A stretch of 63,457 nucleotides of DNA, from positions 1 through 63,457 of IMG/VR virus record IMGVR_UViG_3300032782_000011. One strand, 5' to 3'. A program made the translations under genes and the position numbers. Origin of the DNA: a virus. Position 1 is the first letter of the stretch, and the number at the start of each line of letters is the position of its first letter. Below, piece after piece: positions 1-63,457 of this stretch. The notes beneath the pieces were generated by a model. The model had not been told where the DNA came from, made no database searches, and saw only the letters and a program-made list of their open reading frames with translations.

Positions 1-504
1 TCTAGGGTCCGGCTACCGTATGACCTGAGCGGTGTCATCATCAGTGATTTCTTTGGGCTGTTTCTACGATGGTTCGATGATTTCACGCAGCAGACGGACT
101 TCACGAATCTGTATGCGTGGCAGCCGAGCTGGGTGGTGCAGCCTGCCTATGATGCTGGATGGACGACATTCGGCTCTTCGTATGGGTTGGATGGGTTCTT
201 TCATATTAGGCAGCTACTGGTCGCTTATGTCGCGACGGCTCCCATCACGCTGGCTATCACCACATACGATGGGATGAACCCTCCACCGATTATCCTGCCA
301 TCAACAGGTGGACAGTTCCAGAAGACGACTTTCCCAGTTGGTCCAAACAAGGGGATGCTATTCCAATTTCGTGGAACCTCTACGGCTCCATTCCAGATTT
401 TTGAGGACCACTCTGAAGTCTGGGCTGGCCAGTGGGGGAGACCGGATGCGTACACGATATTCCGCAACCTAGGAGGCAAGCCCGTTGAGCAAGGTCCAAT
501 CTAG
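1..504 (+). CDS. 3' part of giant tail protein (continues from 60228 across the origin)
   Basis: The frame is open from base 1 to the stop at 502-504 with no start needed. Removing the 8-base terminal duplication joins it in frame to the open frame that begins at 60228 and runs off the right end, giving about 1241 residues. The C-terminal part is rich in aromatic and beta-prone residues (for example FFGLFLRWFDDF and YAWQPSWVVQPAYD), as in virion proteins. It lies between a connector-type gene and small virion genes, so a short-tail or nozzle component is the best guess. No enzyme motif was seen. Confidence 0.75.
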   Translation, partial: SRVRLPYDLSGVIISDFFGLFLRWFDDFTQQTDFTNLYAWQPSWVVQPAYDAGWTTFGSSYGLDGFFHIRQLLVAYVATAPITLAITTYDGMNPPPIILPSTGGQFQKTTFPVGPNKGMLFQFRGTSTAPFQIFEDHSEVWAGQWGRPDAYTIFRNLGGKPVEQGPI

Positions 505-787
505 TCGGTGGTACCCGACAAGCAATCAAATCGACACACCCGAGAAGATGCAGAACACACTCCGCATCATGCTCGACCAGCATTACGCGCTACAGGATGC
601 CCATGACAAGTTGATGGCCGCGACGAGTGCGCCTAGTGAGGAGCCATCCAGCCCTTATCCACCGGGCTCCGGGCCGACCGACACCATGATTTGCGGGCTC
701 CGGGTACAACCTGTGGACACGACGACCCTCAGCAACGGGGCCACCGTCAAGTGGAATAAATCCACTGGAACATTCATCGTCAGCTAG
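485..787 (+). CDS. small tail-associated protein, hypothetical
   Basis: A 100-residue protein. A TTG start is chosen because an AGGAGG site (about 471-476) sits 9 bases upstream; it overlaps the tail gene by 20 bases, which suggests coupled translation. The N-terminal half is helical (NQIDTPEKMQNTLRIMLDQH), the middle is Pro/Ser/Gly-rich, and the C-terminal half is a short beta segment (ATVKWNKSTGTFIV). Function unknown; its place among tail genes suggests a minor virion protein. Confidence 0.7.
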   Translation: MSKVQSSRWYPTSNQIDTPEKMQNTLRIMLDQHYALQDAHDKLMAATSAPSEEPSSPYPPGSGPTDTMICGLRVQPVDTTTLSNGATVKWNKSTGTFIVS

Positions 788-818
788 GTTATAGTACGCC
801 TAGGACTGGGAGGGTAAG

Positions 819-1274
819 ATGGCGAACTCCGTATTGAATCTGCGGCAAGGGCCGATTTGGCCTCTTGGGATGATTGTCAACGTCACCCCTGGGACACCTG
901 TGAATATCATGAGTCTCGTGGACCCATCGAGCGTGAACGACCCCAACGCCAAGACGGGCACGCAGTCCTATGAGTACACGGTGAGGGCCTACGAGATTCT
1001 CTTCCAAGCCGCGAAGGTCGGGGCGTCACACGGTACGCAGATTAACACTGGGAATATCTATATCCTCAAACGTGGCGGCACAGCGGGGTCGGGGAATCGT
1101 GACGACTACGGTGTGCTCATTGCCACTCTCTCACAGGGTACGACTGGGGTGTACCCGCCAGTGTTTAGGCTTACTGCTGCGGCGATGAACCGGAACATAT
1201 TCAATCCTTATGACTTCCTGATTGATGCGGACAACACTGGAGATGGGTGTCAGGTGACACTGAATATCCAATGA
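819..1274 (+). CDS. putative virion protein
   Basis: A 151-residue beta-rich protein without signal peptide or membrane segment. The ATG is preceded by a GGGAGGG site. It ends in an ATGA overlap with the acetyltransferase gene. The sequence begins MANSVLNLRQGPIWPLG and has Gly/Thr-rich strands throughout. No family recognised; inferred to be structural from composition and position in the tail block. Confidence 0.7.
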   Translation: MANSVLNLRQGPIWPLGMIVNVTPGTPVNIMSLVDPSSVNDPNAKTGTQSYEYTVRAYEILFQAAKVGASHGTQINTGNIYILKRGGTAGSGNRDDYGVLIATLSQGTTGVYPPVFRLTAAAMNRNIFNPYDFLIDADNTGDGCQVTLNIQ

Positions 1275-1663
1275 GTAACATTACTTATAGATGGATAGAT
1301 GGACCATTCGCGGATGACGCGGACTGGCAGAGGGTTGCCGACATCATCGCCATACGAGGATGGGCTCCGCTGGTGCGGGAGCTATCACGAGTGCTAGTCG
1401 CTGAGGCGGATGGGAAGCTCGTTGGATTCTTCCCCCTCAGATGGCTGCCACACGTCGATGGGCTCTGGGTGACGCCGAGTGCGCGAGGTAGCGAAGTGGC
1501 TGAGACTCTAGTGGATGTGATGAAGGAATTTCTTGATGAAGCGGGTGCTACTGGTTACATGGCGGTAGCTGAGAATCCACTCGCTGCAAAGATGTGCGAA
1601 GCGCGTGGCATGGTTAGGATTACTGACCCTGTGTACGTGATGCCTAACGAGAGGAGTAACTAG
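1271..1663 (+). CDS. GNAT-family N-acetyltransferase
   Basis: A 130-residue protein. The start is the ATG of an ATGA overlap with the preceding stop. The fold order fits GNAT: a helical N-terminus (DWQRVADIIAIRG), a strand pair (VLVAEADGKLVGFFPL), then LWVTPSARGSEVAETLVD, a version of the acetyl-CoA-binding motif A (usually Q/R-x-x-G-x-G/A), and a C-terminal ENPLAAKMCEARGMVR segment. It would transfer an acetyl group to an unknown amine. The substrate cannot be guessed; modification of a virion or host protein is possible. Confidence 0.75.
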   Translation: MSNITYRWIDGPFADDADWQRVADIIAIRGWAPLVRELSRVLVAEADGKLVGFFPLRWLPHVDGLWVTPSARGSEVAETLVDVMKEFLDEAGATGYMAVAENPLAAKMCEARGMVRITDPVYVMPNERSN

Positions 1664-1671
1664 GCTATAGG

Positions 1672-2082
1672 GTGGCGGATATGGGATACACGACACCATG
1701 CTGGCTCTGGCAAGGAGGCCTAAATAAGTGGGGCTATGCCAAAATTGCACGAAATTGCAGAACCATAGGAGGGCATCGACTATTCTACAGAGCTTACATC
1801 GACCCAACTTTGAAAGACTCAACAGCGGGCAGTGACGGACTCGACCATCTATGTCGTATTCGCCACTGCGTCAATCCTAATCACCTAACCCCGACCACCT
1901 GCGTAGAGAACATCCGCAGAGGTCGAGTTACTAAACTATCTCCAGAGCAGGTTGGAATAATCCGCTTGCGTGCTATGTCTGGGGAGAACCAGCGAGTCAT
2001 CGCACGAGAATTCGGCATTCAGCAAAGTCAGGTTAGCCGAATCAAGTGTGGCCTTCGCTGGTCGGCATCCATGATGGATTAG
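1672..2082 (+). CDS. HNH homing endonuclease with C-terminal HTH
   Basis: A 136-residue protein with a GTG start. It has the pattern CWLWQGG, GYAKI, GHRLFYRAY, then LDHLCRIRHCVNPNHL, the zinc-binding HNH core (His/Cys/Asn/His) seen in phage homing endonucleases. It ends in a helix-turn-helix (RVIAREFGIQQSQVSRIKCG) likely used for DNA recognition. It is inserted between the GNAT gene and the internal virion genes. It is probably a self-spreading mobile gene; the gene directly downstream has a broken start. Confidence 0.9.
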   Translation: MADMGYTTPCWLWQGGLNKWGYAKIARNCRTIGGHRLFYRAYIDPTLKDSTAGSDGLDHLCRIRHCVNPNHLTPTTCVENIRRGRVTKLSPEQVGIIRLRAMSGENQRVIAREFGIQQSQVSRIKCGLRWSASMMD

Positions 2083-2151
2083 AGAGGAGGCACGCTTCAT
2101 GGGCGGCTTTCTTTAGGAATCGGTGGTAGCGGTAGCAAGACCGACCGCACG

Positions 2152-2706
2152 GTGCAGTTGCAGTCGTTCGGCAACTTGAACAACGTCTTTAACTGGGCGT
2201 TGCCTTTTGCGCAGGGTCTAGGCACTTCAGGGCAGAACGTCACGAATGCTGGTGTCGGAGACTTGTCTCAAGCAGGCAATTACTATAAGAAGCTCCTCAG
2301 TGGGAATAGGAGCGACCTATTCCAAGCTGAAGCTCCAGCAGTGAATTCTGCTATTGGTGCCGGGGATGCGTCAAAACGCAACCTCGGGGCGTCAGGAACG
2401 GCGCGAGGTGGAGGAGTATCGGCGTCCAACCAGCAGATTGACGACAAGACCCGAGCGACTATCGACAATTTACTGTTCGGTGTGCGCCCTGGGGCTGCAA
2501 AGGAGCTTGGGGACATCGGGGCGAAGGAAGCGCAAATTGGTACACTCGAAGCGGCGTCGGCAATTCAAGGCGGGCAACTGGCTGAGTATGCTACATCGGA
2601 TGCCGGGAAGCTCGCTACGCAGGCTAAAGACCAAACTGACGCTCAGCAACAGGCAGAAGGCTCAGCCGCCGCGAGCATCTTCATGGATGCTCTGGCGCTG
2701 GCGTAG
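2152..2706 (+). CDS. internal virion protein (start apparently frameshifted)
   Basis: The open frame gives 184 residues from a GTG at 2152 that has no good ribosome site. A strong site (AGAGGAGG, 2083-2090) lies 8 bases before an ATG at 2099, but that frame reads only MGGFL before a TAG. A -1 shift near 2113 would produce MGGFLLGIGGSGSKTDRTV and run into the annotated protein. The protein is Ala/Gln-rich and helical after about residue 60 (LGDIGAKEAQIGTLEAASAI), like podovirus internal (ejection) proteins. Either a programmed shift, a real mutation or a sequencing error is possible. Confidence 0.75.
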   Translation: MQLQSFGNLNNVFNWALPFAQGLGTSGQNVTNAGVGDLSQAGNYYKKLLSGNRSDLFQAEAPAVNSAIGAGDASKRNLGASGTARGGGVSASNQQIDDKTRATIDNLLFGVRPGAAKELGDIGAKEAQIGTLEAASAIQGGQLAEYATSDAGKLATQAKDQTDAQQQAEGSAAASIFMDALALA

Positions 2707-2716
2707 GAGGTAGACG

Positions 2717-4399
2717 ATGGGTGGATTCGCATCAGGGTTCTTTCCCGGTATCGCGGGCAAGCTCGACGAGAAGGTGAAGGAACACAAGGACAATGACCGC
2801 AGGATGCAGGATATTCAAGCGCAGATTTACCTGGATTCGCTGCACTCCGGCGAACTATCGCCTGCCGCGATACAGAAGTTCAAGCAGGAGAATGGGCGCG
2901 AGCCTACGCAGGACGAGAAGAATCAGATGTTGCAGCTCCAACATCAACAGGCGCTCACGCAGCTCCAGAAAATCTACGGCAACTCTAAGCCACTCAAGGA
3001 CCTATTCCAGAAGTTCGGGACGGTGCTGACTCTCGGGCATCGCTTCAATCAGGCGCAAAGTCAAGGTGGCGGCCAGCCAATGAGCGAGCAGACTCCGATT
3101 GGAGGGTCTTCCACACAGCTACCACCGGGGGCCGCGTCGCTCTATCCGGCTGTGGGAGGGGGAAAAGGTGGACCAACACCGCCCCCCGCAGCTCAAGGAG
3201 CATCACCCCCAAAAGCACGGGGGACGGGGAAGCCTTCGGGTTCTAAGGCCGCACTCCCCTTCCCGGCAGGTGAAGCGGCCAGCGTGGCTTATCCCTCCAC
3301 GGAGCGCAGGCAGGAACTCGCTGAGCAGGCTGCAAGGACCAAGGCTCTTGAGAAGGGTGCGAAGCCAGCGACGAGCGAGCTTGGCGCGTGGATGACTCAG
3401 TTTGAGAGTGAAAATGGACGCAAGCCGACTGCCAGCGAGATTACCAAGCACTGGCAGGATACGCACGGAACTGCGGACCCGCTCAAAAAGGAGCAAGCCC
3501 GCGCTCTTGAGCAGATGAATAATGGTGATGTCGAGGGAGCCAAGAAGACTCTCGATAACATCGAGGCCGTGGCCACCGCGAAGAAGGGTAAGGCTCCTAC
3601 TGGCACGTCGCTGCTTGCGACTATCCGCACTTCCATCGACCCGAATGCTAAGGCCGGAGATAGAGACCTCGCGAAGAAGTCTATTGACGAGTATAATAAG
3701 ATACAAAGTGGTATTCAGATGGCTCGTGGTAAGGGCTATGCGATGTACCGGGCTATGTACCAGCTTGGTAACTATCTCGATGCGGATAGTGGCGAGACCG
3801 TTACGATGTCTGCGTTCGATGCCACCAATGCCATCAAGAATGGCAAGAGCCTCACGCACATCGGGCAGCTCTCGACTCAGCAGATTGCTGCGGCGCAGAA
3901 GTTCGTGGCCGAGTCTACGCCTGCCATCAAGGAAGCGCGGGCGTACCTCAAGGCATTCGACAGCGACCAAGACAAGGCTGTGTTTGCACGCGTCATGGAT
4001 GAGCTAGGGCCTCCACCTCCGGGTGAGGAAGTATCGTGGCTCGGGAACGTGCTCGACCAAGCGCTGCTTGATAAGGGGCTCGATGAGAATGGCCGGAAGC
4101 TCATCCCGAGGCTCATCCGTTTGAAAGAGACGGTCGGGTCGTTGCGGCAGTCGCTCGGCGCGCCCGCTACCGATAGCTCCATGGCCCTCATGCTGGCGCT
4201 CATTCCTGGACCGACGACACCGAACTCGGCCTTCGCCAGCGACCTGCTTGACCAGTTTGAGAATAATGCGAAGAACTCGGTGCAGGTGCCGATTCTCGCC
4301 CCAGCAGTGAAGTCGCAGATGGGTGGAAAGGGACCGACACCTCCACCGAAGGCTGGAGCGAAGCCTGACCTCTCACAGTTTGACCATCGGCCACATTAA
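2717..4399 (+). CDS. internal virion / DNA-ejection protein
   Basis: A 560-residue protein, starting MGGFASGFFPG after GGAGGTAGACG. Long charged helices (about 20-110 and 190-300), a Pro/Gly linker (about 120-180, PPAAQGASPPKARG) and a second helical half. No enzyme motif was seen. It ends in a TAATG overlap with the next gene. The size, the helical low-complexity make-up and the place after tail genes match the group of two to three internal core proteins of podoviruses that are ejected into the cell envelope (inference). Confidence 0.7.
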   Translation: MGGFASGFFPGIAGKLDEKVKEHKDNDRRMQDIQAQIYLDSLHSGELSPAAIQKFKQENGREPTQDEKNQMLQLQHQQALTQLQKIYGNSKPLKDLFQKFGTVLTLGHRFNQAQSQGGGQPMSEQTPIGGSSTQLPPGAASLYPAVGGGKGGPTPPPAAQGASPPKARGTGKPSGSKAALPFPAGEAASVAYPSTERRQELAEQAARTKALEKGAKPATSELGAWMTQFESENGRKPTASEITKHWQDTHGTADPLKKEQARALEQMNNGDVEGAKKTLDNIEAVATAKKGKAPTGTSLLATIRTSIDPNAKAGDRDLAKKSIDEYNKIQSGIQMARGKGYAMYRAMYQLGNYLDADSGETVTMSAFDATNAIKNGKSLTHIGQLSTQQIAAAQKFVAESTPAIKEARAYLKAFDSDQDKAVFARVMDELGPPPPGEEVSWLGNVLDQALLDKGLDENGRKLIPRLIRLKETVGSLRQSLGAPATDSSMALMLALIPGPTTPNSAFASDLLDQFENNAKNSVQVPILAPAVKSQMGGKGPTPPPKAGAKPDLSQFDHRPH

Positions 4400-6093
4400 T
4401 GCCTCAGCAGAACAAATTCGACGTGGACGCCGCACGGAAGGCGGGCCACAGTGACGACGAGATTATCCAGTATCTCGCCGGGACTAACGGATTTGACGTT
4501 GCGGGCGCTCTGAAGGCGGGGCATTCGAAATCTGACATCATTGCCTACCTCTCAGGCACATCGCCTCAGGGCGGTGCCATTCCGGGCGCTCCAGAGGGTC
4601 TACCGGATGTGCCCTCGGCGCGCAGGCAGGCTCTCAAACAAGCTCCTCTAGGGGGACTACCGGATGACCGGGACAAGGGGCGAAATCCTCCACCACCAGA
4701 TGACGTATTGCCGAAAATGGAGCCCTCCTTCTGGGGAGGAGCGGCCATGACGCCGCAACAGTCGAAGTTTGTGAGCGAGAAGGCTCCAGGTGCCATCAAG
4801 GAGATGAATAAGCTCCGTTGGGAAGGGGTCGGGGCTGCGGCTGGCGGCGAGGCTGGTGCCATGGCTGGTCTCGGCAGACTCGGCAGGGCCGTACTGGTCG
4901 GCGCAGGCACGACCGCAGGCAGCATGACTGGTGACATCACAAACAGGGAGAAGCCGAAGGTCAAGGAGGCTCTCGTGAAGGGGGCTGTCACCGGGGCCGG
5001 AGGATATGCTCTAGACCTCGGGATTGACGCGGCGGCGAATCTCATCCGGCCATTCCTACAGAAGGCTCCACTCGCTGCCAGCGAGGAGGCTATCGCCTCG
5101 CAGGTCTCCAAGCGAGCAAGCGACCTCACAAAGATGGCTGATGCCGAAGAGGGCATCCGACAGTCCATCGTTGCTGCACCAAAGGCCATCAGGGAGCAGG
5201 TCATCAACAAGGTCTACCCTCAGATTGAAGGTCCCGTAGATGTCGGTGCCACAGCCCAACGCACGCTTGAGACACAAGCGAGGCAGGTGGCTCACAGCAA
5301 CCCTGGAGTGATGAACCGAACCATGGCGTTGGCGCGCAAAATCAACCGTGTTCAGAAGGCCGTCGATTCGATACTCGCTGAGGGAGGCGACTTCGGACTC
5401 GGGGCCGATGAGCAGGCGGCACTTGAGACTGGCATGGATAAACTATCGAAGCTACAATCCATGACCTTCATGCAGGCGAAGCAGCTTAGGAATGCTCTAG
5501 GGCGCATCAGGGCCGCTGGCGAGGGTTATAAGCTACCCGGTGAGACCATCCAAGCGGTAAAGGATGTCATGAGCACACTCGATGAGGCCATTGATGATAC
5601 GGCGGCTCGCGAGGGGAAGCTAGACCAGTTGCGGATGGCCGATAAGGTCTACAAACAATTCATGGATGACTTCTATAACCATGGTGCGCCACTGAAGGGT
5701 GTAGGCAGGCTCAAGCCAGAGATGACTGGTAAGACGCTCGATACGCTACTCAAACCTGAGAACTCTCAACGAGCAGTAGCAGCACTGAAGCGCTGGGGAA
5801 TGAGTGAGCAGGCAGATGCACTCCAGACCATTGCCGACCGCGCTGACAGGGCCGATGCCGTCAGCGAGATGAAGGACCTTTTCGTTTCGGAGTCGAGCTA
5901 CCGTTCCAGGGCAGCAGGGGCGTTGAAGCAGCAGGAAGCTGCGCGGGTCGATGCGGCTGTGAAGGCTCTGAGGGAAGCTCGCGAGAAACGATTGAAGTAC
6001 GCAGCCGGGGCTGTTGGCATTGGGAGTTCGATTGCCGCTCTCCAACGGTTGATGAACGCCGGAAAGCCTGGAGCACGAGGTTCACGCCAATAA
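4399..6093 (+). CDS. internal virion protein with tandem N-terminal repeat
   Basis: A 564-residue protein coupled to the preceding gene by TAATG. The N-terminus carries two near-identical repeats of about 26 residues: FDVDAARKAGHSDDEIIQYL and FDVAGALKAGHSKSDIIAYL. A hydrophobic Gly/Ala stretch (about 140-190, GAAAGGEAGAMAGLGRLGRA) could insert in membranes. Long helices follow, and the C-terminus has another Ala/Gly segment (YAAGAVGIGSSIAALQ). This fits a core protein that helps build the DNA-ejection channel. Confidence 0.7.
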   Translation: MPQQNKFDVDAARKAGHSDDEIIQYLAGTNGFDVAGALKAGHSKSDIIAYLSGTSPQGGAIPGAPEGLPDVPSARRQALKQAPLGGLPDDRDKGRNPPPPDDVLPKMEPSFWGGAAMTPQQSKFVSEKAPGAIKEMNKLRWEGVGAAAGGEAGAMAGLGRLGRAVLVGAGTTAGSMTGDITNREKPKVKEALVKGAVTGAGGYALDLGIDAAANLIRPFLQKAPLAASEEAIASQVSKRASDLTKMADAEEGIRQSIVAAPKAIREQVINKVYPQIEGPVDVGATAQRTLETQARQVAHSNPGVMNRTMALARKINRVQKAVDSILAEGGDFGLGADEQAALETGMDKLSKLQSMTFMQAKQLRNALGRIRAAGEGYKLPGETIQAVKDVMSTLDEAIDDTAAREGKLDQLRMADKVYKQFMDDFYNHGAPLKGVGRLKPEMTGKTLDTLLKPENSQRAVAALKRWGMSEQADALQTIADRADRADAVSEMKDLFVSESSYRSRAAGALKQQEAARVDAAVKALREAREKRLKYAAGAVGIGSSIAALQRLMNAGKPGARGSRQ

Positions 6094-6113
6094 GCGCTAA
6101 AACTTCCATCAAC

Positions 6114-7094
6114 ATGGATGCTACGATACTCACTTCGTGGCAGTCTTGCAAGAGGCAGGCGCTCCTCGCACACTGGAAGCCCCTAAGGTGGAGGGCGAAG
6201 GTGTTGTTTACCGCCACGCTGCGCAGGGCGATATTCCAGGTCTCCAATGGCACGCCAGTTGAGGACGCTGTGAATGATGCGAAGTCACGCTACATGCTGG
6301 AGGCGTCAAATCCAGGGCTCGACCTGCCTCCGGGGTCGAAGCCGTATACGATAGCGCGGGACTGGTGCGCCATGCTCGATACGGTGGTCAGGGGGGCGGC
6401 GCGCCTGACGTTGCTGACTGTCAAGGAGTCGAAACAGACGAAGCTCAGCGAGAACGTCAAGTGGCAGGTCCGCTCGTGGGCCGATGAGTCTGGACAGCTC
6501 CACAGGTGGATTATCGTCGATTCGTGGTCACAGGATGACCTCTACCGGGAACTCCATGGATGGCATACCTTCGGGGACATCGCTGTTACCCAGTGTCCAC
6601 TGATGCTCCATGTCGTTGAGATTGGCTCGCAGCGAAATGGTCGAAGAGCTTCCTCATGGGCGAGGGCGTTTCAGCATCCGGCTATACCGCATTTGAAGCT
6701 ACGCTTTCGCAAGTCCGATGGCTCGGCTCTCGATGGATGGAGGTCCTACTACCTCGCCGATGCGCAGAACCCCGACCCTGATGGCTGGGTCGAGCAGATG
6801 GCTCTAGAGGGTGAATGTGAGAGGTTGATGCGTCATATAACCATCAATGTGCCGCCCAAGCAGGTTTGCGAGGATACCGTCCAGCAGATTGTCTATGAGG
6901 CTCATCGTTACGATGAGGCTAGAAGCAGCACTCAATGGCACGACCAACCCATGTCACGGGGGGCATGCGATGGGTACTCGCCATGCGTATATCAACCTGT
7001 GTGCTATAGTGAGAAGCTGGTAAATATCGAGGAGTTGGGGCTCTATAAGGCTACTCAGTCCCTAGAGCAAATTCAGCGTCAGCCTGCTCAATAA
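6114..7094 (+). CDS. Cas4/AddB-like PD-(D/E)XK protein with four-cysteine signature, probably degenerate
   Basis: A 326-residue protein. The N-terminus TILTSWQSCKRQALLAHW resembles the entry helix of RecB/Cas4 nucleases, with one Cys. The C-terminus has Cys-x5-Cys-x5-Cys (ACDGYSPCVYQPVC). One plus three cysteines is the arrangement that holds a 4Fe-4S cluster in Cas4 and AddB. The central strand pair reads GDIAVTQCPLMLHVVEIGSQ, where active enzymes have D...ExK; here Gly replaces Lys, and no RecB-type His motif is visible. DNA binding without cleavage is therefore possible. It is the last gene of the late arm and converges with the endolysin gene, overlapping it by 44 bases. Confidence 0.55.
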   Translation: MDATILTSWQSCKRQALLAHWKPLRWRAKVLFTATLRRAIFQVSNGTPVEDAVNDAKSRYMLEASNPGLDLPPGSKPYTIARDWCAMLDTVVRGAARLTLLTVKESKQTKLSENVKWQVRSWADESGQLHRWIIVDSWSQDDLYRELHGWHTFGDIAVTQCPLMLHVVEIGSQRNGRRASSWARAFQHPAIPHLKLRFRKSDGSALDGWRSYYLADAQNPDPDGWVEQMALEGECERLMRHITINVPPKQVCEDTVQQIVYEAHRYDEARSSTQWHDQPMSRGACDGYSPCVYQPVCYSEKLVNIEELGLYKATQSLEQIQRQPAQ

Positions 7095-7530
7095 TGGGCT
7101 TTAGTTTCCAGAAGCGAAGCCTGCCGATGTTCAGCGTATTCACGTAATTCGCTTCATTCCCCCATGCTCTAGGCCACTGGATGCTGGTGTCGTAGTAGTA
7201 TGTGGCTCCGTTGGTGTTATCGGGGTCGCTACCACTCATGACGCTCGTTGCTGCTACACAGCAATCATTAAAGCTAGGGTCGTCGCCTAGTGGCCACTTG
7301 TCAGCGTTAGGGTCGTTGGCATTGAAACTTGAGAATTGCTCCGGTTGAAGAATGACGCGTTTGAGACTGCCAGCTTGGTGACCATTCCACCAATTAGACT
7401 CGACTGAGCGATTGACGATGACGTGGGCCACACCACGCTTGCCGTCATAAGGCTCCCCTCGCGCTTCACGCCAGATGGCAAGCTGAAGTAGCGCTAGGTC
7501 CGACATCGAATTGTAGGGCATCGGTATCAT
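7051..7530 (-). CDS. endolysin, SleB/CwlJ-type cell-wall hydrolase
   Basis: A 159-residue protein, possibly starting a few codons later (MPYNSMSDLALL). It has the hallmarks of the Hydrolase_2 family: LAIWREARGEPYDGKRGVAH with the catalytic Glu, VIVNRSVESNWW, LKRVILQPEQFSSF, and the GATYYYDTSIQWPRAW block. The family cleaves peptidoglycan glycan strands. It lies at the 3' end of the leftward arm, near a lipoprotein gene (9082-9510). No signal peptide, so export would need a holin. Confidence 0.9.
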   Translation of the reverse strand: MIPMPYNSMSDLALLQLAIWREARGEPYDGKRGVAHVIVNRSVESNWWNGHQAGSLKRVILQPEQFSSFNANDPNADKWPLGDDPSFNDCCVAATSVMSGSDPDNTNGATYYYDTSIQWPRAWGNEANYVNTLNIGRLRFWKLKPIIEQADAEFALGTE

Positions 7531-7593
7531 AAAAAAGGGGCCATCCTTCGGGGTTATTGCATAGCCAGATGGACCGGGACGGCCCCGGAGGTA

Positions 7594-7827
7594 TCACTTT
7601 GTACTTGCCGACCTCCCTGGGGCAAGCTCGTCAGCGGGGACTGGAAGCATTCCAGCCCTTGCAAATAGTTGCTCTGAAAGCTGGTCTGGCTTGTAAGACA
7701 TCCCAGCGTGGCACTTCCAGCAGTTCAGGACTGGAGGCGCGCTCTCACCTGGGAATAGCTTGTAGGTATCCTCTGCGGAACAGTCGTCGTTCTGGCAACG
7801 GTACTTCACGTACTTTACCTTGGACAT
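7594..7827 (-). CDS. small zinc-finger protein
   Basis: A 77-residue protein. MSKVKYVKYRCQNDDC contains Cys-x4-Cys and LNCWKCHAGMSY contains Cys-x2-Cys, a likely four-Cys zinc site. The ATG follows AAAGGGGAGAATCC. No further family assigned. Confidence 0.7.
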   Translation of the reverse strand: MSKVKYVKYRCQNDDCSAEDTYKLFPGESAPPVLNCWKCHAGMSYKPDQLSEQLFARAGMLPVPADELAPGRSASTK

Positions 7828-8184
7828 GGATTCTCCCCTTTGTGGTGCGGAACTTGGTTCGAGGGCAGCTTAGCGAAGCCAGTGGCAAACCTGCACCAGC
7901 CTCTCGACTGCCCCCGAACATGCGCGACGTGAGCCTTCAGCACTCTAGCAGCAGCTCATCCTCTAAGCGTGTCTAGCATAAGTGGGACCTGCGTTTCATA
8001 TCGGTGCTTACTCACCCGCTACTTCTTCCCACGAACGCCGAACGCGCCCAGCCGGGATTACCTCGGCTTGGAGCTAGGTTTGAGGTGGCTCTGACTGCTC
8101 ACCGACGAGCCACTTCGCGCAAACCCTGGTCGCCAACTTATAGCCCGCCGACGACCGAAGCGGTTCGCTCTGGCTGGAGCAAAT
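7828..8184. other. gap with no recognisable gene
   Basis: 357 bases between the zinc-finger gene and the tRNA. No coding frame with a plausible ribosome site was found; the longest minus-strand candidate is about 19 codons (GTG near 8013). The stretch may hold tRNA-processing or leader sequence. A second tRNA was looked for and not found. Confidence 0.4.
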
Positions 8185-8259
8185 TGGAGCCGGATGAGAG
8201 ATTTGAACTCCCGACGCTCGCATTACAAATGCGACGCTCTGCCGCTGAGCTAATCCGGC
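8185..8259 (-). tRNA. tRNA-Thr (anticodon TGT), CCA encoded
   Basis: On the minus strand the acceptor arm GCCGGAT (8253-8259) pairs with ATCCGGC (8189-8195). The D arm contains AGCTCAGCGGCAGAGC, and the anticodon stem TCGCA/TGCGA encloses TTTGTAA with TGT at positions 34-36. The T arm carries GGGAGTTCAAATCTCTC. The 3' CCA is genome-encoded (8185-8187). Its 5' end overlaps the stop region of the zinc-ribbon gene. Confidence 0.93.
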
Positions 8260-8423
8260 TTGGTGACGCTAAACTTCTCGCGCTCTTCGCGGAACCTCAT
8301 GTCGATGTCTTCGCGGTGGTGGAGAGAGAATGCATCCTTCGCTCCGCACCGTGGGCAGCCCTTCGTGGCGGGTTTGGCGTCTGCAAAGTCACCGCACTTG
8401 GGACAGTAGATGTCGAAGTACAT
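8250..8423 (-). CDS. zinc-ribbon mini-protein overlapping the tRNA
   Basis: A 57-residue protein beginning MYFDIYCPKCGDFADAK and continuing TKGCPRCGAKDAFSLHH. The two Cys-x2-Cys knuckles form a classic zinc ribbon. The charged tail (DMRFREEREKFSV) ends at a TAG inside the first bases of the tRNA-Thr gene. The start follows GGTGAGCG. Role unknown. Confidence 0.7.
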   Translation of the reverse strand: MYFDIYCPKCGDFADAKPATKGCPRCGAKDAFSLHHREDIDMRFREEREKFSVTKPD

Positions 8424-8431
8424 CGCTCACC

Positions 8432-8833
8432 TTAGGCTGATTGTTCGATGTCGAATCCCGTCGCGGGTGCGGGCAGGATGGGCACCGTCACGGTTGTCGA
8501 GATGGATGCTCCGGCTGAGTTCACACCAGTCACCGTCAAGGGGAACGAAGGGTTCACATCCGCAGCGGCCACCGATACGACACATGAGGTGCCATCGCCC
8601 GAGGGGGCGAGAGTCACCGATGTATCGGTTGAGGACCACGCGGGTACCGAGCCAGCCTGTAGTGCGCCGTTCGGCTTCTCTGTGAAGGTTCCGCTCCCAC
8701 CAAGTACTACACCTGTGATTGCCATACCTTTTGCTCCTTTTTGCTGGACTACGAAGCCGCAGGGTAGCTTAGTCGCGGCGAAGATGTAAAGTAAAATTAT
8801 CGCGGATACTGCCGCTCCAATCCAGAATTGCAC
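8432..8833 (-). CDS. Ig-like domain protein with N-terminal membrane anchor
   Basis: A 133-residue protein from a GTG start directly after the stop of the preceding gene, whose end (AAGGGAGCTGAGG) supplies the ribosome site. The N-terminus FWIGAAVSAIILLYIFAAT is a membrane segment. The rest (SVTLAPSGDGTSCVVSVAAA, PLTVTGVNSAGASISTTVTV) looks like a bacterial Ig-like domain. An internal ATG at 8727 with its own AAAGGAGC site could start a 97-residue anchor-free form, so two products are possible. Confidence 0.65.
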   Translation of the reverse strand: MQFWIGAAVSAIILLYIFAATKLPCGFVVQQKGAKGMAITGVVLGGSGTFTEKPNGALQAGSVPAWSSTDTSVTLAPSGDGTSCVVSVAAADVNPSFPLTVTGVNSAGASISTTVTVPILPAPATGFDIEQSA

Positions 8834-8837
8834 ACCC

Positions 8838-9047
8838 TCAGCTCCCTTGGGCAGGCGGGTTGAGCGCGGCCATGAGCTGCATGTAGGCGCTGTCGTTGCC
8901 TTGAGTGACTGTGACTACCTGAGCTGCGAGCTGGTCGTCGGTCAGACCACCCTGGGCGCGAAGTTGCGCGATGTAGCTGAGCAGGATGTTGAGTAGGTAC
9001 AGCGCGAGATTCACGTCGTTCACGATTGGATTTGGACTAGTAGCCAT
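8838..9047 (-). CDS. small helical protein, hypothetical
   Basis: A 69-residue protein. A hydrophobic amphipathic helix (VNLALYLLNILLSYIAQLRA) is followed by a short acidic/Gln-rich helix and a Pro-rich end. The ATG follows AAGGAGGAAATACTAGA. It is coupled to the Ig-like gene. Position in the lysis/envelope cluster allows a membrane-related role, but nothing specific is recognised. Confidence 0.65.
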   Translation of the reverse strand: MATSPNPIVNDVNLALYLLNILLSYIAQLRAQGGLTDDQLAAQVVTVTQGNDSAYMQLMAALNPPAQGS

Positions 9048-9081
9048 TCTAGTATTTCCTCCTTATATTCCGTGCGGGTTC

Positions 9082-9510
9082 TCATTTTCCGCCTAGAGCG
9101 GCAATCAGGCCAGTGAGGCCAGTTGTGAAGCCGTTAGCGATGACTTGGATGTCCTGCTGGGCGGTGGGGTTCGATACTTTGATGAGGGCCAGCTCGCTCG
9201 GGGTGGCGAGGGCGGCGGTGAAGGTCTGAGCACAGGCGGTGTAGGCTCCAGCTTTGCCGCCTGCATTGTGAGCTTGCTGGGCGCATACGCTGAAGGCTCC
9301 ATTCGCGTCATTCACGAACTTCATGTACCCCAGGGCGCTTGTCTCTTCCTGCACGGTGATGAGCCCTTGGACGCGAAGCTGGTCCACGGTCTTCATGCCT
9401 GAGCCGACGCCGTTACCGATGTCTAGAGCTGCCTTCTCACAGGCTCCGTAGGGGTCTGAGCATCCGCCGAGCATGAGAGCAAGTGCTACTACTGCTATTC
9501 TAAGTTTCAA
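9082..9510 (-). CDS. putative lipoprotein
   Basis: A 142-residue protein. The N-terminus MKLRIAVVALALMLGGCSD is a lipoprotein signal with lipobox LGGC, so it should be exported and lipidated at Cys16. The mature part has four further cysteines in Ala-rich helices. It lies near the endolysin, so an outer-membrane spanin-like or superinfection role is possible; neither is shown by the sequence. Confidence 0.75.
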   Translation of the reverse strand: MKLRIAVVALALMLGGCSDPYGACEKAALDIGNGVGSGMKTVDQLRVQGLITVQEETSALGYMKFVNDANGAFSVCAQQAHNAGGKAGAYTACAQTFTAALATPSELALIKVSNPTAQQDIQVIANGFTTGLTGLIAALGGK

Positions 9511-9520
9511 TTATCCCTCC

Positions 9521-12316
9521 TTAGTTGACGAGTTCCGCTACCTTCCACTTCGAAGCCTCAACCATGCCGCTGGGGTTGTCGTCGCTCCATGGGGCGAGGT
9601 TTGAGCCAATCGAGACCTCCGCGCCGATGGATAAGCCACCTAGTTGCGAGATGGGGGCCGTGAGCGCCGCCTCTAACGCCTGAGCAGCCTCATGAGCCTG
9701 CCTGATGGGGACCTCCAGCACCACAGAGTCATGAATGATGGCCCGGAGTGAGCCAAGCCAACATTCTGCCACTCTGAATACCACATCACTCTGGATAAAG
9801 GAAGCGATACTTTGGGGCCGGAACGCGACCGCACGTTTGGCGTCGTCGCCGAACTCGAAGGCTTGACGGCGTGGGTTCCACTGGAACAGGGAGTAGAAGC
9901 GGTGACGCAGGCCGTAGAAGTTCTCAAGGTACTTGTTCCCGTGAGCTTCCTCAACCGTCGCACGCTGCCATGCCTTGATGTCGTCGCCGATTTCGGTGCC
10001 GAGGAGGAACTGTTGGAGCTTCCTAGCCTCAGCCTCGCTCTCGAAATCGTCAGGGTACTCTTCGTAGATTCTACGCGGCGTTCCCAAGTAACCAGTCAAA
10101 TGGGTCACTCTCTTGCATTTCTCGTAGTCGTCGGGCCACTGCTTCTTGGCATTCCGGCATGCCTGGGCAAGCTCCGTGTCGGATAAAGACAGCTTGATAG
10201 GGTGGTTGTGCAGAGCTGAAGTTAACCACCCATGTACACCTGCCTTCGCGAGCCGTATGTATCGTTCGGAGTTTGCGAGGTGCCCCACTAGGACTGCTTC
10301 TATCGCCGAGCTGTCCCCCTCGACCAACACACATCCGGGGGCGGCTACGAGCATGCGACGGAATTTCTTTGCGAGGTCGCTTCGCTTCGGGATAGTCTGG
10401 ATGTTGACGCTTCGGCATGATTTTCGCCATGTACTTGGGTGGAAGCCAAATTGGTAATGGACACGATTTTGCGCGTCCACGGGCCATGAGTACGCATTTA
10501 TCAGCTTCGCACGCTTCCTCCATTCTAGAATATCATGGAACACCTTGCCACCACGTTGCTTGGCGGCGCGCTTGAGGGCCTTCTCATCGGTTGATGTGTC
10601 GTCTGGGTCATCGGACTGTTCCTTTTTGGGCATTTTGATGCCAAGGTGCCGCGCTAGCTCCTGTACCTGAGGGGGTGAGCCAGGATTGAACTCGTCCACT
10701 CGCATGAAGCGGTAGGGTAGGGTAGGTCGCACCTTCTTCGCCGCCTTGGTCGCAATGGCCCCAAGCTCAGGCTCACCGGACAGGTCGAGGGATGCCAGCA
10801 GGGATGCTGCTGATGATAACACTTCCCGTTTGGCCCGCTCATCAAGGGCCTGTTCACGCTCCCGAGGGCGCTCTGTGGGTGAGAGGCGCTTGTCATGCTC
10901 CTGAAGGCGCTCAAGAGCTGGTGAGAGGCGCTCAAGAGAGGCTTCGCCTCCTTTCGCACCACTGGGAGCGACATCCAACGCAACCACCCCCGTCATATCC
11001 TTCGGTGGCTTCTTCCAGAACTTACGAGGCTTGAGCGCATCCGGCACCTGAGCCTGAATCCTGACATTGATGTCATCCCGCTCGGTACGGATAGCCTCCA
11101 TGAACTTGTCGCGATAGTTGGTATCAATGACGATACCTGCCCGGCCCATGGACTCCAGTATGGGAGTCATCCCGGAGCAGTACCTCATGAAGCTGTCCCA
11201 GCGCTTCTGGGCCACCAACGCATCACGAATCCCGATGTAGCAGTCCATCCCCACGGCATTATCCATGGCATTGTAGAAGGCAGGCTCAGCCTGTGAGAGG
11301 TGCTTCCATGGCCTGCCGCAGTAGTAGAAGGGAGCTACGAGATTCAAACCTTTTCTAAGGTCACTCTGTAACCAGTGCCAAGCCCACATTCCGCTAACGA
11401 TTTGCTTACCATCAAAGCTAGCTCCCGCAACTGCAAGGCGGCGGGTATCAAATCTGTTGTCGGCCCATTCGACAATAGTGCGTGACTTGGCAATAGCTCC
11501 AAAGAGTATATCAGTGAAGGGCCTCTGGAATGGGAATGAGATACCAGTACCTTTACGAACGGAGGCCCCTGCTCGGATGATGGTGAACGACGGCCCCTTC
11601 TCTTCGAGTTCTTCTTCATCAAGTTTCCCGCTTTCTGGCGTTTCAATGTCGATAAACAGCGTTCCGCCTTCAGGTAGCTGTGCAAAATAGGCCACAGCTT
11701 CTTCGGGGGTAGGGTCAAGTAGCAGCTCATATTCACTCTCCCTATGCTCACCACTCGCGATACCCAGAGCCCGAGAGAGCGCCCACAGCACCACGGGTAT
11801 CAGATTCTGCTTCCCCTTCATCAGGAAGGATGGGTGGTAGGTCGGGACCGCTGGTATGCCATACGGCGTCGGAAGAACGTAACCTGCGACAGCTTCGATT
11901 CCGCTCGTCCCACACACACGACGTAGAGCAACATTACCCATCGGGATAATGACGCGTGGCCGCCGCTCAGCAATAAGCTCATCCAGATGAGGCCGACAAT
12001 GCTCAATGGCAACAGCCGCAGCAGGAAACCGTCTGGGATTGTCCATCCAACCAAGGTGTAGCGGCGAGCACTGAATGGTGTTCCAAATCGTAAGGTCTTC
12101 ACGTCTCAGCCCCCCTCCCGGCATGAGCTTCAGGATACGGTCGAGCATGCGGCCCGCCGCGCCTGAGAACACTCTCCCAGCCTTCTGCTCGTCAATCCAC
12201 GGAGAGTCACCTAGGAGTAGAATGCCGCTACTACCATACCCGTCAGGACCGATGAACTTCTGTCCCTCGCGAGCATGAGGGCAGTTGTAGCAGCATTCCC
12301 CCTGTGGAAGCATCAC
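9521..12316 (-). CDS. DNA polymerase, family A, fused to N-terminal UDG-like domain
   Basis: A 931-residue protein. Residues about 20-190 resemble the family 4/5 uracil-DNA glycosylase superfamily (LLLGDSPWIDEQKAG, FSGAAGRMLDRIL, IWNTIQCSP, VPTYHPSFL). The 3'-5' exonuclease follows with LFIDIETPE (D-x-E), WADNRFDTRRL and YNAMDNAVGMD. Polymerase motifs are STWRKSCRSVNIQTIP, LVEGDSSAIEAVLVGHL (motif A), KCKRVTHLTGYLG (motif B) and LRAIIHDSVVLEVP (motif C). Motif C has HDS where most family members have HDE. An insertion rich in Ser/Glu/Arg (about 450-510) separates exonuclease and polymerase. A UDG-like domain on a PolA enzyme is known from SPO1-type phages. It replicates the phage genome. Confidence 0.93.
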   Translation of the reverse strand: MMLPQGECCYNCPHAREGQKFIGPDGYGSSGILLLGDSPWIDEQKAGRVFSGAAGRMLDRILKLMPGGGLRREDLTIWNTIQCSPLHLGWMDNPRRFPAAAVAIEHCRPHLDELIAERRPRVIIPMGNVALRRVCGTSGIEAVAGYVLPTPYGIPAVPTYHPSFLMKGKQNLIPVVLWALSRALGIASGEHRESEYELLLDPTPEEAVAYFAQLPEGGTLFIDIETPESGKLDEEELEEKGPSFTIIRAGASVRKGTGISFPFQRPFTDILFGAIAKSRTIVEWADNRFDTRRLAVAGASFDGKQIVSGMWAWHWLQSDLRKGLNLVAPFYYCGRPWKHLSQAEPAFYNAMDNAVGMDCYIGIRDALVAQKRWDSFMRYCSGMTPILESMGRAGIVIDTNYRDKFMEAIRTERDDINVRIQAQVPDALKPRKFWKKPPKDMTGVVALDVAPSGAKGGEASLERLSPALERLQEHDKRLSPTERPREREQALDERAKREVLSSAASLLASLDLSGEPELGAIATKAAKKVRPTLPYRFMRVDEFNPGSPPQVQELARHLGIKMPKKEQSDDPDDTSTDEKALKRAAKQRGGKVFHDILEWRKRAKLINAYSWPVDAQNRVHYQFGFHPSTWRKSCRSVNIQTIPKRSDLAKKFRRMLVAAPGCVLVEGDSSAIEAVLVGHLANSERYIRLAKAGVHGWLTSALHNHPIKLSLSDTELAQACRNAKKQWPDDYEKCKRVTHLTGYLGTPRRIYEEYPDDFESEAEARKLQQFLLGTEIGDDIKAWQRATVEEAHGNKYLENFYGLRHRFYSLFQWNPRRQAFEFGDDAKRAVAFRPQSIASFIQSDVVFRVAECWLGSLRAIIHDSVVLEVPIRQAHEAAQALEAALTAPISQLGGLSIGAEVSIGSNLAPWSDDNPSGMVEASKWKVAELVN

Positions 12317-12594
12317 CCCACCTGTTCAATGAACGCCCACTCGTTGAAGGTTGCTATGACCGTATCCTCAGCGGAGCCTGTGCTCTCAAGGATGATTTCG
12401 AGATTCCCATTCTCAGTCACGTTGTAGTCGTTAGCATCGAACGGAAACACCGAATCCTCACCCTTCTCGTTGAAGATGTGTACGTTATACTTGTGCATCG
12501 GCACTGGACCCTTTAGCTGCTTCGGTACCTGAGACTCCGGTATCACCACTGGCAGCTCTGCGTACCCTTTTCTTTCGCGCCACAGCAACCCCAT
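12313..12594 (-). CDS. hypothetical protein
   Basis: A 93-residue protein: MGLLWRERKGYAELP followed by a beta-rich acidic body (VFPFDANDYNVTENGNLEII). The start follows GGAGGGAAGGTGAAAC and the stop overlaps the polymerase start (GTGATG). The N-terminal 110 bases overlap the end of the neighbouring frame 12485-12724. Its position just upstream suggests a polymerase-associated role. Confidence 0.65.
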   Translation of the reverse strand: MGLLWRERKGYAELPVVIPESQVPKQLKGPVPMHKYNVHIFNEKGEDSVFPFDANDYNVTENGNLEIILESTGSAEDTVIATFNEWAFIEQVG

Positions 12595-12724
12595 GTTTCA
12601 CCTTCCCTCCGGCGATACGCTCGGCCATGATTTCCTGCACGAGCGTAAGCGCCACCCGGCACTCATCCTCGTCGCCTTCCTTGAAGAATCTTACTGCTCT
12701 GCTCAATGCTGAACCTTTTGGCAT
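12485..12724 (-). CDS. small helical protein, hypothetical
   Basis: A 79-residue protein starting MPKGSALSRAVRFFKEGDED, helical then basic (ARKKRVRRAASG). The start has the same leader (AAAGGGGTGAAACATG) as the next gene (AAGGTGAAACATG), suggesting both are expressed although they share 110 bases in different frames. No family recognised. Confidence 0.55.
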   Translation of the reverse strand: MPKGSALSRAVRFFKEGDEDECRVALTLVQEIMAERIAGGKVKHGVAVARKKRVRRAASGDTGVSGTEAAKGSSADAQV

Positions 12725-12841
12725 GTTTCACCCCTTTAATCTAAATGAAGGGGCTAGCCTCCCCCGAAGCAGCTCCGCAGTACTGCTACGTGATGACCAG
12801 CCCCCATCCCCCGCTGACTTGGGGAACTCGTTTATGTGGTG

Positions 12842-13474
12842 CTAGCTAGCCGACCCATTCTCACTAGCAGGACTATGGTAGTTCACAAACTCTTCCCTGC
12901 CATACTGCTTTGGGGAGTTCGCTCCACACTTCGGGCACTGCACCGCTAGCTGGAAGGTCCCATCCGCATTCCTCGGCCACGGCGTATCCTTCACACCTTT
13001 CCGCTTACGTGGAGAGGTGCAGATGGTCAGGCCATGAGCCTTGCAGTAGAACCTCCATGCCACCTCACCCCTGCCCTTCGCACGTCCAGACGCGCCCTGT
13101 AGCAGCTCCACAATCTCGCGATTGCTAGGGGGATTGCTCACGGGCCGCAAGCTGAGTGACCTCATCAACTCGCCCATGCTGGAGATGGCCATCTTCTCGT
13201 GCTTGTAGGTATTCACGCGCTGGTAAGTCACCTTCTTCGGGTCGCCTGAGTCCGTCACCTCAGCGTCAAAGATGGCGCTCAAATAAGGCTTACCACCTTC
13301 CTTCGGGATGGTCACGGTATCAAATGGGTCATCCTCGCGCAGGTGGAACACAAACTCGTGGCTCCCTGGTGCTACACCTGGAGGGAATGACCCCGCTTCT
13401 GGCGCATCCCAGTCTATCTCCGGCGTGGGCTCCTCTCCGAGTGTAGCCAACAGTTCATCCAGATTCTTCGTCAT
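12842..13474 (-). CDS. putative DNA-replication accessory protein with zinc knuckle
   Basis: A 210-residue protein. An acidic N-terminus (LLATLGEEPTPEIDWDAPEA) and a beta-rich central domain (SHEFVFHLREDDPFDTVTI, YLSAIFDAEVTDSG) are followed by a Cys/His-containing region (FYCKAHGLTICTSPRKR and VQCPKCGANSP). It is coupled by ATGA to 13471-13761 and sits between polymerase and a RecA-like ATPase. A single-strand DNA-binding or recombination-mediator role is a guess from context. Confidence 0.65.
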   Translation of the reverse strand: MTKNLDELLATLGEEPTPEIDWDAPEAGSFPPGVAPGSHEFVFHLREDDPFDTVTIPKEGGKPYLSAIFDAEVTDSGDPKKVTYQRVNTYKHEKMAISSMGELMRSLSLRPVSNPPSNREIVELLQGASGRAKGRGEVAWRFYCKAHGLTICTSPRKRKGVKDTPWPRNADGTFQLAVQCPKCGANSPKQYGREEFVNYHSPASENGSAS

Positions 13475-13761
13475 TGCAGCGTCTCCTTATCCTTAGTGAT
13501 TGGTGCGATAAACTCAACCTGATTCGCCGAGACCCTACCCCAGCGCGCTTGGAATGCCTCAGCGGCAATCTGGAACTGTCTAAGCGACATTTCCACGAAG
13601 TACTCCTTGTTGTCGATGACCACATTCATTGCGATGGAAGGGTTCCCAGAAGTCATCCCGCGAGGCAGTACACCGATTGCTACTACTTCACCTCTGCCTT
13701 CGGGGGAGAAACCGTACCACGGCGCTTCATCCAAGTCAATAGTTATTGTGATTGCGGGCAT
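13471..13761 (-). CDS. hypothetical protein
   Basis: A 96-residue beta-strand-rich protein beginning MPAITITIDLDEAPWYGF, with no motif recognised. It lies in an operon with the ATPase upstream (2-base gap) and the preceding protein downstream (ATGA overlap), so it likely works with them in DNA replication or repair. Confidence 0.65.
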   Translation of the reverse strand: MPAITITIDLDEAPWYGFSPEGRGEVVAIGVLPRGMTSGNPSIAMNVVIDNKEYFVEMSLRQFQIAAEAFQARWGRVSANQVEFIAPITKDKETLQ

Positions 13762-13763
13762 TT

Positions 13764-14708
13764 TTATGCGGCTCCTTTTCGCTTAGCCTGCTGCTCTCTA
13801 ATCATGGCCACAGCCCTCACAGTCTGCTCATCGAGCTTCTCGTAGAACTTACGAATGTTCGGCTCCATGACATCCTCCCACTCGTTCCAGAGCGACGAGG
13901 GGCCGCGAGGCTTCGCGATATACGGCGTCTTATACGGGTCATCTGGGTCGATGTGCTCTCTCAGCCACATCACAGGCTGCTTACGGATGACCTTAATCTT
14001 ACGGGTGGGATTCGTCGGGTCTTTCGCCTCACCCTCGACGTTCATGGGCATCAGGTGTAGCATGGCACCAAACCACGCCCCGCACTGTCCCGTTAGCGCT
14101 TCCCCGATAATCATCGGCCCGTAGATTTGGCGCTTCTGATTATCCTTGGCATCAGTCTCATGAGCCGTCCAACCTACCTTATGCACAGGCAGGTGATTCG
14201 ACATCGTTACTGCCTCGTAGATACGCTGCTGAATGAACCCATAGTGCGCCCTGCCACTGAATCCCCAGCGTAGCTCCATATCCTTGACGAAGCTCTCTTT
14301 CGGAGTCTCAGGGATGTGAATGTCTGTTCTACCGAGCAAATTGGACATAATGAGCGCGGAGAAGGTGCTCATGCCCTCAAACGCTATAGCCCCGACACCT
14401 TTGTAGTCGCTCTTCTCCAGCTTCGAGTTCGGGTCACTCGGATTCACTGGCCAGAAGCCTTGAGCCACTCTCGTGATTATCTCCAGCGGAAACTTCGACG
14501 CTAGGGATATATGGTAAGCCTCAATCAGTCCCGCATCCACGAGGTGCTCGATGGGCTTCCATCCTCCAGGGTCGGCGCTCAGCAGGCGCGTCTTCAGGCC
14601 GTATTTCGCATCTATATACTCAGCGAGGTGGCCTACTTGGCTCGTCTTGGTCGCGCCAGTACGCCCATACCAGCAATCACTCTTCGGCCCTAGGGTGATG
14701 GTCGTCAT
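13764..14708 (-). CDS. RecA-like P-loop ATPase (Sak4-type candidate)
   Basis: A 314-residue protein. The Walker A-like loop is WYGRTGATKTSQVGHL near residue 13-28. A hydrophobic strand GVGAIAFEGMSTFSAL fits Walker B, and KKVGWTAH-type text (VHKVGWTAHETDAKDNQ) follows as the sensor strand. The size and minimal RecA core resemble phage single-strand annealing ATPases such as Sak4. It starts by a TAATG overlap with the HTH gene. A role in recombination or replication restart is likely. Confidence 0.75.
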   Translation of the reverse strand: MTTITLGPKSDCWYGRTGATKTSQVGHLAEYIDAKYGLKTRLLSADPGGWKPIEHLVDAGLIEAYHISLASKFPLEIITRVAQGFWPVNPSDPNSKLEKSDYKGVGAIAFEGMSTFSALIMSNLLGRTDIHIPETPKESFVKDMELRWGFSGRAHYGFIQQRIYEAVTMSNHLPVHKVGWTAHETDAKDNQKRQIYGPMIIGEALTGQCGAWFGAMLHLMPMNVEGEAKDPTNPTRKIKVIRKQPVMWLREHIDPDDPYKTPYIAKPRGPSSLWNEWEDVMEPNIRKFYEKLDEQTVRAVAMIREQQAKRKGAA

Positions 14709-14911
14709 TAAGCTACCTTCCGCTTAAACTTACGCTCCCTGCGCGCCTTCACTACTCGCCTCTCAACAACCGCAGCGCGGGGTACCGACCACTCACCACT
14801 CTTACGTTTACGCGCTGGAATCTTCCCGGCCTTTAGGAGCCGATAGGTCGCATCAAGGGTGATACCTAGATACTTCGCAGCTTCAGCTACGCTGATTCTC
14901 GTTTTGCTCAT
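14708..14911 (-). CDS. MerR/excisionase-type HTH DNA-binding protein
   Basis: A 67-residue protein with SVAEAAKYLGITLDATYRLL followed by GKIPARKRKSGEWSVPRAAV, the helix-turn-helix_17 pattern, and a strongly basic tail. It is the first gene of a replication operon whose upstream gap holds CTTGACA. It may regulate this operon or bind the origin. Confidence 0.85.
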   Translation of the reverse strand: MSKTRISVAEAAKYLGITLDATYRLLKAGKIPARKRKSGEWSVPRAAVVERRVVKARRERKFKRKVA

Positions 14912-14961
14912 GGATTCCCTTTCATGGAGTGCCCGCGCATGGTGCTACAGCAACGGGGAAA

Positions 14962-14968
14962 TGTCAAG
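14962..14968 (-). promoter_or_regulatory. candidate -35 box (CTTGACA) before the HTH gene
   Basis: CTTGACA lies about 50 bases before the HTH start, preceded by TAGTACTAGGT. The same heptamer occurs in four other gaps in front of operons (17768, 21274, 32712, 40145). No convincing -10 at 16-18 bases; TAGCAC lies 14 bases downstream. Confidence 0.35.
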
Positions 14969-15176
14969 ACCTAGTACTAAGATATTTAGGATGCAACCTT
15001 GGGCGAAGGAAGTCCCGCTTGCTAAAGCGGAACCTCCCCTCGCTGAAGGTGAATTCGCCATCCTTCGGGTCGGCGCTCACCCTCCGTAGTGGCACAACCA
15101 TGGCCTTCCCTCCCGACCGCTTAACCAGGAAGGCCCGGTCGCCCATCGTACCCAGCTTCACTTGCTTGCGTCCCAT
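14964..15176 (-). CDS. small basic protein, hypothetical
   Basis: A 70-residue, Lys/Arg-rich protein (MGRKQVKLGTMGDRAFLVK). The start is coupled to the preceding stop by TGATG. Beta-rich with an FTFSEGRFRFSKRDF segment. No family recognised. Confidence 0.6.
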   Translation of the reverse strand: MGRKQVKLGTMGDRAFLVKRSGGKAMVVPLRRVSADPKDGEFTFSEGRFRFSKRDFLRPRLHPKYLSTRS

Positions 15177-15673
15177 CAGTCACCAACCGTGATGCCATCC
15201 GGCGCATGCTTCGAGCCGAGAGCCGTCCTGATACCCGTGGTGCGGTGGCGGAACTGGCGCTTCGCTCCCTTACCCGTACCTTTAGCGCCGTTCTTACCCC
15301 CACCGTAATGAGTACCGAGCAACTTGGCCTCACTTGGAGCCTTGAGCTGATACGTCCCCGGCGCAAACCCAGCCTCGCGGTCAAACGATACGACCTCACG
15401 GCTGGCGCTTTCCGCCAAGAAGTACCTCGTGGCTTCGTTCCCCTTGATGAGGTACACCACCTTGACCGCAACGATGACCCCTCGCAGCTCCAACTCGCGC
15501 TTGCACGCTACAGCCATGGCGCATGCGTTATGGTCTCTCACTCGTGAATTAGCGTTATCCTGAGCCGTAACTTCGATGCGGATGTCTTTCTCACCATCTT
15601 TCACCTTGGTTACGTTCGGGAAGTAGGTCTTCACGATTTTGAGAGCCCTGCTCTTCCTTTTATTATCTACCAT
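15176..15673 (-). CDS. hypothetical basic protein
   Basis: A 165-residue protein. The N-terminal half (KIVKTYFPNVTKVKDGEKDI, then EVTAQDNANSRVRDHNACAM) is mixed alpha/beta; the C-terminal half is Gly/Lys-rich (HYGGGKNGAKGTGKGAKRQF) and ends SKHAPDGITVGD. The basic tail suggests nucleic-acid contact. It lies between a double-HTH gene and a small basic gene. Confidence 0.65.
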   Translation of the reverse strand: MVDNKRKSRALKIVKTYFPNVTKVKDGEKDIRIEVTAQDNANSRVRDHNACAMAVACKRELELRGVIVAVKVVYLIKGNEATRYFLAESASREVVSFDREAGFAPGTYQLKAPSEAKLLGTHYGGGKNGAKGTGKGAKRQFRHRTTGIRTALGSKHAPDGITVGD

Positions 15674-15676
15674 TGC

Positions 15677-16261
15677 TTACTTGCCCCCTTTCCTGAGCAG
15701 TTCCGCAACATCTTCCCTAAGTGCTACTGCATCTAGGTTATGCCTCACGGCGTAACCTTCGAGCCAGCTACTCAGGTACCCCGCAGCGAAGCCGATGAGC
15801 TTCTGGTCTTTCGCTTCGGGAGCCCCAAGCACCGACACGATACCCTTCGGCTGGCGAGGAGTGAAGCTGGTCGTCACGGCCCCGCGCTCCTTCTCGCCAC
15901 GAATGGCATAGTAGGCTACCTTCCCGATAGTCACCCCGAGCTTCTCGGAAATCTCCCGGTACGAGTAGTTCTCCTTCCGCAGCTCCTTGATGCGAGCTAC
16001 GAGCAGAGCTGTCTCCTCGTTCTTGAGTGGCGCGCCTGCGCGCACCTGCCTACCGTTTCGATTGCCATACAGTAGATTACCCAACTGATTGTAGGTAATC
16101 CCCAACTGGACAGCAATATCCGCAAGCCTGAGCCCTTGGCTTTGCAGCTCACGAGCACGCTCACGGAGCTTCGTCTTCAGGTCTGGCTCCAGGTCCATCC
16201 GGTGCCGTTCCTGTTGCTCCTGTTGTTCCGATGCTGCTACCTCTACTTCTCCCATGGTCAT
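15677..16261 (-). CDS. regulator with two helix-turn-helix segments
   Basis: A 194-residue protein. The ATG at 16261 is chosen because AGAGGAGGGGG precedes it directly. It has two HTH-like units: GLRLADIAVQLGITYNQL (about 48-65) and NYSYREISEKLGVTIGKV (about 92-109), then an unassigned C-terminal domain. Likely a DNA-binding regulator of the replication region. Its first 101 bases overlap the end of the nuclease gene in another frame. Confidence 0.7.
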   Translation of the reverse strand: MTMGEVEVAASEQQEQQERHRMDLEPDLKTKLRERARELQSQGLRLADIAVQLGITYNQLGNLLYGNRNGRQVRAGAPLKNEETALLVARIKELRKENYSYREISEKLGVTIGKVAYYAIRGEKERGAVTTSFTPRQPKGIVSVLGAPEAKDQKLIGFAAGYLSSWLEGYAVRHNLDAVALREDVAELLRKGGK

Positions 16262-17519
16262 CCCCCTCCTCTTGTGGGTGATTTGGAGTACGATACTTGT
16301 ACCCCAAGTTCGTTGGGTCTGAGGCCGCGTTGCCCCAGCACAGGTCATAGGCCATGCACTTTCCAGGCCTCAAACAATTACCTGAAGCGGTGTGCATTGG
16401 AAATTTGTAATCCAATGTCTGTGAGAATGTCGCCGGGTCGCCTGGCTCAACAGGCTCGTCTATCTTAGACGCTCGTACAAACTGCATGAGGCGAGACTCG
16501 CCAGCAATCTTCACTTCGCGCCCTAACACCTGACGCTTCCACCTCTCAATGTGATACTCACTCCTCATAATCGGAGGAAGCTCAATGAGCTGCTCCTCTA
16601 GCAACGCACGGTCATTCTCATAGAGAAAGTCAATCCATCCGATGATGCCACCAGGGTAGCGCTTCTCGACACTTTCCTTGACGACACCACTCAGCTTGTG
16701 AGTGCGCCCACCGTCACACTTTCGCCCATTCCCTAGCTTATGCGGCCTGGTGCAGCTCCACTCGTATCGCTGATACCACTCATCCTCGCTTACTGGAGGG
16801 TCGCCACCCCGAAACCACGCATAGAGCAACGGTGTATTGTGGTAGAAATGCCCACTCCCCTTTGGATACTCCAGCACCTCACCAGTGATGAGTCCATCGA
16901 TACAGACCCCAGCGCACCTATCTCGCCCCAGCCATCTATCAACAGCGAGAGGCTCAGAGAGCGTGCTCATGTCGAGCGCCCACTGTTCGCGCCATGTGGT
17001 GTTTGGGCTCCGTACCGTCTTGATATTCCTCACAAACACCGATTCGTCGAACTTACGCTTCACGATGACATCGGCGCGGGTCATCATCCTGACGGTCTCA
17101 GTCCCAACAGGGAAGTCCACGTCAAGCTCCTGCTCGATAGCGAGGATGTCGTTATCAGCGAGGAGTGACTCTCCCCGCACCCGGCACCATGCATACACGA
17201 GAGCCTTAACAATCTCGCCACCCTCGGTGATGCGAAACTTCCCCTCGTCGTCGAGTTGGGTCCAGTCAACGATGGATTTGCACTCATCGAGGAATGACTC
17301 GGCTGCGACTATCGCAGCGGCCCTAGGAGTGGTACCGAGTGCGCGAACACCGGACAGCCACGCTTCGATACCCTCATGAACCCACGTACCAATCCGCGCA
17401 TCGAGCTTCAGGTCTTGGCGACCTTCCAGGCCACGGCCCTCATACTCATAACGCCAAAACCTCAAAGCTGGACACTTCTCATAATCCGCAATCCTAGACC
17501 TGTCGGTCTTGATAATCAC
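16161..17519 (-). CDS. Cas4/RecB-like PD-(D/E)XK protein with Fe-S cysteine signature
   Basis: A 452-residue protein with a GTG start (GTGA overlap). SRIADYEKCPALRFWRYEY gives the first Cys. IGTWVHEGIEAWL is the RecB-type His motif. TRADVIVKRKFDESVFVRNIK matches the catalytic D...(D/E)xK strands, but Asn stands where an acidic residue is expected. NCLRPGKCMAYDLCWG gives Cys-x5-Cys-x5-Cys, completing a 4Fe-4S-type set. About 40 further residues (Gly/Thr-rich) overlap the HTH gene. It may process DNA ends in replication or recombination, though Asn-for-Asp may weaken cleavage. Confidence 0.8.
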   Translation of the reverse strand: MIIKTDRSRIADYEKCPALRFWRYEYEGRGLEGRQDLKLDARIGTWVHEGIEAWLSGVRALGTTPRAAAIVAAESFLDECKSIVDWTQLDDEGKFRITEGGEIVKALVYAWCRVRGESLLADNDILAIEQELDVDFPVGTETVRMMTRADVIVKRKFDESVFVRNIKTVRSPNTTWREQWALDMSTLSEPLAVDRWLGRDRCAGVCIDGLITGEVLEYPKGSGHFYHNTPLLYAWFRGGDPPVSEDEWYQRYEWSCTRPHKLGNGRKCDGGRTHKLSGVVKESVEKRYPGGIIGWIDFLYENDRALLEEQLIELPPIMRSEYHIERWKRQVLGREVKIAGESRLMQFVRASKIDEPVEPGDPATFSQTLDYKFPMHTASGNCLRPGKCMAYDLCWGNAASDPTNLGYKYRTPNHPQEEGDDHGRSRGSSIGTTGATGTAPDGPGARPEDEAP

Positions 17520-17725
17520 TTTCCCCCCAGTACCCTATCCATGACTTCCATGTCTATGGCGTGCGCCCGCTTCAGGCCCGCGCCATAACCTCCAAGGAAA
17601 GCCCGTTGCAGTATCAACCGTATCTCTTCGGGATTGCCCTTGGCGATTAGCAGCCCATAGCACTCCATCAGCTCTAGAGCTGCCCTACGCGCTTCCTCTT
17701 GTATATCCGATTTCTCTAACGGCAT
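17516..17725 (-). CDS. small helical protein, hypothetical
   Basis: A 69-residue protein starting at MPLEKSDIQEEARRAALELM after GGGGAGATGCT; an earlier in-frame start at 17749 has no site. It is helical and ends in a GTGA overlap with the nuclease gene. Likely a partner of that protein. Confidence 0.6.
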   Translation of the reverse strand: MPLEKSDIQEEARRAALELMECYGLLIAKGNPEEIRLILQRAFLGGYGAGLKRAHAIDMEVMDRVLGGK

Positions 17726-17767
17726 AGCATCTCCCCTTTGTAGTAGCACAACATAGTGCTACACCCT

Positions 17768-17774
17768 TGTCAAG
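17768..17774 (-). promoter_or_regulatory. candidate -35 box (CTTGACA) before 17725
   Basis: CTTGACA preceded by GGTACTAGTT, then TGTAGCAC and GTGCTAC. TGTAGCAC also follows the 14962 box, and its reverse complement follows the 21274 box. It opens the gene set 17725 to 15677. Confidence 0.35.
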
Positions 17775-17776
17775 AA

Positions 17777-17908
17777 CTAGTACCTCAGTTTTGTACAGCA
17801 AACGTAAAGTGCAACCGCAACCAACAACAACACGAACCCGATATATTTCCCTAGGATAACCGCCGAGATGAACACCAATGCGGCTATCCTAGCTAGTAAC
17901 TTTACCAC
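17777..17908 (-). CDS. small membrane protein, two transmembrane helices
   Basis: A 43-residue protein with a GTG start overlapping the stop of the preceding gene. LLARIAALVFISAVILG and YIGFVLLLVAVALYVCC are two membrane helices joined by a short loop. Size and shape allow a holin or pore role, but this is not shown. The ribosome site is weak, so expression is likely coupled. Confidence 0.55.
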   Translation of the reverse strand: MVKLLARIAALVFISAVILGKYIGFVLLLVAVALYVCCTKLRY

Positions 17909-18141
17909 TTGTAATATGCTTCCGGGTACCGCCTATGACACTCAACGAGCCCCTTCTCAACGTCGCCACCCATCTCTTTGATGACGACCTGTTCGACTCG
18001 GAGCCTCACATTCGCGTCGAGCGCCATATTCATCGCACACTGAAGCCTCGCGGATTCCGTCACCGTCCCATACGGCCCTACTAGAACAGGCGGCGGCTCC
18101 TTGATGCCGAGCATTTTACGGATTTTGTCCCCTAGGCTCAC
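17902..18141 (-). CDS. hypothetical protein
   Basis: A 79-residue protein with GTG start in a TAGTG overlap. MSLGDKIRKMLGIKEPPPV, then a helical region (LQCAMNMALDANVRLRVEQV) and an ECHRRYPEAYYKW end. No family recognised; it belongs to the small-gene operon 18824-17777. Confidence 0.6.
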   Translation of the reverse strand: MSLGDKIRKMLGIKEPPPVLVGPYGTVTESARLQCAMNMALDANVRLRVEQVVIKEMGGDVEKGLVECHRRYPEAYYKW

Positions 18142-18425
18142 TAGCTCCTCCCGACCATGGCGTCATAGTCCATGCTATCCGTCAATGCCTGAGTCGCGTC
18201 CATGAAACGGTTGGCGCTAAACTCCGGCTCATTTACTAGCAAGGCTATAAACGCATCTCTTACTAGGTTAATGCCAGCCCTTTCGCTAGGTGCCTCATGG
18301 CCAAAGCCCGTGCGTTGGTACGCTTGTGTTAGGGCTTCTGCTACCAGACCAATGTGCTCCTGTGTCCAGACTGGCTTGTTACTACTGCTACTTCTACTAC
18401 CTGACTTCCCCCTTCGTTTTTGCAT
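18141..18425 (-). CDS. hypothetical protein with basic N-terminus
   Basis: A 94-residue protein. The ATG at 18425 follows TGGAGGTAGTG. A Lys/Arg/Ser-rich head (MQKRRGKSGSRSSSSNK) leads to a helical body (IGLVAEALTQAYQRTGFGHE). Function unknown. Confidence 0.6.
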   Translation of the reverse strand: MQKRRGKSGSRSSSSNKPVWTQEHIGLVAEALTQAYQRTGFGHEAPSERAGINLVRDAFIALLVNEPEFSANRFMDATQALTDSMDYDAMVGRS

Positions 18426-18549
18426 CACTACCTCCAAACCTTTAGGCTCAGGGCTGCGGCCCACCGCTCGCTCATCCCCTCGCTCCCTTCCCGGCTCCCG
18501 GCTGGCGGGGCTTCGGCCAACACTTGCCGCTCCATTCGACTCGCGCCGT

Positions 18550-18678
18550 CTAGCCTTCCAATCGCGGTGGCGGAATCTGATGGTCAGTCATCTTGCAGAA
18601 ATACGTGTTACTCGCTGTGAAAATCCACCAGCCGCGCAGCAATGGCTGCACCCTCTTCCGCTTCGCGCTCCCGGTCAT
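18550..18678 (-). CDS. mini-protein, hypothetical
   Basis: A 42-residue protein starting by ATGA overlap with the preceding gene: MTGSAKRKRVQPLLRGWWIF and a C-terminal DHQIPPPRLEG. Basic and Trp-containing. The support is the coupling and operon position only. Confidence 0.4.
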   Translation of the reverse strand: MTGSAKRKRVQPLLRGWWIFTASNTYFCKMTDHQIPPPRLEG

Positions 18679-18824
18679 GGGCGGCGCTCCATCACAGTCT
18701 TTAACTCCGCGAAGGTGCAGCCCAAAATTCTCGCTGCCTTCCTGATTCGCTCACGCGGAATCGCCTTGCGTTCCCGTCTGCAATCCGCACAGCCTGCTAT
18801 GTACCGCTTTTTAGCTTTCGCCAT
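18675..18824 (-). CDS. mini-protein with Cys-x2-Cys
   Basis: A 49-residue protein with a strong ribosome site (AAAGGAGAAGGGGG). MAKAKKRYIAGCADCRRERK followed by a helix (RIRKAARILGCTFAELKTV). One knuckle only, so a zinc site would need a partner or another ligand. The gap 18825-18902 upstream holds no gene. Confidence 0.5.
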   Translation of the reverse strand: MAKAKKRYIAGCADCRRERKAIPRERIRKAARILGCTFAELKTVMERRP

Positions 18825-18902
18825 CCCCCTTCTCCTTTCGCGCCGCGTGGCGCTCGCTTTGGGGCAAACCGGGTGTCGGTCGTGCTGACACCCAGCTACC
18901 GC

Positions 18903-19412
18903 TCACTTCCCCTCGACCGCCCCCACAATCGCGTTCAAGGCTTCGCAAACAGGCTTGAATCTTGGGTCAGTCTCGACTTGTTCCTTGCTCATCTTTTTCA
19001 TTTCGGCCATCGTCTTGACGAATTTCTCATGCACGGTCTCAGGCTTCTCTCCGGTAGAAAGCGCCTTTACCAGTTCGGTGTATTCAGTCGGCACGGAAAA
19101 GTTTACGTAAGCATACGTGCAATCAAAATCGTCATCCTCGTCTGAGAGATAGTTGGGGTGCTTTGGCAAGTGGTACTGGATTGTGCAGCCAGTGCAATCA
19201 CAATCTGGGCCAGCTTCCTTCTCATCGTTCCAATGCTCCCGATTTCCACCACCATTGCGTGTGTAGAGAATTATCTTGGTGCCATCCTCGTTCGCGTAGA
19301 TGTCTCGGAATCGTCCGCTATGCCACTTTCCTTCAGGTTGGTCAATGTCGAGCACCTTCAAGAAAATTGCCGACAGCGGATTGCGTCCGTGCAGTAGATT
19401 GTACAAACTCAT
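18903..19412 (-). CDS. hypothetical protein, Cys-rich centre
   Basis: A 169-residue protein; the ATG at 19412 follows GGAGGGGCTG. MSLYNLLHGRNPLSAIFLKV, then the strand-rich GRFRDIYANEDGTKIILYTR, a DCDCTGCTIQYHLP cluster that could bind metal, and an acidic helical end. It resembles a widespread class of small phage proteins beginning MSLYNLL, of unknown role. Confidence 0.65.
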   Translation of the reverse strand: MSLYNLLHGRNPLSAIFLKVLDIDQPEGKWHSGRFRDIYANEDGTKIILYTRNGGGNREHWNDEKEAGPDCDCTGCTIQYHLPKHPNYLSDEDDDFDCTYAYVNFSVPTEYTELVKALSTGEKPETVHEKFVKTMAEMKKMSKEQVETDPRFKPVCEALNAIVGAVEGK

Positions 19413-19485
19413 CAGCCCCTCCCAAACAACTGTGCGGTAGCTCGGCTGCTCCCCTGCACAAATCCGGTTTACCCCTCGAAACTCT

Positions 19486-19668
19486 CTACTCTTTCTCGCG
19501 CTCTGGCGGGGTGCCGCGCTGCAACAGCGTAAATCCACGCGCCGTCAGATAATCCTGGATGTTGTGCCAGCAATACTCACAGACATACCACGTTCCTACG
19601 CACAAGTCCGGGAATGCTTCAGCATCCATGATTTCATGGCAAATGGAACAGCGTACAGTTCGGCTCAC
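19486..19668 (-). CDS. zinc-finger mini-protein
   Basis: A 60-residue protein with GTG start in a GTGA overlap. MSRTVRCSICHEIMDAEAFP and VCEYCWHNIQDYL give two Cys-x2-Cys knuckles, so a treble-clef-like zinc site is likely. Confidence 0.65.
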   Translation of the reverse strand: MSRTVRCSICHEIMDAEAFPDLCVGTWYVCEYCWHNIQDYLTARGFTLLQRGTPPEREKE

Positions 19669-20030
19669 CTCTTCCCCTCCCCCTCCTGCTGTGGCTGGAT
19701 GGCAGCGCGGGCCTCGCGCAGTTCGTCAGCGCAGGTAGCAGCGACCTGCCACGTAAATGAACCATTCGCTAACTCGCGCCACTTCTCTTCCAGCCCATCC
19801 AACGCCTCGTTGAGTCTGCGGTTCTCGGCCTTGAGACGGTCGCGCTCGGCCAGCAGGTCGGGAGCAGAAGCGATGAGTTTGGCATTGGCCTCGTCGTCGC
19901 CAAATACGAACGCCACCCCTTTTGCCTCTGGACCCCCTCCCACTTCCCAGAATTTCCTTTTGAGCACAAAATTCCTTCCAGCACCATCATGTTCGATTAA
20001 CTTCCACGGCCCCGGTGTATGCTCACTCAT
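19665..20030 (-). CDS. HTPGPWK-type phage protein
   Basis: A 121-residue protein. The start at 20030 follows GAGGAGCGA. MSEHTPGPWKLIEHDG and ANAKLIASAPDLLAERDRL are the two signatures of a very common small phage protein of unknown role; a coiled coil (DRLKAENRRLNEALDGLEEK) follows. It is coupled on both sides by ATGA/GTGA overlaps. Confidence 0.8.
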   Translation of the reverse strand: MSEHTPGPWKLIEHDGAGRNFVLKRKFWEVGGGPEAKGVAFVFGDDEANAKLIASAPDLLAERDRLKAENRRLNEALDGLEEKWRELANGSFTWQVAATCADELREARAAIQPQQEGEGKR

Positions 20031-20185
20031 TCGCTCCTCCCCTCGGCGGGACGCTCCCGTTGTCCGCAACGGACGCAAAAACCGCCCTCGAACTTGTGCT
20101 CCGGCCAGACAATAAATTTGCCCATGACCTTGCTGCCCCCCGTTCTCTGCGACTCGAAGCAAAACACGACCCAGCACTCTTTCAT
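20027..20185 (-). CDS. mini-protein with Cys-x2-Cys
   Basis: A 52-residue protein between two ATGA overlaps. MKECWVVFCFESQRTGGSKV, then EGGFCVRCGQRERPAE with a zinc-knuckle-like pair. The overlaps at both ends are the main evidence that it is translated. Confidence 0.55.
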   Translation of the reverse strand: MKECWVVFCFESQRTGGSKVMGKFIVWPEHKFEGGFCVRCGQRERPAEGRSE

Positions 20186-20964
20186 GGCTCGGCGGGACGC
20201 TCCAGCGCACGAATTTTATTTGCCAACTCCTGCGCTTCGCTTGCGCTTTCAACTGCTTGGAACCATTCGTGATGGTCGGAGATGCGCCTGTAGATTAGAT
20301 GTGCCGCTTCCTCCAGCGCCTCCACCCGCGCTTGCTGGACGGCGGCGGTGAGTTCTTTGATATGTGCTTTTTCCGCTTCGAACAACCCTTGCTGATTGTG
20401 ACGGTGCATTATTCGGATGGCATCGCCCAGAGCCTTATCGAAAACCTTGTAGGCATCGGGGTATTTTTCTCGTAGCGACTCCAGGGACAGCGCCTCGCTC
20501 GGCTCCTCCCCGGCTGGGGCGGGCACATCCTCGTAATAATCTCCGTAGCCGTCGTTCACGAGGACTCGCTTCGTCGCAGGCGCACCCGGCTGCTCCGCTG
20601 GGGATGCGGCGAGCAGGGCATCTATGAGAATCGGAACTTCGCACTGACCGTCACAACAGGCAGATTTCAGTTTCAAAAGTTGCTTCATCAGCGGGCTTGG
20701 CGCTGGTGCGGCGGCCTTTGACGTTTTGTATCCTGCTTTCCGCAGGGCTTCCATTGTTATTGCTACTTGCTCCGCCCCTTCTACCACAATGCTGATTGGG
20801 CCAGTGGGCGCGGCGGATAGGGCTTGCTCCACGTGCTCCTCAATCTGCCGCGTGTAAAACTCGATGCGTGGCTGGGACGGAACAGCATCCAACTCAATCG
20901 CCATCCGATGCTGCAAATTGTTGATTGCCCGCAAGTGCCCCCGCAACCGTTCCTCTTGTGTCAT
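20182..20964 (-). CDS. coiled-coil protein, hypothetical
   Basis: A 260-residue protein. The N-terminal helices (LRGHLRAINNLQHRMAIELD) and a C-terminal coiled coil (about 180-255, HIKELTAAVQQARVEALEEA) flank an Ala/Pro-rich linker and a CCDGQC cluster. No enzyme motif. Leads a coupled four-gene set ending at 19486. Confidence 0.65.
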   Translation of the reverse strand: MTQEERLRGHLRAINNLQHRMAIELDAVPSQPRIEFYTRQIEEHVEQALSAAPTGPISIVVEGAEQVAITMEALRKAGYKTSKAAAPAPSPLMKQLLKLKSACCDGQCEVPILIDALLAASPAEQPGAPATKRVLVNDGYGDYYEDVPAPAGEEPSEALSLESLREKYPDAYKVFDKALGDAIRIMHRHNQQGLFEAEKAHIKELTAAVQQARVEALEEAAHLIYRRISDHHEWFQAVESASEAQELANKIRALERPAEP

Positions 20965-20975
20965 CTAATACCTCC

Positions 20976-21185
20976 CTAAATATCCACCTGTGGGTCAGTC
21001 CAGCAACACCCTAAGTAGTAGTGCTGATAATGCTCAATCGCTCTCTGTTGGTCCTGTAGCAGCTCCCAGTCCCTGAGCATGTCCTGAAGCAGCACATCAT
21101 CTTTGCAGGTCCGATGCGCCGTGGCTCCCCCAACCAGAAGCATCAGCACCAAGGTAGCTACAATCCTCACCATCCTATATCCCAT
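20976..21185 (-). CDS. small exported protein
   Basis: A 69-residue protein starting at 21185 after GGGGAAGGGGTAT. VRIVATLVLMLLVGGATAHR is a signal peptide or membrane anchor; the rest is Gln/Tyr-rich and contains three cysteines. It may act in the periplasm. First gene leftward of the divergent gap 21186-21403. Confidence 0.6.
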   Translation of the reverse strand: MGYRMVRIVATLVLMLLVGGATAHRTCKDDVLLQDMLRDWELLQDQQRAIEHYQHYYLGCCWTDPQVDI

Positions 21186-21403
21186 ATACCCCTTCCCCTT
21201 GGAAGTCAAGCACAATTATGTGTAGCAGTAGTACCATTACTACCCATAAGAGTCCATGAGCATCCTCAAAACCCTTGACACCAATGCTACACTCTCTACC
21301 GGGTGCAGGCCAGCACTCCCCGCGTTGCCGAAACCGGGAATCAACTGGGTAGGGGTGGGGACCTCTGACTCGCCCCTGCACCAGTTTTCAGAGGACGCAT
21401 ACT
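21186..21403. promoter_or_regulatory. divergent control region
   Basis: A 218-base gap between the leftward exported-protein gene and the rightward ATPase gene. It holds CTTGACA at 21274-21280 on the + strand, followed by TGCTACA, and repeated GTAGTAC/TACTAC text near 21226-21245. Promoters for both directions are expected here; the -10 elements are not clear. Confidence 0.4.
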
Positions 21404-22162
21404 ATGACGGGTCAGCCTAGTCCGTATCTCATTGAAAAGATACTACCTTCAGGGCGAATTCACTTACTAGCAGGAATCAGTAGCGCAGGGAAAACACGCT
21501 GGATACTTCCGACCCTGTTGCTGTGGCAAACAGGCGCTCCGGTACTCGGCCTACGCTCCTTCCCCGAACCTTGGGGTATGGTCTGCGGCGACCGCCCACT
21601 GATTGACGCGCACGATAGCCTAAGAACGATGAACTTCTCCCCAGAAGCCGTCCCCATCATCCCCTGCTTCGGTAAATATAACAAGCCCCTCGGTACGGTC
21701 CTTCGAGAGATAGAGAAAGCAGGCTGGAAGCTCATCTTCTGGGAGGGCTTCGATATGTTCGTGAGGAATCCGAATAACCCTAGTGAAGTCAGAGAGTTAC
21801 TTAGCACCGTAGGGGCCTGCTGCGAGGAGCTAGGTTGGACCGTTCTCGGTACTGTTGGAGTGCCGAAGCTCAAACCCTCAGAGACCTACCTCAACCCTCG
21901 CCAGTTAGTAGGGGGCACAACGCTCTGGGAGCGCGCTACAAGCACGAACTTCATCATCCAGCCTACCAACCCTCGCAACGTCGGCGATGGGAGCCGTATG
22001 CTCCACGTATGCCTCAAGAATGCCCCTTCCTTCGCGGTCACAGGATGCTTCGACCACAACGGCGCGCTAATTTTCAATAGCTGGGACCACCGCTTGGAAG
22101 ACGAAGAATTGCAAAAACTCCTCACCGATTTGAAGAAGCGCCCCAAGTCTGCCGAAGAGTAG
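21404..22162 (+). CDS. RecA/KaiC-like P-loop ATPase (AAA_25/RepA type)
   Basis: A 252-residue protein. Walker A is LLAGISSAGKTRWILP (residues about 21-36), Walker B is KLIFWEGFDMFV, and LGTVGVPKLKP with GTTLWERATSTNFII fits the later RecA-core strands. The size matches RepA-like helicases or DnaB-type loaders. It is the only + gene inside the leftward arm and ends at a palindrome-rich gap. A helicase or helicase-loader role near an origin is plausible. Confidence 0.75.
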   Translation: MTGQPSPYLIEKILPSGRIHLLAGISSAGKTRWILPTLLLWQTGAPVLGLRSFPEPWGMVCGDRPLIDAHDSLRTMNFSPEAVPIIPCFGKYNKPLGTVLREIEKAGWKLIFWEGFDMFVRNPNNPSEVRELLSTVGACCEELGWTVLGTVGVPKLKPSETYLNPRQLVGGTTLWERATSTNFIIQPTNPRNVGDGSRMLHVCLKNAPSFAVTGCFDHNGALIFNSWDHRLEDEELQKLLTDLKKRPKSAEE

Positions 22163-22208
22163 TAGTACTAGTACCCTTAGCGTAACTCACTCAACCTTAG
22201 TAGCACCT

Positions 22209-22304
22209 AAGTCCTTTGTTTTGGCACCTGCCTCCCTGAGTGCGCGCACTCGTCCCCCCATTAATTTTCTTATACTCACATTCACTATCGCAAACAAAGG
22301 ACTT
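22209..22304. repeat. nested palindrome: 13-bp inverted repeat around a 14-bp perfect palindrome
   Basis: AAGTCCTTTGTTT (22209-22221) and its exact reverse complement AAACAAAGGACTT (22292-22304) flank GAGTGCGCGCACTC (22238-22251), a perfect palindrome near the centre. The right part of the enclosed DNA is AT-rich. It lies where the rightward ATPase gene and leftward genes converge. Candidate origin, cruciform site or bidirectional terminator. Confidence 0.7.
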
Positions 22305-22369
22305 ATTTGTTTGCTCAGTGAAGGGGAAGAGAAGAGGTTTCGCCGTATATTCGCTTTTGAAGTGTTACT

Positions 22370-22561
22370 TTAGGAGTAGAAATGGTCCTGCTCGGCAAGG
22401 ATTTTCTCCCTGGCTGAAACGAGGTCGGGATTGGGCAGGTCGCGCTCGGGCGCATCTACGACCACCGAAGGGGCGATAGCGCGCAAAAGCGCGTTGACCT
22501 CCTGCGGGGTTAGCTCTACGGTAATCGTCGGGTTCATGTCTATCAAGATTCGCTCTCTCAT
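22370..22561 (-). CDS. hypothetical protein
   Basis: A 63-residue protein; the start at 22561 follows GCAGGAGGCACC. MRERILIDMNPTITVELTPQ and EVNALLRAIAPSVVVDAPER; a beta-alpha mini-fold. No family recognised. Confidence 0.65.
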   Translation of the reverse strand: MRERILIDMNPTITVELTPQEVNALLRAIAPSVVVDAPERDLPNPDLVSAREKILAEQDHFYS

Positions 22562-22667
22562 GGTGCCTCCTGCCCGTAGTGTACCCCGCTTCCGCTCCTT
22601 AGACCACTTCCCCCTGATTGATATTCGACCCCGCAATCGGGTCCTCCATCGAGGTGGTCTCGAACTC

Positions 22668-22967
22668 CTACTGGCAGGGTTGCTCCTTGCCGTTCATCAT
22701 ATCCTCAAGAGCCTGAGCAGTTACGCGAAGGGACGCAATCACGTTCTCGCAGACCTCACGATGCTCGGGCTTTGCTAGGAGCTTCTCGACCACGCGACCC
22801 AGCACGACCTCGGTGCCGTTCTCGCTCCCGAAGATACACCCGACCAGGAACATACGCTTCTTCTGGAGTGCCTCTTCGAGATTGCTCAACTCCTCAGTCG
22901 GCACATCCTGAGCCTTAGCCGACACCTTCCCACGCATCATGATGTGCTTCTCGCCAACTTTCAACAT
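22668..22967 (-). CDS. hypothetical protein
   Basis: A 99-residue protein. The start at 22967 follows TCAAAGGGGGATTCA, the early-gene ribosome site. MLKVGEKHIMMRGKV, an acidic helix (VPTEELSNLEEALQKKR), and a C-terminal helix (ENVIASLRVTAQALEDMMNG). Function unknown. Confidence 0.65.
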   Translation of the reverse strand: MLKVGEKHIMMRGKVSAKAQDVPTEELSNLEEALQKKRMFLVGCIFGSENGTEVVLGRVVEKLLAKPEHREVCENVIASLRVTAQALEDMMNGKEQPCQ

Positions 22968-22980
22968 TGAATCCCCCTTT

Positions 22981-23023
22981 GAGCCGTAAGCGACTCTCCC
23001 TACCCACCGTGATGAGCAGGGAG
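22981..23023 (-). repeat. intergenic hairpin pair before 22967
   Basis: On the minus strand CTCCCT/AGGGAG (23018-23023 with 22996-23001), then GAGTC/GGCTC (22981-22996), then AAAGGGGGA. Same order as the modules at 25.7-30.4 kb, but the first loop is long and lacks a GNRA cap. Confidence 0.5.
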
Positions 23024-23029
23024 CGTGGC

Positions 23030-23230
23030 TTATCTGGTTCTCTTGATTTGCGCTGCCTTGACGGCATGTGGCTGGATGCGCCACACCTTCACATCCTCAG
23101 CGCGCACACCGACAGTCTCGCTGGCACCACTATCAGTGAAGACGAGGAAGCCGAACTTCTGCTTCATGTCCAGAGCCGTGATGGTCATCGTTGTGCCATC
23201 GCTCATCTCAAGCACATAGTCCTGCACCAT
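23030..23230 (-). CDS. hypothetical protein
   Basis: A 66-residue beta-rich protein (MVQDYVLEMSDGTTMTITAL) with basic C-terminus (KAAQIKRTR); the start follows AGAAGGGGGACAC. No family recognised. Confidence 0.6.
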   Translation of the reverse strand: MVQDYVLEMSDGTTMTITALDMKQKFGFLVFTDSGASETVGVRAEDVKVWRIQPHAVKAAQIKRTR

Positions 23231-23438
23231 GTGTCCCCCTTCTGGAGCCCCGTGACACCCTCATTTCGCTCATGGGTAGCCCTCGCATCGGAGCGAGAGT
23301 CACTCAACCGAAGCCAAGCTATGCCTCTAGGCACTACCCTGAGCGCAGGAGGAACACCACGTAGTGCTCCATTTAGCACTCAAATGAGTACTAGATGCAG
23401 CATTCGTGATGATGTAGCATTATTATATAATTGATATA
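23231..23438. other. non-coding gap with AT-rich island
   Basis: 208 bases without a credible gene. About 23405-23475 is unusually AT-rich for this genome and contains ATTATATAAT (TATAAT on both strands) and TATATATTGTATATAAATA. It could hold a promoter for the leftward gene at 23230 or a melting site. Confidence 0.4.
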
Positions 23439-23570
23439 CTATCTATATATTGTATATAAATAGTAACAATATGATACAGAATGATGCGGATTCCTCTTTG
23501 TGTATCCCTTGAGTATCGGATAGGTAATCCCAGACAGAGCAACTGCTACCACTACAACTCCCAGTAACAT
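23439..23570 (-). CDS. small membrane protein
   Basis: A 43-residue protein chosen over the overlapping longer frame because AGGGGGATGTG precedes the ATG. LLGVVVVAVALSGITYPIL is a membrane helix, followed by KGYTKRNPHH and a Tyr-rich end. Function unknown. Confidence 0.55.
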   Translation of the reverse strand: MLLGVVVVAVALSGITYPILKGYTKRNPHHSVSYCYYLYTIYR

Positions 23571-23630
23571 CACATCCCCCTGGAGCGAGTGTTTCATTCG
23601 GCTCACTCTCGCGAATGAGCCTATGCAACA

Positions 23631-23963
23631 CTAGCTGACGGGCTGGGTTGGTCGAGCGGCCTTCTCGACCATGAACTTACTCAGTTCATAGCCGAAGATG
23701 GTCGCTACCTCCGCGCCAATCTGCGAGAAGGTGCAATCGTGCTTCTGCCCCAGCTCAACGATGGCATGGCCAATCACGTGAAACATCTGGTCGGCCCGCT
23801 TGTTCTGATTGAACAGCTTCAACAACGGCTTCCAATCCTCTGGCACCGTTGTCGTCTCAGCAGAGTGCTTCACCTTCTCGTACATGCCCTTGACGAACTC
23901 ATCAAGCTCATCGTTTGTGAGATTCGACGCATCGAGCCCTACGGCATTGGTAATAGCTGACAT
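23631..23963 (-). CDS. hypothetical helical protein
   Basis: A 110-residue protein; the start follows GAAAGGGGGAATT. Acidic helices (LTNDELDEFVKGMYEKVKHS) and IGHAIVELGQKHDCTFSQIG. No catalytic motif is convincing. Function unknown. Confidence 0.65.
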   Translation of the reverse strand: MSAITNAVGLDASNLTNDELDEFVKGMYEKVKHSAETTTVPEDWKPLLKLFNQNKRADQMFHVIGHAIVELGQKHDCTFSQIGAEVATIFGYELSKFMVEKAARPTQPVS

Positions 23964-23995
23964 AATTCCCCCTTTCGTGGCCTCCTTAGTGGAAG

Positions 23996-24238
23996 CTACG
24001 AACTCTTTGGCTTTTGGGCCGCTGGCGCACCTAGAGCACAGCAACTCCCCAGCCTCAACTCCTTCACAATCTGCTCCCCGGTGCCACCTCTATCGTCAGT
24101 GTGCTCCACACCCCCGCCACGCTTGAAGGTATTCGCATCCCTTCTGCGTGGGAACGTGTGAACCTGTGTCGCCACAGTCACGAAGTGAGCCTTCTCCAGC
24201 GGCCTAGTCTGCCTACCGCATTTCTCGCACTTAAACAT
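23996..24238 (-). CDS. zinc-finger protein, C-terminus possibly frameshifted
   Basis: An 80-residue protein. MFKCEKCGRQTRPLEKAHFV has the first Cys-x2-Cys; the start follows TAAGGAGGGGCG. The current frame ends GSCCALGAPAAQKPKSS, but the +1 frame reads ELLCSRCASGPKAKEF, a second knuckle like those in related small phage proteins. A late frameshift is possible. Confidence 0.6.
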   Translation of the reverse strand: MFKCEKCGRQTRPLEKAHFVTVATQVHTFPRRRDANTFKRGGGVEHTDDRGGTGEQIVKELRLGSCCALGAPAAQKPKSS

Positions 24239-24247
24239 CGCCCCTCC

Positions 24248-24382
24248 TTAGGGTGCTACATGAGCTAATGGCTCATAGACAATGAGACACGCCCCTAAAA
24301 CCACCAGCACCGCAGCCAGTAGCGCGACATACGCTATCCCGATGACCACGGTATTCCAATTCCTATCCTTCTCGCCGGACAC
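24248..24382 (-). CDS. small membrane protein
   Basis: A 44-residue protein from GTG at 24382 after AAGGGGGTGCTCC. A polar head (SGEKDRNWNT) and one long membrane helix (VVIGIAYVALLAAVLVVLGA) with a short tail. Overlaps the next gene's end by 20 bases. Confidence 0.55.
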   Translation of the reverse strand: MSGEKDRNWNTVVIGIAYVALLAAVLVVLGACLIVYEPLAHVAP

Positions 24383-24530
24383 GGAGCACCCCCTTGACGT
24401 TAAGCTCAACAACAAAGGCCCTACACGCGGCACACTCAATCGTCACCACCTTACGCTTGGCGTCAAAATACACACTGACACCATCAAAAGGGTGGCAATT
24501 CGCAACCAGATACTTCCCTCGCTTGGCCAT
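24363..24530 (-). CDS. small zinc-knuckle protein
   Basis: A 55-residue protein starting MAKRGKYLVANCHPFDGVSV after GGAAGGAGATTTG, with VVTIECAACRAFVVEL in the middle. Cys/His content suggests one metal site. Start coupled to the preceding stop (TGATG). Confidence 0.6.
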   Translation of the reverse strand: MAKRGKYLVANCHPFDGVSVYFDAKRKVVTIECAACRAFVVELNVKGVLRVRREG

Positions 24531-24718
24531 CAAATCTCCTTCCCCGCATGGCGCTCGTCGAAGGTACGCATCCAGTGATTGAGCACCTTCTTGGCTTCGT
24601 CGTCACTCAAACCAAATCTCCTCACCAGCCAAGGCCTTGCGCCATACATATTCGTCTGGCCACTGTCGCGCAGCCTATCGAGGTAGCGCATGTATTTCCC
24701 CATCTGCTTATCGGTCAC
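24530..24718 (-). CDS. hypothetical helical protein
   Basis: A 62-residue protein: MTDKQMGKYMRYLDRLRDSG, then PWLVRRFGLSDDEAKKVLNH, a possible HTH-like or small helical domain. Coupled to 24363-24530 by TGATG. Confidence 0.6.
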   Translation of the reverse strand: MTDKQMGKYMRYLDRLRDSGQTNMYGARPWLVRRFGLSDDEAKKVLNHWMRTFDERHAGKEI

Positions 24719-24734
24719 AGCCCATCACCTCCCC

Positions 24735-24935
24735 TCAAGACATGCTCCAACCCTGGAATGCCAGATACGACAAAATCTGGCCAGCATAGGCCTCGGCCTG
24801 CTCACGATACGGGAAGGGCTTCGAAACGAAGTCGTAGCAGCTCTCGGTCATGACTTCGAACTCTGACTGGTTGCTGCTGAAAATGGCGAGCTTCGATTCG
24901 GAGGCAATCACCCCTACGTAGAAGCTATCTCTCAC
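24735..24935 (-). CDS. hypothetical protein
   Basis: A 66-residue protein with GTG start in a GTGA overlap. MRDSFYVGVIASESKLAIFS and YREQAEAYAGQILSYLAF; mixed beta/alpha. No family recognised. Confidence 0.55.
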   Translation of the reverse strand: MRDSFYVGVIASESKLAIFSSNQSEFEVMTESCYDFVSKPFPYREQAEAYAGQILSYLAFQGWSMS

Positions 24936-25120
24936 CAGTCCTCACCTCCTTTGAGGCCTAGGCGCACAGCCTCACAATCCCAGTGATACACCATGCCATC
25001 TGGCGCAACATACACCTCATCGCCAGTAGTGAACCTTCTATGGCACAGGTCGCATCTCCTCCCTACTAGCGGATGGTCCCACGTCAGGGGAGAGAACTTT
25101 CTCAAATCTCCATGCGTCAC
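24932..25120 (-). CDS. zinc-finger mini-protein
   Basis: A 62-residue protein with GTG start after GGAGGTGGTAA. GRRCDLCHRRFTTGDEVYVA and MVYHWDCEAVRLGL place Cys/Cys and His/Cys pairs as in a LIM-like zinc finger. Confidence 0.65.
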   Translation of the reverse strand: MTHGDLRKFSPLTWDHPLVGRRCDLCHRRFTTGDEVYVAPDGMVYHWDCEAVRLGLKGGEDW

Positions 25121-25291
25121 TTACCACCTCCATGGGATTAGGGTGCTGATAATCCCCGAAATCAGGCTAATCAACAAATTCACCTTCCACTGGGAGAAGA
25201 ATGGAAGCTCCCTGGCCTTGTAATCCAGCCAGCAGAGCACAAAGAACGTCAGGGGAACACCTATAAGTGTGCCAACGTGATACGCGCTCAA
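25121..25291 (-). CDS. small membrane protein, two helices
   Basis: A 56-residue protein with TTG start after GGAGGTGGTAG. VGTLIGVPLTFFVLCWLDY and VNLLISLISGIISTLIP are membrane helices. The C-terminal WRW codons form the ribosome site of the next gene. Function unknown. Confidence 0.55.
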   Translation of the reverse strand: MSAYHVGTLIGVPLTFFVLCWLDYKARELPFFSQWKVNLLISLISGIISTLIPWRW

Positions 25292-25456
25292 CTACCACCT
25301 CCACTCTCTGCCAACCGAGATGTGCCCACAGCGCCCCTTATGCACCGCGAGCGGTACCCGGCACGGCTCAACCCTCGCCTTCATGCCGCCGCAGGATTGT
25401 AGCACGGCCACGACTAGAAGTAGTAGCATCACCTTCGCAACCCTAGCTACCTTCAT
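25292..25456 (-). CDS. small lipoprotein
   Basis: A 54-residue protein: MKVARVAKVMLLLLVVAVLQ followed by SCGG, a lipobox (LQSC). The mature part is about 34 residues with two more cysteines. Its C-terminal WRW is again encoded by the ribosome site GGAGGTGGTAG. Small lipoproteins of this size include outer-membrane spanins, but this one lies far from the endolysin. Confidence 0.55.
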   Translation of the reverse strand: MKVARVAKVMLLLLVVAVLQSCGGMKARVEPCRVPLAVHKGRCGHISVGREWRW

Positions 25457-25551
25457 CACTCCCCTACCTTTCCCCCATTTCGCAGGATGTAAAACACTCC
25501 CGCTACCAAGAGAGCTTCTAACGCGATGAACAAGCCAATGACCTCTAGCAC
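25456..25551 (-). CDS. mini membrane protein
   Basis: A 31-residue protein, GTG start after GGAGGTGCCGAC. VIGLFIALEALLVAGVFYIL is one membrane helix; the end (RNGGKVGE) is polar. TGATG overlap with the lipoprotein gene. Confidence 0.45.
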   Translation of the reverse strand: MLEVIGLFIALEALLVAGVFYILRNGGKVGE

Positions 25552-25724
25552 GTCGGCACCTCCCTGTACACCACCTCGCGGAGCCTACGGCTCAAAAAGC
25601 ACCACTCAGCACCACCCCTCCGCCACGCCACCGTGGCGAGCGAGAGTAGCACCGAGCGCATACCGTACCGCCCCACCAGCTCACCTTCGAGCTTGACTAA
25701 TTTCGCTGCCTCCTGTATGGTCAC
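25545..25724 (-). CDS. hypothetical protein
   Basis: A 59-residue protein from GTG at 25724 after AAGGGGGATACAGATT. TIQEAAKLVKLEGELVGRYG and RRLREVVYREVPTC. Small helical basic protein of unknown role. First gene of the coupled set running to 24248. Confidence 0.55.
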   Translation of the reverse strand: MTIQEAAKLVKLEGELVGRYGMRSVLLSLATVAWRRGGAEWCFLSRRLREVVYREVPTC

Positions 25725-25742
25725 AATCTGTATCCCCCTTGT

Positions 25743-25793
25743 GTCGCCCCTCAATGAGCGACCCGGTGAGGGGCTGCTTCCCACAGCCCCTCA
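25743..25793 (-). repeat. intergenic hairpin module before 25724
   Basis: First hairpin TGAGGGGCTG/CAGCCCCTCA (10 bp, arms 25767-25776 and 25784-25793, 7-base loop); second GTCGC/GCGAC (25743-25747 and 25758-25762); then AAGGGGGA. No U-run follows, so it is not a typical terminator. Confidence 0.6.
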
Positions 25794-25842
25794 TTGTCTC
25801 GCTCAGCAAGACCCCTACCATAAGCTCAAGGTGGTACTCACC

Positions 25843-26094
25843 TTAACCCTCAACCACTTCCTCTACTTCGAAAATAGCATCGGCCAGCGCCGCACCCGTA
25901 ACTTCACCAATCTTCGCGAGTGCCAGCGCCCCTCCAAATGCCACCTCTCTGTGGACAAAGTGGATGAGAAACGCTCCAGCAATCAACCCCCCAACCATCG
26001 CGGTAGTCCTGATGATAAATGCAGTCATCCTCGGACCAATCGTGATGGTAATCGTGTGGTTCCTGAGTAGGCTTTTAGCCTTCCTCGCAGTCAT
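25843..26094 (-). CDS. membrane protein
   Basis: An 83-residue protein; the start at 26094 lies inside the acidic gene (20-base overlap). A basic head (MTARKAKSLLRNHTITITIG) precedes MVGGLIAGAFLIHFV, a membrane helix, and FGGALALAKIGEVTGAALAD, a second Ala/Gly-rich one. Possible pore-type or inner-membrane protein. Confidence 0.6.
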   Translation of the reverse strand: MTARKAKSLLRNHTITITIGPRMTAFIIRTTAMVGGLIAGAFLIHFVHREVAFGGALALAKIGEVTGAALADAIFEVEEVVEG

Positions 26095-26236
26095 CGCTCT
26101 CCGCCTCCGGCTCGAATGTGTCGGTCGGACCTTCGGCTTCAACTGCTGGCACCGCTCCACCGTCGTCCTCCCACTGAGCAACTTCACCTCGCAGGATTTC
26201 GTCGGCCTCAGGAACACAGCTTCCCACTGGCTCCAT
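26075..26236 (-). CDS. small acidic protein
   Basis: A 53-residue, strongly acidic protein (EILRGEVAQWEDDGGAVPAV, then FEPEAESDDCEEG). The start follows AAAGGGGGATACGA. Such acidic mini-proteins can mimic DNA or block host nucleic-acid enzymes, but no motif supports this here. Confidence 0.6.
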   Translation of the reverse strand: MEPVGSCVPEADEILRGEVAQWEDDGGAVPAVEAEGPTDTFEPEAESDDCEEG

Positions 26237-26246
26237 TCGTATCCCC

Positions 26247-26310
26247 CTTTCCAAGTTGCGCCTCTACCACCTTGAGCAACTCCTCGGCATGCCACTTTCG
26301 CAGCATGCCG
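26247..26310 (-). repeat. intergenic hairpin module before 26236
   Basis: First hairpin CGGCATGC/GCATGCCG (26285-26292 and 26303-26310) whose top TGC-GAAA-GTG forms a GNRA tetraloop closed by C-G; second hairpin GTTGC/GCAAC; then AAAGGGGGA. Confidence 0.6.
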
Positions 26311-26346
26311 GAGCGTTACTCAACGCTTGTTCGACGATGGAGACGA

Positions 26347-26592
26347 TTAGAACGGCAAATCGTCGTCGCTCCCGTCGTCCTCACCCTCAACCGGAGGCAG
26401 GTCGTCCGCCGCGCCCAAGTCATTCGGCCCGGTCGGCGCATCGGCCAAGCCAATACCGAGCAACGCGGCCAACGCAGCCGCATCGGCATCGCTCATGCCC
26501 TTCAGCCCCGGCACCTTGGACTTCGCGCTCGCAACGATGCGGCGCGCAGCCTTCCGGTGATGCTTCTGGACCTTCGTGGTTGTAACAGCCAT
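26347..26592 (-). CDS. small protein with SSB-like acidic C-terminal tip
   Basis: An 81-residue protein starting at 26592 after AAAAGGGGAATACC. The head is basic (KVQKHHRKAARRIVASAKSK), the middle Ala/Leu-rich, and the end is GEDDGSDDDLPF. Asp-rich tails ending D-(I/L)-P-F are the interaction tip of bacterial single-strand DNA-binding proteins. It could bind nucleic acid through the head and recruit, or mislead, host SSB partners. No OB fold is visible. Confidence 0.65.
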   Translation of the reverse strand: MAVTTTKVQKHHRKAARRIVASAKSKVPGLKGMSDADAAALAALLGIGLADAPTGPNDLGAADDLPPVEGEDDGSDDDLPF

Positions 26593-26619
26593 GGTATTCC
26601 CCTTTTCATTTTGTGAATT

Positions 26620-26685
26620 TGGAGCGTTACCTCGCTCCAGAGCAGCCATAAGCCACTCATGAGTGCCACTCACACTAGGCACTCA
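26620..26685 (-). repeat. intergenic hairpin module before 26592
   Basis: First hairpin TGAGTGCC/GGCACTCA (26660-26667 and 26678-26685); second TGGAGCG/CGCTCCA (26620-26626 and 26633-26639); then AAAAGGGGA. The first loop (10 bases) is not GNRA-capped. Confidence 0.6.
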
Positions 26686-26693
26686 GGTGTAGC

Positions 26694-27194
26694 TCACTCG
26701 GCTTCAACCGGGTGATAACCCCCACACCTCGCGCACTTCATACCCACCTGCATGCCCATCATCCTGAGCATCGCAGGAGTCGGTAGAGTCTCGAATGGCG
26801 CTTTCTCAACTGCGACCTCATACGAGTGCAGGTCAGCTTTCACTTGCTTCTCATCAAGTGGAACCATCATCCTGGCAAAATCCCAAGCCTGACGTTCCTC
26901 AGCGAGCCTATCCTGCATCATGGAGCGCGAGAGGTGAATCGCCTCGTAACTCCCAAGGCGCGACTTCGCCTCGGTCGAGTTAGCCTCATCTCTCACCGTC
27001 GATGGTAGTTTGAGTATCCTACCAACCGCATGGCCCAACTCATGGGCCAGTGTGGTAGCATTCAATCCACCATGCTTCGGAGAGAGCCTGATACGGTATT
27101 GATTAGGCCGCATCTTGTTGGTATCGATGCAACCTCCACAGTCCATATCCTCATCGTCTTCGACGACGAATATCACTCCCATTACCTTCCCCAT
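26694..27194 (-). CDS. ImmA/IrrE-type zinc metallopeptidase
   Basis: A 166-residue protein from 27194 after AAGGGGGATTCG. LNATTLAHELGHAVG carries the HExxH zinc site, and LAEERQAWDFARMMVPLDE carries the downstream E-x2-A-x2-FA-x3-(M/L)-P signature of the ImmA/IrrE family. The C-terminus KCARCGGYHPVEAE may bind a second zinc. Family members cleave repressors; in a virulent phage the target might be a host regulator or a rival prophage repressor. Confidence 0.8.
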   Translation of the reverse strand: MGKVMGVIFVVEDDEDMDCGGCIDTNKMRPNQYRIRLSPKHGGLNATTLAHELGHAVGRILKLPSTVRDEANSTEAKSRLGSYEAIHLSRSMMQDRLAEERQAWDFARMMVPLDEKQVKADLHSYEVAVEKAPFETLPTPAMLRMMGMQVGMKCARCGGYHPVEAE

Positions 27195-27207
27195 CGAATC
27201 CCCCTTA

Positions 27208-27264
27208 GGCACCACCTTTCCCCTTTCGAATAGTGCCCATTGGAGCGCCTCACTGAAGCGCCCC
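27208..27264 (-). repeat. intergenic hairpin module before 27194
   Basis: First hairpin on the minus strand GGGGCGC/GCGCTCC (27242-27248 and 27258-27264, one G-U pair) with top TTCAGTGAG; second GGCAC/GTGCC (27208-27212 and 27233-27237); then AAGGGGGA. Confidence 0.65.
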
Positions 27265-27277
27265 TAGCGCACCACTC

Positions 27278-27595
27278 TCAATTCACAGGCCCGTTGACCA
27301 CCACCGCATTCACAGGCACCGCTGAGACAAAAGGCTTACAGTCACCTGTCTCAGCAAGCGACCTGATGATGTGATTCATCGAATCGCACATGGCGCTGGC
27401 CAGCTCGTCGCGTTCCACAAGCCCGCCCACCTTCGCGTTGATTCTATCCATCACCGCATCGGTGAGTATCTCGCTCTCGACCCGCTTGACGGCCTGCACC
27501 TTGTCGCCCTTGCATGAGACAACGATGTCCCTGAGCTTGTCCACCTCGCCGAAGTTAAACAAATCTCCAGCGAGTATCATCTTATGCTGTACCAT
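27278..27595 (-). CDS. hypothetical protein
   Basis: A 105-residue protein from 27595 after AAAGGGGGATTCG. MVQHKMILAGDLFNFGEVDK, KRVESEILTDAVMDRINAKV; helical, with VPVNAVVVNGPVN at the end. Function unknown. Confidence 0.65.
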   Translation of the reverse strand: MVQHKMILAGDLFNFGEVDKLRDIVVSCKGDKVQAVKRVESEILTDAVMDRINAKVGGLVERDELASAMCDSMNHIIRSLAETGDCKPFVSAVPVNAVVVNGPVN

Positions 27596-27608
27596 CGAAT
27601 CCCCCTTT

Positions 27609-27652
27609 GAGTGCCAAATAGCACCCCTGACACGGCCTGTCGCCAAGCCGTG
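27609..27652 (-). repeat. intergenic hairpin module before 27595
   Basis: First hairpin CACGGC/GCCGTG (27631-27636 and 27647-27652), extended through U-G, U-A and G-C pairs to a GCGA tetraloop (loop region TTGGCGACAG on the minus strand); second GGGTGC/GCACTC (27609-27626); then AAAGGGGGA. Confidence 0.7.
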
Positions 27653-27660
27653 CTAACGTG

Positions 27661-27873
27661 CTACTTCATGCACGGTGAGCTTAGATTATGTGAAGTCTCA
27701 ACCGTGGCCACCTTCCCATCGGCGACCACTGAGACATTGACATCGCGAAACGGCCCATCTCCCACGACACTGTAGACCTCGGTTTGCACCGCTCTTCCGA
27801 TGCATGCGAGGTCTTCCTGGTCGAGTTCATCGACAGGCCCGTTAACCGTCGCTGTTATTACTATCTGCTTCAC
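27661..27873 (-). CDS. hypothetical protein
   Basis: A 70-residue protein with GTG start after GAAAGGAGGCAACCAAAA. Beta-rich (QIVITATVNGPVDELDQEDL, RDVNVSVVADGKVATVETS). Its C-terminal stop is in the GTAGCAC motif that opens the next hairpin module. Confidence 0.6.
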   Translation of the reverse strand: MKQIVITATVNGPVDELDQEDLACIGRAVQTEVYSVVGDGPFRDVNVSVVADGKVATVETSHNLSSPCMK

Positions 27874-28033
27874 TTTTGGTTGCCTCCTTTCTCAGGAGTT
27901 GAGCACTAATCAACATGAAGGCAGCCAACATGAACACACTAACCGCCTCGTGATGGCATACCACCTCTCCAGCACCCATACCTCCCAGAAAGTATCCAGC
28001 CCTCGTGAGCAGGCCCGCAGCCTTACGCACCAC
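27842..28033 (-). CDS. small membrane protein
   Basis: A 63-residue protein with GTG start after GGGGAGGTGAGTG, overlapping both neighbours. LLTRAGYFLGGMGAG and VSVFMLAAFMLISAQLL are the membrane-prone parts; tail RKEATKSEADSNNSDG is polar. Confidence 0.5.
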   Translation of the reverse strand: MVRKAAGLLTRAGYFLGGMGAGEVVCHHEAVSVFMLAAFMLISAQLLRKEATKSEADSNNSDG

Positions 28034-28265
28034 TCACCTCCCCTCGCTCGCTACGCAGCCCCGTAGAGTGAATATCGGCGAGTATTTTCGGCAAAGCCTG
28101 AGGCATGACGACAACACTTCCCAGACTCGCGAGAGGTTGATAGTCCACTCGCTTCTGGATATATCGCTTCGACCACACTTTTGCCGCATCAGTGAGTGGC
28201 TTCAGAACCACGACGCTGCCATAGTTAAACAGCACGAAGTCCATATCCGCTACTGTGAAGTCCAA
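28023..28265 (-). CDS. hypothetical protein
   Basis: An 80-residue protein. TTG at 28265 is chosen because AAAGGGGGAACC precedes it, as in neighbouring genes. LDFTVADMDFVLFNYGSVVV and the helical VWSKRYIQKRVDYQPLASLG. Function unknown. Confidence 0.6.
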   Translation of the reverse strand: MDFTVADMDFVLFNYGSVVVLKPLTDAAKVWSKRYIQKRVDYQPLASLGSVVVMPQALPKILADIHSTGLRSERGEVSGA

Positions 28266-28277
28266 GGTTCCCCCTTT

Positions 28278-28324
28278 GAGTGCCAAAAGCAGCACCCATT
28301 GAGGAGACTCTTGCGAATCTCCTC
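28278..28324 (-). repeat. intergenic hairpin module before 28265
   Basis: First hairpin GAGGAGA/TCTCCTC (28301-28307 and 28318-28324), extended by U-G, U-A, C-G to a GCAA tetraloop (TTCGCAAGAG); second GGGTGC/GCACTC (28278-28297); then AAAGGGGGA. Confidence 0.7.
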
Positions 28325-28344
28325 TAGCGTGCTACTTCAGGGCC

Positions 28345-28617
28345 TTAGGCCGCGACGGGCTGAGAGGCGCTTACAATCTGCACCTTCCAACCTTCGGAAC
28401 GCAGCCCATCGGCCATGTCGTCTTCCGCGCCGATGTTGAGCGGTGCGGTGCGATTCTGAATCACCTCGGCGGGCACGTTCGCCGACATCTCCGCGAAGGC
28501 TTTGTCGTTGCAGGCCCTCACGGTCGGATTGCTGTCGTCGCGGGTGATGATGAAGTCATACTTCCCCACCACCTTCGTGCTTCCGGTGTGCTTCGCGAAG
28601 TGTGCTTTCGTTGACAT
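28345..28617 (-). CDS. hypothetical protein
   Basis: A 90-residue protein from 28617 after AAAGGGGAATACC. MSTKAHFAKHTGSTKVVGKY, then RDDSNPTVRACNDKAFAEMS. Mixed fold, no motif recognised. Confidence 0.65.
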   Translation of the reverse strand: MSTKAHFAKHTGSTKVVGKYDFIITRDDSNPTVRACNDKAFAEMSANVPAEVIQNRTAPLNIGAEDDMADGLRSEGWKVQIVSASQPVAA

Positions 28618-28634
28618 GGTATTCCCCTTTGTGT

Positions 28635-28703
28635 GTGAGCTTGTGCTCACCGTGCCCCTTTGGCTAGGCGACACTCATCATGGAGCCTGTCTCCAAGCTC
28701 CAT
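28635..28703 (-). repeat. intergenic hairpin module before 28617
   Basis: First hairpin ATGGAGC/GCTCCAT (28680-28686 and 28697-28703), extended to a GAGA tetraloop closed by G-C (TTGGAGACAG); second GTGAGC/GCTCAC (28635-28650, perfect); then AAAGGGGA. Confidence 0.7.
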
Positions 28704-28711
28704 ACTGCGTG

Positions 28712-29116
28712 TCACTCGCCTGTCTTGATGAAGTAGTCGATGCGCTTAGCCGTCACCTCAGCCCGAGCCTTCCGGTCATCTATGGCATCGGAATACTGTT
28801 GCCGATACGGCTCTGGCCAGTTGGCAACGTAGAACAGCTTATCCCGTTGGTCGGTGGTGATTTTGAGCAACTTCATACCCTCAACATCAGCCCTGCCTAT
28901 CAGGTTGTTGAACTCATCCAGGCGCTTCTCGCTCAACCTCGCCCCGATAACCTCAGGGTGATTGAGCATCACCGCCCACCCCGCGATGCAGCCCACAGTC
29001 CCACAACGCGGGCCACCACTATATGGCTTCACCTTCATCCCGAAGAAGCCCATATCCAACCGCTTAGGCTCTTCGAGAATCTGCTTCTTGACCTTTCGCA
29101 GTAATGTCTTATTCAT
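28712..29116 (-). CDS. CGTxGCIAGW-motif protein, hypothetical
   Basis: A 134-residue protein from 29116 after AAGGGGGATAACG. GGPRCGTVGCIAGWAVMLN is a signature of a common small phage/bacterial family of unknown role. Helices follow with DQRDKLFYVANWPEPYRQQY. Confidence 0.75.
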   Translation of the reverse strand: MNKTLLRKVKKQILEEPKRLDMGFFGMKVKPYSGGPRCGTVGCIAGWAVMLNHPEVIGARLSEKRLDEFNNLIGRADVEGMKLLKITTDQRDKLFYVANWPEPYRQQYSDAIDDRKARAEVTAKRIDYFIKTGE

Positions 29117-29133
29117 CGTTATCCCCCTTATGT

Positions 29134-29189
29134 GAGTGCCGCTTGTAGCAGCACCCATCTAGGACACTCGCTTTCCTTCGAATGCCCTA
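29134..29189 (-). repeat. intergenic hairpin module before 29116
   Basis: First hairpin TAGGGCA/TGTCCTA (arms 29160-29166 and 29183-29189, one G-U) with the conserved top TTCG...CGAG and a longer loop; second GGGTGC/GCACTC (29134-29156); then AAGGGGGA. Confidence 0.65.
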
Positions 29190-29197
29190 GCTGTGTG

Positions 29198-29347
29198 CTA
29201 CTTACTTTCGCGCCGACTTGGCAGCATGGAGCGAAGAATCTCCAAATCGTGTGGCTCACCGATTATCGTGCCGTCTCCACGTATTGTGATTCTCAGCCTC
29301 AGCGCCTCAGCGACTCGCACAACCTTGTCGTGCTGAAAGACGACCAC
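29198..29347 (-). CDS. mini-protein, hypothetical
   Basis: A 49-residue protein with GTG start after TGAGGTGCGGAG. VVFQHDKVVRVAEALRLRIT, then RGDGTIIGEPHDLEILRSML. Its stop lies in the GTAGCAC motif preceding the module at 29134. Confidence 0.55.
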   Translation of the reverse strand: MVVFQHDKVVRVAEALRLRITIRGDGTIIGEPHDLEILRSMLPSRRESK

Positions 29348-29356
29348 CTCCGCACC

Positions 29357-29482
29357 TCATTTCCTGGTCGCGTGCGCATCGTAACCCATACCGCGCAACC
29401 TCGCGGCACAGGCCAGCGCACTAGACCACAGAGCGAAGGGTAAGCCACTAATGCGCTTCCCTCCCACTGTTATGTGGTACAT
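29357..29482 (-). CDS. mini-protein, hypothetical
   Basis: A 41-residue protein from 29482 after AAGGGGGAATGCT: MYHITVGGKRISGLPFALWS, then SALACAARLRGMGYDAHATR. The ribosome site and hairpin module in front support it. Confidence 0.55.
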   Translation of the reverse strand: MYHITVGGKRISGLPFALWSSALACAARLRGMGYDAHATRK

Positions 29483-29494
29483 AGCATTCCCCCT

Positions 29495-29540
29495 TGAGCG
29501 TAAAGAACGCTCACGGTGGGCACTCTCGACGAATGCCCAC
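29495..29540 (-). repeat. intergenic hairpin module before 29482
   Basis: First hairpin GTGGGCA/TGCCCAC (29516-29522 and 29534-29540) with top TTC-GTCGA-GAG; second TGAGCG/CGCTCA (29495-29500 and 29508-29513, perfect); then AAGGGGGA. Confidence 0.7.
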
Positions 29541-29551
29541 TAGCGCGTCCC

Positions 29552-29755
29552 TTACTTCACCTTGACCACCACCCCATCTTTGACCTCAACCTGCGCGTAC
29601 CAGCGATGGGGCTCAGGGTAGTGCGGGCCTTCTGCGAATTCGGTGCCGTTATCCTTCGGAGCACCAATCCCAGGAGCATAGAGCGTCACCCTGTCACCCT
29701 TCGCCACAGCATCCTTCAGAGCCTTTTTGGTCTTGAAGTTCGGTAGTGTGTACAT
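29552..29755 (-). CDS. hypothetical protein
   Basis: A 67-residue protein from 29755 after AAGGGGGAATGAG. MYTLPNFKTKKALKDAVAKG, DRVTLYAPGIGAPKDNGTEF and RWYAQVEVKDGVVVKVK. A basic small beta protein of unknown role. Confidence 0.65.
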   Translation of the reverse strand: MYTLPNFKTKKALKDAVAKGDRVTLYAPGIGAPKDNGTEFAEGPHYPEPHRWYAQVEVKDGVVVKVK

Positions 29756-29769
29756 CTCATTCCCCCTTA

Positions 29770-29812
29770 GAGCGCAATAGCGCCCATTGTGGAGCCTCTC
29801 TCGAAGCTCCAC
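29770..29812 (-). repeat. intergenic hairpin module before 29755
   Basis: First hairpin GTGGAGC/GCTCCAC (29789-29795 and 29806-29812), extended by U-G, U-A, C-G to a GAGA tetraloop (TTCGAGAGAG); second GGGCGC/GCGCTC (29770-29785, one G-U); then AAGGGGGA. Confidence 0.7.
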
Positions 29813-29822
29813 TAGCGCGCTA

Positions 29823-30332
29823 CTACTTCAGCTCGTCGTCGCCAGCCTCATCGTCTCCGTGCTCTGGCAACTCGACATCGGTAGTGATTGGCGGGTCAGC
29901 CAACCCCATCAGCGGGTCGCGGCCCACATTGGGTTGGTTCGCGAGCCATTCCTGCACCCTGATAGCCTTCTCAGGAGCAGGATTGCCTTTCCGGTCGGCG
30001 AACGTGAGCTTGTCCCAGTTCGCAACCATGAACTCCGCGAGAGAGTCCTTGGCTTCGAGCACCGAAACGAGCTGGTCGGCATACAGCGTAACCGGGAAGC
30101 CTTGCAATCCCAGAATCATGATGCCACCCTTGGCACCGACCTGGAACCTCAAGCCCCGTTTCGGCGCTTCCTGAAGGCGCGCAACCTGAGCCCTGAGAGC
30201 CGCTATCTCCGCATCTCTCGGGTCCACCGATTTCGTCGTCTTCAGAGCCGCAACCTTCGTGGCATCGTAACCGACACCAACTGGCCGCTGAGCCGGATTC
30301 GTAACTTTCGACTGTCCGTTTGTCGTATCCAT
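29823..30332 (-). CDS. hypothetical protein with coiled coil
   Basis: A 169-residue protein after AAGGGGGATACATC. A coiled coil (DPRDAEIAALRAQVARLQEA) precedes RGLRFQVGAKGGIMILGLQG and GFPVTLYADQLVSVLEAKDS, with an acidic tail (GDDEAGDDELK). The shape resembles small phage DNA-associated proteins, but no function is assigned. Confidence 0.65.
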   Translation of the reverse strand: MDTTNGQSKVTNPAQRPVGVGYDATKVAALKTTKSVDPRDAEIAALRAQVARLQEAPKRGLRFQVGAKGGIMILGLQGFPVTLYADQLVSVLEAKDSLAEFMVANWDKLTFADRKGNPAPEKAIRVQEWLANQPNVGRDPLMGLADPPITTDVELPEHGDDEAGDDELK

Positions 30333-30348
30333 GATGTATCCCCCTTGT

Positions 30349-30404
30349 GAATTAGCTACTATGACGTAGCCTACGAGGTGCTCAACGCGAGGGTTACTCG
30401 CGTT
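30349..30404 (-). repeat. intergenic hairpin module before 30332
   Basis: First hairpin AACGCGAG/CTCGCGTT (30384-30391 and 30397-30404) with 5-base loop TAACC; second around GCTAC/GTAGC; then AAGGGGGA. The first loop differs from the GNRA consensus. Confidence 0.55.
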
Positions 30405-30408
30405 ACTA

Positions 30409-30600
30409 CTACTTCCAGTGTCGTTGGTCTTCGACCGTATACTGCGTAATCCGCTTTAGCTTTTGCCACGCGAATTCATGGGCCATTGGTATCTCTAGCC
30501 CTTGCTTCGTATAGGCAAAGTCTATCTCGCGGAAACGCTCGATTGCCGGATAGAACGTCCGTACCACCTCGATTACTTCATGTCCTGATAGGTCAGTCAT
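30409..30600 (-). CDS. hypothetical protein
   Basis: A 63-residue protein after TGGGAGGGTTACACC. LSGHEVIEVVRTFYPAIERF, then EIPMAHEFAWQKLKRITQYT. Helical. It is the last minus-strand gene before the long non-coding stretch. Confidence 0.6.
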   Translation of the reverse strand: MTDLSGHEVIEVVRTFYPAIERFREIDFAYTKQGLEIPMAHEFAWQKLKRITQYTVEDQRHWK

Positions 30601-30616
30601 GGTGTAACCCTCCCAC

Positions 30617-31271
30617 TGAGCACCCCCTAGGCTACGGGTTCGCTGCCAGCATCCTTCGAGCTACGATGCGAATTACCGCACGTCGCGCTCAGTGCCAGAG
30701 CGAACCCCATAACCTTTCACTAAGGGGGGAATCCGTTTCCCGGTACCTAGTGCTCATCAGCCTACGCTGTACTTGGCTCACCGCTCTTACGAGTCAGTAT
30801 CGTCGCCTTGCCTTGTCGCCTGCCATGCCGCACCCTCTACGGGCTATACGCGTTGGGGAGTGTCCCGTGATGGAGTTCGTTCCATACTGCAAGCCAGTGA
30901 CGCCAGCCAGTTCAACACAACACTGACGTATAGCCAAAGGATTATCGGCCTAGCAAGCTATCGCCTGCCTAGACTCTCCACTGTGGGGTAATTGCTGCCT
31001 GTCACTGAGATGTGACGCGGCACACCACCCAATCGTTTTGGGGACGTACAGACTACTTTCAGCATGGCTAAGGAGCTAGTGGTTTCCCGCACTCTCCGGC
31101 ACTCGTTCCGTTGGGCTTACACCGCGTTTCCATGAGGAAACGTCTTACAGGGCCAACGTACTGTGATTAGCCGATAGCCTTTCCCGCACTACCAGCGGCA
31201 CCGTACCATGGTTGCAGACTGCCTTACCGGGTATCTAGGATGGGCTATCATGGTGTCCCACCGTGCCCGGT
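30617..31271. ncRNA. candidate large structured RNA (strand not settled, + favoured)
   Basis: No credible gene in 30601-31878. Helices seen by eye: TGAGCAC...TAGG (30617-30631) with CCTAGTGCTCA (30746-30756) enclosing GGGTTCGCT/AGCGAACCC (30636-30644, 30699-30707), which encloses GCATC/GATGC and GCAC/GTGC. GGCTATACG/CGTATAGCC (30842-30850, 30927-30935) encloses ATGGAG-TTCG-TTCCAT and CAGTG/CACTG. Further: GTCAC-TGAGAT-GTGAC (31001-31016), GGCTAA/TTAGCC (31066, 31167), GTTGG/CCAAC around CGTTTCC-ATGA-GGAAACG (31125-31142), ACCGGG/CCCGGT (31226, 31266). UUCG and GAGA caps read correctly on the + strand. Phages are known to carry ornate large RNAs such as GOLLD and ROOL; membership is not claimed. 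Confidence 0.6.
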
Positions 31272-31878
31272 TAACTTGCCACATCGGCGGCTCTGAAGTG
31301 TTCCCAGCCCGCTTGAAACTGGCCGGGGTGAACCGCCGCAACGGACTAGAGCAGTTTGGTACCCATTTCCAGCCCGCTGAAAACAAAGGGTTTAGCCAGC
31401 CACCATGGGAAAATAACTGGGCCAAACGGGAAATGAATTGCCATAAACGGGAAAACGCCTGGAGTGCTAGTATTGCTAGTACTAGAGCGATAGGGGTACG
31501 AGGTCGAGAGTGAGGTGCATAGGTCGCGATTCGCTTCCATGCGCCCTACTGCTACTCATAGTCCCAATGTGCGCCATTGTCCATGGTGTGGCAGCATGCG
31601 ACCGGGACATATGAATGATGCGGTCACGAGCCACGACGCGTTGGGTCGTTCCAGTACTACTGCTACTGCTAGTACTCATGGCCGTCGTAGTACTGCCATA
31701 GTACCAGTACTGTCCCTAGTTGTCCGTCTCGGGGGGTGAGAAGTACAGGTACATGTCCCCGTGGCCCCAGCGTCGCGTGGACTATTTTTTATTTTTTAGT
31801 GGTGCTCATCAGGTGAGGGGGAAACTGCGGATGCGGGTTAGTCACGCGGCTCTCCCTACCCCGCCCTTGGGAGCCTCG
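31272..31878. other. non-coding gap with short direct repeats
   Basis: No gene supported. Contains two copies of CCAGCCCGCT (31304-31313 and 31369-31378), two of AAACGGGAAA (about 31424 and 31446), the palindrome CTAGTACTAG near 31475-31484, and T-runs in ACTATTTTTTATTTTTTAG near 31781. Possibly the 3' part of the structured RNA plus a control region for the divergent arms. Confidence 0.45.
31653..31711. repeat. AGTACT repeat cluster
   Basis: The palindromic hexamer AGTACT occurs at 31653, 31671 and 31689 (exact 18-base steps) and at 31706, with AGTACC at 31700. Evenly spaced short repeats near the point where transcription diverges suggest an operator or iteron array. Confidence 0.5.
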
Positions 31879-32157
31879 CTAATCGTGGCCTTTCTTACCG
31901 CTTGTGGTGTTGTCTGATTCGGAGATGCAGACTGCGTTGTGGCTTGACTCTGGCTCGTTGTAGTAGTTGTAGTACTTTCCGTCGTAGTGGACATCGGCGT
32001 TTGGCACGCCATTGGACCCAAGATAAGTACCACTAACGAAACTAGACGTACTAACCGGATACGCGAGCCTGAAACCGTTATCGCACGTAACCTTGGTCTC
32101 CGTTGCAGGCACCTTGCTATAAGTGGCCGGAACGATTTTGATGTCAACTTTCCTCAC
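31879..32157 (-). CDS. hypothetical protein
   Basis: A 92-residue protein with GTG start after AAAGGGG. KVDIKIVPATYSKVPATETK, VTCDNGFRLAYPVSTSSFVS and a Tyr/Asn-rich YDGKYYNYYNEPESS. Beta-rich. Preferred over the overlapping frame 31842-32147 because of the ribosome site. Confidence 0.6.
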   Translation of the reverse strand: MRKVDIKIVPATYSKVPATETKVTCDNGFRLAYPVSTSSFVSGTYLGSNGVPNADVHYDGKYYNYYNEPESSHNAVCISESDNTTSGKKGHD

Positions 32158-32222
32158 CCCCTTTCGACTTCTACTTCTGCCCTTAGGTTATATTGCGCGC
32201 CTGAGGCAAATCCGGTTATCTA

Positions 32223-32456
32223 TCACTCCCTCTCGTAACTGAGCTTGCTTGGCTCATGCACCTTGACGACCCCGCGCTGGTGCCGCTGCTCCTTGGGTAG
32301 CGTCAGGACCTTCAAACACACCTCCATGACCGCCATATCGAGCAGCGGCGGCCTCGGTCGGTGTCGGTAGCTGCGAATCTCACGCACCAGCCCTTGGTCA
32401 CTCAGCCGGGAGATTCGCTCTCCATAGTCCTCAAGATTTTCATTCGATTGCATCAT
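32223..32456 (-). CDS. hypothetical protein
   Basis: A 77-residue protein after AATAGGAGGATGAG. MMQSNENLEDYGERISRLSD, then RPPLLDMAVMEVCLKVLTLP. Helical; no family recognised. Confidence 0.65.
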   Translation of the reverse strand: MMQSNENLEDYGERISRLSDQGLVREIRSYRHRPRPPLLDMAVMEVCLKVLTLPKEQRHQRGVVKVHEPSKLSYERE

Positions 32457-32465
32457 CTCATCCTC

Positions 32466-32690
32466 CTATTCGCATAGTTCACGAAGGTTAGGCAAGCCAC
32501 ACCTCACGCAGACCCTGCGGACGCTAACCCAGTGCATACCGCTTTCCTTATACCTACCCTCAGCGGTCTGCTCCCAGTTCGACCACTTATGGAGCCCGTG
32601 CCGACACCACCAAGAGGCCGGGCTGCTGGCGTGGAGCTTGGCTGCTTCCTCTTGAATGAGCTTCTTCAGCTCCGGCTCTAATTCGTCCAT
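32466..32690 (-). CDS. small zinc-binding protein
   Basis: A 74-residue protein. A helical head (LEPELKKLIQEEAAKLHA), then WWCRHGLHKWSNWEQ and VRRVCVRCGLPNLRELCE. The Cys/His and Cys-x2-Cys pairs suggest a zinc ribbon of a type common in phage early regions. First gene of the leftward arm. Confidence 0.7.
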   Translation of the reverse strand: MDELEPELKKLIQEEAAKLHASSPASWWCRHGLHKWSNWEQTAEGRYKESGMHWVSVRRVCVRCGLPNLRELCE

Positions 32691-32699
32691 AGGCCCCGC

Positions 32700-32728
32700 A
32701 CCATATCACCTCTTGACAAAACGCGCAA
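32700..32728 (-). promoter_or_regulatory. candidate leftward early promoter
   Basis: On the minus strand TTGCGC (32723-32728), 17-base spacer, TATGGT (32700-32705). The leader to the first leftward gene would be very short. Confidence 0.4.
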
Positions 32729-32741
32729 GACCCAGTACCTT
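32712..32741 (+). promoter_or_regulatory. candidate rightward promoter overlapping the leftward one
   Basis: CTTGACA (32712-32718), then a 17-base spacer and TACCTT. The ATG at 32750 has no ribosome site, so its transcript may be almost leaderless. Shares the CTTGACA heptamer with four other operon gaps. Confidence 0.4.
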
Positions 32742-32749
32742 TCCGAGCC

Positions 32750-33484
32750 ATGGCCTTGCCAGATGAATCGTTGGTCCCGGACATTGACGGCCCAAAGCTC
32801 CATCGCTACATGCAACTCCTCAACCAGCGCAAGTCTATCGATAAGAAAATAAGCATCTTAATCAAAGATTGCGCCATGGTTCCCCGGCCAAAGTGGGGTC
32901 CATGTACGCGCTGTGGCCACTCTTGGTATGGAATGTACCCTAGGCGTAAGCCAGTCTGTTGTGCAGGCTGTGGGACGACTTATTGGCAAAAACCCTACGT
33001 CTCAAAGGCCACCAAGCAACAGGGCCAGCGCATCCGCGAGATTCGTAGCTCGACCGAACCGCCCCCCGTATCCGAGAAGACCAGTCTGGAAAACTGGCTC
33101 GAAGCCGTCTACCGCGAGACTGTCCGCCGCCCCCTCCAGACAGACGGCCCCCTCATCACCCCCTTCGACCGGGGGAGCATCAAAATGACCCCTCCTCCGC
33201 CCCCCGTGGAGCCCGTCATGGTACTGCCGCGCCGCGAAGCCCCTACGCCCGAGACCTTCGTAACCCGCAATCATGAGGAGGAAACTAGTGCTAAGCCCAA
33301 ACCTGATGACGTACACTCTGAACAGCCGCCGCTGGCGGAGGAAGTCAGTGCGCCACCTGCGCTCCCTGATGACGGCTCTCGGTGTTGTGGCTCCCCACTC
33401 ATCGTGGAAGGATTCTGCGTTTCCTGCGGTGCGGGCTTGGAAGTACCGCAAAAGGAGTTAGGCCATGGCGACGACACTCGGTGA
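32750..33484 (+). CDS. double zinc-ribbon protein
   Basis: A 244-residue protein. WGPCTRCGHSWYGMYPRRKP and VCCAGCGTTYW form one ribbon (about residues 50-80); the Pro-rich middle (TPPPPPVEPVMVLPRREAPT) is a linker; CCGSPLIVEGFCVSCGAGLE forms a C-terminal ribbon. First gene of the rightward arm, just upstream of packaging genes. A DNA-binding or transcription-linked role is possible. Confidence 0.65.
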   Translation: MALPDESLVPDIDGPKLHRYMQLLNQRKSIDKKISILIKDCAMVPRPKWGPCTRCGHSWYGMYPRRKPVCCAGCGTTYWQKPYVSKATKQQGQRIREIRSSTEPPPVSEKTSLENWLEAVYRETVRRPLQTDGPLITPFDRGSIKMTPPPPPVEPVMVLPRREAPTPETFVTRNHEEETSAKPKPDDVHSEQPPLAEEVSAPPALPDDGSRCCGSPLIVEGFCVSCGAGLEVPQKELGHGDDTR

Positions 33485-33875
33485 CTCTACCTACGCGCTT
33501 CTGCGTAACGAACCATCTATTAAGATTCACCACAAAATCGAAGCCACCATCGAGCGCCGCTGGCGCATGGCTTGGAGTGGCAAAGTCGCCTACTGGACCA
33601 AGCAATTCTCAGACAACCCCAACGCCGAGTACCAGTCCCTGCGCACCCTTCACCGGACTCGCATCCTGCACATGCTCCGCTTGGGCATCGAGTGGCCCGC
33701 CATCTACCGCTGCGACCTCGATGACCCCTTGGTCCTAGAGACCATCTGGCGCGACAGTGTAGCCCTCGCTCTCAAACGTCACCTCTCGGCTCGCCGCTCG
33801 CACCAGGAGCAGACCATCGGATTCCGCAAGGGGATTACCCAAAAAAGGAGAAAATCCAATGCCAACGCCCAGTGA
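33465..33875 (+). CDS. hypothetical protein of the packaging operon
   Basis: A 136-residue, basic helical protein (IHHKIEATIERRWRMAWSGK, LRTLHRTRILHMLRLGIEWP). It overlaps the gene before and after by about 20 bases. Position and size allow a terminase-accessory role. Confidence 0.6.
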   Translation: MATTLGDSTYALLRNEPSIKIHHKIEATIERRWRMAWSGKVAYWTKQFSDNPNAEYQSLRTLHRTRILHMLRLGIEWPAIYRCDLDDPLVLETIWRDSVALALKRHLSARRSHQEQTIGFRKGITQKRRKSNANAQ

Positions 33876-34365
33876 AACAGTACCCAACAAGGCCCTTAGC
33901 GGCGCGGAACTTCGCACCATAATGACCGAGCGCTTCAAGCACCTCATCTCCCAGGACTGCATGCTCGCCGACCATCTCGCTTACGGTCGCATCAGTTACG
34001 ACATCACCATTCGCTTACACGTAGACAACCCCTTCACAGTCGGCCCACTGGTCTCCTCGATAGCCTCGCAACCCGTTGGCCGTAATCTGCTCGACGCCAT
34101 GCCAGAAATGGAAGCGGTCGAAGCTGGTCCCCCCTTGACCTCACCCTCTCCCGAGGCAGCTATTAGCGGCTCCCGGTTGACTCACCAGATAACCTCCCCT
34201 AACCGTGAGCGCCTAGCCGTTGGCCTACCCGTCCCGGCAGATGTTCGCCAGCGTGACGGCTCCATCATCACCGAGCAGCTTCGCTACCCCCCACAACCAA
34301 GTGACGAAGGCGTCCAAGTTGAGGACATCACCGCCGAAACCAAGCGCGAACTAGGTGGAAAATGA
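33859..34365 (+). CDS. hypothetical protein of the packaging operon
   Basis: A 168-residue protein. Helical head (SGAELRTIMTERFKHLISQD), a strand region (YGRISYDITIRLHVDNPF), then a long polar C-terminus. ATGA overlap with the next gene. No family recognised. Confidence 0.6.
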   Translation: MPTPSETVPNKALSGAELRTIMTERFKHLISQDCMLADHLAYGRISYDITIRLHVDNPFTVGPLVSSIASQPVGRNLLDAMPEMEAVEAGPPLTSPSPEAAISGSRLTHQITSPNRERLAVGLPVPADVRQRDGSIITEQLRYPPQPSDEGVQVEDITAETKRELGGK

Positions 34366-34589
34366 ACATCACCATCGGCTGGCGCTTGCTGGCAACGCTC
34401 CGGCGCATCGCCCTGGCCCATGAGCGCTCCGCCACAGCCCTTGAAGAACTCGCACGCATCCAAACCTCCCGCTGGGAAGCCGAAACAGTTCGCCCAGTCG
34501 CGAGGAAGAAGATGGTCTTCGGCACACTGAGCATCGAAGAAGCGAACAAGGAGTGGGACCGCCGCCTGCGCCAGGAGATTGAAGAATGA
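34362..34589 (+). CDS. small helical protein
   Basis: A 75-residue basic helical protein (WRLLATLRRIALAHERSATA, LSIEEANKEWDRRLRQEIEE), coupled by ATGA on both sides. Unknown role in the packaging operon. Confidence 0.6.
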   Translation: MNITIGWRLLATLRRIALAHERSATALEELARIQTSRWEAETVRPVARKKMVFGTLSIEEANKEWDRRLRQEIEE

Positions 34590-35251
34590 GCACCCCCCGC
34601 ATCGTCACGGCTCTAGAGCGTGTCGGCACCACCAAGGATGCCGTCAACGCGCAGCCACGCATCACCGAGCAGCTCTCTACCCTGAAGCAGCTCCTCATCA
34701 AGCACGCCCCGGAGGATGCGGCCTTCCAAGGCCCCTATTACTACCTTCATTGCAGTGACGCTCCAGAGGCTCGCGCTATTCTAGATAAGTACTATTCAGT
34801 CCCAAAAACCATCCGTAAGCTGCTACCCATCGAGGCCTTTTGTACAGCAGCAGGTGTCAGTACGCTCAAGGCCCTTGAAGTCATCTACGGCACCGCTGCC
34901 CGTATCGCCCAACAAGGCACCGTCGTCGCTCAAGCCCTCGCCTCAGCCAAGTCCCCCGATGTAGTCGAGATGAGTATGGGATTCGCCAACGACCCGATGG
35001 GCTTCAAAGACCGCGAAATGCTCGCCAAAATCAGCGGCCTCATCCAGCAACCGAAGGGCACAAACATCAAAATCACCCAGAACGCCAACGCCAGCGCGAC
35101 TGCTGTGGCTGCCAGCGCCGCTCCCCCACCTGAGCAGACCATCCGCCGCATGGTGGACCGTTGGAACGACCGGAATCCCCCTGCCCTCGTAGTGGAAGGT
35201 GTAGTGGAAGATGACGATGATGTATCACAAAGTAACGTAATCGACCAATAG
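34586..35251 (+). CDS. putative terminase small subunit
   Basis: A 221-residue protein directly before the large terminase gene. Helical, with an HTH-like stretch (KLLPIEAFCTAAGVSTLKAL) near residue 80-100, a central helical region that may oligomerise, and an Ala-rich then acidic tail (EGVVEDDDDVSQ). The assignment rests on position and general make-up. Confidence 0.5.
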   Translation: MSTPRIVTALERVGTTKDAVNAQPRITEQLSTLKQLLIKHAPEDAAFQGPYYYLHCSDAPEARAILDKYYSVPKTIRKLLPIEAFCTAAGVSTLKALEVIYGTAARIAQQGTVVAQALASAKSPDVVEMSMGFANDPMGFKDREMLAKISGLIQQPKGTNIKITQNANASATAVAASAAPPPEQTIRRMVDRWNDRNPPALVVEGVVEDDDDVSQSNVIDQ

Positions 35252-35274
35252 CCGCTACCCAACCGGGGTATAGT

Positions 35275-37536
35275 ATGTACAGCAAGCGCAAAGTCCAAGA
35301 ACGTCTCGACCTCGCCCGCGAGGAATTCGGTTTCAACCCCGCCGAATGGTACTACTCGACCGAGGAAATCGACAGTTTCAACGCTCAACTGGAGCGTCAG
35401 GGCAAGCTCGTCTACGATGACGTGGGCAAGCCCTCGGGCGTCATCAATCTCACCCCCGCCGACGCCGAATTCATCCGCCACAACCAAGTTCTCGTCATGT
35501 GCGATGCCGTCTACGCCCTCACACGTTTCTGCTACGTAAAAAACGAGGAGAACATCGTCCAGCGCTTTCGCTTTCGCATCCCCCAGCGCCTGCTTTTCGA
35601 CATCATCTGCGACCTGGAAGAGCGCGACGCGGCGATAGAAATCATGATTTTGAAGGCCCGCCAGCTAGGGATGACAACCCTAGTTCAACTTCTCATCGCC
35701 CTGCGCATCATTTTCAGCTACGGCGTAACCGCCGTCACGGGAAGCGCCGACCAACAGAAAACGGGCGAAATGTCGCGCATGCTCCTGTTCTGCTACGACA
35801 TGCTCCCTGTTTGGCTCCGCCCCACCTCGACCTCCCGTATCGAATCTGAGCGTGGCCGCTTGCTCTTCGGCCACCTCGCATCGGGCGTCAGCTTCCAGCA
35901 CGGCACCCAGAAGCACGGTATCGCCACAGGTTCTACCCCAACCATCTACCACCTATCTGAAGTAGCACTCTATGACGACCCTGTGAAGCTCATCGACGAA
36001 GGCCTATGGAAAGCGGTACACGCCTCCGCATCCATTTTCGGCATCCTCGAATCGACCGGACGCGGCAACAAGGGCTGGTGGGCCGAAACGTGGTACTACA
36101 GCAAAGCCAACTGGCCACATGCCCGCATGTGCCCCCTTTTCCTACCCTGGTTCTGCGGCGTAGACATCTATCCCAAGGCCGCATGGCTGCGCATCCGCCC
36201 CATCCCGGACGGCTGGCTCCCGAATCGCGACACTCAGCTCCACGTTGCAAAGTGCAACCTCTACGTCGAATCGAACCCTGCCCTCCGCAAGCACCTTCGC
36301 GACTTCGAAGTGAAGCGTGGCAACCTGCGCCCCGGCGAACCATGGCGCATGCCCCGCGAGCAGCAGTGGTTCTGGGAGATTAATCACAATGAAGCGAAAG
36401 AAAAGGGCAACGAACCCTCCTTCCTGCAAGAAATGGCTGGAGACGATGAGGAAGCACTTCAGAGGTCCGTTGAGAACGTATTTGGCCATGAGGTCATTGA
36501 GTCAATCGACGTGCGCAGGGAGCGCAGCTACACCCTCTGGGGAATCACTGGCCAGTCCATCGAAGACCGCCAAGAGCCCCCTCCACACTACATCGACTAC
36601 TCGAAGGAGCGCATCCCCGTCCGGTGGCAAGGCCGTAAGGAAGAGCAACGCTACTACTGGGAGCTAGTGCCACTGAAGATGTCTCCTCCTCCCCGTGAGC
36701 ACGAACCAGAGGATGTCGCGAATAATCTCATCGTCTTCCACCCCCCTGAGCCCGGCATGGACTACTCCATCGGCGTTGATACCTCCGAGGGCAAGGGCCT
36801 AGACTCGACCGTCATCAGCGTCTGGAGCATTGGCAAGCGCGGCCAACCAGACCTGCAAGTCGCGGAATTCGCCTCCCCCTACGTGAATCACGTCGAAGTT
36901 TACGCCTTCGCATTCGCCATCGCCGCCTACTACGGCCAGTTCATGGGTCAAGGTCGCTCTCGCTGGCCCATGCCCTACCTGACCGTCGAACAAGTAGAAG
37001 CAGTAGGTGACGTGTGCCAAGGTCAGATGATGCGCATGGGCTACCCTTACGCAGCAGTTCACAAATTCGTGCGTCTCGACTCCAGCCCAAAGCGCATCGC
37101 CAAGCAGAAGCGCTCTCAATCCACCAAGCCCGGTTGGTACACGCACGGCTGGTCGCGCCCCATTCTTACAGGCAACTTCGTAGCCTTTGTCCAGAACAAC
37201 TGGGCAGAAGTGAACTCACCATGGTTGCTGGAAGAGATGAAGGAATACGAGGTCCACTACACCGCCCGTGGCCGCGAGAAGATGGAGCACGCCGACGACG
37301 CCCATGACGACCGCATCATGGCCGCTGCGATGGCTGTGTTCTGCCCTCAGGACCTTCGCCTCCTCGCCGAGCGCGCCAAGGTCCGCCATGTCCATACCGA
37401 AGCGCTGCCCCCTATCGACATGGGCACCTACGGTGGCCACACCATCAACCTCAGCTCCCAGCGCCAAACCAGTTCCATCAATCTCGAAGACGTGTTATGG
37501 TACGGCCAGAACGACCTTGAGAGGTTCACCCGATGA
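35275..37536 (+). CDS. terminase large subunit
   Basis: A 753-residue protein, long for the family. Walker A-like IEIMILKARQLGMTTLVQLL, a coupling strand GVTAVTGSADQQKTGEM, Walker B region TIYHLSEVALYDDP and GILESTGRGNKGWWAE form the ATPase half. The nuclease half has YSIGVDTSEGKGLDSTVISV, a central VEQVEAVGDVCQG and EHADDAHDDRIMAAAMAVF (acidic RNase H-like residues). It cuts and pumps DNA into the prohead at the portal. Confidence 0.9.
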   Translation: MYSKRKVQERLDLAREEFGFNPAEWYYSTEEIDSFNAQLERQGKLVYDDVGKPSGVINLTPADAEFIRHNQVLVMCDAVYALTRFCYVKNEENIVQRFRFRIPQRLLFDIICDLEERDAAIEIMILKARQLGMTTLVQLLIALRIIFSYGVTAVTGSADQQKTGEMSRMLLFCYDMLPVWLRPTSTSRIESERGRLLFGHLASGVSFQHGTQKHGIATGSTPTIYHLSEVALYDDPVKLIDEGLWKAVHASASIFGILESTGRGNKGWWAETWYYSKANWPHARMCPLFLPWFCGVDIYPKAAWLRIRPIPDGWLPNRDTQLHVAKCNLYVESNPALRKHLRDFEVKRGNLRPGEPWRMPREQQWFWEINHNEAKEKGNEPSFLQEMAGDDEEALQRSVENVFGHEVIESIDVRRERSYTLWGITGQSIEDRQEPPPHYIDYSKERIPVRWQGRKEEQRYYWELVPLKMSPPPREHEPEDVANNLIVFHPPEPGMDYSIGVDTSEGKGLDSTVISVWSIGKRGQPDLQVAEFASPYVNHVEVYAFAFAIAAYYGQFMGQGRSRWPMPYLTVEQVEAVGDVCQGQMMRMGYPYAAVHKFVRLDSSPKRIAKQKRSQSTKPGWYTHGWSRPILTGNFVAFVQNNWAEVNSPWLLEEMKEYEVHYTARGREKMEHADDAHDDRIMAAAMAVFCPQDLRLLAERAKVRHVHTEALPPIDMGTYGGHTINLSSQRQTSSINLEDVLWYGQNDLERFTR

Positions 37537-38009
37537 ACGGCAAACTCAGCTCCCTCAGCACGGTAATTTTTTTCGTCAACGGTAAGGACCCAAATTACCC
37601 AGTTGGCTACCACATGCTGGCCCCCTACAGCCAGTTCGAGACCCCGTGGGGATGGGACCGCCGTGAGGCCACCGACCTTCGCGAGGTAGACATGCTCCAA
37701 GCGGTGCTGCTCCGCCAGGAAAAGGAAAAGTGGGAAAAGGAGCTTCTCCACGACGAGGTAGTCTTCGGCAGGCTCCGGGACAAGGTTCGTGACAACCTCC
37801 AGCAGGCACTAACATCCGGCGCGAGCAGCGAGTTTGAGAAAGACTTCATCCGCGAATACCTGAAGCTGCGCATCGAAAAGCGCGAGAAGCACCGTGCCAA
37901 CTTCGAGCATCGCTCTCTCTACCTCCACGCCCGTGAGTTCGACACTCCCAAGGGCCGCGAGATGAACGAAGAGAGCGTCAGTCTCGACCGTTTAGAGGTT
38001 AAACCATAA
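37533..38009 (+). CDS. hypothetical protein between terminase and portal
   Basis: A 158-residue protein coupled to both neighbours (ATGA and TAATG). A short beta head (STVIFFVNGKDPNYPVGYHM) is followed by long charged helices (LLRQEKEKWEKELLHDEVVF, EKDFIREYLKLRIEKREKHR). Likely works with the portal/terminase complex; no motif recognised. Confidence 0.65.
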   Translation: MNGKLSSLSTVIFFVNGKDPNYPVGYHMLAPYSQFETPWGWDRREATDLREVDMLQAVLLRQEKEKWEKELLHDEVVFGRLRDKVRDNLQQALTSGASSEFEKDFIREYLKLRIEKREKHRANFEHRSLYLHAREFDTPKGREMNEESVSLDRLEVKP

Positions 38010-40105
38010 TGGCCGACCAGCCTGAGTACCGCGAATGGCAAGTTCCAGCCTCAACCGCCGCCGAGGATAAGGTCATCGGCTGGGTCAATGAGGCCTGTGA
38101 AGAGGGCATGGCGTGGTGCCGTTCTCAGCGCGGCTACCCGGATTGGCGTCGCTCCCTGAACATCCTCGCCTCCCGGATGGACCTCTCGACAGACAGCAAC
38201 GAATCCAACTACCGTTCGCGTGTCTCAACTAATCGCCTAAAGCGCAACATCCGCGAAATCACTGGCACTCTCGCAAAGCTACGGCCCATCTGGGGCTATT
38301 ACAGCGACAACAAGCTATACTCCGACCGCGCCGAGATGCTCAACAAGGTGGTGCGCTTCTGGTACCTCAACCAGATGGTAGACCGCTCCGTGAAGCGCGC
38401 CTTAGACTTCAGTGCTGCAACAGGTCTCGGCTGGCTTCACCCAGTCTATCGCCGCTCCCGTTATGGCACCGGACGCGGCGACATCCAAGTCCAAGTCTAC
38501 GGCGCACCATCGGTCCTGCCAGTGCAGCTCCCTGAATCCAACGACTGGCAGGAAGCCTACGCTGTGACCATCCTAAAAGAGCTACCCGTCGCAATGGCGC
38601 ACGCGATGTTCCCTACGTTCCAGAATCGCCTCCGCCCTACTTCCTCTCGCTACTGGTACATGAATGATGGCGTCCGCAAAGCCACAACAGGCAACTGGAT
38701 GGCCCGTGCTTTCGGTCGCGTGAAGCGCACCGCTGAGGATACCGCCCTTAGCGACCTGCTCATCCCCATTCGCTACACCTACATCCTCGACCTAGCCATC
38801 AACACGACAGGCACCCCGAACCCTAAAAGTGGCACAGAAATCCCCATGGGCGAATTCGGCGCGTCCTGGTCCTACAAAGTCCCTTATCTTGGCCAGCAAA
38901 TCCAAGTGGGCCTTGACTCAGTATCCGGCAAGCCCCTTCACCGCACTGCGGACGAGAACGATGCGCGCCTTTACCCTTATCGCCGCCTCATCATCTCAAC
39001 CGACACCGTAAAGCTCTACGACGGCCCATCGTTCGACTGGCACGGTATGTTCCCTGGTGTAGCATTCTGCCTCGACGCATGGCCATGGGAGCCTTTGGGC
39101 TTCAGCTTAATCCGCGACGGCTTCGAACTCCAGCAAGCCATCAACGAAATCGCACGCGGCAACATGGACAAAGTTCGCTCCCAGCTCAATATGTCCCTCG
39201 CCTACGACATCAACTCAACAACCAAAGGTGAAGCAGAGCGTTTCGACCCCATGCAGCCCCGTGGCCGCATCGGCTATGACGGAGCCGCCATCGAAGGCAC
39301 CCCCTTCACTCCAGTCATCCCCCCAGAAGTGCTCAGAGTAGAGCCTGAATCCATGGCTCTCATGGATAAATTCGAATCGACCATGGACAGCCAGCAAGCC
39401 ATCCACGATGTCATCGCCCTCGCGAAGCTCCGAGCTGTCGGCTCCATGGACGACATCGAGAAAATCGTCGAAGCCAACGGTCCCATCGTCGAAGATATGT
39501 CCCGCTCAATGGAGCCTCCGATGCGCGACCTTGGCGTGATGGTCAAGTACGACATCATGCAGTACTACACCACCCCTCGGGTGATGAATATCGTCGGCCC
39601 GGACAAGGTTGTCACCGAGACCTTCGACTACGACCCGGCCTCGCTCGTCCCATCTCACGTACCCGGAGAGGACCCTGAGAGGCCCTCGAACCACAATGCA
39701 TCCCAGCGCGCCCGCATCCTCGCGGATAATCTAGATTTCTACATCATGCCGAACACTCTCCACGAGATTCACCAGATGACCATGAAGCTCGGCCTCATCC
39801 AGCTTCGCAAGGCTCAAGTGAAAATCGACTCTCAGACCATCGCCGAAGCGTGGAACGTCCCGAACTATGGCCAAATCGATGGAAACACAGTGCTTGAGCG
39901 CTTCAAGCAGGAGCAGGAGGATGACCTCATTTTCGGCGCACGCATGAAGGAAGTCGCCGAAGCCATCGGTCTCCTACAACCCGGCACACCTGGCCAAACC
40001 GCCCCCGGCAAAAAGCAAGAAGGTCGCCCTCCAACAGGCCAGAATGCCCCAGCGTTGAAGTCCAAAGATGGCGGGGCGCGCTCCACCGTCACTGAGTCAA
40101 AGTAG
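38009..40105 (+). CDS. portal protein
   Basis: A 698-residue protein directly after terminase. Helical N-terminus with WCRSQRGYPDWRRSLNILAS, RSRVSTNRLKRNIREITGTL and a central domain (FSAATGLGWLHPVYRRSRYG). A long helical region follows (FELQQAINEIARGNMDKVRS, MDKFESTMDSQQAIHDVIAL) with a Gly/Pro/Lys-rich tail, as in podovirus head-tail portals. It forms the dodecameric DNA channel. Confidence 0.85.
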   Translation: MADQPEYREWQVPASTAAEDKVIGWVNEACEEGMAWCRSQRGYPDWRRSLNILASRMDLSTDSNESNYRSRVSTNRLKRNIREITGTLAKLRPIWGYYSDNKLYSDRAEMLNKVVRFWYLNQMVDRSVKRALDFSAATGLGWLHPVYRRSRYGTGRGDIQVQVYGAPSVLPVQLPESNDWQEAYAVTILKELPVAMAHAMFPTFQNRLRPTSSRYWYMNDGVRKATTGNWMARAFGRVKRTAEDTALSDLLIPIRYTYILDLAINTTGTPNPKSGTEIPMGEFGASWSYKVPYLGQQIQVGLDSVSGKPLHRTADENDARLYPYRRLIISTDTVKLYDGPSFDWHGMFPGVAFCLDAWPWEPLGFSLIRDGFELQQAINEIARGNMDKVRSQLNMSLAYDINSTTKGEAERFDPMQPRGRIGYDGAAIEGTPFTPVIPPEVLRVEPESMALMDKFESTMDSQQAIHDVIALAKLRAVGSMDDIEKIVEANGPIVEDMSRSMEPPMRDLGVMVKYDIMQYYTTPRVMNIVGPDKVVTETFDYDPASLVPSHVPGEDPERPSNHNASQRARILADNLDFYIMPNTLHEIHQMTMKLGLIQLRKAQVKIDSQTIAEAWNVPNYGQIDGNTVLERFKQEQEDDLIFGARMKEVAEAIGLLQPGTPGQTAPGKKQEGRPPTGQNAPALKSKDGGARSTVTESK

Positions 40106-40457
40106 TACCACCCAGAAAAATCTTCGGTACTAGTACACTTTTCGCTTGACATAGTTCCGGTACTTATAGAACTATCCTATCGAACGGGCACCGTGCGAGT
40201 GCTGCGAGGCGGTGGTAGCACTTCAGGACGTATGAGCGACCCCGCGATGCCGACTCTTCGGGAATCCCCGAAAAGGAGCGTGACTCAATGTTCTCCACTA
40301 TGGAAGTGAAGGGCCGCAGGAAGCGCCACAAGAAAAAGTAAGTCGTCCCTGCCCGGAAACGATTGCCCTTAACCGGGCGGTCTCCTCGCAGGAGCTAGGA
40401 TAACCCGGAGTAGGGACGCTTCTCCGCCAACGTCCCCACCCCACTCAAGGAGCGCAA
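40106..40457 (+). promoter_or_regulatory. leader region of the head genes
   Basis: A 352-base gap. CTTGACA at 40145-40151 followed by TTATAGAACTATCC; a stem AGTGCT/AGCACT (about 40198-40222); a hairpin TTCGGG-AATC-CCCGAA just before an AAAAGGAG site; and a possible 17-codon ORF at 40288-40341 rich in Arg/Lys/His (KGRRKRHKKK). A head-gene promoter is likely here. Confidence 0.45.
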
Positions 40458-40631
40458 ATGGCAGGATACGGTCGCAAAATGAAATCAGGTGGTTTCACAG
40501 GCAACCTCGCAAAGCTAGGTGGCCGCAAGAGCAAGTTGAAGCTGGCTGGCGATATGCGCCCGGAACACTTTTCCGGCAAGACAGCCCCTTCGTTCAAGAA
40601 AGCTCATAAGCAAGCGCACAAAAAGGTCTAA
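40458..40631 (+). CDS. small basic protein
   Basis: A 57-residue, strongly basic protein (MAGYGRKMKSGGFTGNLAKL, then FKKAHKQAHKKV) after CTCAAGGAGCGCAA. Similar Lys/Arg-rich mini-proteins occur at 44629 and 58682. It could bind packaged DNA or cement the head. Confidence 0.6.
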   Translation: MAGYGRKMKSGGFTGNLAKLGGRKSKLKLAGDMRPEHFSGKTAPSFKKAHKQAHKKV

Positions 40632-40636
40632 GGTGA

Positions 40637-40939
40637 ATGGCTACTCCATCCATGATGACTCCTCCTCCCGGAGACAGTTCGGACGGCTCCTCACCCTCTC
40701 CGGGAACCCCGACGACGCCACCGGGTGCGTCGCCTTCTCCCGCGCAGCCTGCCCCGGTAATGCAGCAGACCACGCAGTCTCTCATCAGCGTAGTGAACAC
40801 CCTACGCGGTATTGCCAAAGCCTTCCCCGAAGCCTCTCCGCATGTGCAGGAAGCGAACGAAGCCATCCGCAGAATCATGGCAGCAATCATGAAAAATTCA
40901 CAGCAAGGCGAACCAGCGGCTCCGCCGACCAACGCCTAG
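40637..40939 (+). CDS. Pro/Ser-rich small protein
   Basis: A 100-residue protein. A disordered head (PPPGDSSDGSSPSPGTPTTP) and one helix (QEANEAIRRIMAAIMKNSQQ). It precedes the scaffold gene and may assist head assembly. Confidence 0.6.
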   Translation: MATPSMMTPPPGDSSDGSSPSPGTPTTPPGASPSPAQPAPVMQQTTQSLISVVNTLRGIAKAFPEASPHVQEANEAIRRIMAAIMKNSQQGEPAAPPTNA

Positions 40940-40951
40940 GAGAGCGGTAAA

Positions 40952-41815
40952 ATGAGCCAGACATACGCAGAATTTCTGAAGTCCCAGGGTGCAGGCGAGG
41001 AAGAAATCAAGCTCCTCGACACCCCCATTGGGCGTAAGGCCTACGAGAAGATGCTCGCCGATGCCGACCAAGCGCGCCTCGATGGCGAAGCTGCCAAGGC
41101 CGCAGCGAAGAAGGACCGCGAGCAACTCGAAGGTTGGTTTAGCACCACTGCCGTCCCGGAGTTTAAGGAGATGGAGCGCCGCGCCATCGCCGCCGAGGCC
41201 GAATCTGCCAAGGCCCGCGCCGCATGGAAAGCCGCCCAGGAGCGTGGACTCGTGGACCTAGAACAGTTGAAAGCTCTTGGCTACGACACCGGAGCCCCTA
41301 CTACTCCTGCTGCCCCAGCAGCCCCAGCCCTCCCCGCAGGTTTCGACCCGGCAAAGTACATCACTACCGACTCGCTCAAAGGCCTCTCGGATGGCGTCGG
41401 TGACGGTCTCGCTGTTCTCCAAGACATCGTTATGGAGCATGCGCAGCTCTTCCCGGACAAGCCCCTTCGCGTCCGCGAACTCCGCAAGGAAGCCGTCGCT
41501 CACGGTAAGACCGTCGAGCAATACTGGTCTGAAAAGTACAACGTCATCGCCGCCCGCGAGAAGAAAGCTGCCGACGACAAGGCCGCGTGGGAAGCCAAGC
41601 TGCGTGAGGAAGGTGCCGCGAAGGCCCGCACGGAGCTGGCCGCCCAGTATGGCAATCCCGAGTTGCGCCCTGGAGTGCCCTCTACCAACGCTTTCACCAA
41701 GCGCGCCGAAACGGGCCGTGATAAGCAACCGTGGCAACGGGCCGACGATGCTTCAAACGACCGTGTGCAACGCGCAACCCAGAGAATTATAGAGCGTCAG
41801 AACGTGACGCACTAA
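40952..41815 (+). CDS. head scaffolding protein
   Basis: A 287-residue protein after AGGAGAGCGGTAAA. Long charged coiled coils (about 15-100, QARLDGEAAKAAAKKDREQL), an Ala/Pro linker (about 112-125) and a second helical half with a basic tail (RVQRATQRIIERQNVTH). Composition and location before the capsid gene match phage scaffolds. Confidence 0.75.
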   Translation: MSQTYAEFLKSQGAGEEEIKLLDTPIGRKAYEKMLADADQARLDGEAAKAAAKKDREQLEGWFSTTAVPEFKEMERRAIAAEAESAKARAAWKAAQERGLVDLEQLKALGYDTGAPTTPAAPAAPALPAGFDPAKYITTDSLKGLSDGVGDGLAVLQDIVMEHAQLFPDKPLRVRELRKEAVAHGKTVEQYWSEKYNVIAAREKKAADDKAAWEAKLREEGAAKARTELAAQYGNPELRPGVPSTNAFTKRAETGRDKQPWQRADDASNDRVQRATQRIIERQNVTH

Positions 41816-41823
41816 GGAGAATA

Positions 41824-42378
41824 GTGGCCGTATTTGACAAACGCGATTGGAAGCAGCCCTTCTTCGATGGACTATGCCCAACCGCTACCGACTGGGCAAT
41901 GATGGCTGCTTACATCGACGGTGAGGGAAGCATACTCATTAATCCTCGCCGTAAGAGAGTACGTGATGGTGTGGCTAAAGATATTGCTTGCACCTTCTAC
42001 TTGAAGCTCACTGTAGCGAATACTGATGTTCGCTTAGTGGCTTGGTGCAAGGAAAGATTCGGGGGAACGTTCAAAGATGCGAATACGCGGTCATATTACG
42101 AAGGTCGTAATGTGAAGACCGCGTGGCATTGGAGTGCGTCCTCTAATCGGGCAGCTTGGATACTACATAATTGCTTACCTCACTTCGTGATTAAGGGTGA
42201 GCAGGCATTAATCGGTATCCAGTTGCAAGAAAGCATGCGATTGAGCATAGGCTCCCGTAGCCTCCCAAAAGAAGTGGTGGAGACTCGGCGGGGGCTTAAG
42301 CGCCAGTTGCTTGTGCTTAAGGCGAAGGGCCGCGCTTTAGACGCAGTAGAGCAGCGGCAGTTCGAAGAAGTAGCCTAA
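41824..42378 (+). CDS. LAGLIDADG homing endonuclease
   Basis: A 184-residue protein from GTG at 41824 after AAGGAGAATA. WAMMAAYIDGEGSILINPRR contains the motif with catalytic Asp/Glu, and a second helix-strand half follows (NRAAWILHNCLPHFVIKGEQ). One motif per chain suggests a homodimer. It is wedged between scaffold and capsid genes. Its N-terminus (MAVFDKRDW) resembles the capsid start (ADPLFDQLS), as if the insertion copied that region. Confidence 0.85.
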   Translation: MAVFDKRDWKQPFFDGLCPTATDWAMMAAYIDGEGSILINPRRKRVRDGVAKDIACTFYLKLTVANTDVRLVAWCKERFGGTFKDANTRSYYEGRNVKTAWHWSASSNRAAWILHNCLPHFVIKGEQALIGIQLQESMRLSIGSRSLPKEVVETRRGLKRQLLVLKAKGRALDAVEQRQFEEVA

Positions 42379-42397
42379 AGCAAAAGGAGAGACTCCA

Positions 42398-43555
42398 ATC
42401 GCGGACCCACTTTTTGACCAACTCTCAGCGACAACGCTGGCAGAATTGAGGGACGACGTTCTCTACGATGAGTTCTTCGTGGACAGCGCGTGGATGCGTA
42501 AGATGCGCGTCAGCGGCGCTCTCGATGAATTCATGGGTGGCACTGGAATGCAGATTCCCTTCCAGTACGACCGCGTTATCGGCGGCGCTATTCAGCCCGG
42601 TACCGACGTGGTTGTCACCCAGAAGCAAATCATCGGCGCGATGCTGTTCCAGCCGAAGGAGTACTACGAGCAGATTCCTCTGAACCTGTTCCGCACCAAC
42701 GTACTTCAGCATGGCGGTCCAGCCGTCAAGGTGAAGGAAGTAGACGCATACTTCACCAACGCCGTGCAGGCTCTCAACACCGACATCGGCATCGACTTCT
42801 ACCACCACGGCCAGTCCATCTCCGGCTCGAACCGCATCATCAACATAAACGGCGTGTCGGAAGCCCTAAACGACGGCGTGAATCCCTCCTACGACGGCAA
42901 CGTCTTCACGACCTACGGAGGTCAGCTCCGCAATGGCGTGGTCACGAACACTCTCAACAGCGTACCCATCTGGGTGGGCGACCAAGCGGGCAACACAGGG
43001 CAGATTAGCTACAAGGTCCTCGCTGAGGCCTACTTGAACGCCGTGCAGCGCCCGGACATCGGCCTCTGTAACAAGGCTCTCTACGCCTACCTGCTGGAGC
43101 GCCAGGAGCCGAAGCAGCGCGCAGACATGGAAATTCAGGACGTAAACATCGGCATGTCCGGCCTGAAGCTCCTCGATGCTATCATCTTCGAAGATAAGCT
43201 GGCACCCTCAACAAAGTACGGCACCTTGCTGCCTCCGAACCTGTCAGCCACTCCGGTAGCGCCTCTACCCACTGGGACGACAACTTTCACCACGCCAGCG
43301 TTGACGGCTACGCAGTCGGCCATCTCGAACTATCCAGCTTCGACGGCCTGCAAGCCCGGTGAGCCCTTCTTCTGGCTTCGCCTCAAAGGTTGGAAGCTGC
43401 GCCCGTCTGCGGACCCAGAATACAACTTTAACTTCACCCCGCCCATCCGCTCGAACACGAACCCCGACCTCATCACCGTGTTCTTGAAGGCGGCGCTAAA
43501 TATCTACACGACTTCTCCCCGCGACAATATCCAACTTGTCGGAGCTGGGTTCTAA
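42398..43555 (+). CDS. major capsid protein (apparent ATC start)
   Basis: 385 residues if begun at the ATC 42398-42400, which lies 7 bases after AAAAGGAGA and gives (M)ADPLFDQLSATTLAELRDD. No ATG, GTG or TTG lies between the upstream stop (42371) and this point; the next canonical codon is TTG at 42446, without a ribosome site. The body (LDEFMGGTGMQIPFQYDRVI, IGIDFYHHGQSISGSNRII) has mixed alpha/beta text as in HK97-type shells. Position after the scaffold gene supports the call. Confidence 0.8.
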   Translation: MADPLFDQLSATTLAELRDDVLYDEFFVDSAWMRKMRVSGALDEFMGGTGMQIPFQYDRVIGGAIQPGTDVVVTQKQIIGAMLFQPKEYYEQIPLNLFRTNVLQHGGPAVKVKEVDAYFTNAVQALNTDIGIDFYHHGQSISGSNRIININGVSEALNDGVNPSYDGNVFTTYGGQLRNGVVTNTLNSVPIWVGDQAGNTGQISYKVLAEAYLNAVQRPDIGLCNKALYAYLLERQEPKQRADMEIQDVNIGMSGLKLLDAIIFEDKLAPSTKYGTLLPPNLSATPVAPLPTGTTTFTTPALTATQSAISNYPASTACKPGEPFFWLRLKGWKLRPSADPEYNFNFTPPIRSNTNPDLITVFLKAALNIYTTSPRDNIQLVGAGF

Positions 43556-43567
43556 GGAGACCTAAAA

Positions 43568-44230
43568 ATGGCATCAGGAATGCTGACGAAACAGAACGAT
43601 TTCCTTACAGCGAGACTGCTGAATGACGTGAACGATACCGTCTCCGGTGGACTTGCCGTATCGCTGCCTGCGGGTGCCCCGCAACCCCCGGTGTCGCAAA
43701 CCCAACCCGGCGACCGCATCGTTCTCGACGATGCGACTGCCGTTGGCCTCTCAGACACCACAGTCGGCACACTCTACGGCGGCATCTATATGTATGTCGG
43801 CACCCTGTCCAGCTCGACGGCCAACCCGGCTCGCGGGACCGGAGCCTTCTACCGCGCCGCTGACCTGCCTTCGGCTGTCACAGGACTCTATCAGGTGACT
43901 GCTGATGCTCAGCCGACCACAGCCATCCCGACCCTATTCGGCGGCGTATTCATCAACGCCGTCACTAAGGGCAACTGGGGATGGATTCAGATTGGCGGTG
44001 TCGCATCGTGCCTGTTCGACTCTGCCATCACCGCCGCTGTTGTTGGCAACCCGGTGAGCGTGAAAATCTCCGCCGCCGTCGCCTCAACCTTCGACGTTGG
44101 AGTCAACGTCGTGACCGCGACCATCCCCTTCTCGTATGCGGGTGGTTTCGTAGGGACCGCTATCGTGCTGCCCGTCATCTCAACCGTCACAGCAGTGTTG
44201 ATGCAGCGCAATCCTTTCAGCCGCGTCTAA
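43568..44230 (+). CDS. putative head decoration or completion protein
   Basis: A 220-residue protein after AAGGAGACCTAAAA. Helical start (MLTKQNDFLTARLLNDVNDT), then beta-rich Ala/Thr/Val text to the end. It directly follows the capsid gene; a decoration or fibre-like head protein is the likely role. Confidence 0.65.
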   Translation: MASGMLTKQNDFLTARLLNDVNDTVSGGLAVSLPAGAPQPPVSQTQPGDRIVLDDATAVGLSDTTVGTLYGGIYMYVGTLSSSTANPARGTGAFYRAADLPSAVTGLYQVTADAQPTTAIPTLFGGVFINAVTKGNWGWIQIGGVASCLFDSAITAAVVGNPVSVKISAAVASTFDVGVNVVTATIPFSYAGGFVGTAIVLPVISTVTAVLMQRNPFSRV

Positions 44231-44240
44231 GGAGTAACGA

Positions 44241-44618
44241 ATGGCGTTCACAGCAGGTGTGAAGATTCTTCCCGGATACCCGGTCCAAATGGGACCGAAG
44301 ATGATTGTCGTATTCGACATCATCGGACCATCATCGTATTCGCGCACAACGGGTATCGTCCTTTCTGCTACTGCTGGAGGGCTCAACCTCGGGGGCTTCG
44401 ACTTCGGCCAAGCTACAAGCGATACTCAGAACCTGTTCGACTTGCAGGTCCAGATGAACTTGGGAGGCTACGGTAATTCAGTGCCCTCTATCATCCTCCG
44501 ACCTGTCTCCATTACAACTGGGTCAGTTGGAGGGCAGTCGCAAACAGCAGGTACCGAAGCGGCCACAAGCACGAACCTGTCCACCTTTAGCTGGCGGGTT
44601 CAAGTCGTAATGGTTTAA
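44241..44618 (+). CDS. putative virion protein
   Basis: A 125-residue beta-rich protein (VKILPGYPVQMGPKMIVVFD, NLFDLQVQMNLGGYGNSVPS) after AAGGAGTAACG. No family recognised; head-completion candidate. Confidence 0.65.
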   Translation: MAFTAGVKILPGYPVQMGPKMIVVFDIIGPSSYSRTTGIVLSATAGGLNLGGFDFGQATSDTQNLFDLQVQMNLGGYGNSVPSIILRPVSITTGSVGGQSQTAGTEAATSTNLSTFSWRVQVVMV

Positions 44619-44628
44619 GGAGGAAGTG

Positions 44629-44787
44629 ATGGCAAAAGCCGGAAACGCCCCCTACATGGGCTTCGAAAAGGAACCCCCCACGCGCTTCGGCCCAAAGGAG
44701 TCTGGGAGCCCGCTCGTCCATTCCCACTCGAAGCGTCCGAAGCGGAAGATTTCCGTCCGTGGCAAGCGCCATGGCCGCAAGCACTAA
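44629..44787 (+). CDS. small basic protein
   Basis: A 52-residue protein after AAGGAGGAAGTG. MAKAGNAPYMGFEKEPPTRF, then SKRPKRKISVRGKRHGRKH. Strongly basic C-terminus; candidate minor head or DNA-binding protein. Confidence 0.6.
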   Translation: MAKAGNAPYMGFEKEPPTRFGPKESGSPLVHSHSKRPKRKISVRGKRHGRKH

Positions 44788-44801
44788 GGAGCCGGGTGTG
44801 A

Positions 44802-45779
44802 ATGTCTCTCCAAAGCATGGCCGCAGAGTTGCGTGGGGCGCTGCCAAAGCTCCCTATTGCTTACGCCCCAACTCTAATCAATAGAGCATGGCGAGAGATT
44901 CGCGAGAGCGGCCTTTGGTCCTTTAACCTTTACGAGCAGAGCTGGATTACCCCACCCATCGTCACGGCTGGCACAGTCACCGTAACTCAGGGTCTCAATA
45001 CCATCACTTTCGATGCGAACGCCATTGCGGCACTTCTGGCATCGCAGGTCGCGAATCCCTACTCACCTATCACCACTCGCCAGTTTCGCATCGCGGTCGG
45101 TGGAATCTACAACCTCGTGACCATGGATTTCGGCACAGGGGACGCGACACTCGACCGCATCTGGGGAGACCCGAGTGGAACAGGCACAGCTTATACGGTG
45201 TATCAGGTCTACTACGTCCCACAGTACAAGGACCATCTTCGTTGGATGAGCGTGCGGAACCCGATTATGTTTCTGGACCTAAATCTCAACACGACACGTC
45301 AGGACCTTGACTCACTCGACCCACAGCGTCTCTGGTATGCATGGCCAACCGATGTCGTACCTTGGGGCCGGGACCAGCGACCGGGGAGCGCCACAGCGGA
45401 CTTCCCGCTCTACGAACTCTGGGGACAGCCTGTGAACCCCTTCACCTATCAGTGCTACGGGTTACGTAAAGGAGCCGACTTAGTAAATCCCACCGACACC
45501 CTCCCTTACAGCATCGGTGAAGAGTTCGTCCTCGCCCGAGCGCGTTGGTACGCCTACGAGTGGGCGGAAGCGAACAAGGATATGAGCCCGCGCAGTGCTG
45601 GCCCGGATTTTAGATTTCTGATGGAGAAGGCTGACAAGGATTACATCCGTCTGCGCACCATGTATCGGCGTGAAGACCGTGAACTGGTAGACAACTGGTT
45701 TAGCGTGCGCGGCTTGAATTACCCAATTTTCTCGCTCGGTCACTACAACACTATCGGTGGAGTGGCGGGTCCAGCATGA
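44802..45779 (+). CDS. head-tail connector candidate
   Basis: A 325-residue protein. Helical N-terminus (MAAELRGALPKLPIAYAPTL, then INRAWREIRESGLWSFNLYE) and a beta-rich body with many aromatics. Its plan resembles that of 58871-60226. Place after head genes suggests an adaptor at the portal or a stopper. ATGA overlap with the exported fibre gene. Confidence 0.6.
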   Translation: MSLQSMAAELRGALPKLPIAYAPTLINRAWREIRESGLWSFNLYEQSWITPPIVTAGTVTVTQGLNTITFDANAIAALLASQVANPYSPITTRQFRIAVGGIYNLVTMDFGTGDATLDRIWGDPSGTGTAYTVYQVYYVPQYKDHLRWMSVRNPIMFLDLNLNTTRQDLDSLDPQRLWYAWPTDVVPWGRDQRPGSATADFPLYELWGQPVNPFTYQCYGLRKGADLVNPTDTLPYSIGEEFVLARARWYAYEWAEANKDMSPRSAGPDFRFLMEKADKDYIRLRTMYRREDRELVDNWFSVRGLNYPIFSLGHYNTIGGVAGPA

Positions 45780-48700
45780 GACGCTTACTATTCATCATCG
45801 GATTGCTCCTATGTGCTGCTACATCAGCGATGGGTAACGAGGCTGCTCATGGATGGTGCGAGGTTGGAGCCCAAGTCGTTGTCACCTCAGGTCTCACCTC
45901 GACGACGCAGGTACAGCGCTCATTCCCGCAATGCACCATCACTGTCTACAATCGCGGCAGTTCTACACTTGCGACCATCTACGCCGACAATAGCGCTACC
46001 CCCTTGGCAAATCCCTTCACTGCCGGGACGAATGGCCAGTGGATATTCTACGCCGCGAATGGCCGTTACGACGTGCAGATGTCCGGCGCGGGGTTTCCTA
46101 CCCCTGTCACCTATACTGACATCCTGCTTAATGATTTCGCGAACCAAGCACCCTCCATCGCCTGCACAACCGTAACCTATGCCCCCACGCTAGCATTCGA
46201 CGCCACAAACAACGCCTGCTACACGGTGACGCTCACAGGGAATCTCACATTCAGCATCACGGGCACCCCTGCGAACGGCAACTTCCTGAAGCTGCAACTC
46301 TACGAGGATGGCGTTGGTGGACACTTAATCACTTTTCCACTCAACTTTAGTGTGCCCGCATCAGTCCCTGTGACCACGGCAAACTATCATAACGACCTGC
46401 TATTCAACTACGACACCCCAAATCTAGAATGGCAGCCAGCAGCGAACTTCGGCGGCAACGGAGCTGGTGGAGTGGTGAGCTTCAATGGCAGGACTGGTGC
46501 GGTTGTATCGGCTACGAATGATTACGCCTTCAACCAGATTTCTGGTGTGGCCCAGCCAAGCCAGGGTGGCACGGGTTCGGCGACACCAACGACGAATGGT
46601 GTGGCCGTCGCGCAGGGTGCGAGCACACCGTATCTGTTCGTGTTGCCTACGAACAATGCGCAGTGCTTCATGTCTGACCCGACGAATTACCTTCTAAATC
46701 CGCCGTCCTACCAGACTTGCCCCTCCTCCACGGGAGGAAGCTCTGTCGGCGCGCAGGGTACGGTGAACGCGGCGGGTGCGAGTGCTGGCAGCTTCGCGCA
46801 AACCTCCATCTGGGACATCAACGGGCCGGGTGGGACGTACTTTCGGGGTCTAAATCCGTACATCGATGTGACGCACCCGACATTTGGCGGATACATTGGG
46901 CCGCACTACAACGCCGCCGCGACGACCTGCACGATGTCAGCAAGCTCGACGACAGCTTCCTGCGCGTCAGCTTCAGACTTTCTTGGAGGTCAGGGCATCC
47001 TCATTGTCGGTGCTGGGCCAGCGCCCGTTATCGCTACGCCACAAGCGCCTACAGTGACGCCCCTGTTCCAAGTTGGCTCGACTACTCGTAGCTACTGCAT
47101 CGCCGACCGTGACTGGTTCGGCGGCCTGACACCTTGCAGCCCTGTGGGCAGCACAGCCATTGCTCCATCCTCGATGGCACTCCAGAGCTACAGCATCGCC
47201 TCGTGGAGTTGGAACTCTTCGACCAACACCATGACGATTACGACTTCGGCAAACCACAACATGCCGACCACAGCCTCTGGCATCGCGAGCGAGCCCTATG
47301 CGCAAGTTGAGATTCAGGCGGGAACGTCAAGCAGCGGGCTTTGCGAAGGGTCGTTCTCACTGACGGCTGTACCTTCAGCCACACAGTTGCAGTTTCAGCG
47401 CAACGAATTGACTTCAAACCCGAGCTGCTCAGGCGGCACATTACGCATCGCCCCGAAAATCATTCTGAAGTGGGACTCACACTATACCTATAGCGTGACA
47501 GCAGCTTCCTGCTCGGCAGGAACAGCGACAATTTCAGTTTCCCCGGTACCGCTCGGGCCAGATGGGACATGGGTGATTCCCAGCAACGTAAAGGCCATCA
47601 CTTCCGGGATTTCCGACTCTCATTACAACGGGACAGTTTCGGTTGCTCCTGCAACGGGAGCGTTCACGTTCGGATTGAATTGCTCTGGTGTCACAAACGT
47701 GGGCGCTGGAGGCACGCTTTCGCTCGTACCCGGTAAGGCGGTGAAGAACCATCTCGTCTATGCCTGCAACGGTGGCTCCTGCGCACTTCCAGCTAACGCT
47801 GCAAACTATTCGCTAGTCGGTGTGGCACAAGGCAACGATGGTTACTTCATCGACCGTGGCTGGGCCATTTCCTCATCGAGCGTAGACCTGGGAGCACCTT
47901 CGACAGCCCCAACGACGGCTATCAACGAATGGCTGGATACCACTATCACGGCGGGTGGTGGCACCACCACGCTGACACTGGCGAATCCTTCGACGAATGC
48001 TGTCACGAGCGCAGGGGCATGGCACGACAACTTTCCAAACATCCTCGCGGCGTGCGCGACACTCCCAGCGAACTCTTCGGCATCGAATGGTGGCCATATC
48101 ATCGTTCCCGCGACAGGTTCGCTGTACAATTACTTCCCAATCATCGCGAACTTAGACCTCGTAGGTAACTTCGCGCAAGCCCCGAAGAACTGCCCAGGCA
48201 ACACGACGATTGATTTCGGCTCCGAACCTTGGATGGACGGCTCAATCATGCTGGGTAAGGGAGATGCTATCCAAGGTGCAGCAGTACAGGGTGCGACGAA
48301 CTGCCAGACGACATTCTACCAAATGGGTCCGGCACTCGGATGCGGCCAGGGTAACTCCTACCCGATGATTTATTTCGAGCCCGAGCAGGCCAGCTCGAAT
48401 TTCCTAAAAGACTTCGCGCTCAACCCTCAGGGGGCGTACCAGTCCGGTGTGATGATTGACGAGCAGATGAACGGTGATGGCACCGTATCGCTCCGCACCG
48501 ACAACTTCCACGTCAATGGAGGCATCCACAGCTATCCCATCATCGACCGCGCTGGATTCCAGCACTCGTTCAATTACGGCGGCTGGTCCAATGGAGGGGG
48601 AAATTTCTCGGAAAGCATCGTGTATCAGTTTCAGCCACTTTGCGGCATGCCGAACTACTATCCCTTTGTCGCCGCACCGCTACCCTATATCGTAAATACG

Positions 48701-51700
48701 AACCATACCTACAGTTTCGGGACTATGGAGATTGACAGTTGCGGTCAAGCCTCAGGGAACTTCGGCAACACGACGGTCTTTAACGACCTAATAACAGAAA
48801 GCAACGCAGGGCCGCCCATCAAGGCGAATCTGTACCCATACGGGGTCGCGCAACTCACCATCAACTATGCCAACAACGCAGACTTGATTGGTGGTTCATC
48901 TACCCCCTACCTCGATGTAACAAACGCCACCATTGGCAGTGCGGCATTCAACTTCATCGGCTGCGGCACCTCAACTCAGCCACTGTTTGAGACGAATAGC
49001 GCCAATCCCTACAGTGGAATTCACCTCACGATGGGCTTGGGCTGCAACGGTGGCATCGGCTATCCTCCACTCGCAGGTGTCGTCTACGAGAATCTCTACC
49101 GTAACCAGTGGAAGTGGAACGGCATGCAGTTCGCCATGACGAATGGTGGGAGACTCACCGCGGGGCAGATTACGACGCCAGCGGTCGCTCCAACGGTCAC
49201 AGTCACGACTTCCTGCACAGGCTTCCCTCCTGCTGGCACCTATACCTACGGTGTTCTGGCATGGGACGCAACCTCGAATCCAGCGGCGGGCACGGGCGGC
49301 GCGACGACAGTTGGCCCGGCAAGCACGTCCGTCACGCTGAACGGCACTACCCAATGCGCCAGTATCGCGCAACCGACGCTGCCTACCGGAACAGCCTACT
49401 GGGGCACCGCTCGACTCTCCGGTCCTGGCTCCGTAGACCAAGTATTCATCTCCGGGGTGAGCAGCATCAATGCTTTCGTGCCCGTCACCACGACGACCAT
49501 CGTGGACCAGACGACATTCACGGCGGGTAGCGTACCGAGCATCAATACCACAGGTCTACAATCGGTCAGCGCTGGGAATATCACTGGGAACATCCAGCCG
49601 ATTACCATCGCACCGCTAACGGACAACACGGTACCCATTGGCACCAACTCGCTGCACTTCACAAATTTGTTCCTGAACACGCGTCAGGTCTCGACGTTGC
49701 CAACTGCTTCTACCAACTTGGGCGCGGTCTTTATCGTCACTGATGGTCAGAGCACAACGGATTGCACCTCGGGTGGCGGCTCATTCCAAGCGTGGTGCCG
49801 TTCGAATGGCACCTCATGGGGCTCCGTGAGCGGCGCGGTTGGGGGGTCGGTGACAGCGTTTACAGCACCTTCCGGTAGCTGGCCAACGTGGCTCGTACCT
49901 ACCGTGACCAATGGTACGACAACCCCGCAACTGACCGTGGCAGCTTCGACTATTCCAGTCGGCGCTGGCGGTACAGGTGCGACAACTCTCAGCGGCGTCA
50001 TCAAGGGTAATGCTACATCGCCATTCACCGTCGCGGCTGCGGCGGATATTTTTGGGCTATGGAGTGGGACTTGCAATCTAAGCACGAACTTCCTACGGAG
50101 TGATGGTGTATGCGCACCTCCTCCGGGTGGTATGGTCTATCCAAGTGGCTCGGGATTTGCCATCGTGGCGGGTGGCACTTCATGGGGAACGACACTAGCC
50201 GACCCCCTCACCCCAACTCATGGTGGCAGCGGCCTAAGCAACCCTGCACCTCACTCTCTCATGCTGGCTGAAGGCGCGAGCAACTATAACCTCGTCACGT
50301 CGCCATCGACCAATGGCTTCTATCAGTGCGGGTTCAACGTCACGGCGTCGGTGGCAGTGGACCTCACATGCGCGCCTGCTGGAGTTTCAGTAAATCTCTT
50401 GAGCGGCAACTACCCGCTCGTCTACAGCGACCGCGCCAGCTTTCAGCGTGAATCGAGCACTACGACTTCGACGTTGACGCTTCCTCAGGTGGCAGGTAAC
50501 ACCGCATCGAACTTCCCCTTCGTCACCGCAAACTTCAACTCCGCGAACGAGACGCTGCAAGCGAATGCGGCGGATAAAATCGATGGCGGCTCCTTAGGTG
50601 GTACACAGAACGTGCTTCCTGGTTGGGCGGCATTTGTCTACCAGGATTCCACATCAGCCCCCGGCAACTGGTGGAGCGTGATACTGCCAATGCTCAGCGC
50701 GTTGCCAACATCCTGCGCGGACAGTGGGGGCAACCACATCAACTTCACGGCTGCTGGAGGCTTTACCTGCGGCTCAACATCGAGTGGCGGCACACCCTCG
50801 TTCCCATTGACGGTTACAGGAACGGTGAACTCGGGTGGCATCCCCTACTTCAGTAGCACGACGCAGGAGTCTTCATCCGCAACGCTCGGGGCTGGAGCCA
50901 TCGTATTCGGTGGCGGCGCGGGTGGGGCTCCAACGACGGGCGCTGGCGACTTCACTTATTCCTCGCATACACTTTCTGGTGGCGCGTCGGCAATCTTCGA
51001 CCTGAGCGCGGCGGCTTCGTTTAAGATTCCGTCGAGTGCGGCCTGTGCTCCGACGACTGCGGCGCTGCTCTGCTATGATTCTACGAACAATCGATTCGTC
51101 GGTGGCAACGGGACGAACACTTCCTACCTCCCGTGGTTCCTTTCGGCTCCAGCCTCGCTTAATCTCGTGGAGTGGAACGGCACCCTCGGCAAGCAGGACG
51201 ATACGGGCATCGCTACAGCGAACGTGACACAGACCGTCGCTACGCCCTCAGCCAATCAGATTTGCGTCTACGCCTCCACAGCCAAGACCTGTACACCAAC
51301 CACGACACTCCCAACTCCTGCGGTCCCGGCATTCTCGGGTGACATGACCAATTCGTTGGGCTCGCTCGTTACTGCGGTCGGGAAAATCAACGGCGGTAGC
51401 TATCCTACCAACGCGCATGTCGTCGGTTCAAATGGTTCATCGCAGCCTACAACTTCTACCCGTACCGACATCGACGCTATTACCTATGCGGCAGGTGGCG
51501 GCTCGGCAAACGCGCAGACCGTGACACTCTCTCCTGCGGTGACTTCCTACACCACAGGGCTTACCGTCCGCTGGAAGCCCACGGCGGCGAACACGAACTC
51601 GACACCGACACTCGCGGTGAATGGCCTATCGGCTATCACCATCGTGAAAATCGGCGGCGCGACGCTCTCAAATAGCGACCTTACGACGACAGCGATAGCG

Positions 51701-52246
51701 ACGGCTATCTATGATGGAACGAACTTTGAGCTTCAGAATCCGCAGACCGGGCAGCCTGCTACGGGCACGGCTGGCGGAGACTTAACAGGTTCTTACCCGA
51801 ATCCTACCGTCGCGGCAAACGCTATCACGGGCGCGAAGATGGCCAACAACACCGTGACAGCCACGCAACTTGCCGCGCAGTATTCCAAGGGTTCCTGCAC
51901 GGAAGCATGGGGCGGGTCGGGAACTTCGCACGCGCTCACTTCCGGCGACGATGCAGTGGTGAACAACACCTGCTACAACGACTCCGGCGTGACGCGCACG
52001 ATTACGGCGGTGAAGTGCCGCAGCGACAACGGCTCCAACACCACGACAGTCAATCCCACATTCGGCTCGGCTGGAACGGGCACAACGATTCTCTCTGGGG
52101 CGCTGACCTGCGGAAACAGCTACGCGTACAGTTCCAGCGGGACGGTGTCGAACGCAAGCTGGACAACGGGCACGGGCATTGACCCGGCGATGGGCGGGAC
52201 GCTCACGGGTACGAGCATTGCCGTAATTATCGAGTACACATTCTGA
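45776..52246 (+). CDS. giant tail-fibre-like protein with signal peptide
   Basis: A 2156-residue protein. RRLLFIIGLLLCAATSAMG looks like a Sec signal peptide, cut before NEAAHGW. The body is Gly/Ser/Thr/Asn-rich with fibre modules: VVSFNGRTGAVVSATNDYAF (about residues 232-251), repeated QGGTG-type turns and, near the end, GGDLTGSYPNPTVAANAITG. Cysteine pairs recur through the central part (for example TTCTMSASSTTASCASASDF), unusual for cytoplasmic fibre proteins but sensible for an exported one. Receptor binding or host-surface decoration is likely. Coupled on both sides (ATGA, TGATG). Confidence 0.75.
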   Translation: MRRLLFIIGLLLCAATSAMGNEAAHGWCEVGAQVVVTSGLTSTTQVQRSFPQCTITVYNRGSSTLATIYADNSATPLANPFTAGTNGQWIFYAANGRYDVQMSGAGFPTPVTYTDILLNDFANQAPSIACTTVTYAPTLAFDATNNACYTVTLTGNLTFSITGTPANGNFLKLQLYEDGVGGHLITFPLNFSVPASVPVTTANYHNDLLFNYDTPNLEWQPAANFGGNGAGGVVSFNGRTGAVVSATNDYAFNQISGVAQPSQGGTGSATPTTNGVAVAQGASTPYLFVLPTNNAQCFMSDPTNYLLNPPSYQTCPSSTGGSSVGAQGTVNAAGASAGSFAQTSIWDINGPGGTYFRGLNPYIDVTHPTFGGYIGPHYNAAATTCTMSASSTTASCASASDFLGGQGILIVGAGPAPVIATPQAPTVTPLFQVGSTTRSYCIADRDWFGGLTPCSPVGSTAIAPSSMALQSYSIASWSWNSSTNTMTITTSANHNMPTTASGIASEPYAQVEIQAGTSSSGLCEGSFSLTAVPSATQLQFQRNELTSNPSCSGGTLRIAPKIILKWDSHYTYSVTAASCSAGTATISVSPVPLGPDGTWVIPSNVKAITSGISDSHYNGTVSVAPATGAFTFGLNCSGVTNVGAGGTLSLVPGKAVKNHLVYACNGGSCALPANAANYSLVGVAQGNDGYFIDRGWAISSSSVDLGAPSTAPTTAINEWLDTTITAGGGTTTLTLANPSTNAVTSAGAWHDNFPNILAACATLPANSSASNGGHIIVPATGSLYNYFPIIANLDLVGNFAQAPKNCPGNTTIDFGSEPWMDGSIMLGKGDAIQGAAVQGATNCQTTFYQMGPALGCGQGNSYPMIYFEPEQASSNFLKDFALNPQGAYQSGVMIDEQMNGDGTVSLRTDNFHVNGGIHSYPIIDRAGFQHSFNYGGWSNGGGNFSESIVYQFQPLCGMPNYYPFVAAPLPYIVNTNHTYSFGTMEIDSCGQASGNFGNTTVFNDLITESNAGPPIKANLYPYGVAQLTINYANNADLIGGSSTPYLDVTNATIGSAAFNFIGCGTSTQPLFETNSANPYSGIHLTMGLGCNGGIGYPPLAGVVYENLYRNQWKWNGMQFAMTNGGRLTAGQITTPAVAPTVTVTTSCTGFPPAGTYTYGVLAWDATSNPAAGTGGATTVGPASTSVTLNGTTQCASIAQPTLPTGTAYWGTARLSGPGSVDQVFISGVSSINAFVPVTTTTIVDQTTFTAGSVPSINTTGLQSVSAGNITGNIQPITIAPLTDNTVPIGTNSLHFTNLFLNTRQVSTLPTASTNLGAVFIVTDGQSTTDCTSGGGSFQAWCRSNGTSWGSVSGAVGGSVTAFTAPSGSWPTWLVPTVTNGTTTPQLTVAASTIPVGAGGTGATTLSGVIKGNATSPFTVAAAADIFGLWSGTCNLSTNFLRSDGVCAPPPGGMVYPSGSGFAIVAGGTSWGTTLADPLTPTHGGSGLSNPAPHSLMLAEGASNYNLVTSPSTNGFYQCGFNVTASVAVDLTCAPAGVSVNLLSGNYPLVYSDRASFQRESSTTTSTLTLPQVAGNTASNFPFVTANFNSANETLQANAADKIDGGSLGGTQNVLPGWAAFVYQDSTSAPGNWWSVILPMLSALPTSCADSGGNHINFTAAGGFTCGSTSSGGTPSFPLTVTGTVNSGGIPYFSSTTQESSSATLGAGAIVFGGGAGGAPTTGAGDFTYSSHTLSGGASAIFDLSAAASFKIPSSAACAPTTAALLCYDSTNNRFVGGNGTNTSYLPWFLSAPASLNLVEWNGTLGKQDDTGIATANVTQTVATPSANQICVYASTAKTCTPTTTLPTPAVPAFSGDMTNSLGSLVTAVGKINGGSYPTNAHVVGSNGSSQPTTSTRTDIDAITYAAGGGSANAQTVTLSPAVTSYTTGLTVRWKPTAANTNSTPTLAVNGLSAITIVKIGGATLSNSDLTTTAIATAIYDGTNFELQNPQTGQPATGTAGGDLTGSYPNPTVAANAITGAKMANNTVTATQLAAQYSKGSCTEAWGGSGTSHALTSGDDAVVNNTCYNDSGVTRTITAVKCRSDNGSNTTTVNPTFGSAGTGTTILSGALTCGNSYAYSSSGTVSNASWTTGTGIDPAMGGTLTGTSIAVIIEYTF

Positions 52247-53838
52247 TGAAGCGACTGATTCCAATTCTCCTGTGGGCTTCGGTAGTGATGGGCCAAAGCC
52301 AGACGATCACCGCGTCGTTTCCGATAGCCGCCGCTCCGTCCATCCCCACGCTCGTGCAGGTAAAAGCTACTCCCTCGGATGTGCAAAGTACGGGGCCGTT
52401 AATCAGTAATGGGGCTTTCATAGTCACCTGCTTTGCAAATACCACGCAGGTTAACAACACTGTGATCGTCCGGCTCACCACGCCATCAACTACGGGGAAC
52501 GTCACTTCCGTAACCGATGATGGCTCCTCCTCGAATACCTATACCTTGCAGAAGAACGAAACGGCTGGAAGCGAAACACTAGCGATCTACAGTGCCCCAG
52601 TTGTCCATGCCTCACGGTGTGTCACTGTAACATTCACGCTCGGTACTGGAGCGACGGTGATTGGCAATCAGGTTAAGCTCTATGAGTTTGACAATCTCAG
52701 CACCGCGTCGGGCACAGGTTCGGTGGATGTTACCTGCTCAGGCACGGCCACAAGCGGGACGGCTCCGGCGTGCGGCTCCAGCATGACTCCCACTTTGTCG
52801 AATGATCTTGTGATGACATTCATGGATGTGGTGAGTTTCAGTTCTAAGCCCGCCACGTCAGTTACTTTCACCGCGCAGACCGGGACAGCGCCAACTTACA
52901 GTTTGGTGGACGCGGCGGGCACAGACTGGACCGCCAGCCAGTACGCCACCAACGCTGCCCTTTCCGCGATCACGCCATCCATCACCGTTTCGCAGGCAGT
53001 CACCCGCGCTAACGTGGTGGGAATCGCTTTCAAGGCTGCGAGCAATGGGGGAACCTATAGCGGCGTGCATGTCAATAATGTCACGTTCAACGCCCCGCAA
53101 TACAGTCAATCCTCGTCGTTCACGGGGACGACTTTCGTGGTGCAGTTCCCATGTTTTGGAAACGATCTGTGGGTACTGATTGGGCAGGGAGCGAGCAGTT
53201 CCACTGACAACACAACCAGCATCGGATCGGACAGCAACAGCAACTCCTGGACAGGACTCACCAACGTCTATAGTTCTGGGGACGGTTACGCTGTTCGCTG
53301 GTGGCACGCCGATTCAGCTACCTGCAACGGCACGGAAAAGTTCACGATCAACTTCACTTCCAATCCATCGTATATGTTCCTTCTGACGGTGGATATAGGC
53401 AACTCCGGCGGTTACGATTCGACTGCTGGAAATGTCACTTTGAACAGCGGCAACTCCGCAACCAATCCGCCGACAACGGTTTCGGGCGGCTCCATCACTC
53501 CCAGCACGACCAATGGCGTGATTTTGAGCTATATCAACCAGGACTACGATACGGCCAGCGCCGTTTCGACCTCTGCTGCTGGCGGGATATGGGCTAGTGA
53601 CAATATGAGTTGCCCGAATGCGACAGGTGGCACAGGATGTGCAGCCCTTGGTACTTCTGGATCATATTACGCCTACTCTGGCTCGGGTTTCGAGCAGGAC
53701 GGTGGATTCATGGTGGACTATTACGGCAATTCCACTTCGTCGGTTTCGACAACCTGGACGTGGGGCACGCTGGGCAACACGCAAAATCGTGCGATTGGGC
53801 CTTATTTCTACTCTAGCGTCGTGGTGAAACATAATTGA
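52246..53838 (+). CDS. exported beta-rich protein
   Basis: A 530-residue protein. The signal peptide MKRLIPILLWASVVMG precedes QSQTITASFP. The rest is two similar beta-sandwich-like halves built of Ser/Thr/Asn-rich strands with repeated A-x-C pairs (FIVTCFANTTQVNNTVIVRL, GTDWTASQYATNAALSAITP). No catalytic motif. Second of four coupled exported genes. Confidence 0.7.
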   Translation: MKRLIPILLWASVVMGQSQTITASFPIAAAPSIPTLVQVKATPSDVQSTGPLISNGAFIVTCFANTTQVNNTVIVRLTTPSTTGNVTSVTDDGSSSNTYTLQKNETAGSETLAIYSAPVVHASRCVTVTFTLGTGATVIGNQVKLYEFDNLSTASGTGSVDVTCSGTATSGTAPACGSSMTPTLSNDLVMTFMDVVSFSSKPATSVTFTAQTGTAPTYSLVDAAGTDWTASQYATNAALSAITPSITVSQAVTRANVVGIAFKAASNGGTYSGVHVNNVTFNAPQYSQSSSFTGTTFVVQFPCFGNDLWVLIGQGASSSTDNTTSIGSDSNSNSWTGLTNVYSSGDGYAVRWWHADSATCNGTEKFTINFTSNPSYMFLLTVDIGNSGGYDSTAGNVTLNSGNSATNPPTTVSGGSITPSTTNGVILSYINQDYDTASAVSTSAAGGIWASDNMSCPNATGGTGCAALGTSGSYYAYSGSGFEQDGGFMVDYYGNSTSSVSTTWTWGTLGNTQNRAIGPYFYSSVVVKHN

Positions 53839-56800
53839 AAATACGCTGGCTCATCCCATTCCTGCTCCTCTGGCCCTGCTGCGTTTTCGGGCAAGCCACT
53901 TACAATGCCGCCGGATGCTCGCTCGCGCAGGTGCAGGCGGCCTATGCAACCGAACAGGCCAGCAAAGTGGATGGCGACATCATTGCGGTGCCTTCCTGCG
54001 GAACTACTACGTGGTCCTCATCGTGGAGCATTTCTCCAACGAACTCGCTGACGATTCAGGGCAATTCGACAACCAGCGGAACGTGCGCTCCCGGCGGCTC
54101 ATGCACGGCTACCGATAACACCAACATCGCCCTCAGTTCTACTTTTTCCGTCACGACAGCAGCGGGGAAATCGTTCCGCTTTACTGGCTTTTCCATAACC
54201 GTCTCGGGGACTGCCCGTTATGGAGCAACAAATTTCACGGGGGCATCGACGGCAGTTCGCGTGGATCACAATCATTTTATCGAGAATGTTCCAGGCGACC
54301 ATACGATCCAGGTTGACGGGATAAGAGGAGTATTCGATCACAACTATCTTGAGACTCCGGTAGGCGAAAATATCAACTTTTTCCAAATCTCCAACTATGG
54401 GACCGATGGCAATGCGAATATCATCTGGACGGTCGCTGAGAATTTTGGAAGCAGCGACTTTGTTTTTCTGGAAAATAATTACTTCACGGGATCGTTCATC
54501 TACGACTGCGACTACGGCGGAAAGATTGTCTTGCGCTACAACATCCTGTGGTACGGAACGCAACTTCAAACGCATGGCGTAGGCTCTGGAGCGCAGCGGC
54601 GCGGCTGCCGGGCGATGGAAACTTACGAGAATGCCTTCACCTATAGCAACAGCCCGAATACAAACAGCTTTTCTTTCCTGGTTGATTACGAAAGTGGTCC
54701 GATGATGTTCTGGGGCAACACGGTAACAGCCTTTGTGACCATGTTGCGCGAGCAGGAAGTGCGGGCCGACAATGCTACCTATGGGCAGACGGCGACCCCC
54801 AACGGCTGGGGATACTGCGGAACAGCATTCAACGGCACAGGCTCCAACTGGGACCAAAACAGCAATACCTCTAGCGGTTATGCGTGCATTGACCAAGTAG
54901 GACGCGGAGCGGGGCAGCTACTCACAGGCTCGTTTCCATCGCTCATCAACAGCAGCACGGGCACTATCGCATGGCCCAACCAGACCCTCGTACCCACCTA
55001 CTCCTGGGGCAACACGCAGAACACCAACAGTTACGCCACGAACCACTTCTGGCAGACCTATGAAAGCCCTGCCCGCGTCACCGAGAACACAGAGTATTAC
55101 AACCAATACCCGAATGTGGACCATGCGGGAGCGTTCACCGGAGCAGGCGGAACAGGATGCGGACCAACTACCGGAGTCGGCTGCCCAGCGAATGCGGTAG
55201 CTCGGCCAGCCACCTGCACGACTGGCGTTGTCTGGTGGGATGTTTCCAACCAGTACCTTGACAAATGCACCTCGACCAATACTTGGACGAATGCCTTTTA
55301 CACACCCTACACCTACCCGCATCCGTTGACGCAGACCACACAGACCCCCGGCTTCGTCTCGGAATCCGGCAAGAACTCGACGCTGAGTGTGGCGCTGGGA
55401 GCGAGCGGTGGAGGCGGATTCATCCCGACGAGCACCTGCGCCAGTTATTCCTACTGCTTGCCGTTCGCGGAAAGCACACTCGCTGGCAACTTCGGGATTG
55501 CGGCATTCCAGTATGCGAACGGGACCGCTGTGACAACCACGGCCACCGACGACAAATCCGATACTTGGACGTGCCTGACCTCATCATCTGCAAGTTCGAG
55601 CAAGATGCTGGGTATCTGCTACGCGCCCAACCTCACCGCCGGGGCGAGCAAAGTAACGGTGACGTTCGGGACAACCGCTGTTACGCAAGTGCAGGCCGAT
55701 GTCGCGCAGTTCTATAACATTGCGGCATCCTCCCCGCTCGTGACGAGCAACTCCGTCGTAGGGACAAGCTCCACAACCATGACCGGGCCATCGCTCACGA
55801 CTTCAGCGAATGACCTTGTGTACGCCATGTTCTGCCGTACCGGCACGCCGCTGATGACCTCAGGCTCGTTCACTCCCGGCTCGGGCTTCACGCTGGGCCT
55901 GACGAAGTATCAAGACGGTTGCGCCACTGAATGGCAGGTGTCTACAGGTGGCTCCGTCACGCCCACCATGACGATGGGCAGTGCCTCCACCTACATCGTC
56001 TATGCAGCGGACTTTGCGGCTTCGACATCCCCACAAGGCAGCGCCCCGACCGCGCCGTACCTCCAGCGCGTGATGTCGTGGAGTTCGCAATCGGGTGTAT
56101 CTGCCTCAACTACGAAGTTCCAGCTTCCCAACGGCAGCAATGACTTGCTCGTGATGACCGGAGCCGGAGCCGCCAACTACCTCGGCAATAGCATCACCGA
56201 TTCCGGCTCGAATACCTGGACGCTTGCCGGGCAATGCCAGCAGAATAATACCGGAGCCGGGAACTGCACGAGCTCTGGCGGCTATTCCTATGAGTTCTAC
56301 AAGACAGGTGCGGCGGCCAACACCACCAACACGCAGACCGTGAACTTCACAGGCTCCGGCGATGCGACGATTTTCTTCTACGATTTCGTCGGCTCGTTCA
56401 CCTATAACACGCGCAGCCAGCAATCCTCGAACTCCAGTACGACGAACACACTCCCCGCATCAGCCTTCTCGTTCAATCCCGGAGCGACAAACGCGCTGAC
56501 CATTGCCATCGGGCCGATTGCGTTCAACACGGCGGCTTCGGTGGCGCAACCATCGTCGAACGCCACGAACTACTTTGACGGCGGCTGGTTCGGCGGGGAA
56601 ACCATCAACGGAGGAGGAACGCCGGAATCCATCATTGACCAGAACAACATCTTCAGCCACACCTATACGACAACCAGCGGCGCGAAGAACTGGCAATGGA
56701 ATACGGCGGTGAATAGCAGCGAGGCGAACAACGTCGGCGTGGACTTCATCAGCTTCACGATAGGGGCAGGCGGCGGCAGTGTCTCCCTTGCGCCAACCTC

Positions 56801-57485
56801 GCAGAACTTCGGCTCTGTGAATGTCAATTCGTCCTCCTCGCCCACAACATTCACGCTGACCAACAATTCCAGCAGCAACGCGACATCGGTAGCAACGTCC
56901 ATCACGGGAACAAATTCCGGGGACTTCACGAAGGGCAGCGATACCTGCAACGGGAGCAGTGTTTCGGCCTCGGGTGGAACTTGCAGCCTGACCGTCACAT
57001 TCTCGCCAACGGCCAGCGGGTCGCGCTCGGCAACGCTCAGTATCTCCTACTCAGGAGCGGACGGAGCCTCACCAAAGACCGCAGTGCTCTCAGGCATTGG
57101 AATTGTGGCGGTTACGCCGACGTTCACTCCAAGCAGTGGGACATCTACGACGCCAATCGTCGTTACTGTCTCGACGACAGCGGGTACAGTTATCTGCCAT
57201 GGAACCACGAATCCTCCAGTCACGAATGGTGCAGGGACCGGATGCTCGACAGGAACGGCCATCACCACCAACTCCGGCACGAATTGTGTGGCGAGTTCCA
57301 CTGTCTGTGGAGACTTCACGGTGACAACCTCGCAGACGCAGTACGCCGTTGCTGGCCTGAACGCACAATCTGATTCGAGTGTGGCGAGCGCAGTATACAC
57401 AGTAACTCCACCAGCAGTAGCACCTAAAGCAACGATTCTCGCGGGTACCATTATCCTAAATGGAGGAGAGGTGATAATCCCATGA
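53835..57485 (+). CDS. exported beta-helix / choice-of-anchor-D protein
   Basis: A 1216-residue protein with TTG start overlapping the preceding stop. Signal peptide KIRWLIPFLLLWPCCVFG, then a right-handed beta-helix-like part (about 30-330: DGDIIAVPSCGTTTWSSSWS, VRVDHNHFIENVPGDHTIQV, LETPVGENINFFQISNYGTD). Two Ig/galectin-like sandwiches follow. Near 980-1090, LAPTSQNFGSVNVNSSSSPT and CSLTVTFSPTASGSRSATLS form a choice-of-anchor-D (HYDIN-like) domain; a chitobiase-C-terminal-like module (VTPTFTPSSGTSTTPIVVTV) ends it. These modules are typical of exported Acidobacteriota proteins. It might bind or cut surface polysaccharide; no catalytic residues could be named. Confidence 0.7.
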   Translation: MKIRWLIPFLLLWPCCVFGQATYNAAGCSLAQVQAAYATEQASKVDGDIIAVPSCGTTTWSSSWSISPTNSLTIQGNSTTSGTCAPGGSCTATDNTNIALSSTFSVTTAAGKSFRFTGFSITVSGTARYGATNFTGASTAVRVDHNHFIENVPGDHTIQVDGIRGVFDHNYLETPVGENINFFQISNYGTDGNANIIWTVAENFGSSDFVFLENNYFTGSFIYDCDYGGKIVLRYNILWYGTQLQTHGVGSGAQRRGCRAMETYENAFTYSNSPNTNSFSFLVDYESGPMMFWGNTVTAFVTMLREQEVRADNATYGQTATPNGWGYCGTAFNGTGSNWDQNSNTSSGYACIDQVGRGAGQLLTGSFPSLINSSTGTIAWPNQTLVPTYSWGNTQNTNSYATNHFWQTYESPARVTENTEYYNQYPNVDHAGAFTGAGGTGCGPTTGVGCPANAVARPATCTTGVVWWDVSNQYLDKCTSTNTWTNAFYTPYTYPHPLTQTTQTPGFVSESGKNSTLSVALGASGGGGFIPTSTCASYSYCLPFAESTLAGNFGIAAFQYANGTAVTTTATDDKSDTWTCLTSSSASSSKMLGICYAPNLTAGASKVTVTFGTTAVTQVQADVAQFYNIAASSPLVTSNSVVGTSSTTMTGPSLTTSANDLVYAMFCRTGTPLMTSGSFTPGSGFTLGLTKYQDGCATEWQVSTGGSVTPTMTMGSASTYIVYAADFAASTSPQGSAPTAPYLQRVMSWSSQSGVSASTTKFQLPNGSNDLLVMTGAGAANYLGNSITDSGSNTWTLAGQCQQNNTGAGNCTSSGGYSYEFYKTGAAANTTNTQTVNFTGSGDATIFFYDFVGSFTYNTRSQQSSNSSTTNTLPASAFSFNPGATNALTIAIGPIAFNTAASVAQPSSNATNYFDGGWFGGETINGGGTPESIIDQNNIFSHTYTTTSGAKNWQWNTAVNSSEANNVGVDFISFTIGAGGGSVSLAPTSQNFGSVNVNSSSSPTTFTLTNNSSSNATSVATSITGTNSGDFTKGSDTCNGSSVSASGGTCSLTVTFSPTASGSRSATLSISYSGADGASPKTAVLSGIGIVAVTPTFTPSSGTSTTPIVVTVSTTAGTVICHGTTNPPVTNGAGTGCSTGTAITTNSGTNCVASSTVCGDFTVTTSQTQYAVAGLNAQSDSSVASAVYTVTPPAVAPKATILAGTIILNGGEVIIP

Positions 57486-57889
57486 TTAGGTGGATAGTAC
57501 TAATAGCAGTAGCATGTCTCTCAGGGTTCATCGGGAGTTCCTTGTCAAGAGTCCACGCACAGTCGGGCCAAGTTGTGTTTCTGGGCGCTGCTGCGGGAAC
57601 GACGCTTGCAGCTAATTGCCCTGCGACTCCAACCACACCGAGCATCTGTGTTGTCGGCTCAGCTGTGTATATCTGGCAAAGTTCCACGACGGGGTGGTTC
57701 GCTCCACAGCCACCAGCGGCAGGGTCGAGTATCTCTTCTATTCAACTTTGCAACCTCGCTGGAGCAAACTGTGGCACCGCTCAAACTGGCCCAAACGTCG
57801 TTCTGAAAGTCCCTCAGTCAGTGGCCGTCACCGTAGGCAACCCGACTGTCACAGCCACGCAGGGGGCGGTGAGCGCGACGCTTCAGTGA
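57482..57889 (+). CDS. small exported protein
   Basis: A 135-residue protein, ATGA-coupled. Signal peptide MIRWIVLIAVACLSGFIGSS to HAQ, then a beta-rich mature part with paired cysteines (ANCPATPTTPSICVVGSAVY, QLCNLAGANCGTAQ). Last of the four exported products. Confidence 0.7.
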   Translation: MIRWIVLIAVACLSGFIGSSLSRVHAQSGQVVFLGAAAGTTLAANCPATPTTPSICVVGSAVYIWQSSTTGWFAPQPPAAGSSISSIQLCNLAGANCGTAQTGPNVVLKVPQSVAVTVGNPTVTATQGAVSATLQ

Positions 57890-57902
57890 GGAGGCAAAAT
57901 AA

Positions 57903-57971
57903 GTGCTGGATACCCAACGAAATATGATGTATATAGGGTACCAGTACTGCTCGTCCGGGGAAGGAGTGTGA
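57903..57971 (+). CDS. possible leader peptide (22 residues)
   Basis: GTG at 57903 lies 9 bases after GAGGAGG and opens a frame MLDTQRNMMYIGYQYC ending in TGATG at the start of the next gene. The site and coupling suggest it is translated, perhaps only to drive the next gene. Confidence 0.4.
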   Translation: MLDTQRNMMYIGYQYCSSGEGV

Positions 57972-58204
57972 TGAATCCGCAACTGAAAAATGTCTTGGTA
58001 ATATCAGCGAAGCAAGGACTTAACGCCCTACTAGTGAACACTGCTGCCTCTCAGTTTTGGCCACAGATATTCACCATCCATACAAAAGCTGGGCTATTCA
58101 ACTTTCTCTACCTCATTGGGGCTCAAGTTGGCGCAAGAGAGGTGGCCGTATGGCTTCCCGTACTACTCCGTTGGTCAACAACCAACGCGGACCCAACACT
58201 CTAG
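57971..58204 (+). CDS. small hydrophobic protein
   Basis: A 77-residue protein. QLKNVLVISAKQGLNALLVN and AGLFNFLYLIGAQVGAREVA are amphipathic to hydrophobic helices. The ATG at 57971 is preferred to the GTG three bases earlier. Possible lysis or virion membrane component. Confidence 0.6.
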   Translation: MNPQLKNVLVISAKQGLNALLVNTAASQFWPQIFTIHTKAGLFNFLYLIGAQVGAREVAVWLPVLLRWSTTNADPTL

Positions 58205-58407
58205 GGGGCCAACCCGTGACATTCGACGATAACTCGTTCGAAGGGCGAGTGTTGAAGAGCCTAACTCGCATCGAGGAACGGATGAGGGACCTGCCTGACC
58301 ATGAGCGCAGGCTTAGATGGCTGGAGCGAGCCGCTTACATTCTAGTAGGCGCATGGACATTTCTCGCCGTTTGGTTGAAGGTGCATATTATGGGAGGAGG
58401 TAAGTGA
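58150..58407 (+). CDS. XhlA-like membrane protein
   Basis: An 85-residue protein from ATG 58150, overlapping the preceding gene's end. A charged amphipathic helix (RVLKSLTRIEERMRDLPDHE) leads to one C-terminal membrane helix (RAAYILVGAWTFLAVWLKVH), the plan of hemolysin XhlA/holin-partner proteins. Likely involved in lysis. Confidence 0.55.
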   Translation: MASRTTPLVNNQRGPNTLGGQPVTFDDNSFEGRVLKSLTRIEERMRDLPDHERRLRWLERAAYILVGAWTFLAVWLKVHIMGGGK

Positions 58408-58679
58408 TGGCATACAGACCTAGACCCGCATGGAGCAGAATTCGAGACAAAGCGTACCCGAGTGAGATTGCCTCTCAGCGACCATTCCTCGCGCCGCGCA
58501 TTCACTGTGAGGAGCCTTGGGAGGAGTTCGACGCCGAGGAGACCTTGCGAGGTGGTGGAAGGCGTCGGGCGATTATGCCACCGTCCAATGAAGAGTATGA
58601 GCCACTGGAGAATATGTGCGAGCGTTTCAATCATGCGCTACGCTCCGGCCATGGCTTCCGAAATGAGGGCGAGGAGTAA
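58404..58679 (+). CDS. hypothetical protein
   Basis: A 91-residue polar protein after GGGAGGAGGTAAGTG. PRPAWSRIRDKAYPSEIASQ, then EPLENMCERFNHALRSGHGF. No family recognised; tail-region gene. Confidence 0.6.
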   Translation: MMAYRPRPAWSRIRDKAYPSEIASQRPFLAPRIHCEEPWEEFDAEETLRGGGRRRAIMPPSNEEYEPLENMCERFNHALRSGHGFRNEGEE

Positions 58680-58681
58680 CC

Positions 58682-58870
58682 ATGCCATGGGGTGCGAGCG
58701 ACGCTAAGCGCCATACGAAGAAGGCCAGCTCAGGTAAGGCTAGCCGTCAGTGGGCGCATGTCGCGAACTCGATGCTAGAGCGTGGAGAATCCGAAGGCGC
58801 AGCAGTTAGGGCTGCGAATGGCGTCGTCAAGAAGCGCGGTAAACGAGGGAAGAAGCGGAGCAGCAAGTGA
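58682..58870 (+). CDS. conserved small basic phage protein
   Basis: A 62-residue protein: MPWGASDAKRHTKKASSGKA, SRQWAHVANSMLERGESEGA, then AVRAANGVVKKRGKRGKKRS. The KHTKKA...QWAHVANS...A-R-AN pattern recurs in many phages and some bacteria; its role is not known. Confidence 0.75.
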   Translation: MPWGASDAKRHTKKASSGKASRQWAHVANSMLERGESEGAAVRAANGVVKKRGKRGKKRSSK

Positions 58871-60226
58871 ATGGCCCCGTACAACTACATCAGCTACGTG
58901 CAAGCGCGGCAGGAGCTAGCGCAGAGACTCTACGACCCGACCGAGACTTTCTGGACGGACGCTGAGCTTGGGCAGTACATCCTTGAGGCCCTACGAACTT
59001 GGAATGCCCTAACTTCCTACTGGCGCGGGGACTTCACCTTCGTTGCGAGCGCTAGTAATCGCTGGTATGACCTCACAAACGCTACGCAGATGCCAAACAC
59101 GCTGAGGCCTTACACGCTCACCGACGTATGGGTGTATCAGCAGATGGAGTATCACCTCTTAGAGCCATCGACAGGCATCAACCCATGGGCGGGCTCATCA
59201 CAGTTTAGTGCGGCAGACTTCACCTCCGCTGTGTGGCGGCGTAGGGATGAGATTCTATCGACGACTGGATGCACCGTGGGTGAGCAGACTGTCCCAGCCT
59301 TGAGTGTCAGGACGCTCCTACCTGATTCGGTTATCGACATTCGCAGGGTCGCTTATCTGCCTGCGGCGAACGCCTCGCCAACGGTACTTTGGGATGAGGA
59401 TGCTTGGTCGATGCAAGCGTTCACTGCTGGCTACCCGATGCTGCCTCCAGGACTCCCGGCGATGTACCTTAGGTCTACACAGCCGCCTATCAGTTTCGAC
59501 ACCGACAGAGCCCCTGGATATGGTGGGACTTATGAAGTGCTCACCATCAACGCTGGACCTACTGTATCTACTACAACACCTACTCAGTTGCTCATCCCTG
59601 ATGACTGGGCTGATGTCGTCAAGTGGGGGGCGTTGTCTGATTTGCTATCCCGCGAGTCGAATGCGAAGGATATGACCCGAGCTACCTACTGTGAGCAACG
59701 CTACCGTATGGGGATGAAGCTGCTCCAGAAGGCTCCAGCCATGTTGGCCATACGGCTAGGCAGCACACTCCTGCAAATCGACTCTATCTACTCGGCTGAT
59801 GCGTTCAATACGACGTGGGAGGCTCTGGCGAATGGCGCGCCTGCGAATGTGTACTACGCAGGGCTCAACCTGTTCGCTCTATCACCCACGCCAGATGCGA
59901 ATGGTCCTTACTCGTTTCTGGTCACGGTAGTCCAGAATGCGCCGATGCCCACGAGCAATGGTGACTACCTTCAAGTCGGTAGAGATGACATGGATGCTAT
60001 TCTGGACTACGCTCAACACCTTGCATCCTTCAAGATGGGTGGAGAGGAATTCACGCGGACGAATCAGTTGTTGCAGCACTTTTTGAGTCAGGCCTCGCTA
60101 TATGGCCTGAAGCTAAGCGAGATTGGCGAGTTCACAGAGCCCATCTACGACCTCGCTCGGAGCGAGAAGCAGATGAAGCCGATTATGACACCTGATACCA
60201 ACTCGCTCGGCGGGCCGGAGGAGTAA
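58871..60226 (+). CDS. tail connector / adaptor candidate
   Basis: A 451-residue protein. Helical head (VQARQELAQRLYDPTETFWT, DAELGQYILEALRTWNALTS) and beta-rich body with WRGDFTFVASASNRWYDLTN, then late helices. Plan like 44802-45779. It precedes the giant tail protein, suggesting a gatekeeper or tail-tube role. Confidence 0.6.
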   Translation: MAPYNYISYVQARQELAQRLYDPTETFWTDAELGQYILEALRTWNALTSYWRGDFTFVASASNRWYDLTNATQMPNTLRPYTLTDVWVYQQMEYHLLEPSTGINPWAGSSQFSAADFTSAVWRRRDEILSTTGCTVGEQTVPALSVRTLLPDSVIDIRRVAYLPAANASPTVLWDEDAWSMQAFTAGYPMLPPGLPAMYLRSTQPPISFDTDRAPGYGGTYEVLTINAGPTVSTTTPTQLLIPDDWADVVKWGALSDLLSRESNAKDMTRATYCEQRYRMGMKLLQKAPAMLAIRLGSTLLQIDSIYSADAFNTTWEALANGAPANVYYAGLNLFALSPTPDANGPYSFLVTVVQNAPMPTSNGDYLQVGRDDMDAILDYAQHLASFKMGGEEFTRTNQLLQHFLSQASLYGLKLSEIGEFTEPIYDLARSEKQMKPIMTPDTNSLGGPEE

Positions 60227-60227
60227 C

Positions 60228-63200
60228 ATGGATTTTGGTCGCCCAAGAGAGGGATTCCGATTCGTATTCAATGGTTGGAAGGTGAATACCCAACCTGATG
60301 CGATGTCTCAGGGGAAGTATGCGTTGGCCATCAATGTGAGGGCCTACTCCGATGTGAGCACACGTACCCGTCCGGGGATTGCCGCGCTCTACAGCCTCGG
60401 TGGACAGTATCCAACCGACATCAACACTTACCAGCCATTGGTGTTCGGGAGTCTCGCGACGGATAATCCGGTACGTACTCTATCCCGTGGAGCTGATGAC
60501 ACTATCTATCTAGATGGTAATGGTGCTACTACTGGAGTACTGGTGGGAACACTAGCTGGTGCTGGAGTCTCCTACGGGGCTTCCATGATTCCCTTTCGCC
60601 CCAATGAGTCCACCGTACCTTGGATGTACGTAGCGAATGGGTTTGATTACCAGAAATTCTCGGCTCCCGACCTTGGCGGCACGACTGTGATGCAGCAGAA
60701 GGTGGGAATTGCCGAGCCTCAGATTCAACCAGAAGCGATGCTGTGGGACAACGCCGGGCTTGGTTGCTCCCCGATGTATGAGCAGCATGGTACGCCTGCC
60801 TTAACTGCTGGAGGGACCGCAGGGACAATTACCTCAAGCAGCCGTATCAGCGACACGGTTGTTGCGTCTTTTACAGACCCAATTTACGCCTTGGCAGGAA
60901 GCCCAGCATTAGGAAATCCCGTACCTGTCACGCTGCAAGTCGGCTCATCTGTGGCGTATTCGAAGTACATGATGCTATTTGTAACTCACAGTGGCGATTC
61001 AACCCTTGCGCGTGTGATAGATGTCTTTCCCCCACTTTCAGGCTCCATCCCCATTGAGCAGATTTACTACTTCAGTGGCACCACAGGTCGGTGTGTGCTG
61101 TCACCCGCGCAAATCGGCAGCGACACTCTACCTGACCAGTCTATCTACTCGACGACGTTCATCTCCGGGCTGCGCAGGGGTGCGCTCATCAAGATTGGTA
61201 CGGAAGTCTGTATGGTCTGGTCGGTCACAACGGGTCCGAATGGGGCGATTGCTATCGAGACCTCGACGACCAGCAATCACACAACGGCTGATGCGCTCAC
61301 AGGTGTTTCGGCAATTCAGATGATGCTTTCGAGCGCTAACTATACGGGCTACACACTGACTTCGCCATCGGACTCCTTCGCGGTCACAACAGGCATCGGT
61401 ACAGCCACGGGTGTACCAGTCATAACCTTCGCAAGTAGCGGGAATGCGTATCAGTCGGATGACTACCTACACCTATCGGTGTACATCGACAACCCTACGA
61501 ACCTTGTGGAGATGAAGTTCCTTCTCGATGTGGGAGATGGCAGCTTCTCGCAGAACTTCTTCTACTACACCATCAGGCAAGCGGACTTGGCACAGGCCAT
61601 CAACAATGCCGTGACTCAGCTAGCCATTGCTCAGACTGTCGCCCAGAGAGCCATCATTGATGAAGAAGAGGCTATTGCCGCCGCAAATGAGGGCGAGACC
61701 TTCTCAGGGGCGCAATCTGCAACAGGCTCTAACCAATGGACTGAGATTTTCTTCCCTATCAGTCAGCTAACTAGGGTCGGGAATGACGACACGAAATCGC
61801 TCCAGACGCTTACGAAGTTCCAACTGCTCATTAACTGCTCGGCTAACGTCAACGTACAGGTTGGAGGTATCTATATCTCAGGGGGGTCGCAGGTAGACGT
61901 GGGGGATGTCGGCGCGCCCCTAAGGTACCGATTCATTGGATATTCCAGCACCACAGGAGTACGCAGCAATCCATCACCCGAAACACGTTATGGGGTGAGC
62001 CCGCGCAGGGGGCAGGTACTTGTGTATATCCCGAATGGTGCTACACCTTATGACCCTCAGATTGATACATGGTGGATATACCGATATGGGGGCTCCATCA
62101 CGACATGGCGTTTTGTCGGTCAAGTGTCGGTGAATCCGGTACTTGGGTCTATCCCATTGTTCTTCGACAACTTTGATGACGCGGCTATCAGCGCAGGGGA
62201 TGAGTTGCAGTTCGATAACTTCGAGCCATGGCCCAGCGTTGACGACCCTAACAACAGCCTTCTAGTGTCTTTTGCTGGAACGGTGGCAGTTGTCAGTTCT
62301 CCTGACGAAGACATCACATCGTACCTTCCCGGCACACTTGTACGCTTCACAGCTAGCGAAAATGTGTACACACTACGTACTCGCCCGACATTAATTAGCG
62401 GTGCGAATTTCCTGCTGCAATTCGATGAGTGTATCCAACCTTCAGGGCCTAATTGCATCATCCAGGAGCCCCTAATTGCCAACCAGTTCTTGCCCTATAT
62501 GTGGGGACCGGACGTGAATGGGACAGTCTTTGCTTGCGGTGACACTCTACGTCCTGGAAATATCTACTTCTCAAAGAGCAACGCTCCTGATGCAGCACCA
62601 GATACATACAATGAGGAGCTATGCCCGCCGTCTGAGCCGTTGCTCGGGGGTGAGATTATCGACGGTATCTCATTCGTCGCATCGAGCAGCCGCTGGTGGG
62701 GATTGTACTTCCAGCAGGGAAATGATGCGCAACGGTACGCCTTCGTGCAGCAACCGTTTCAGCGGGGACTCGCGGCACCGTTTGGTCACTGTAATGATGG
62801 CAAGAATATCTACTGGTGGGCACCGGATGGTATCTGGTCGAGCAGCGAAGGGTCGCTGACAGATGCGGACCTGTCAACGCTATTCCCCAAGGATGGTGTC
62901 ATCGGTAAGGCTTATAGTTACAATGGAGTAACTATTAATCCACCTGATTACCAACAGTGTAGCAAGTTTAGATTGGAGTACTGCAACGGGTACCTGTATG
63001 CGCTCTACGCTCCCATCGGTGGCGGGCCTTATGTGACGCTGGTGTGCGACCTGAAGCGCAAGGCATGGAGCGTAGACATCTACGATAATATGTACATGGT
63101 ATCGGCGCTGCACACCATCCCGCAGAAGGTTGCGGAGCCTGGGTTCATTACCATCCCTTACCAACCATCGGCGAAGTTGCTCGTTGGAGGGACGATAAAT

Positions 63201-63457
63201 GTGGTGCTCGCGCAGGGGCAGATTTATCAGCAACAGGACCTGCACAATGACGACACAACCATGATACGGGGGATTCTAGCGACGAATGAGTTCGATGGCG
63301 GAGACATAAGGGCCGTGAAGCAGTGGGGGGACTTGTTCCTCGACGTGAGGCCGATTGCCTCGGCTATAGGGACGACTGGGATTACTGTCACTCCGCTCTC
63401 GAAGGGTGCGCCAATTCTTGGAGCGCCCATTCATGTCGCTTATAACGCATCTAGGGT
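60228..63457 (+). CDS. 5' part of giant tail protein (continues at 1-504)
   Basis: ATG at 60228 after GGAGGAGTAAC opens MDFGRPREGFRFVFNGWKVN and the frame stays open to the right end (1076 codons). Beta-rich with a helical insert (LAQAINNAVTQLAIAQTVAQ, about residues 455-475, then RAIIDEEEAIAAANEGE). Joined across the 8-base overlap it continues to 504. Similar long beta proteins form the tail nozzle in podoviruses. Confidence 0.75.
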   Translation, partial: MDFGRPREGFRFVFNGWKVNTQPDAMSQGKYALAINVRAYSDVSTRTRPGIAALYSLGGQYPTDINTYQPLVFGSLATDNPVRTLSRGADDTIYLDGNGATTGVLVGTLAGAGVSYGASMIPFRPNESTVPWMYVANGFDYQKFSAPDLGGTTVMQQKVGIAEPQIQPEAMLWDNAGLGCSPMYEQHGTPALTAGGTAGTITSSSRISDTVVASFTDPIYALAGSPALGNPVPVTLQVGSSVAYSKYMMLFVTHSGDSTLARVIDVFPPLSGSIPIEQIYYFSGTTGRCVLSPAQIGSDTLPDQSIYSTTFISGLRRGALIKIGTEVCMVWSVTTGPNGAIAIETSTTSNHTTADALTGVSAIQMMLSSANYTGYTLTSPSDSFAVTTGIGTATGVPVITFASSGNAYQSDDYLHLSVYIDNPTNLVEMKFLLDVGDGSFSQNFFYYTIRQADLAQAINNAVTQLAIAQTVAQRAIIDEEEAIAAANEGETFSGAQSATGSNQWTEIFFPISQLTRVGNDDTKSLQTLTKFQLLINCSANVNVQVGGIYISGGSQVDVGDVGAPLRYRFIGYSSTTGVRSNPSPETRYGVSPRRGQVLVYIPNGATPYDPQIDTWWIYRYGGSITTWRFVGQVSVNPVLGSIPLFFDNFDDAAISAGDELQFDNFEPWPSVDDPNNSLLVSFAGTVAVVSSPDEDITSYLPGTLVRFTASENVYTLRTRPTLISGANFLLQFDECIQPSGPNCIIQEPLIANQFLPYMWGPDVNGTVFACGDTLRPGNIYFSKSNAPDAAPDTYNEELCPPSEPLLGGEIIDGISFVASSSRWWGLYFQQGNDAQRYAFVQQPFQRGLAAPFGHCNDGKNIYWWAPDGIWSSSEGSLTDADLSTLFPKDGVIGKAYSYNGVTINPPDYQQCSKFRLEYCNGYLYALYAPIGGGPYVTLVCDLKRKAWSVDIYDNMYMVSALHTIPQKVAEPGFITIPYQPSAKLLVGGTINVVLAQGQIYQQQDLHNDDTTMIRGILATNEFDGGDIRAVKQWGDLFLDVRPIASAIGTTGITVTPLSKGAPILGAPIHVAYNASR

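What the first reader, a model, noticed from the sequence alone, without database searches (positions are those of the whole stretch)
25743..30404. Repeated two-hairpin module in front of most early genes, first stem covarying under a GNRA cap
Between minus-strand genes the order is: GTAGCACGCTAG-like text, hairpin 1, hairpin 2, AAGGGGGA ribosome site, start codon. In five copies hairpin 1 is a 6-8 bp stem of different sequence (GTGGAGC, GAGGAGA, CACGGC, ATGGAGC, CGGCATGC) extended by two further pairs (usually U-G then U-A; G-U in one copy) and a C-G or G-C pair to a tetraloop GAGA, GCAA, GCGA, GAGA or GAAA: all fit GNRA. The closing pair itself switches C-G to G-C with both sides changing. 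Stem sequence changes while pairing is kept, so selection acts on RNA structure. No U-run follows, so these are not ordinary terminators. Processing sites, mRNA stabilisers or protein-bound translational switches are possible.
Basis: seen in the sequence. Interest (0 to 1): 0.88.

Follow-up and report, generated by a model that had tools for sequence, protein, structure and literature searches.

The report
T7-type RNase III sites before genes
In an uncultured phage whose nearest named relatives infect Acidobacteriota, at least eleven genes of one early operon are each preceded by an RNA stem that matches, in shape and key letters, the sites where the bacterial enzyme RNase III cuts the messenger RNA of phage T7, so the long early transcript is probably cut into ready-to-use pieces in a phage lineage where this was not known.

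Summary
The text before hairpin 1 (strand A, e.g. GUAGCAC) pairs with the 5' arm of 'hairpin 2' (strand B). A:B plus hairpin 1 form one irregular stem of about 22 layers with a 4/5-nt internal loop (GCUA/AAUGG). Strand C, just before AAGGGGGA, pairs with B as an alternative. Eight copies match a covariance model and three more share the plan. Covariation is strong: 17 of 19 pairs change on both sides and 97% of cells are paired. A:B and B:C are each specific to their own copy (p=5e-5 and 3e-4). The sense strand is the stable one, so this is RNA. A model built only from this phage and relatives gives five hits in the whole T7 genome and one in T3, all at RNase III processing sites, and none in lambda. 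A model built from T7 sites gives four hits in this window, all on these modules. Best explanation: T7-type RNase III processing signals. Cutting after AAUG would leave a downstream mRNA whose 5' end is closed by B:C in eight of eleven copies. Cleavage itself is untested. A Shine-Dalgarno switch, DNA operators and terminators are disfavoured.

The parts
29776..29824 (-). Element M2: P1 (A:B), internal loop GCUA/AAUGG, P2 with GAGA cap; predicted cut after AAUG between 29785 and 29784
   Evidence: R2 65.6 bits, E 2.8e-14; fold
29770..29775 (-). Strand C of M2 (GCGCTC), alternative partner of B
29503..29552 (-). Element M3 (5-nt loop)
   Evidence: R2 E 2e-11; T7-site model R3 E 1.1e-5
29496..29501 (-). 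Strand C of M3 (ACGCTC)
29147..29202 (-). Element M4 (long loop; CA/UG inner pairs)
   Evidence: R2 E 1e-5; R3 E 0.0032
29134..29143 (-). Strand C of M4 (AGCGGCACTC)
28667..28716 (-). Element M5 (GAGA cap); upstream stop TGA at element positions 3-5
   Evidence: R2 E 3.1e-10
28288..28336 (-). Element M6 (GCAA cap); predicted cut between 28297 and 28296
   Evidence: R2 E 4.6e-14; T7-site model R3 42.3 bits, E 5.5e-8
28278..28283 (-). Strand C of M6 (GCACTC)
27617..27665 (-). Element M7 (GCGA cap)
   Evidence: R2 E 5.2e-11
27609..27614 (-). Strand C of M7 (GCACTC)
27229..27276 (-). Element M8; A/B/C all inverted to GTGC/GCAC/GTGC
   Evidence: R2 E 8.4e-11
27208..27213 (-). Strand C of M8 (GGTGCC)
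26272..26323 (-). Element M10 (GAAA cap, 9-bp P1), same architecture, not reported by R2
   Evidence: fold -33.5 kcal/mol; z -4.34
26254..26259 (-). Strand C of M10 (GCAACT)
   Evidence: weak by shuffle, 0.20
25755..25805 (-). Element M11, same architecture, not reported by R2
   Evidence: fold -34.3 kcal/mol; z -5.0
25743..25747 (-). Strand C of M11 (GCGAC)
23586..23634 (-). Element M12 (GCGA cap), no strand C
   Evidence: R2 E 4.1e-5; R3 E 0.051
22987..23032 (-). Element M14, same architecture, borderline by model R1 (E 0.11)
29761..29768 (-). AAGGGGGA ribosome site; 14 copies in the record, all minus strand, at 18407, 18824, 22972, 23234, 23967, 25733, 26242, 27199, 27600, 28269, 29122, 29488, 29761 and 30339

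Best explanation
Each element is an RNase III processing signal of the T7 type in the polycistronic early mRNA. Host RNase III is proposed to bind the ~22-layer irregular stem (P1, asymmetric 4/5 internal loop, P2) that starts at the upstream gene's stop codon and cut once in the 3' side of the internal loop (AAUG|G, by analogy with the T7 annotation UAUG|A). The upstream message then ends in the P2 hairpin. The downstream message starts just before strand B; once freed from A, B can pair with C, so the new 5' end is folded into a short hairpin immediately before AAGGGGGA. Shown: the structure, its covariation, that it acts as sense-strand RNA, its position between stop codon and ribosome site, the A/B/C complementarity, and two-way cross-recognition with T7/T3 RNase III sites. 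Inferred: cleavage by RNase III, the cut position, the B:C refolding and any effect on stability or translation.
For: Covariation: 13 of 20 pairs change on both sides within the window and 17 of 19 across phages with ~60% identical portals, 97.0% of cells paired against 64.3% shuffled, 0/500 shuffles; with T7/T3 sites added, 17/19 and 96.9%. Blind test: model R2, built without T7, scans all 39,937 bases of T7 and returns five hits, all plus strand and intercistronic: 5849-5897 (R1.1), 36818-36866 (R18.5), 13855-13902 (R4.7), 1429-1478 (R0.5), 3102-3148 (R1); E 2e-7 to 0.006. In the annotated T7.1 record, hits 6038-6086 and 3258-3304 lie on stem-loops RSL_R1.1 6036-6088 and RSL_R1 3258-3304. 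In T3 the only hit, 35040-35086, lies on 'RNase III recognition site R18.5' 35038-35088. Nothing significant in lambda or the Tunturi_1 loci. Reciprocal: model R3 from seven T7 sites has four hits in the window, all on modules, best E 5.5e-8, and finds relatives G018 and G013. R1.1 is described as a 60-nt RNA with an asymmetric 4/5-nt internal loop between T7 genes 1.0 and 1.1 and carries the in vivo RNase III site (PMC6121014); the typical copies here have the same 4/5 loop. Cap context is shared: UUC-GCAA-GAG in R1.1 and M6. The upstream stop codon ends at element position -1 to +5 in 13 of 14 elements of this phage group, and in 4 of 5 T7 elements plus the T3 one. Sense strand more stable than antisense in 21 of 23 elements (p=1.7e-6). 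In 8 of 11 copies the leader fold of the predicted cut product starts at its first or second nucleotide; T7 R1.1 does the same.
Against: No transcript or cleavage data exist. RNase III has loose sequence demands, so a shared shape does not prove use. R2 misses several T7 sites (R0.3, R1.3 and others) and nine of ten annotated T3 sites. Most relatives in this phage family give no R2 hit (9 of 48 records, the window included, do), though some carry differently sequenced stems in the same place. Alignments made by the model lean towards its structure. In some full-length folds (M6, M7) other pairings with the coding region compete with B:C.
Confidence: 0.82

Rival explanations
1. Translation-gated RNA switch: a ribosome ending at the stop codon inside strand A melts P1, B pairs with C, and this changes processing, stability or initiation for the next gene.
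For: A:B and B:C share B and are each copy-specific (p=5e-5 and 3e-4); the stop codon overlaps strand A in most copies.
Against: Predicted accessibility of the ribosome site is much the same in both states in most copies. Strand C is missing in M5 and M12 and is not evident in most relatives. B:C is also explained as the 5' end of a cut product.
Confidence: 0.1
2. Binding site for a phage or host RNA-binding protein other than RNase III that coordinates early gene translation.
For: Near-invariant U.G and U-A pairs, GNRA caps and a constant internal loop look like recognition features.
Against: The same features occur in T7/T3 RNase III sites, so no new protein is needed.
Confidence: 0.06
3. 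DNA-level operator or promoter repeats like the ESAS of Cluster K phages.
For: Same place: inverted repeats ahead of an unusually conserved ribosome site in non-structural genes (PMC3203893, PMC7302621).
Against: G-U pairs favour the sense RNA in 21 of 23 elements; stems change sequence while pairing is kept.
Confidence: 0.01
4. Intrinsic terminators or attenuators.
For: Strong hairpins between genes.
Against: No U-run directly follows the stems; a ribosome site follows within about 20 nt in nearly all elements.
Confidence: 0.01

Closest known systems
RNase III processing signals of phages T7 and T3 (R0.3, R0.5, R1, R1.1, R1.3, R4.7, R18.5)
   Same: Intercistronic, start at the upstream stop codon, ~22-layer irregular stem, asymmetric internal loop with inner C-G pair, ~10-bp upper stem, R1.1 with UUC-GCAA-GAG cap; found by each other's covariance models. 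R1.1 also has a leader hairpin that begins at the cut.
   Different: Phage lineage whose nearest named relatives infect Acidobacteriota, not Autographiviridae; GC-rich stems; loop GCUA/AAUGG instead of ACUC/UAUGA; nearly one per gene over 7 kb; strand C in most copies; cleavage untested.
SAS/ESAS of Cluster K and EF actinophages
   Same: Unusually conserved ribosome site with a repeat just upstream, non-structural genes.
   Different: Authors found that Cluster K ESAS repeats do not support RNA pairing (PMC3203893); here pairing is strongly supported; sequences unrelated.
RNase III sites in early mRNA of Bacillus phage SP82 (from memory)
   Same: Repeated processing sites in phage early mRNA.
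   Different: Not compared by sequence here.

Membership tests
T7-type RNase III processing signal | Lies between genes of a phage operon, upstream stop codon at its 5' edge | tested here: met
T7-type RNase III processing signal | Irregular stem of about two helical turns with asymmetric 4/5 internal loop | tested here: met
   PMC6121014; some copies have a symmetric variant
T7-type RNase III processing signal | Recognised by a profile of known sites and the reverse | tested here: met
   negative control lambda
T7-type RNase III processing signal | Cut by RNase III in vivo, once, in the 3' side of the internal loop | not testable with these tools
   no RNA data; annotated T7 cut after UAUG maps to AAUG here
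Intrinsic terminator | G+C-rich hairpin followed at once by a U-run | tested here: not met
   by reading; followed by a ribosome site
SAS/ESAS | 13-bp GGGATAGGAGCCC-like start sequence and 17-bp repeats of fixed sequence, without RNA pairing | tested here: not met
SD-sequestering translational switch | Alternative structures that hide and expose the ribosome site | tested here: not met
Any Rfam family | Match at or above gathering score | tested here: not met
   only a tRNA in the window

The most novel reading that the evidence does not exclude
Each element is a processing site gated by translation: a ribosome finishing the upstream gene melts P1, because the stop codon is inside strand A, and so decides whether RNase III cuts and whether the B:C hairpin forms, giving gene-by-gene feedback along the early operon; the shared stop-codon placement in T7 would then be functional too.
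Probability: 0.12. Interest if true: 0.82.

Novelty: new variant of a known kind. Interest (0 to 1): 0.64.

Why it matters
T7 RNase III sites are the textbook case of phage mRNA processing and a standard tool in RNA biochemistry and synthetic biology. Finding the same signal, recognisable in both directions by covariance models, in an unrelated lineage of uncultured phages suggests either strong convergence on RNase III's real preferences or an old shared module. The many covarying natural variants give a data set for what RNase III reads, and strand C suggests a use for the new 5' end.

Tried and rejected
Search for close relatives of the early region: none by DNA in phages, by two early proteins or by an exact module pattern. 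First model R1 (with the C strand and ribosome site) found nothing significant in relatives; dropping those parts and adding three relatives gave R2. A general hairpin scan of relatives was noisy, and most listed stems lie in coding sequence. SD switch tested by partition function: no consistent change. Phage-encoded RNase III domain (PF14622) absent from the record, so the host enzyme is assumed. Modules at 30.34-30.41 kb, 26.59-26.69 kb and 23.23-23.35 kb do not fit the element. The weak hit in G001 (E 0.083) and the hit in G039 (E 3.8e-4; context not worked out) are not claimed.

Full report
WHAT IS THERE. The window is an IMG/VR virus record of 63,457 bases. Its portal protein is ~60-64% identical to other IMG/VR contigs and 32% identical to the Acidobacteriota phages Tunturi_1 and 2. 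On the minus strand, 14 exact AAGGGGGA ribosome sites occur and none on the plus strand. The minimum-energy fold of each leader is therefore one long irregular stem, P1 (A:B) - internal loop - P2 (hairpin 1), and hairpin 2 (B:C) is an alternative that uses the same strand B.

MORE THAN CHANCE. In six copies, 13 of 20 pairs have two-sided changes and 99.2% of cells are paired, 0/500 shuffles. Own-copy against swapped-copy duplex energies: A:B -11.6 against -7.1 (p=5e-5), B:C -8.9 against -6.2 (p=3e-4). Example: A/B/C read CAC/GTG/CAC in several copies, CGC/GCG/CGC in M2, and GTGC/GCAC/GTGC in M8. Leader z-scores: -3.66 for AAGGGG-type starts against -0.42 and -0.11 elsewhere. The sense strand is more stable than the antisense in 21 of 23 elements, so RNA is selected, not a DNA palindrome.

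RELATIVES. R1, which included the leader text, found nothing significant in relatives. Scanning their early regions for stems just before ribosome sites gave the same plan with the same internal loop in G010, G013 and G018. R2, built from six window copies and these three, then found an untrained copy in G020 (E 1e-4) and a weak one in G017. Over 14 distinct sequences, 17 of 19 pairs covary, score 0.905 against 0.254 shuffled and at most 0.20 for slid partners; the U.G pair is invariant in 13 of 13 and the next U-A pair in 13 of 14. The genes behind the elements in G013 and G018 look unrelated to each other and to those of the window by eye. Other relatives have stems of similar size with other sequences in the same place (G004, G023, G027).

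IDENTITY. Folding the known T7 RNase III sites gave the same anatomy; R1.1 is AGGGACAAACUCAAGGUCAUUCGCAAGAGUGGCCUUUAUGAUUGACCUU. This was tested blind: R2 against all of T7 returns five hits, all at RNase III sites. Two of these sites are recovered with matching coordinates in the annotated record DQ100054. T3's only hit is its annotated R18.5. Lambda and the Tunturi_1 loci give nothing significant. The converse model R3, from seven T7 sites, gives four hits in the window, all on modules, the best E 5.5e-8, and two in relatives below 0.01. The 4/5 asymmetric internal loop is the described feature of R1.1 (PMC6121014). The upstream stop codon ends at element position -1 to +5 in 13 of 14 elements here, and in R0.5, R1, R4.7 and R18.5 of T7 and R18.5 of T3. 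Site names other than those annotated in DQ100054 and the T3 record (R4.7 and R18.5 of T7) are taken from the T3 homologues and from memory of the T7 literature.

MECHANISM. Annotated cuts in T7.1 follow UAUG in R0.3, R0.5 and R1.1, which maps to AAUG|G here. In 8 of 11 copies the leader left by that cut folds into a hairpin whose first paired base is nucleotide 1 or 2 of the product, in seven of them rarely matched by shuffles (at most 0.017). T7 R1.1's leader also starts with a 7-bp hairpin at the cut. The proposed order is: transcription, folding of P1-P2, a single cut in the 3' side of the loop, release of B from A helped by C, and a 5'-closed mRNA with the ribosome site next to it. Cleavage, release and any stabilising effect are inferred, not shown. 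The record encodes no RNase III domain found by PF14622, so the host enzyme is assumed.

ALTERNATIVES. A switch that hides the ribosome site is not supported. Cluster K ESAS were judged not to pair as RNA, unlike these. Terminators lack a U-run. A translation-gated version of processing remains open, because the stop codon is inside strand A.

LIMITS. E-values are rough; alignments produced by the model lean towards its structure; R2 misses about half the T7 sites and most T3 sites; 39 of 48 records searched show no R2 hit. Whether the likeness to T7 is common descent or convergence on RNase III cannot be told here.

Noticed in passing
window 30610-31500, minus strand: About 900 nt with few convincing genes just upstream of the module array folds unusually well (z -2.9, 0 of 20 shuffles) and has no convincing Rfam or phage-DNA match; a candidate large structured noncoding RNA.
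   Followed up: partly
L015 6921-6970, 7266-7323, 7734-7786, 8627-8683 (G004): Relative with stems of the same size before four early genes but a different consensus (GAGUUAGC ... GUUAACUC), not matched by R2; possibly the same function with other sequence.
   Followed up: partly
L115 5967-6020; L117 5402-5455 and 5818-5883 (G023, G027): Third stem type, CUAACUGC ... GCGGUUAG, also before early ribosome sites.
   Followed up: no
window 9521-12316, minus strand: 931-aa protein joins a uracil-DNA glycosylase domain (residues 30-171) to a family A DNA polymerase domain (541-693).
   Followed up: no
window 28596-28720, minus strand: M5 is followed by two ribosome sites (AAAGGGGCACGGTG and AAAGGGGAATACCATG) in one reading frame with a separate hairpin between them, suggesting two starts for one gene.
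   Followed up: no
L127 5890-5920 (T7 R1.1): The T7 R1.1 cut product can fold its first seven bases with GGUUAAU downstream, a three-strand arrangement like the one here; the third strand overlaps promoter phi1.1B.
   Followed up: partly
window 24000-25550, minus strand: A run of small genes with ordinary GGAGGTG-type ribosome sites and no modules sits between two module-bearing stretches.
   Followed up: no
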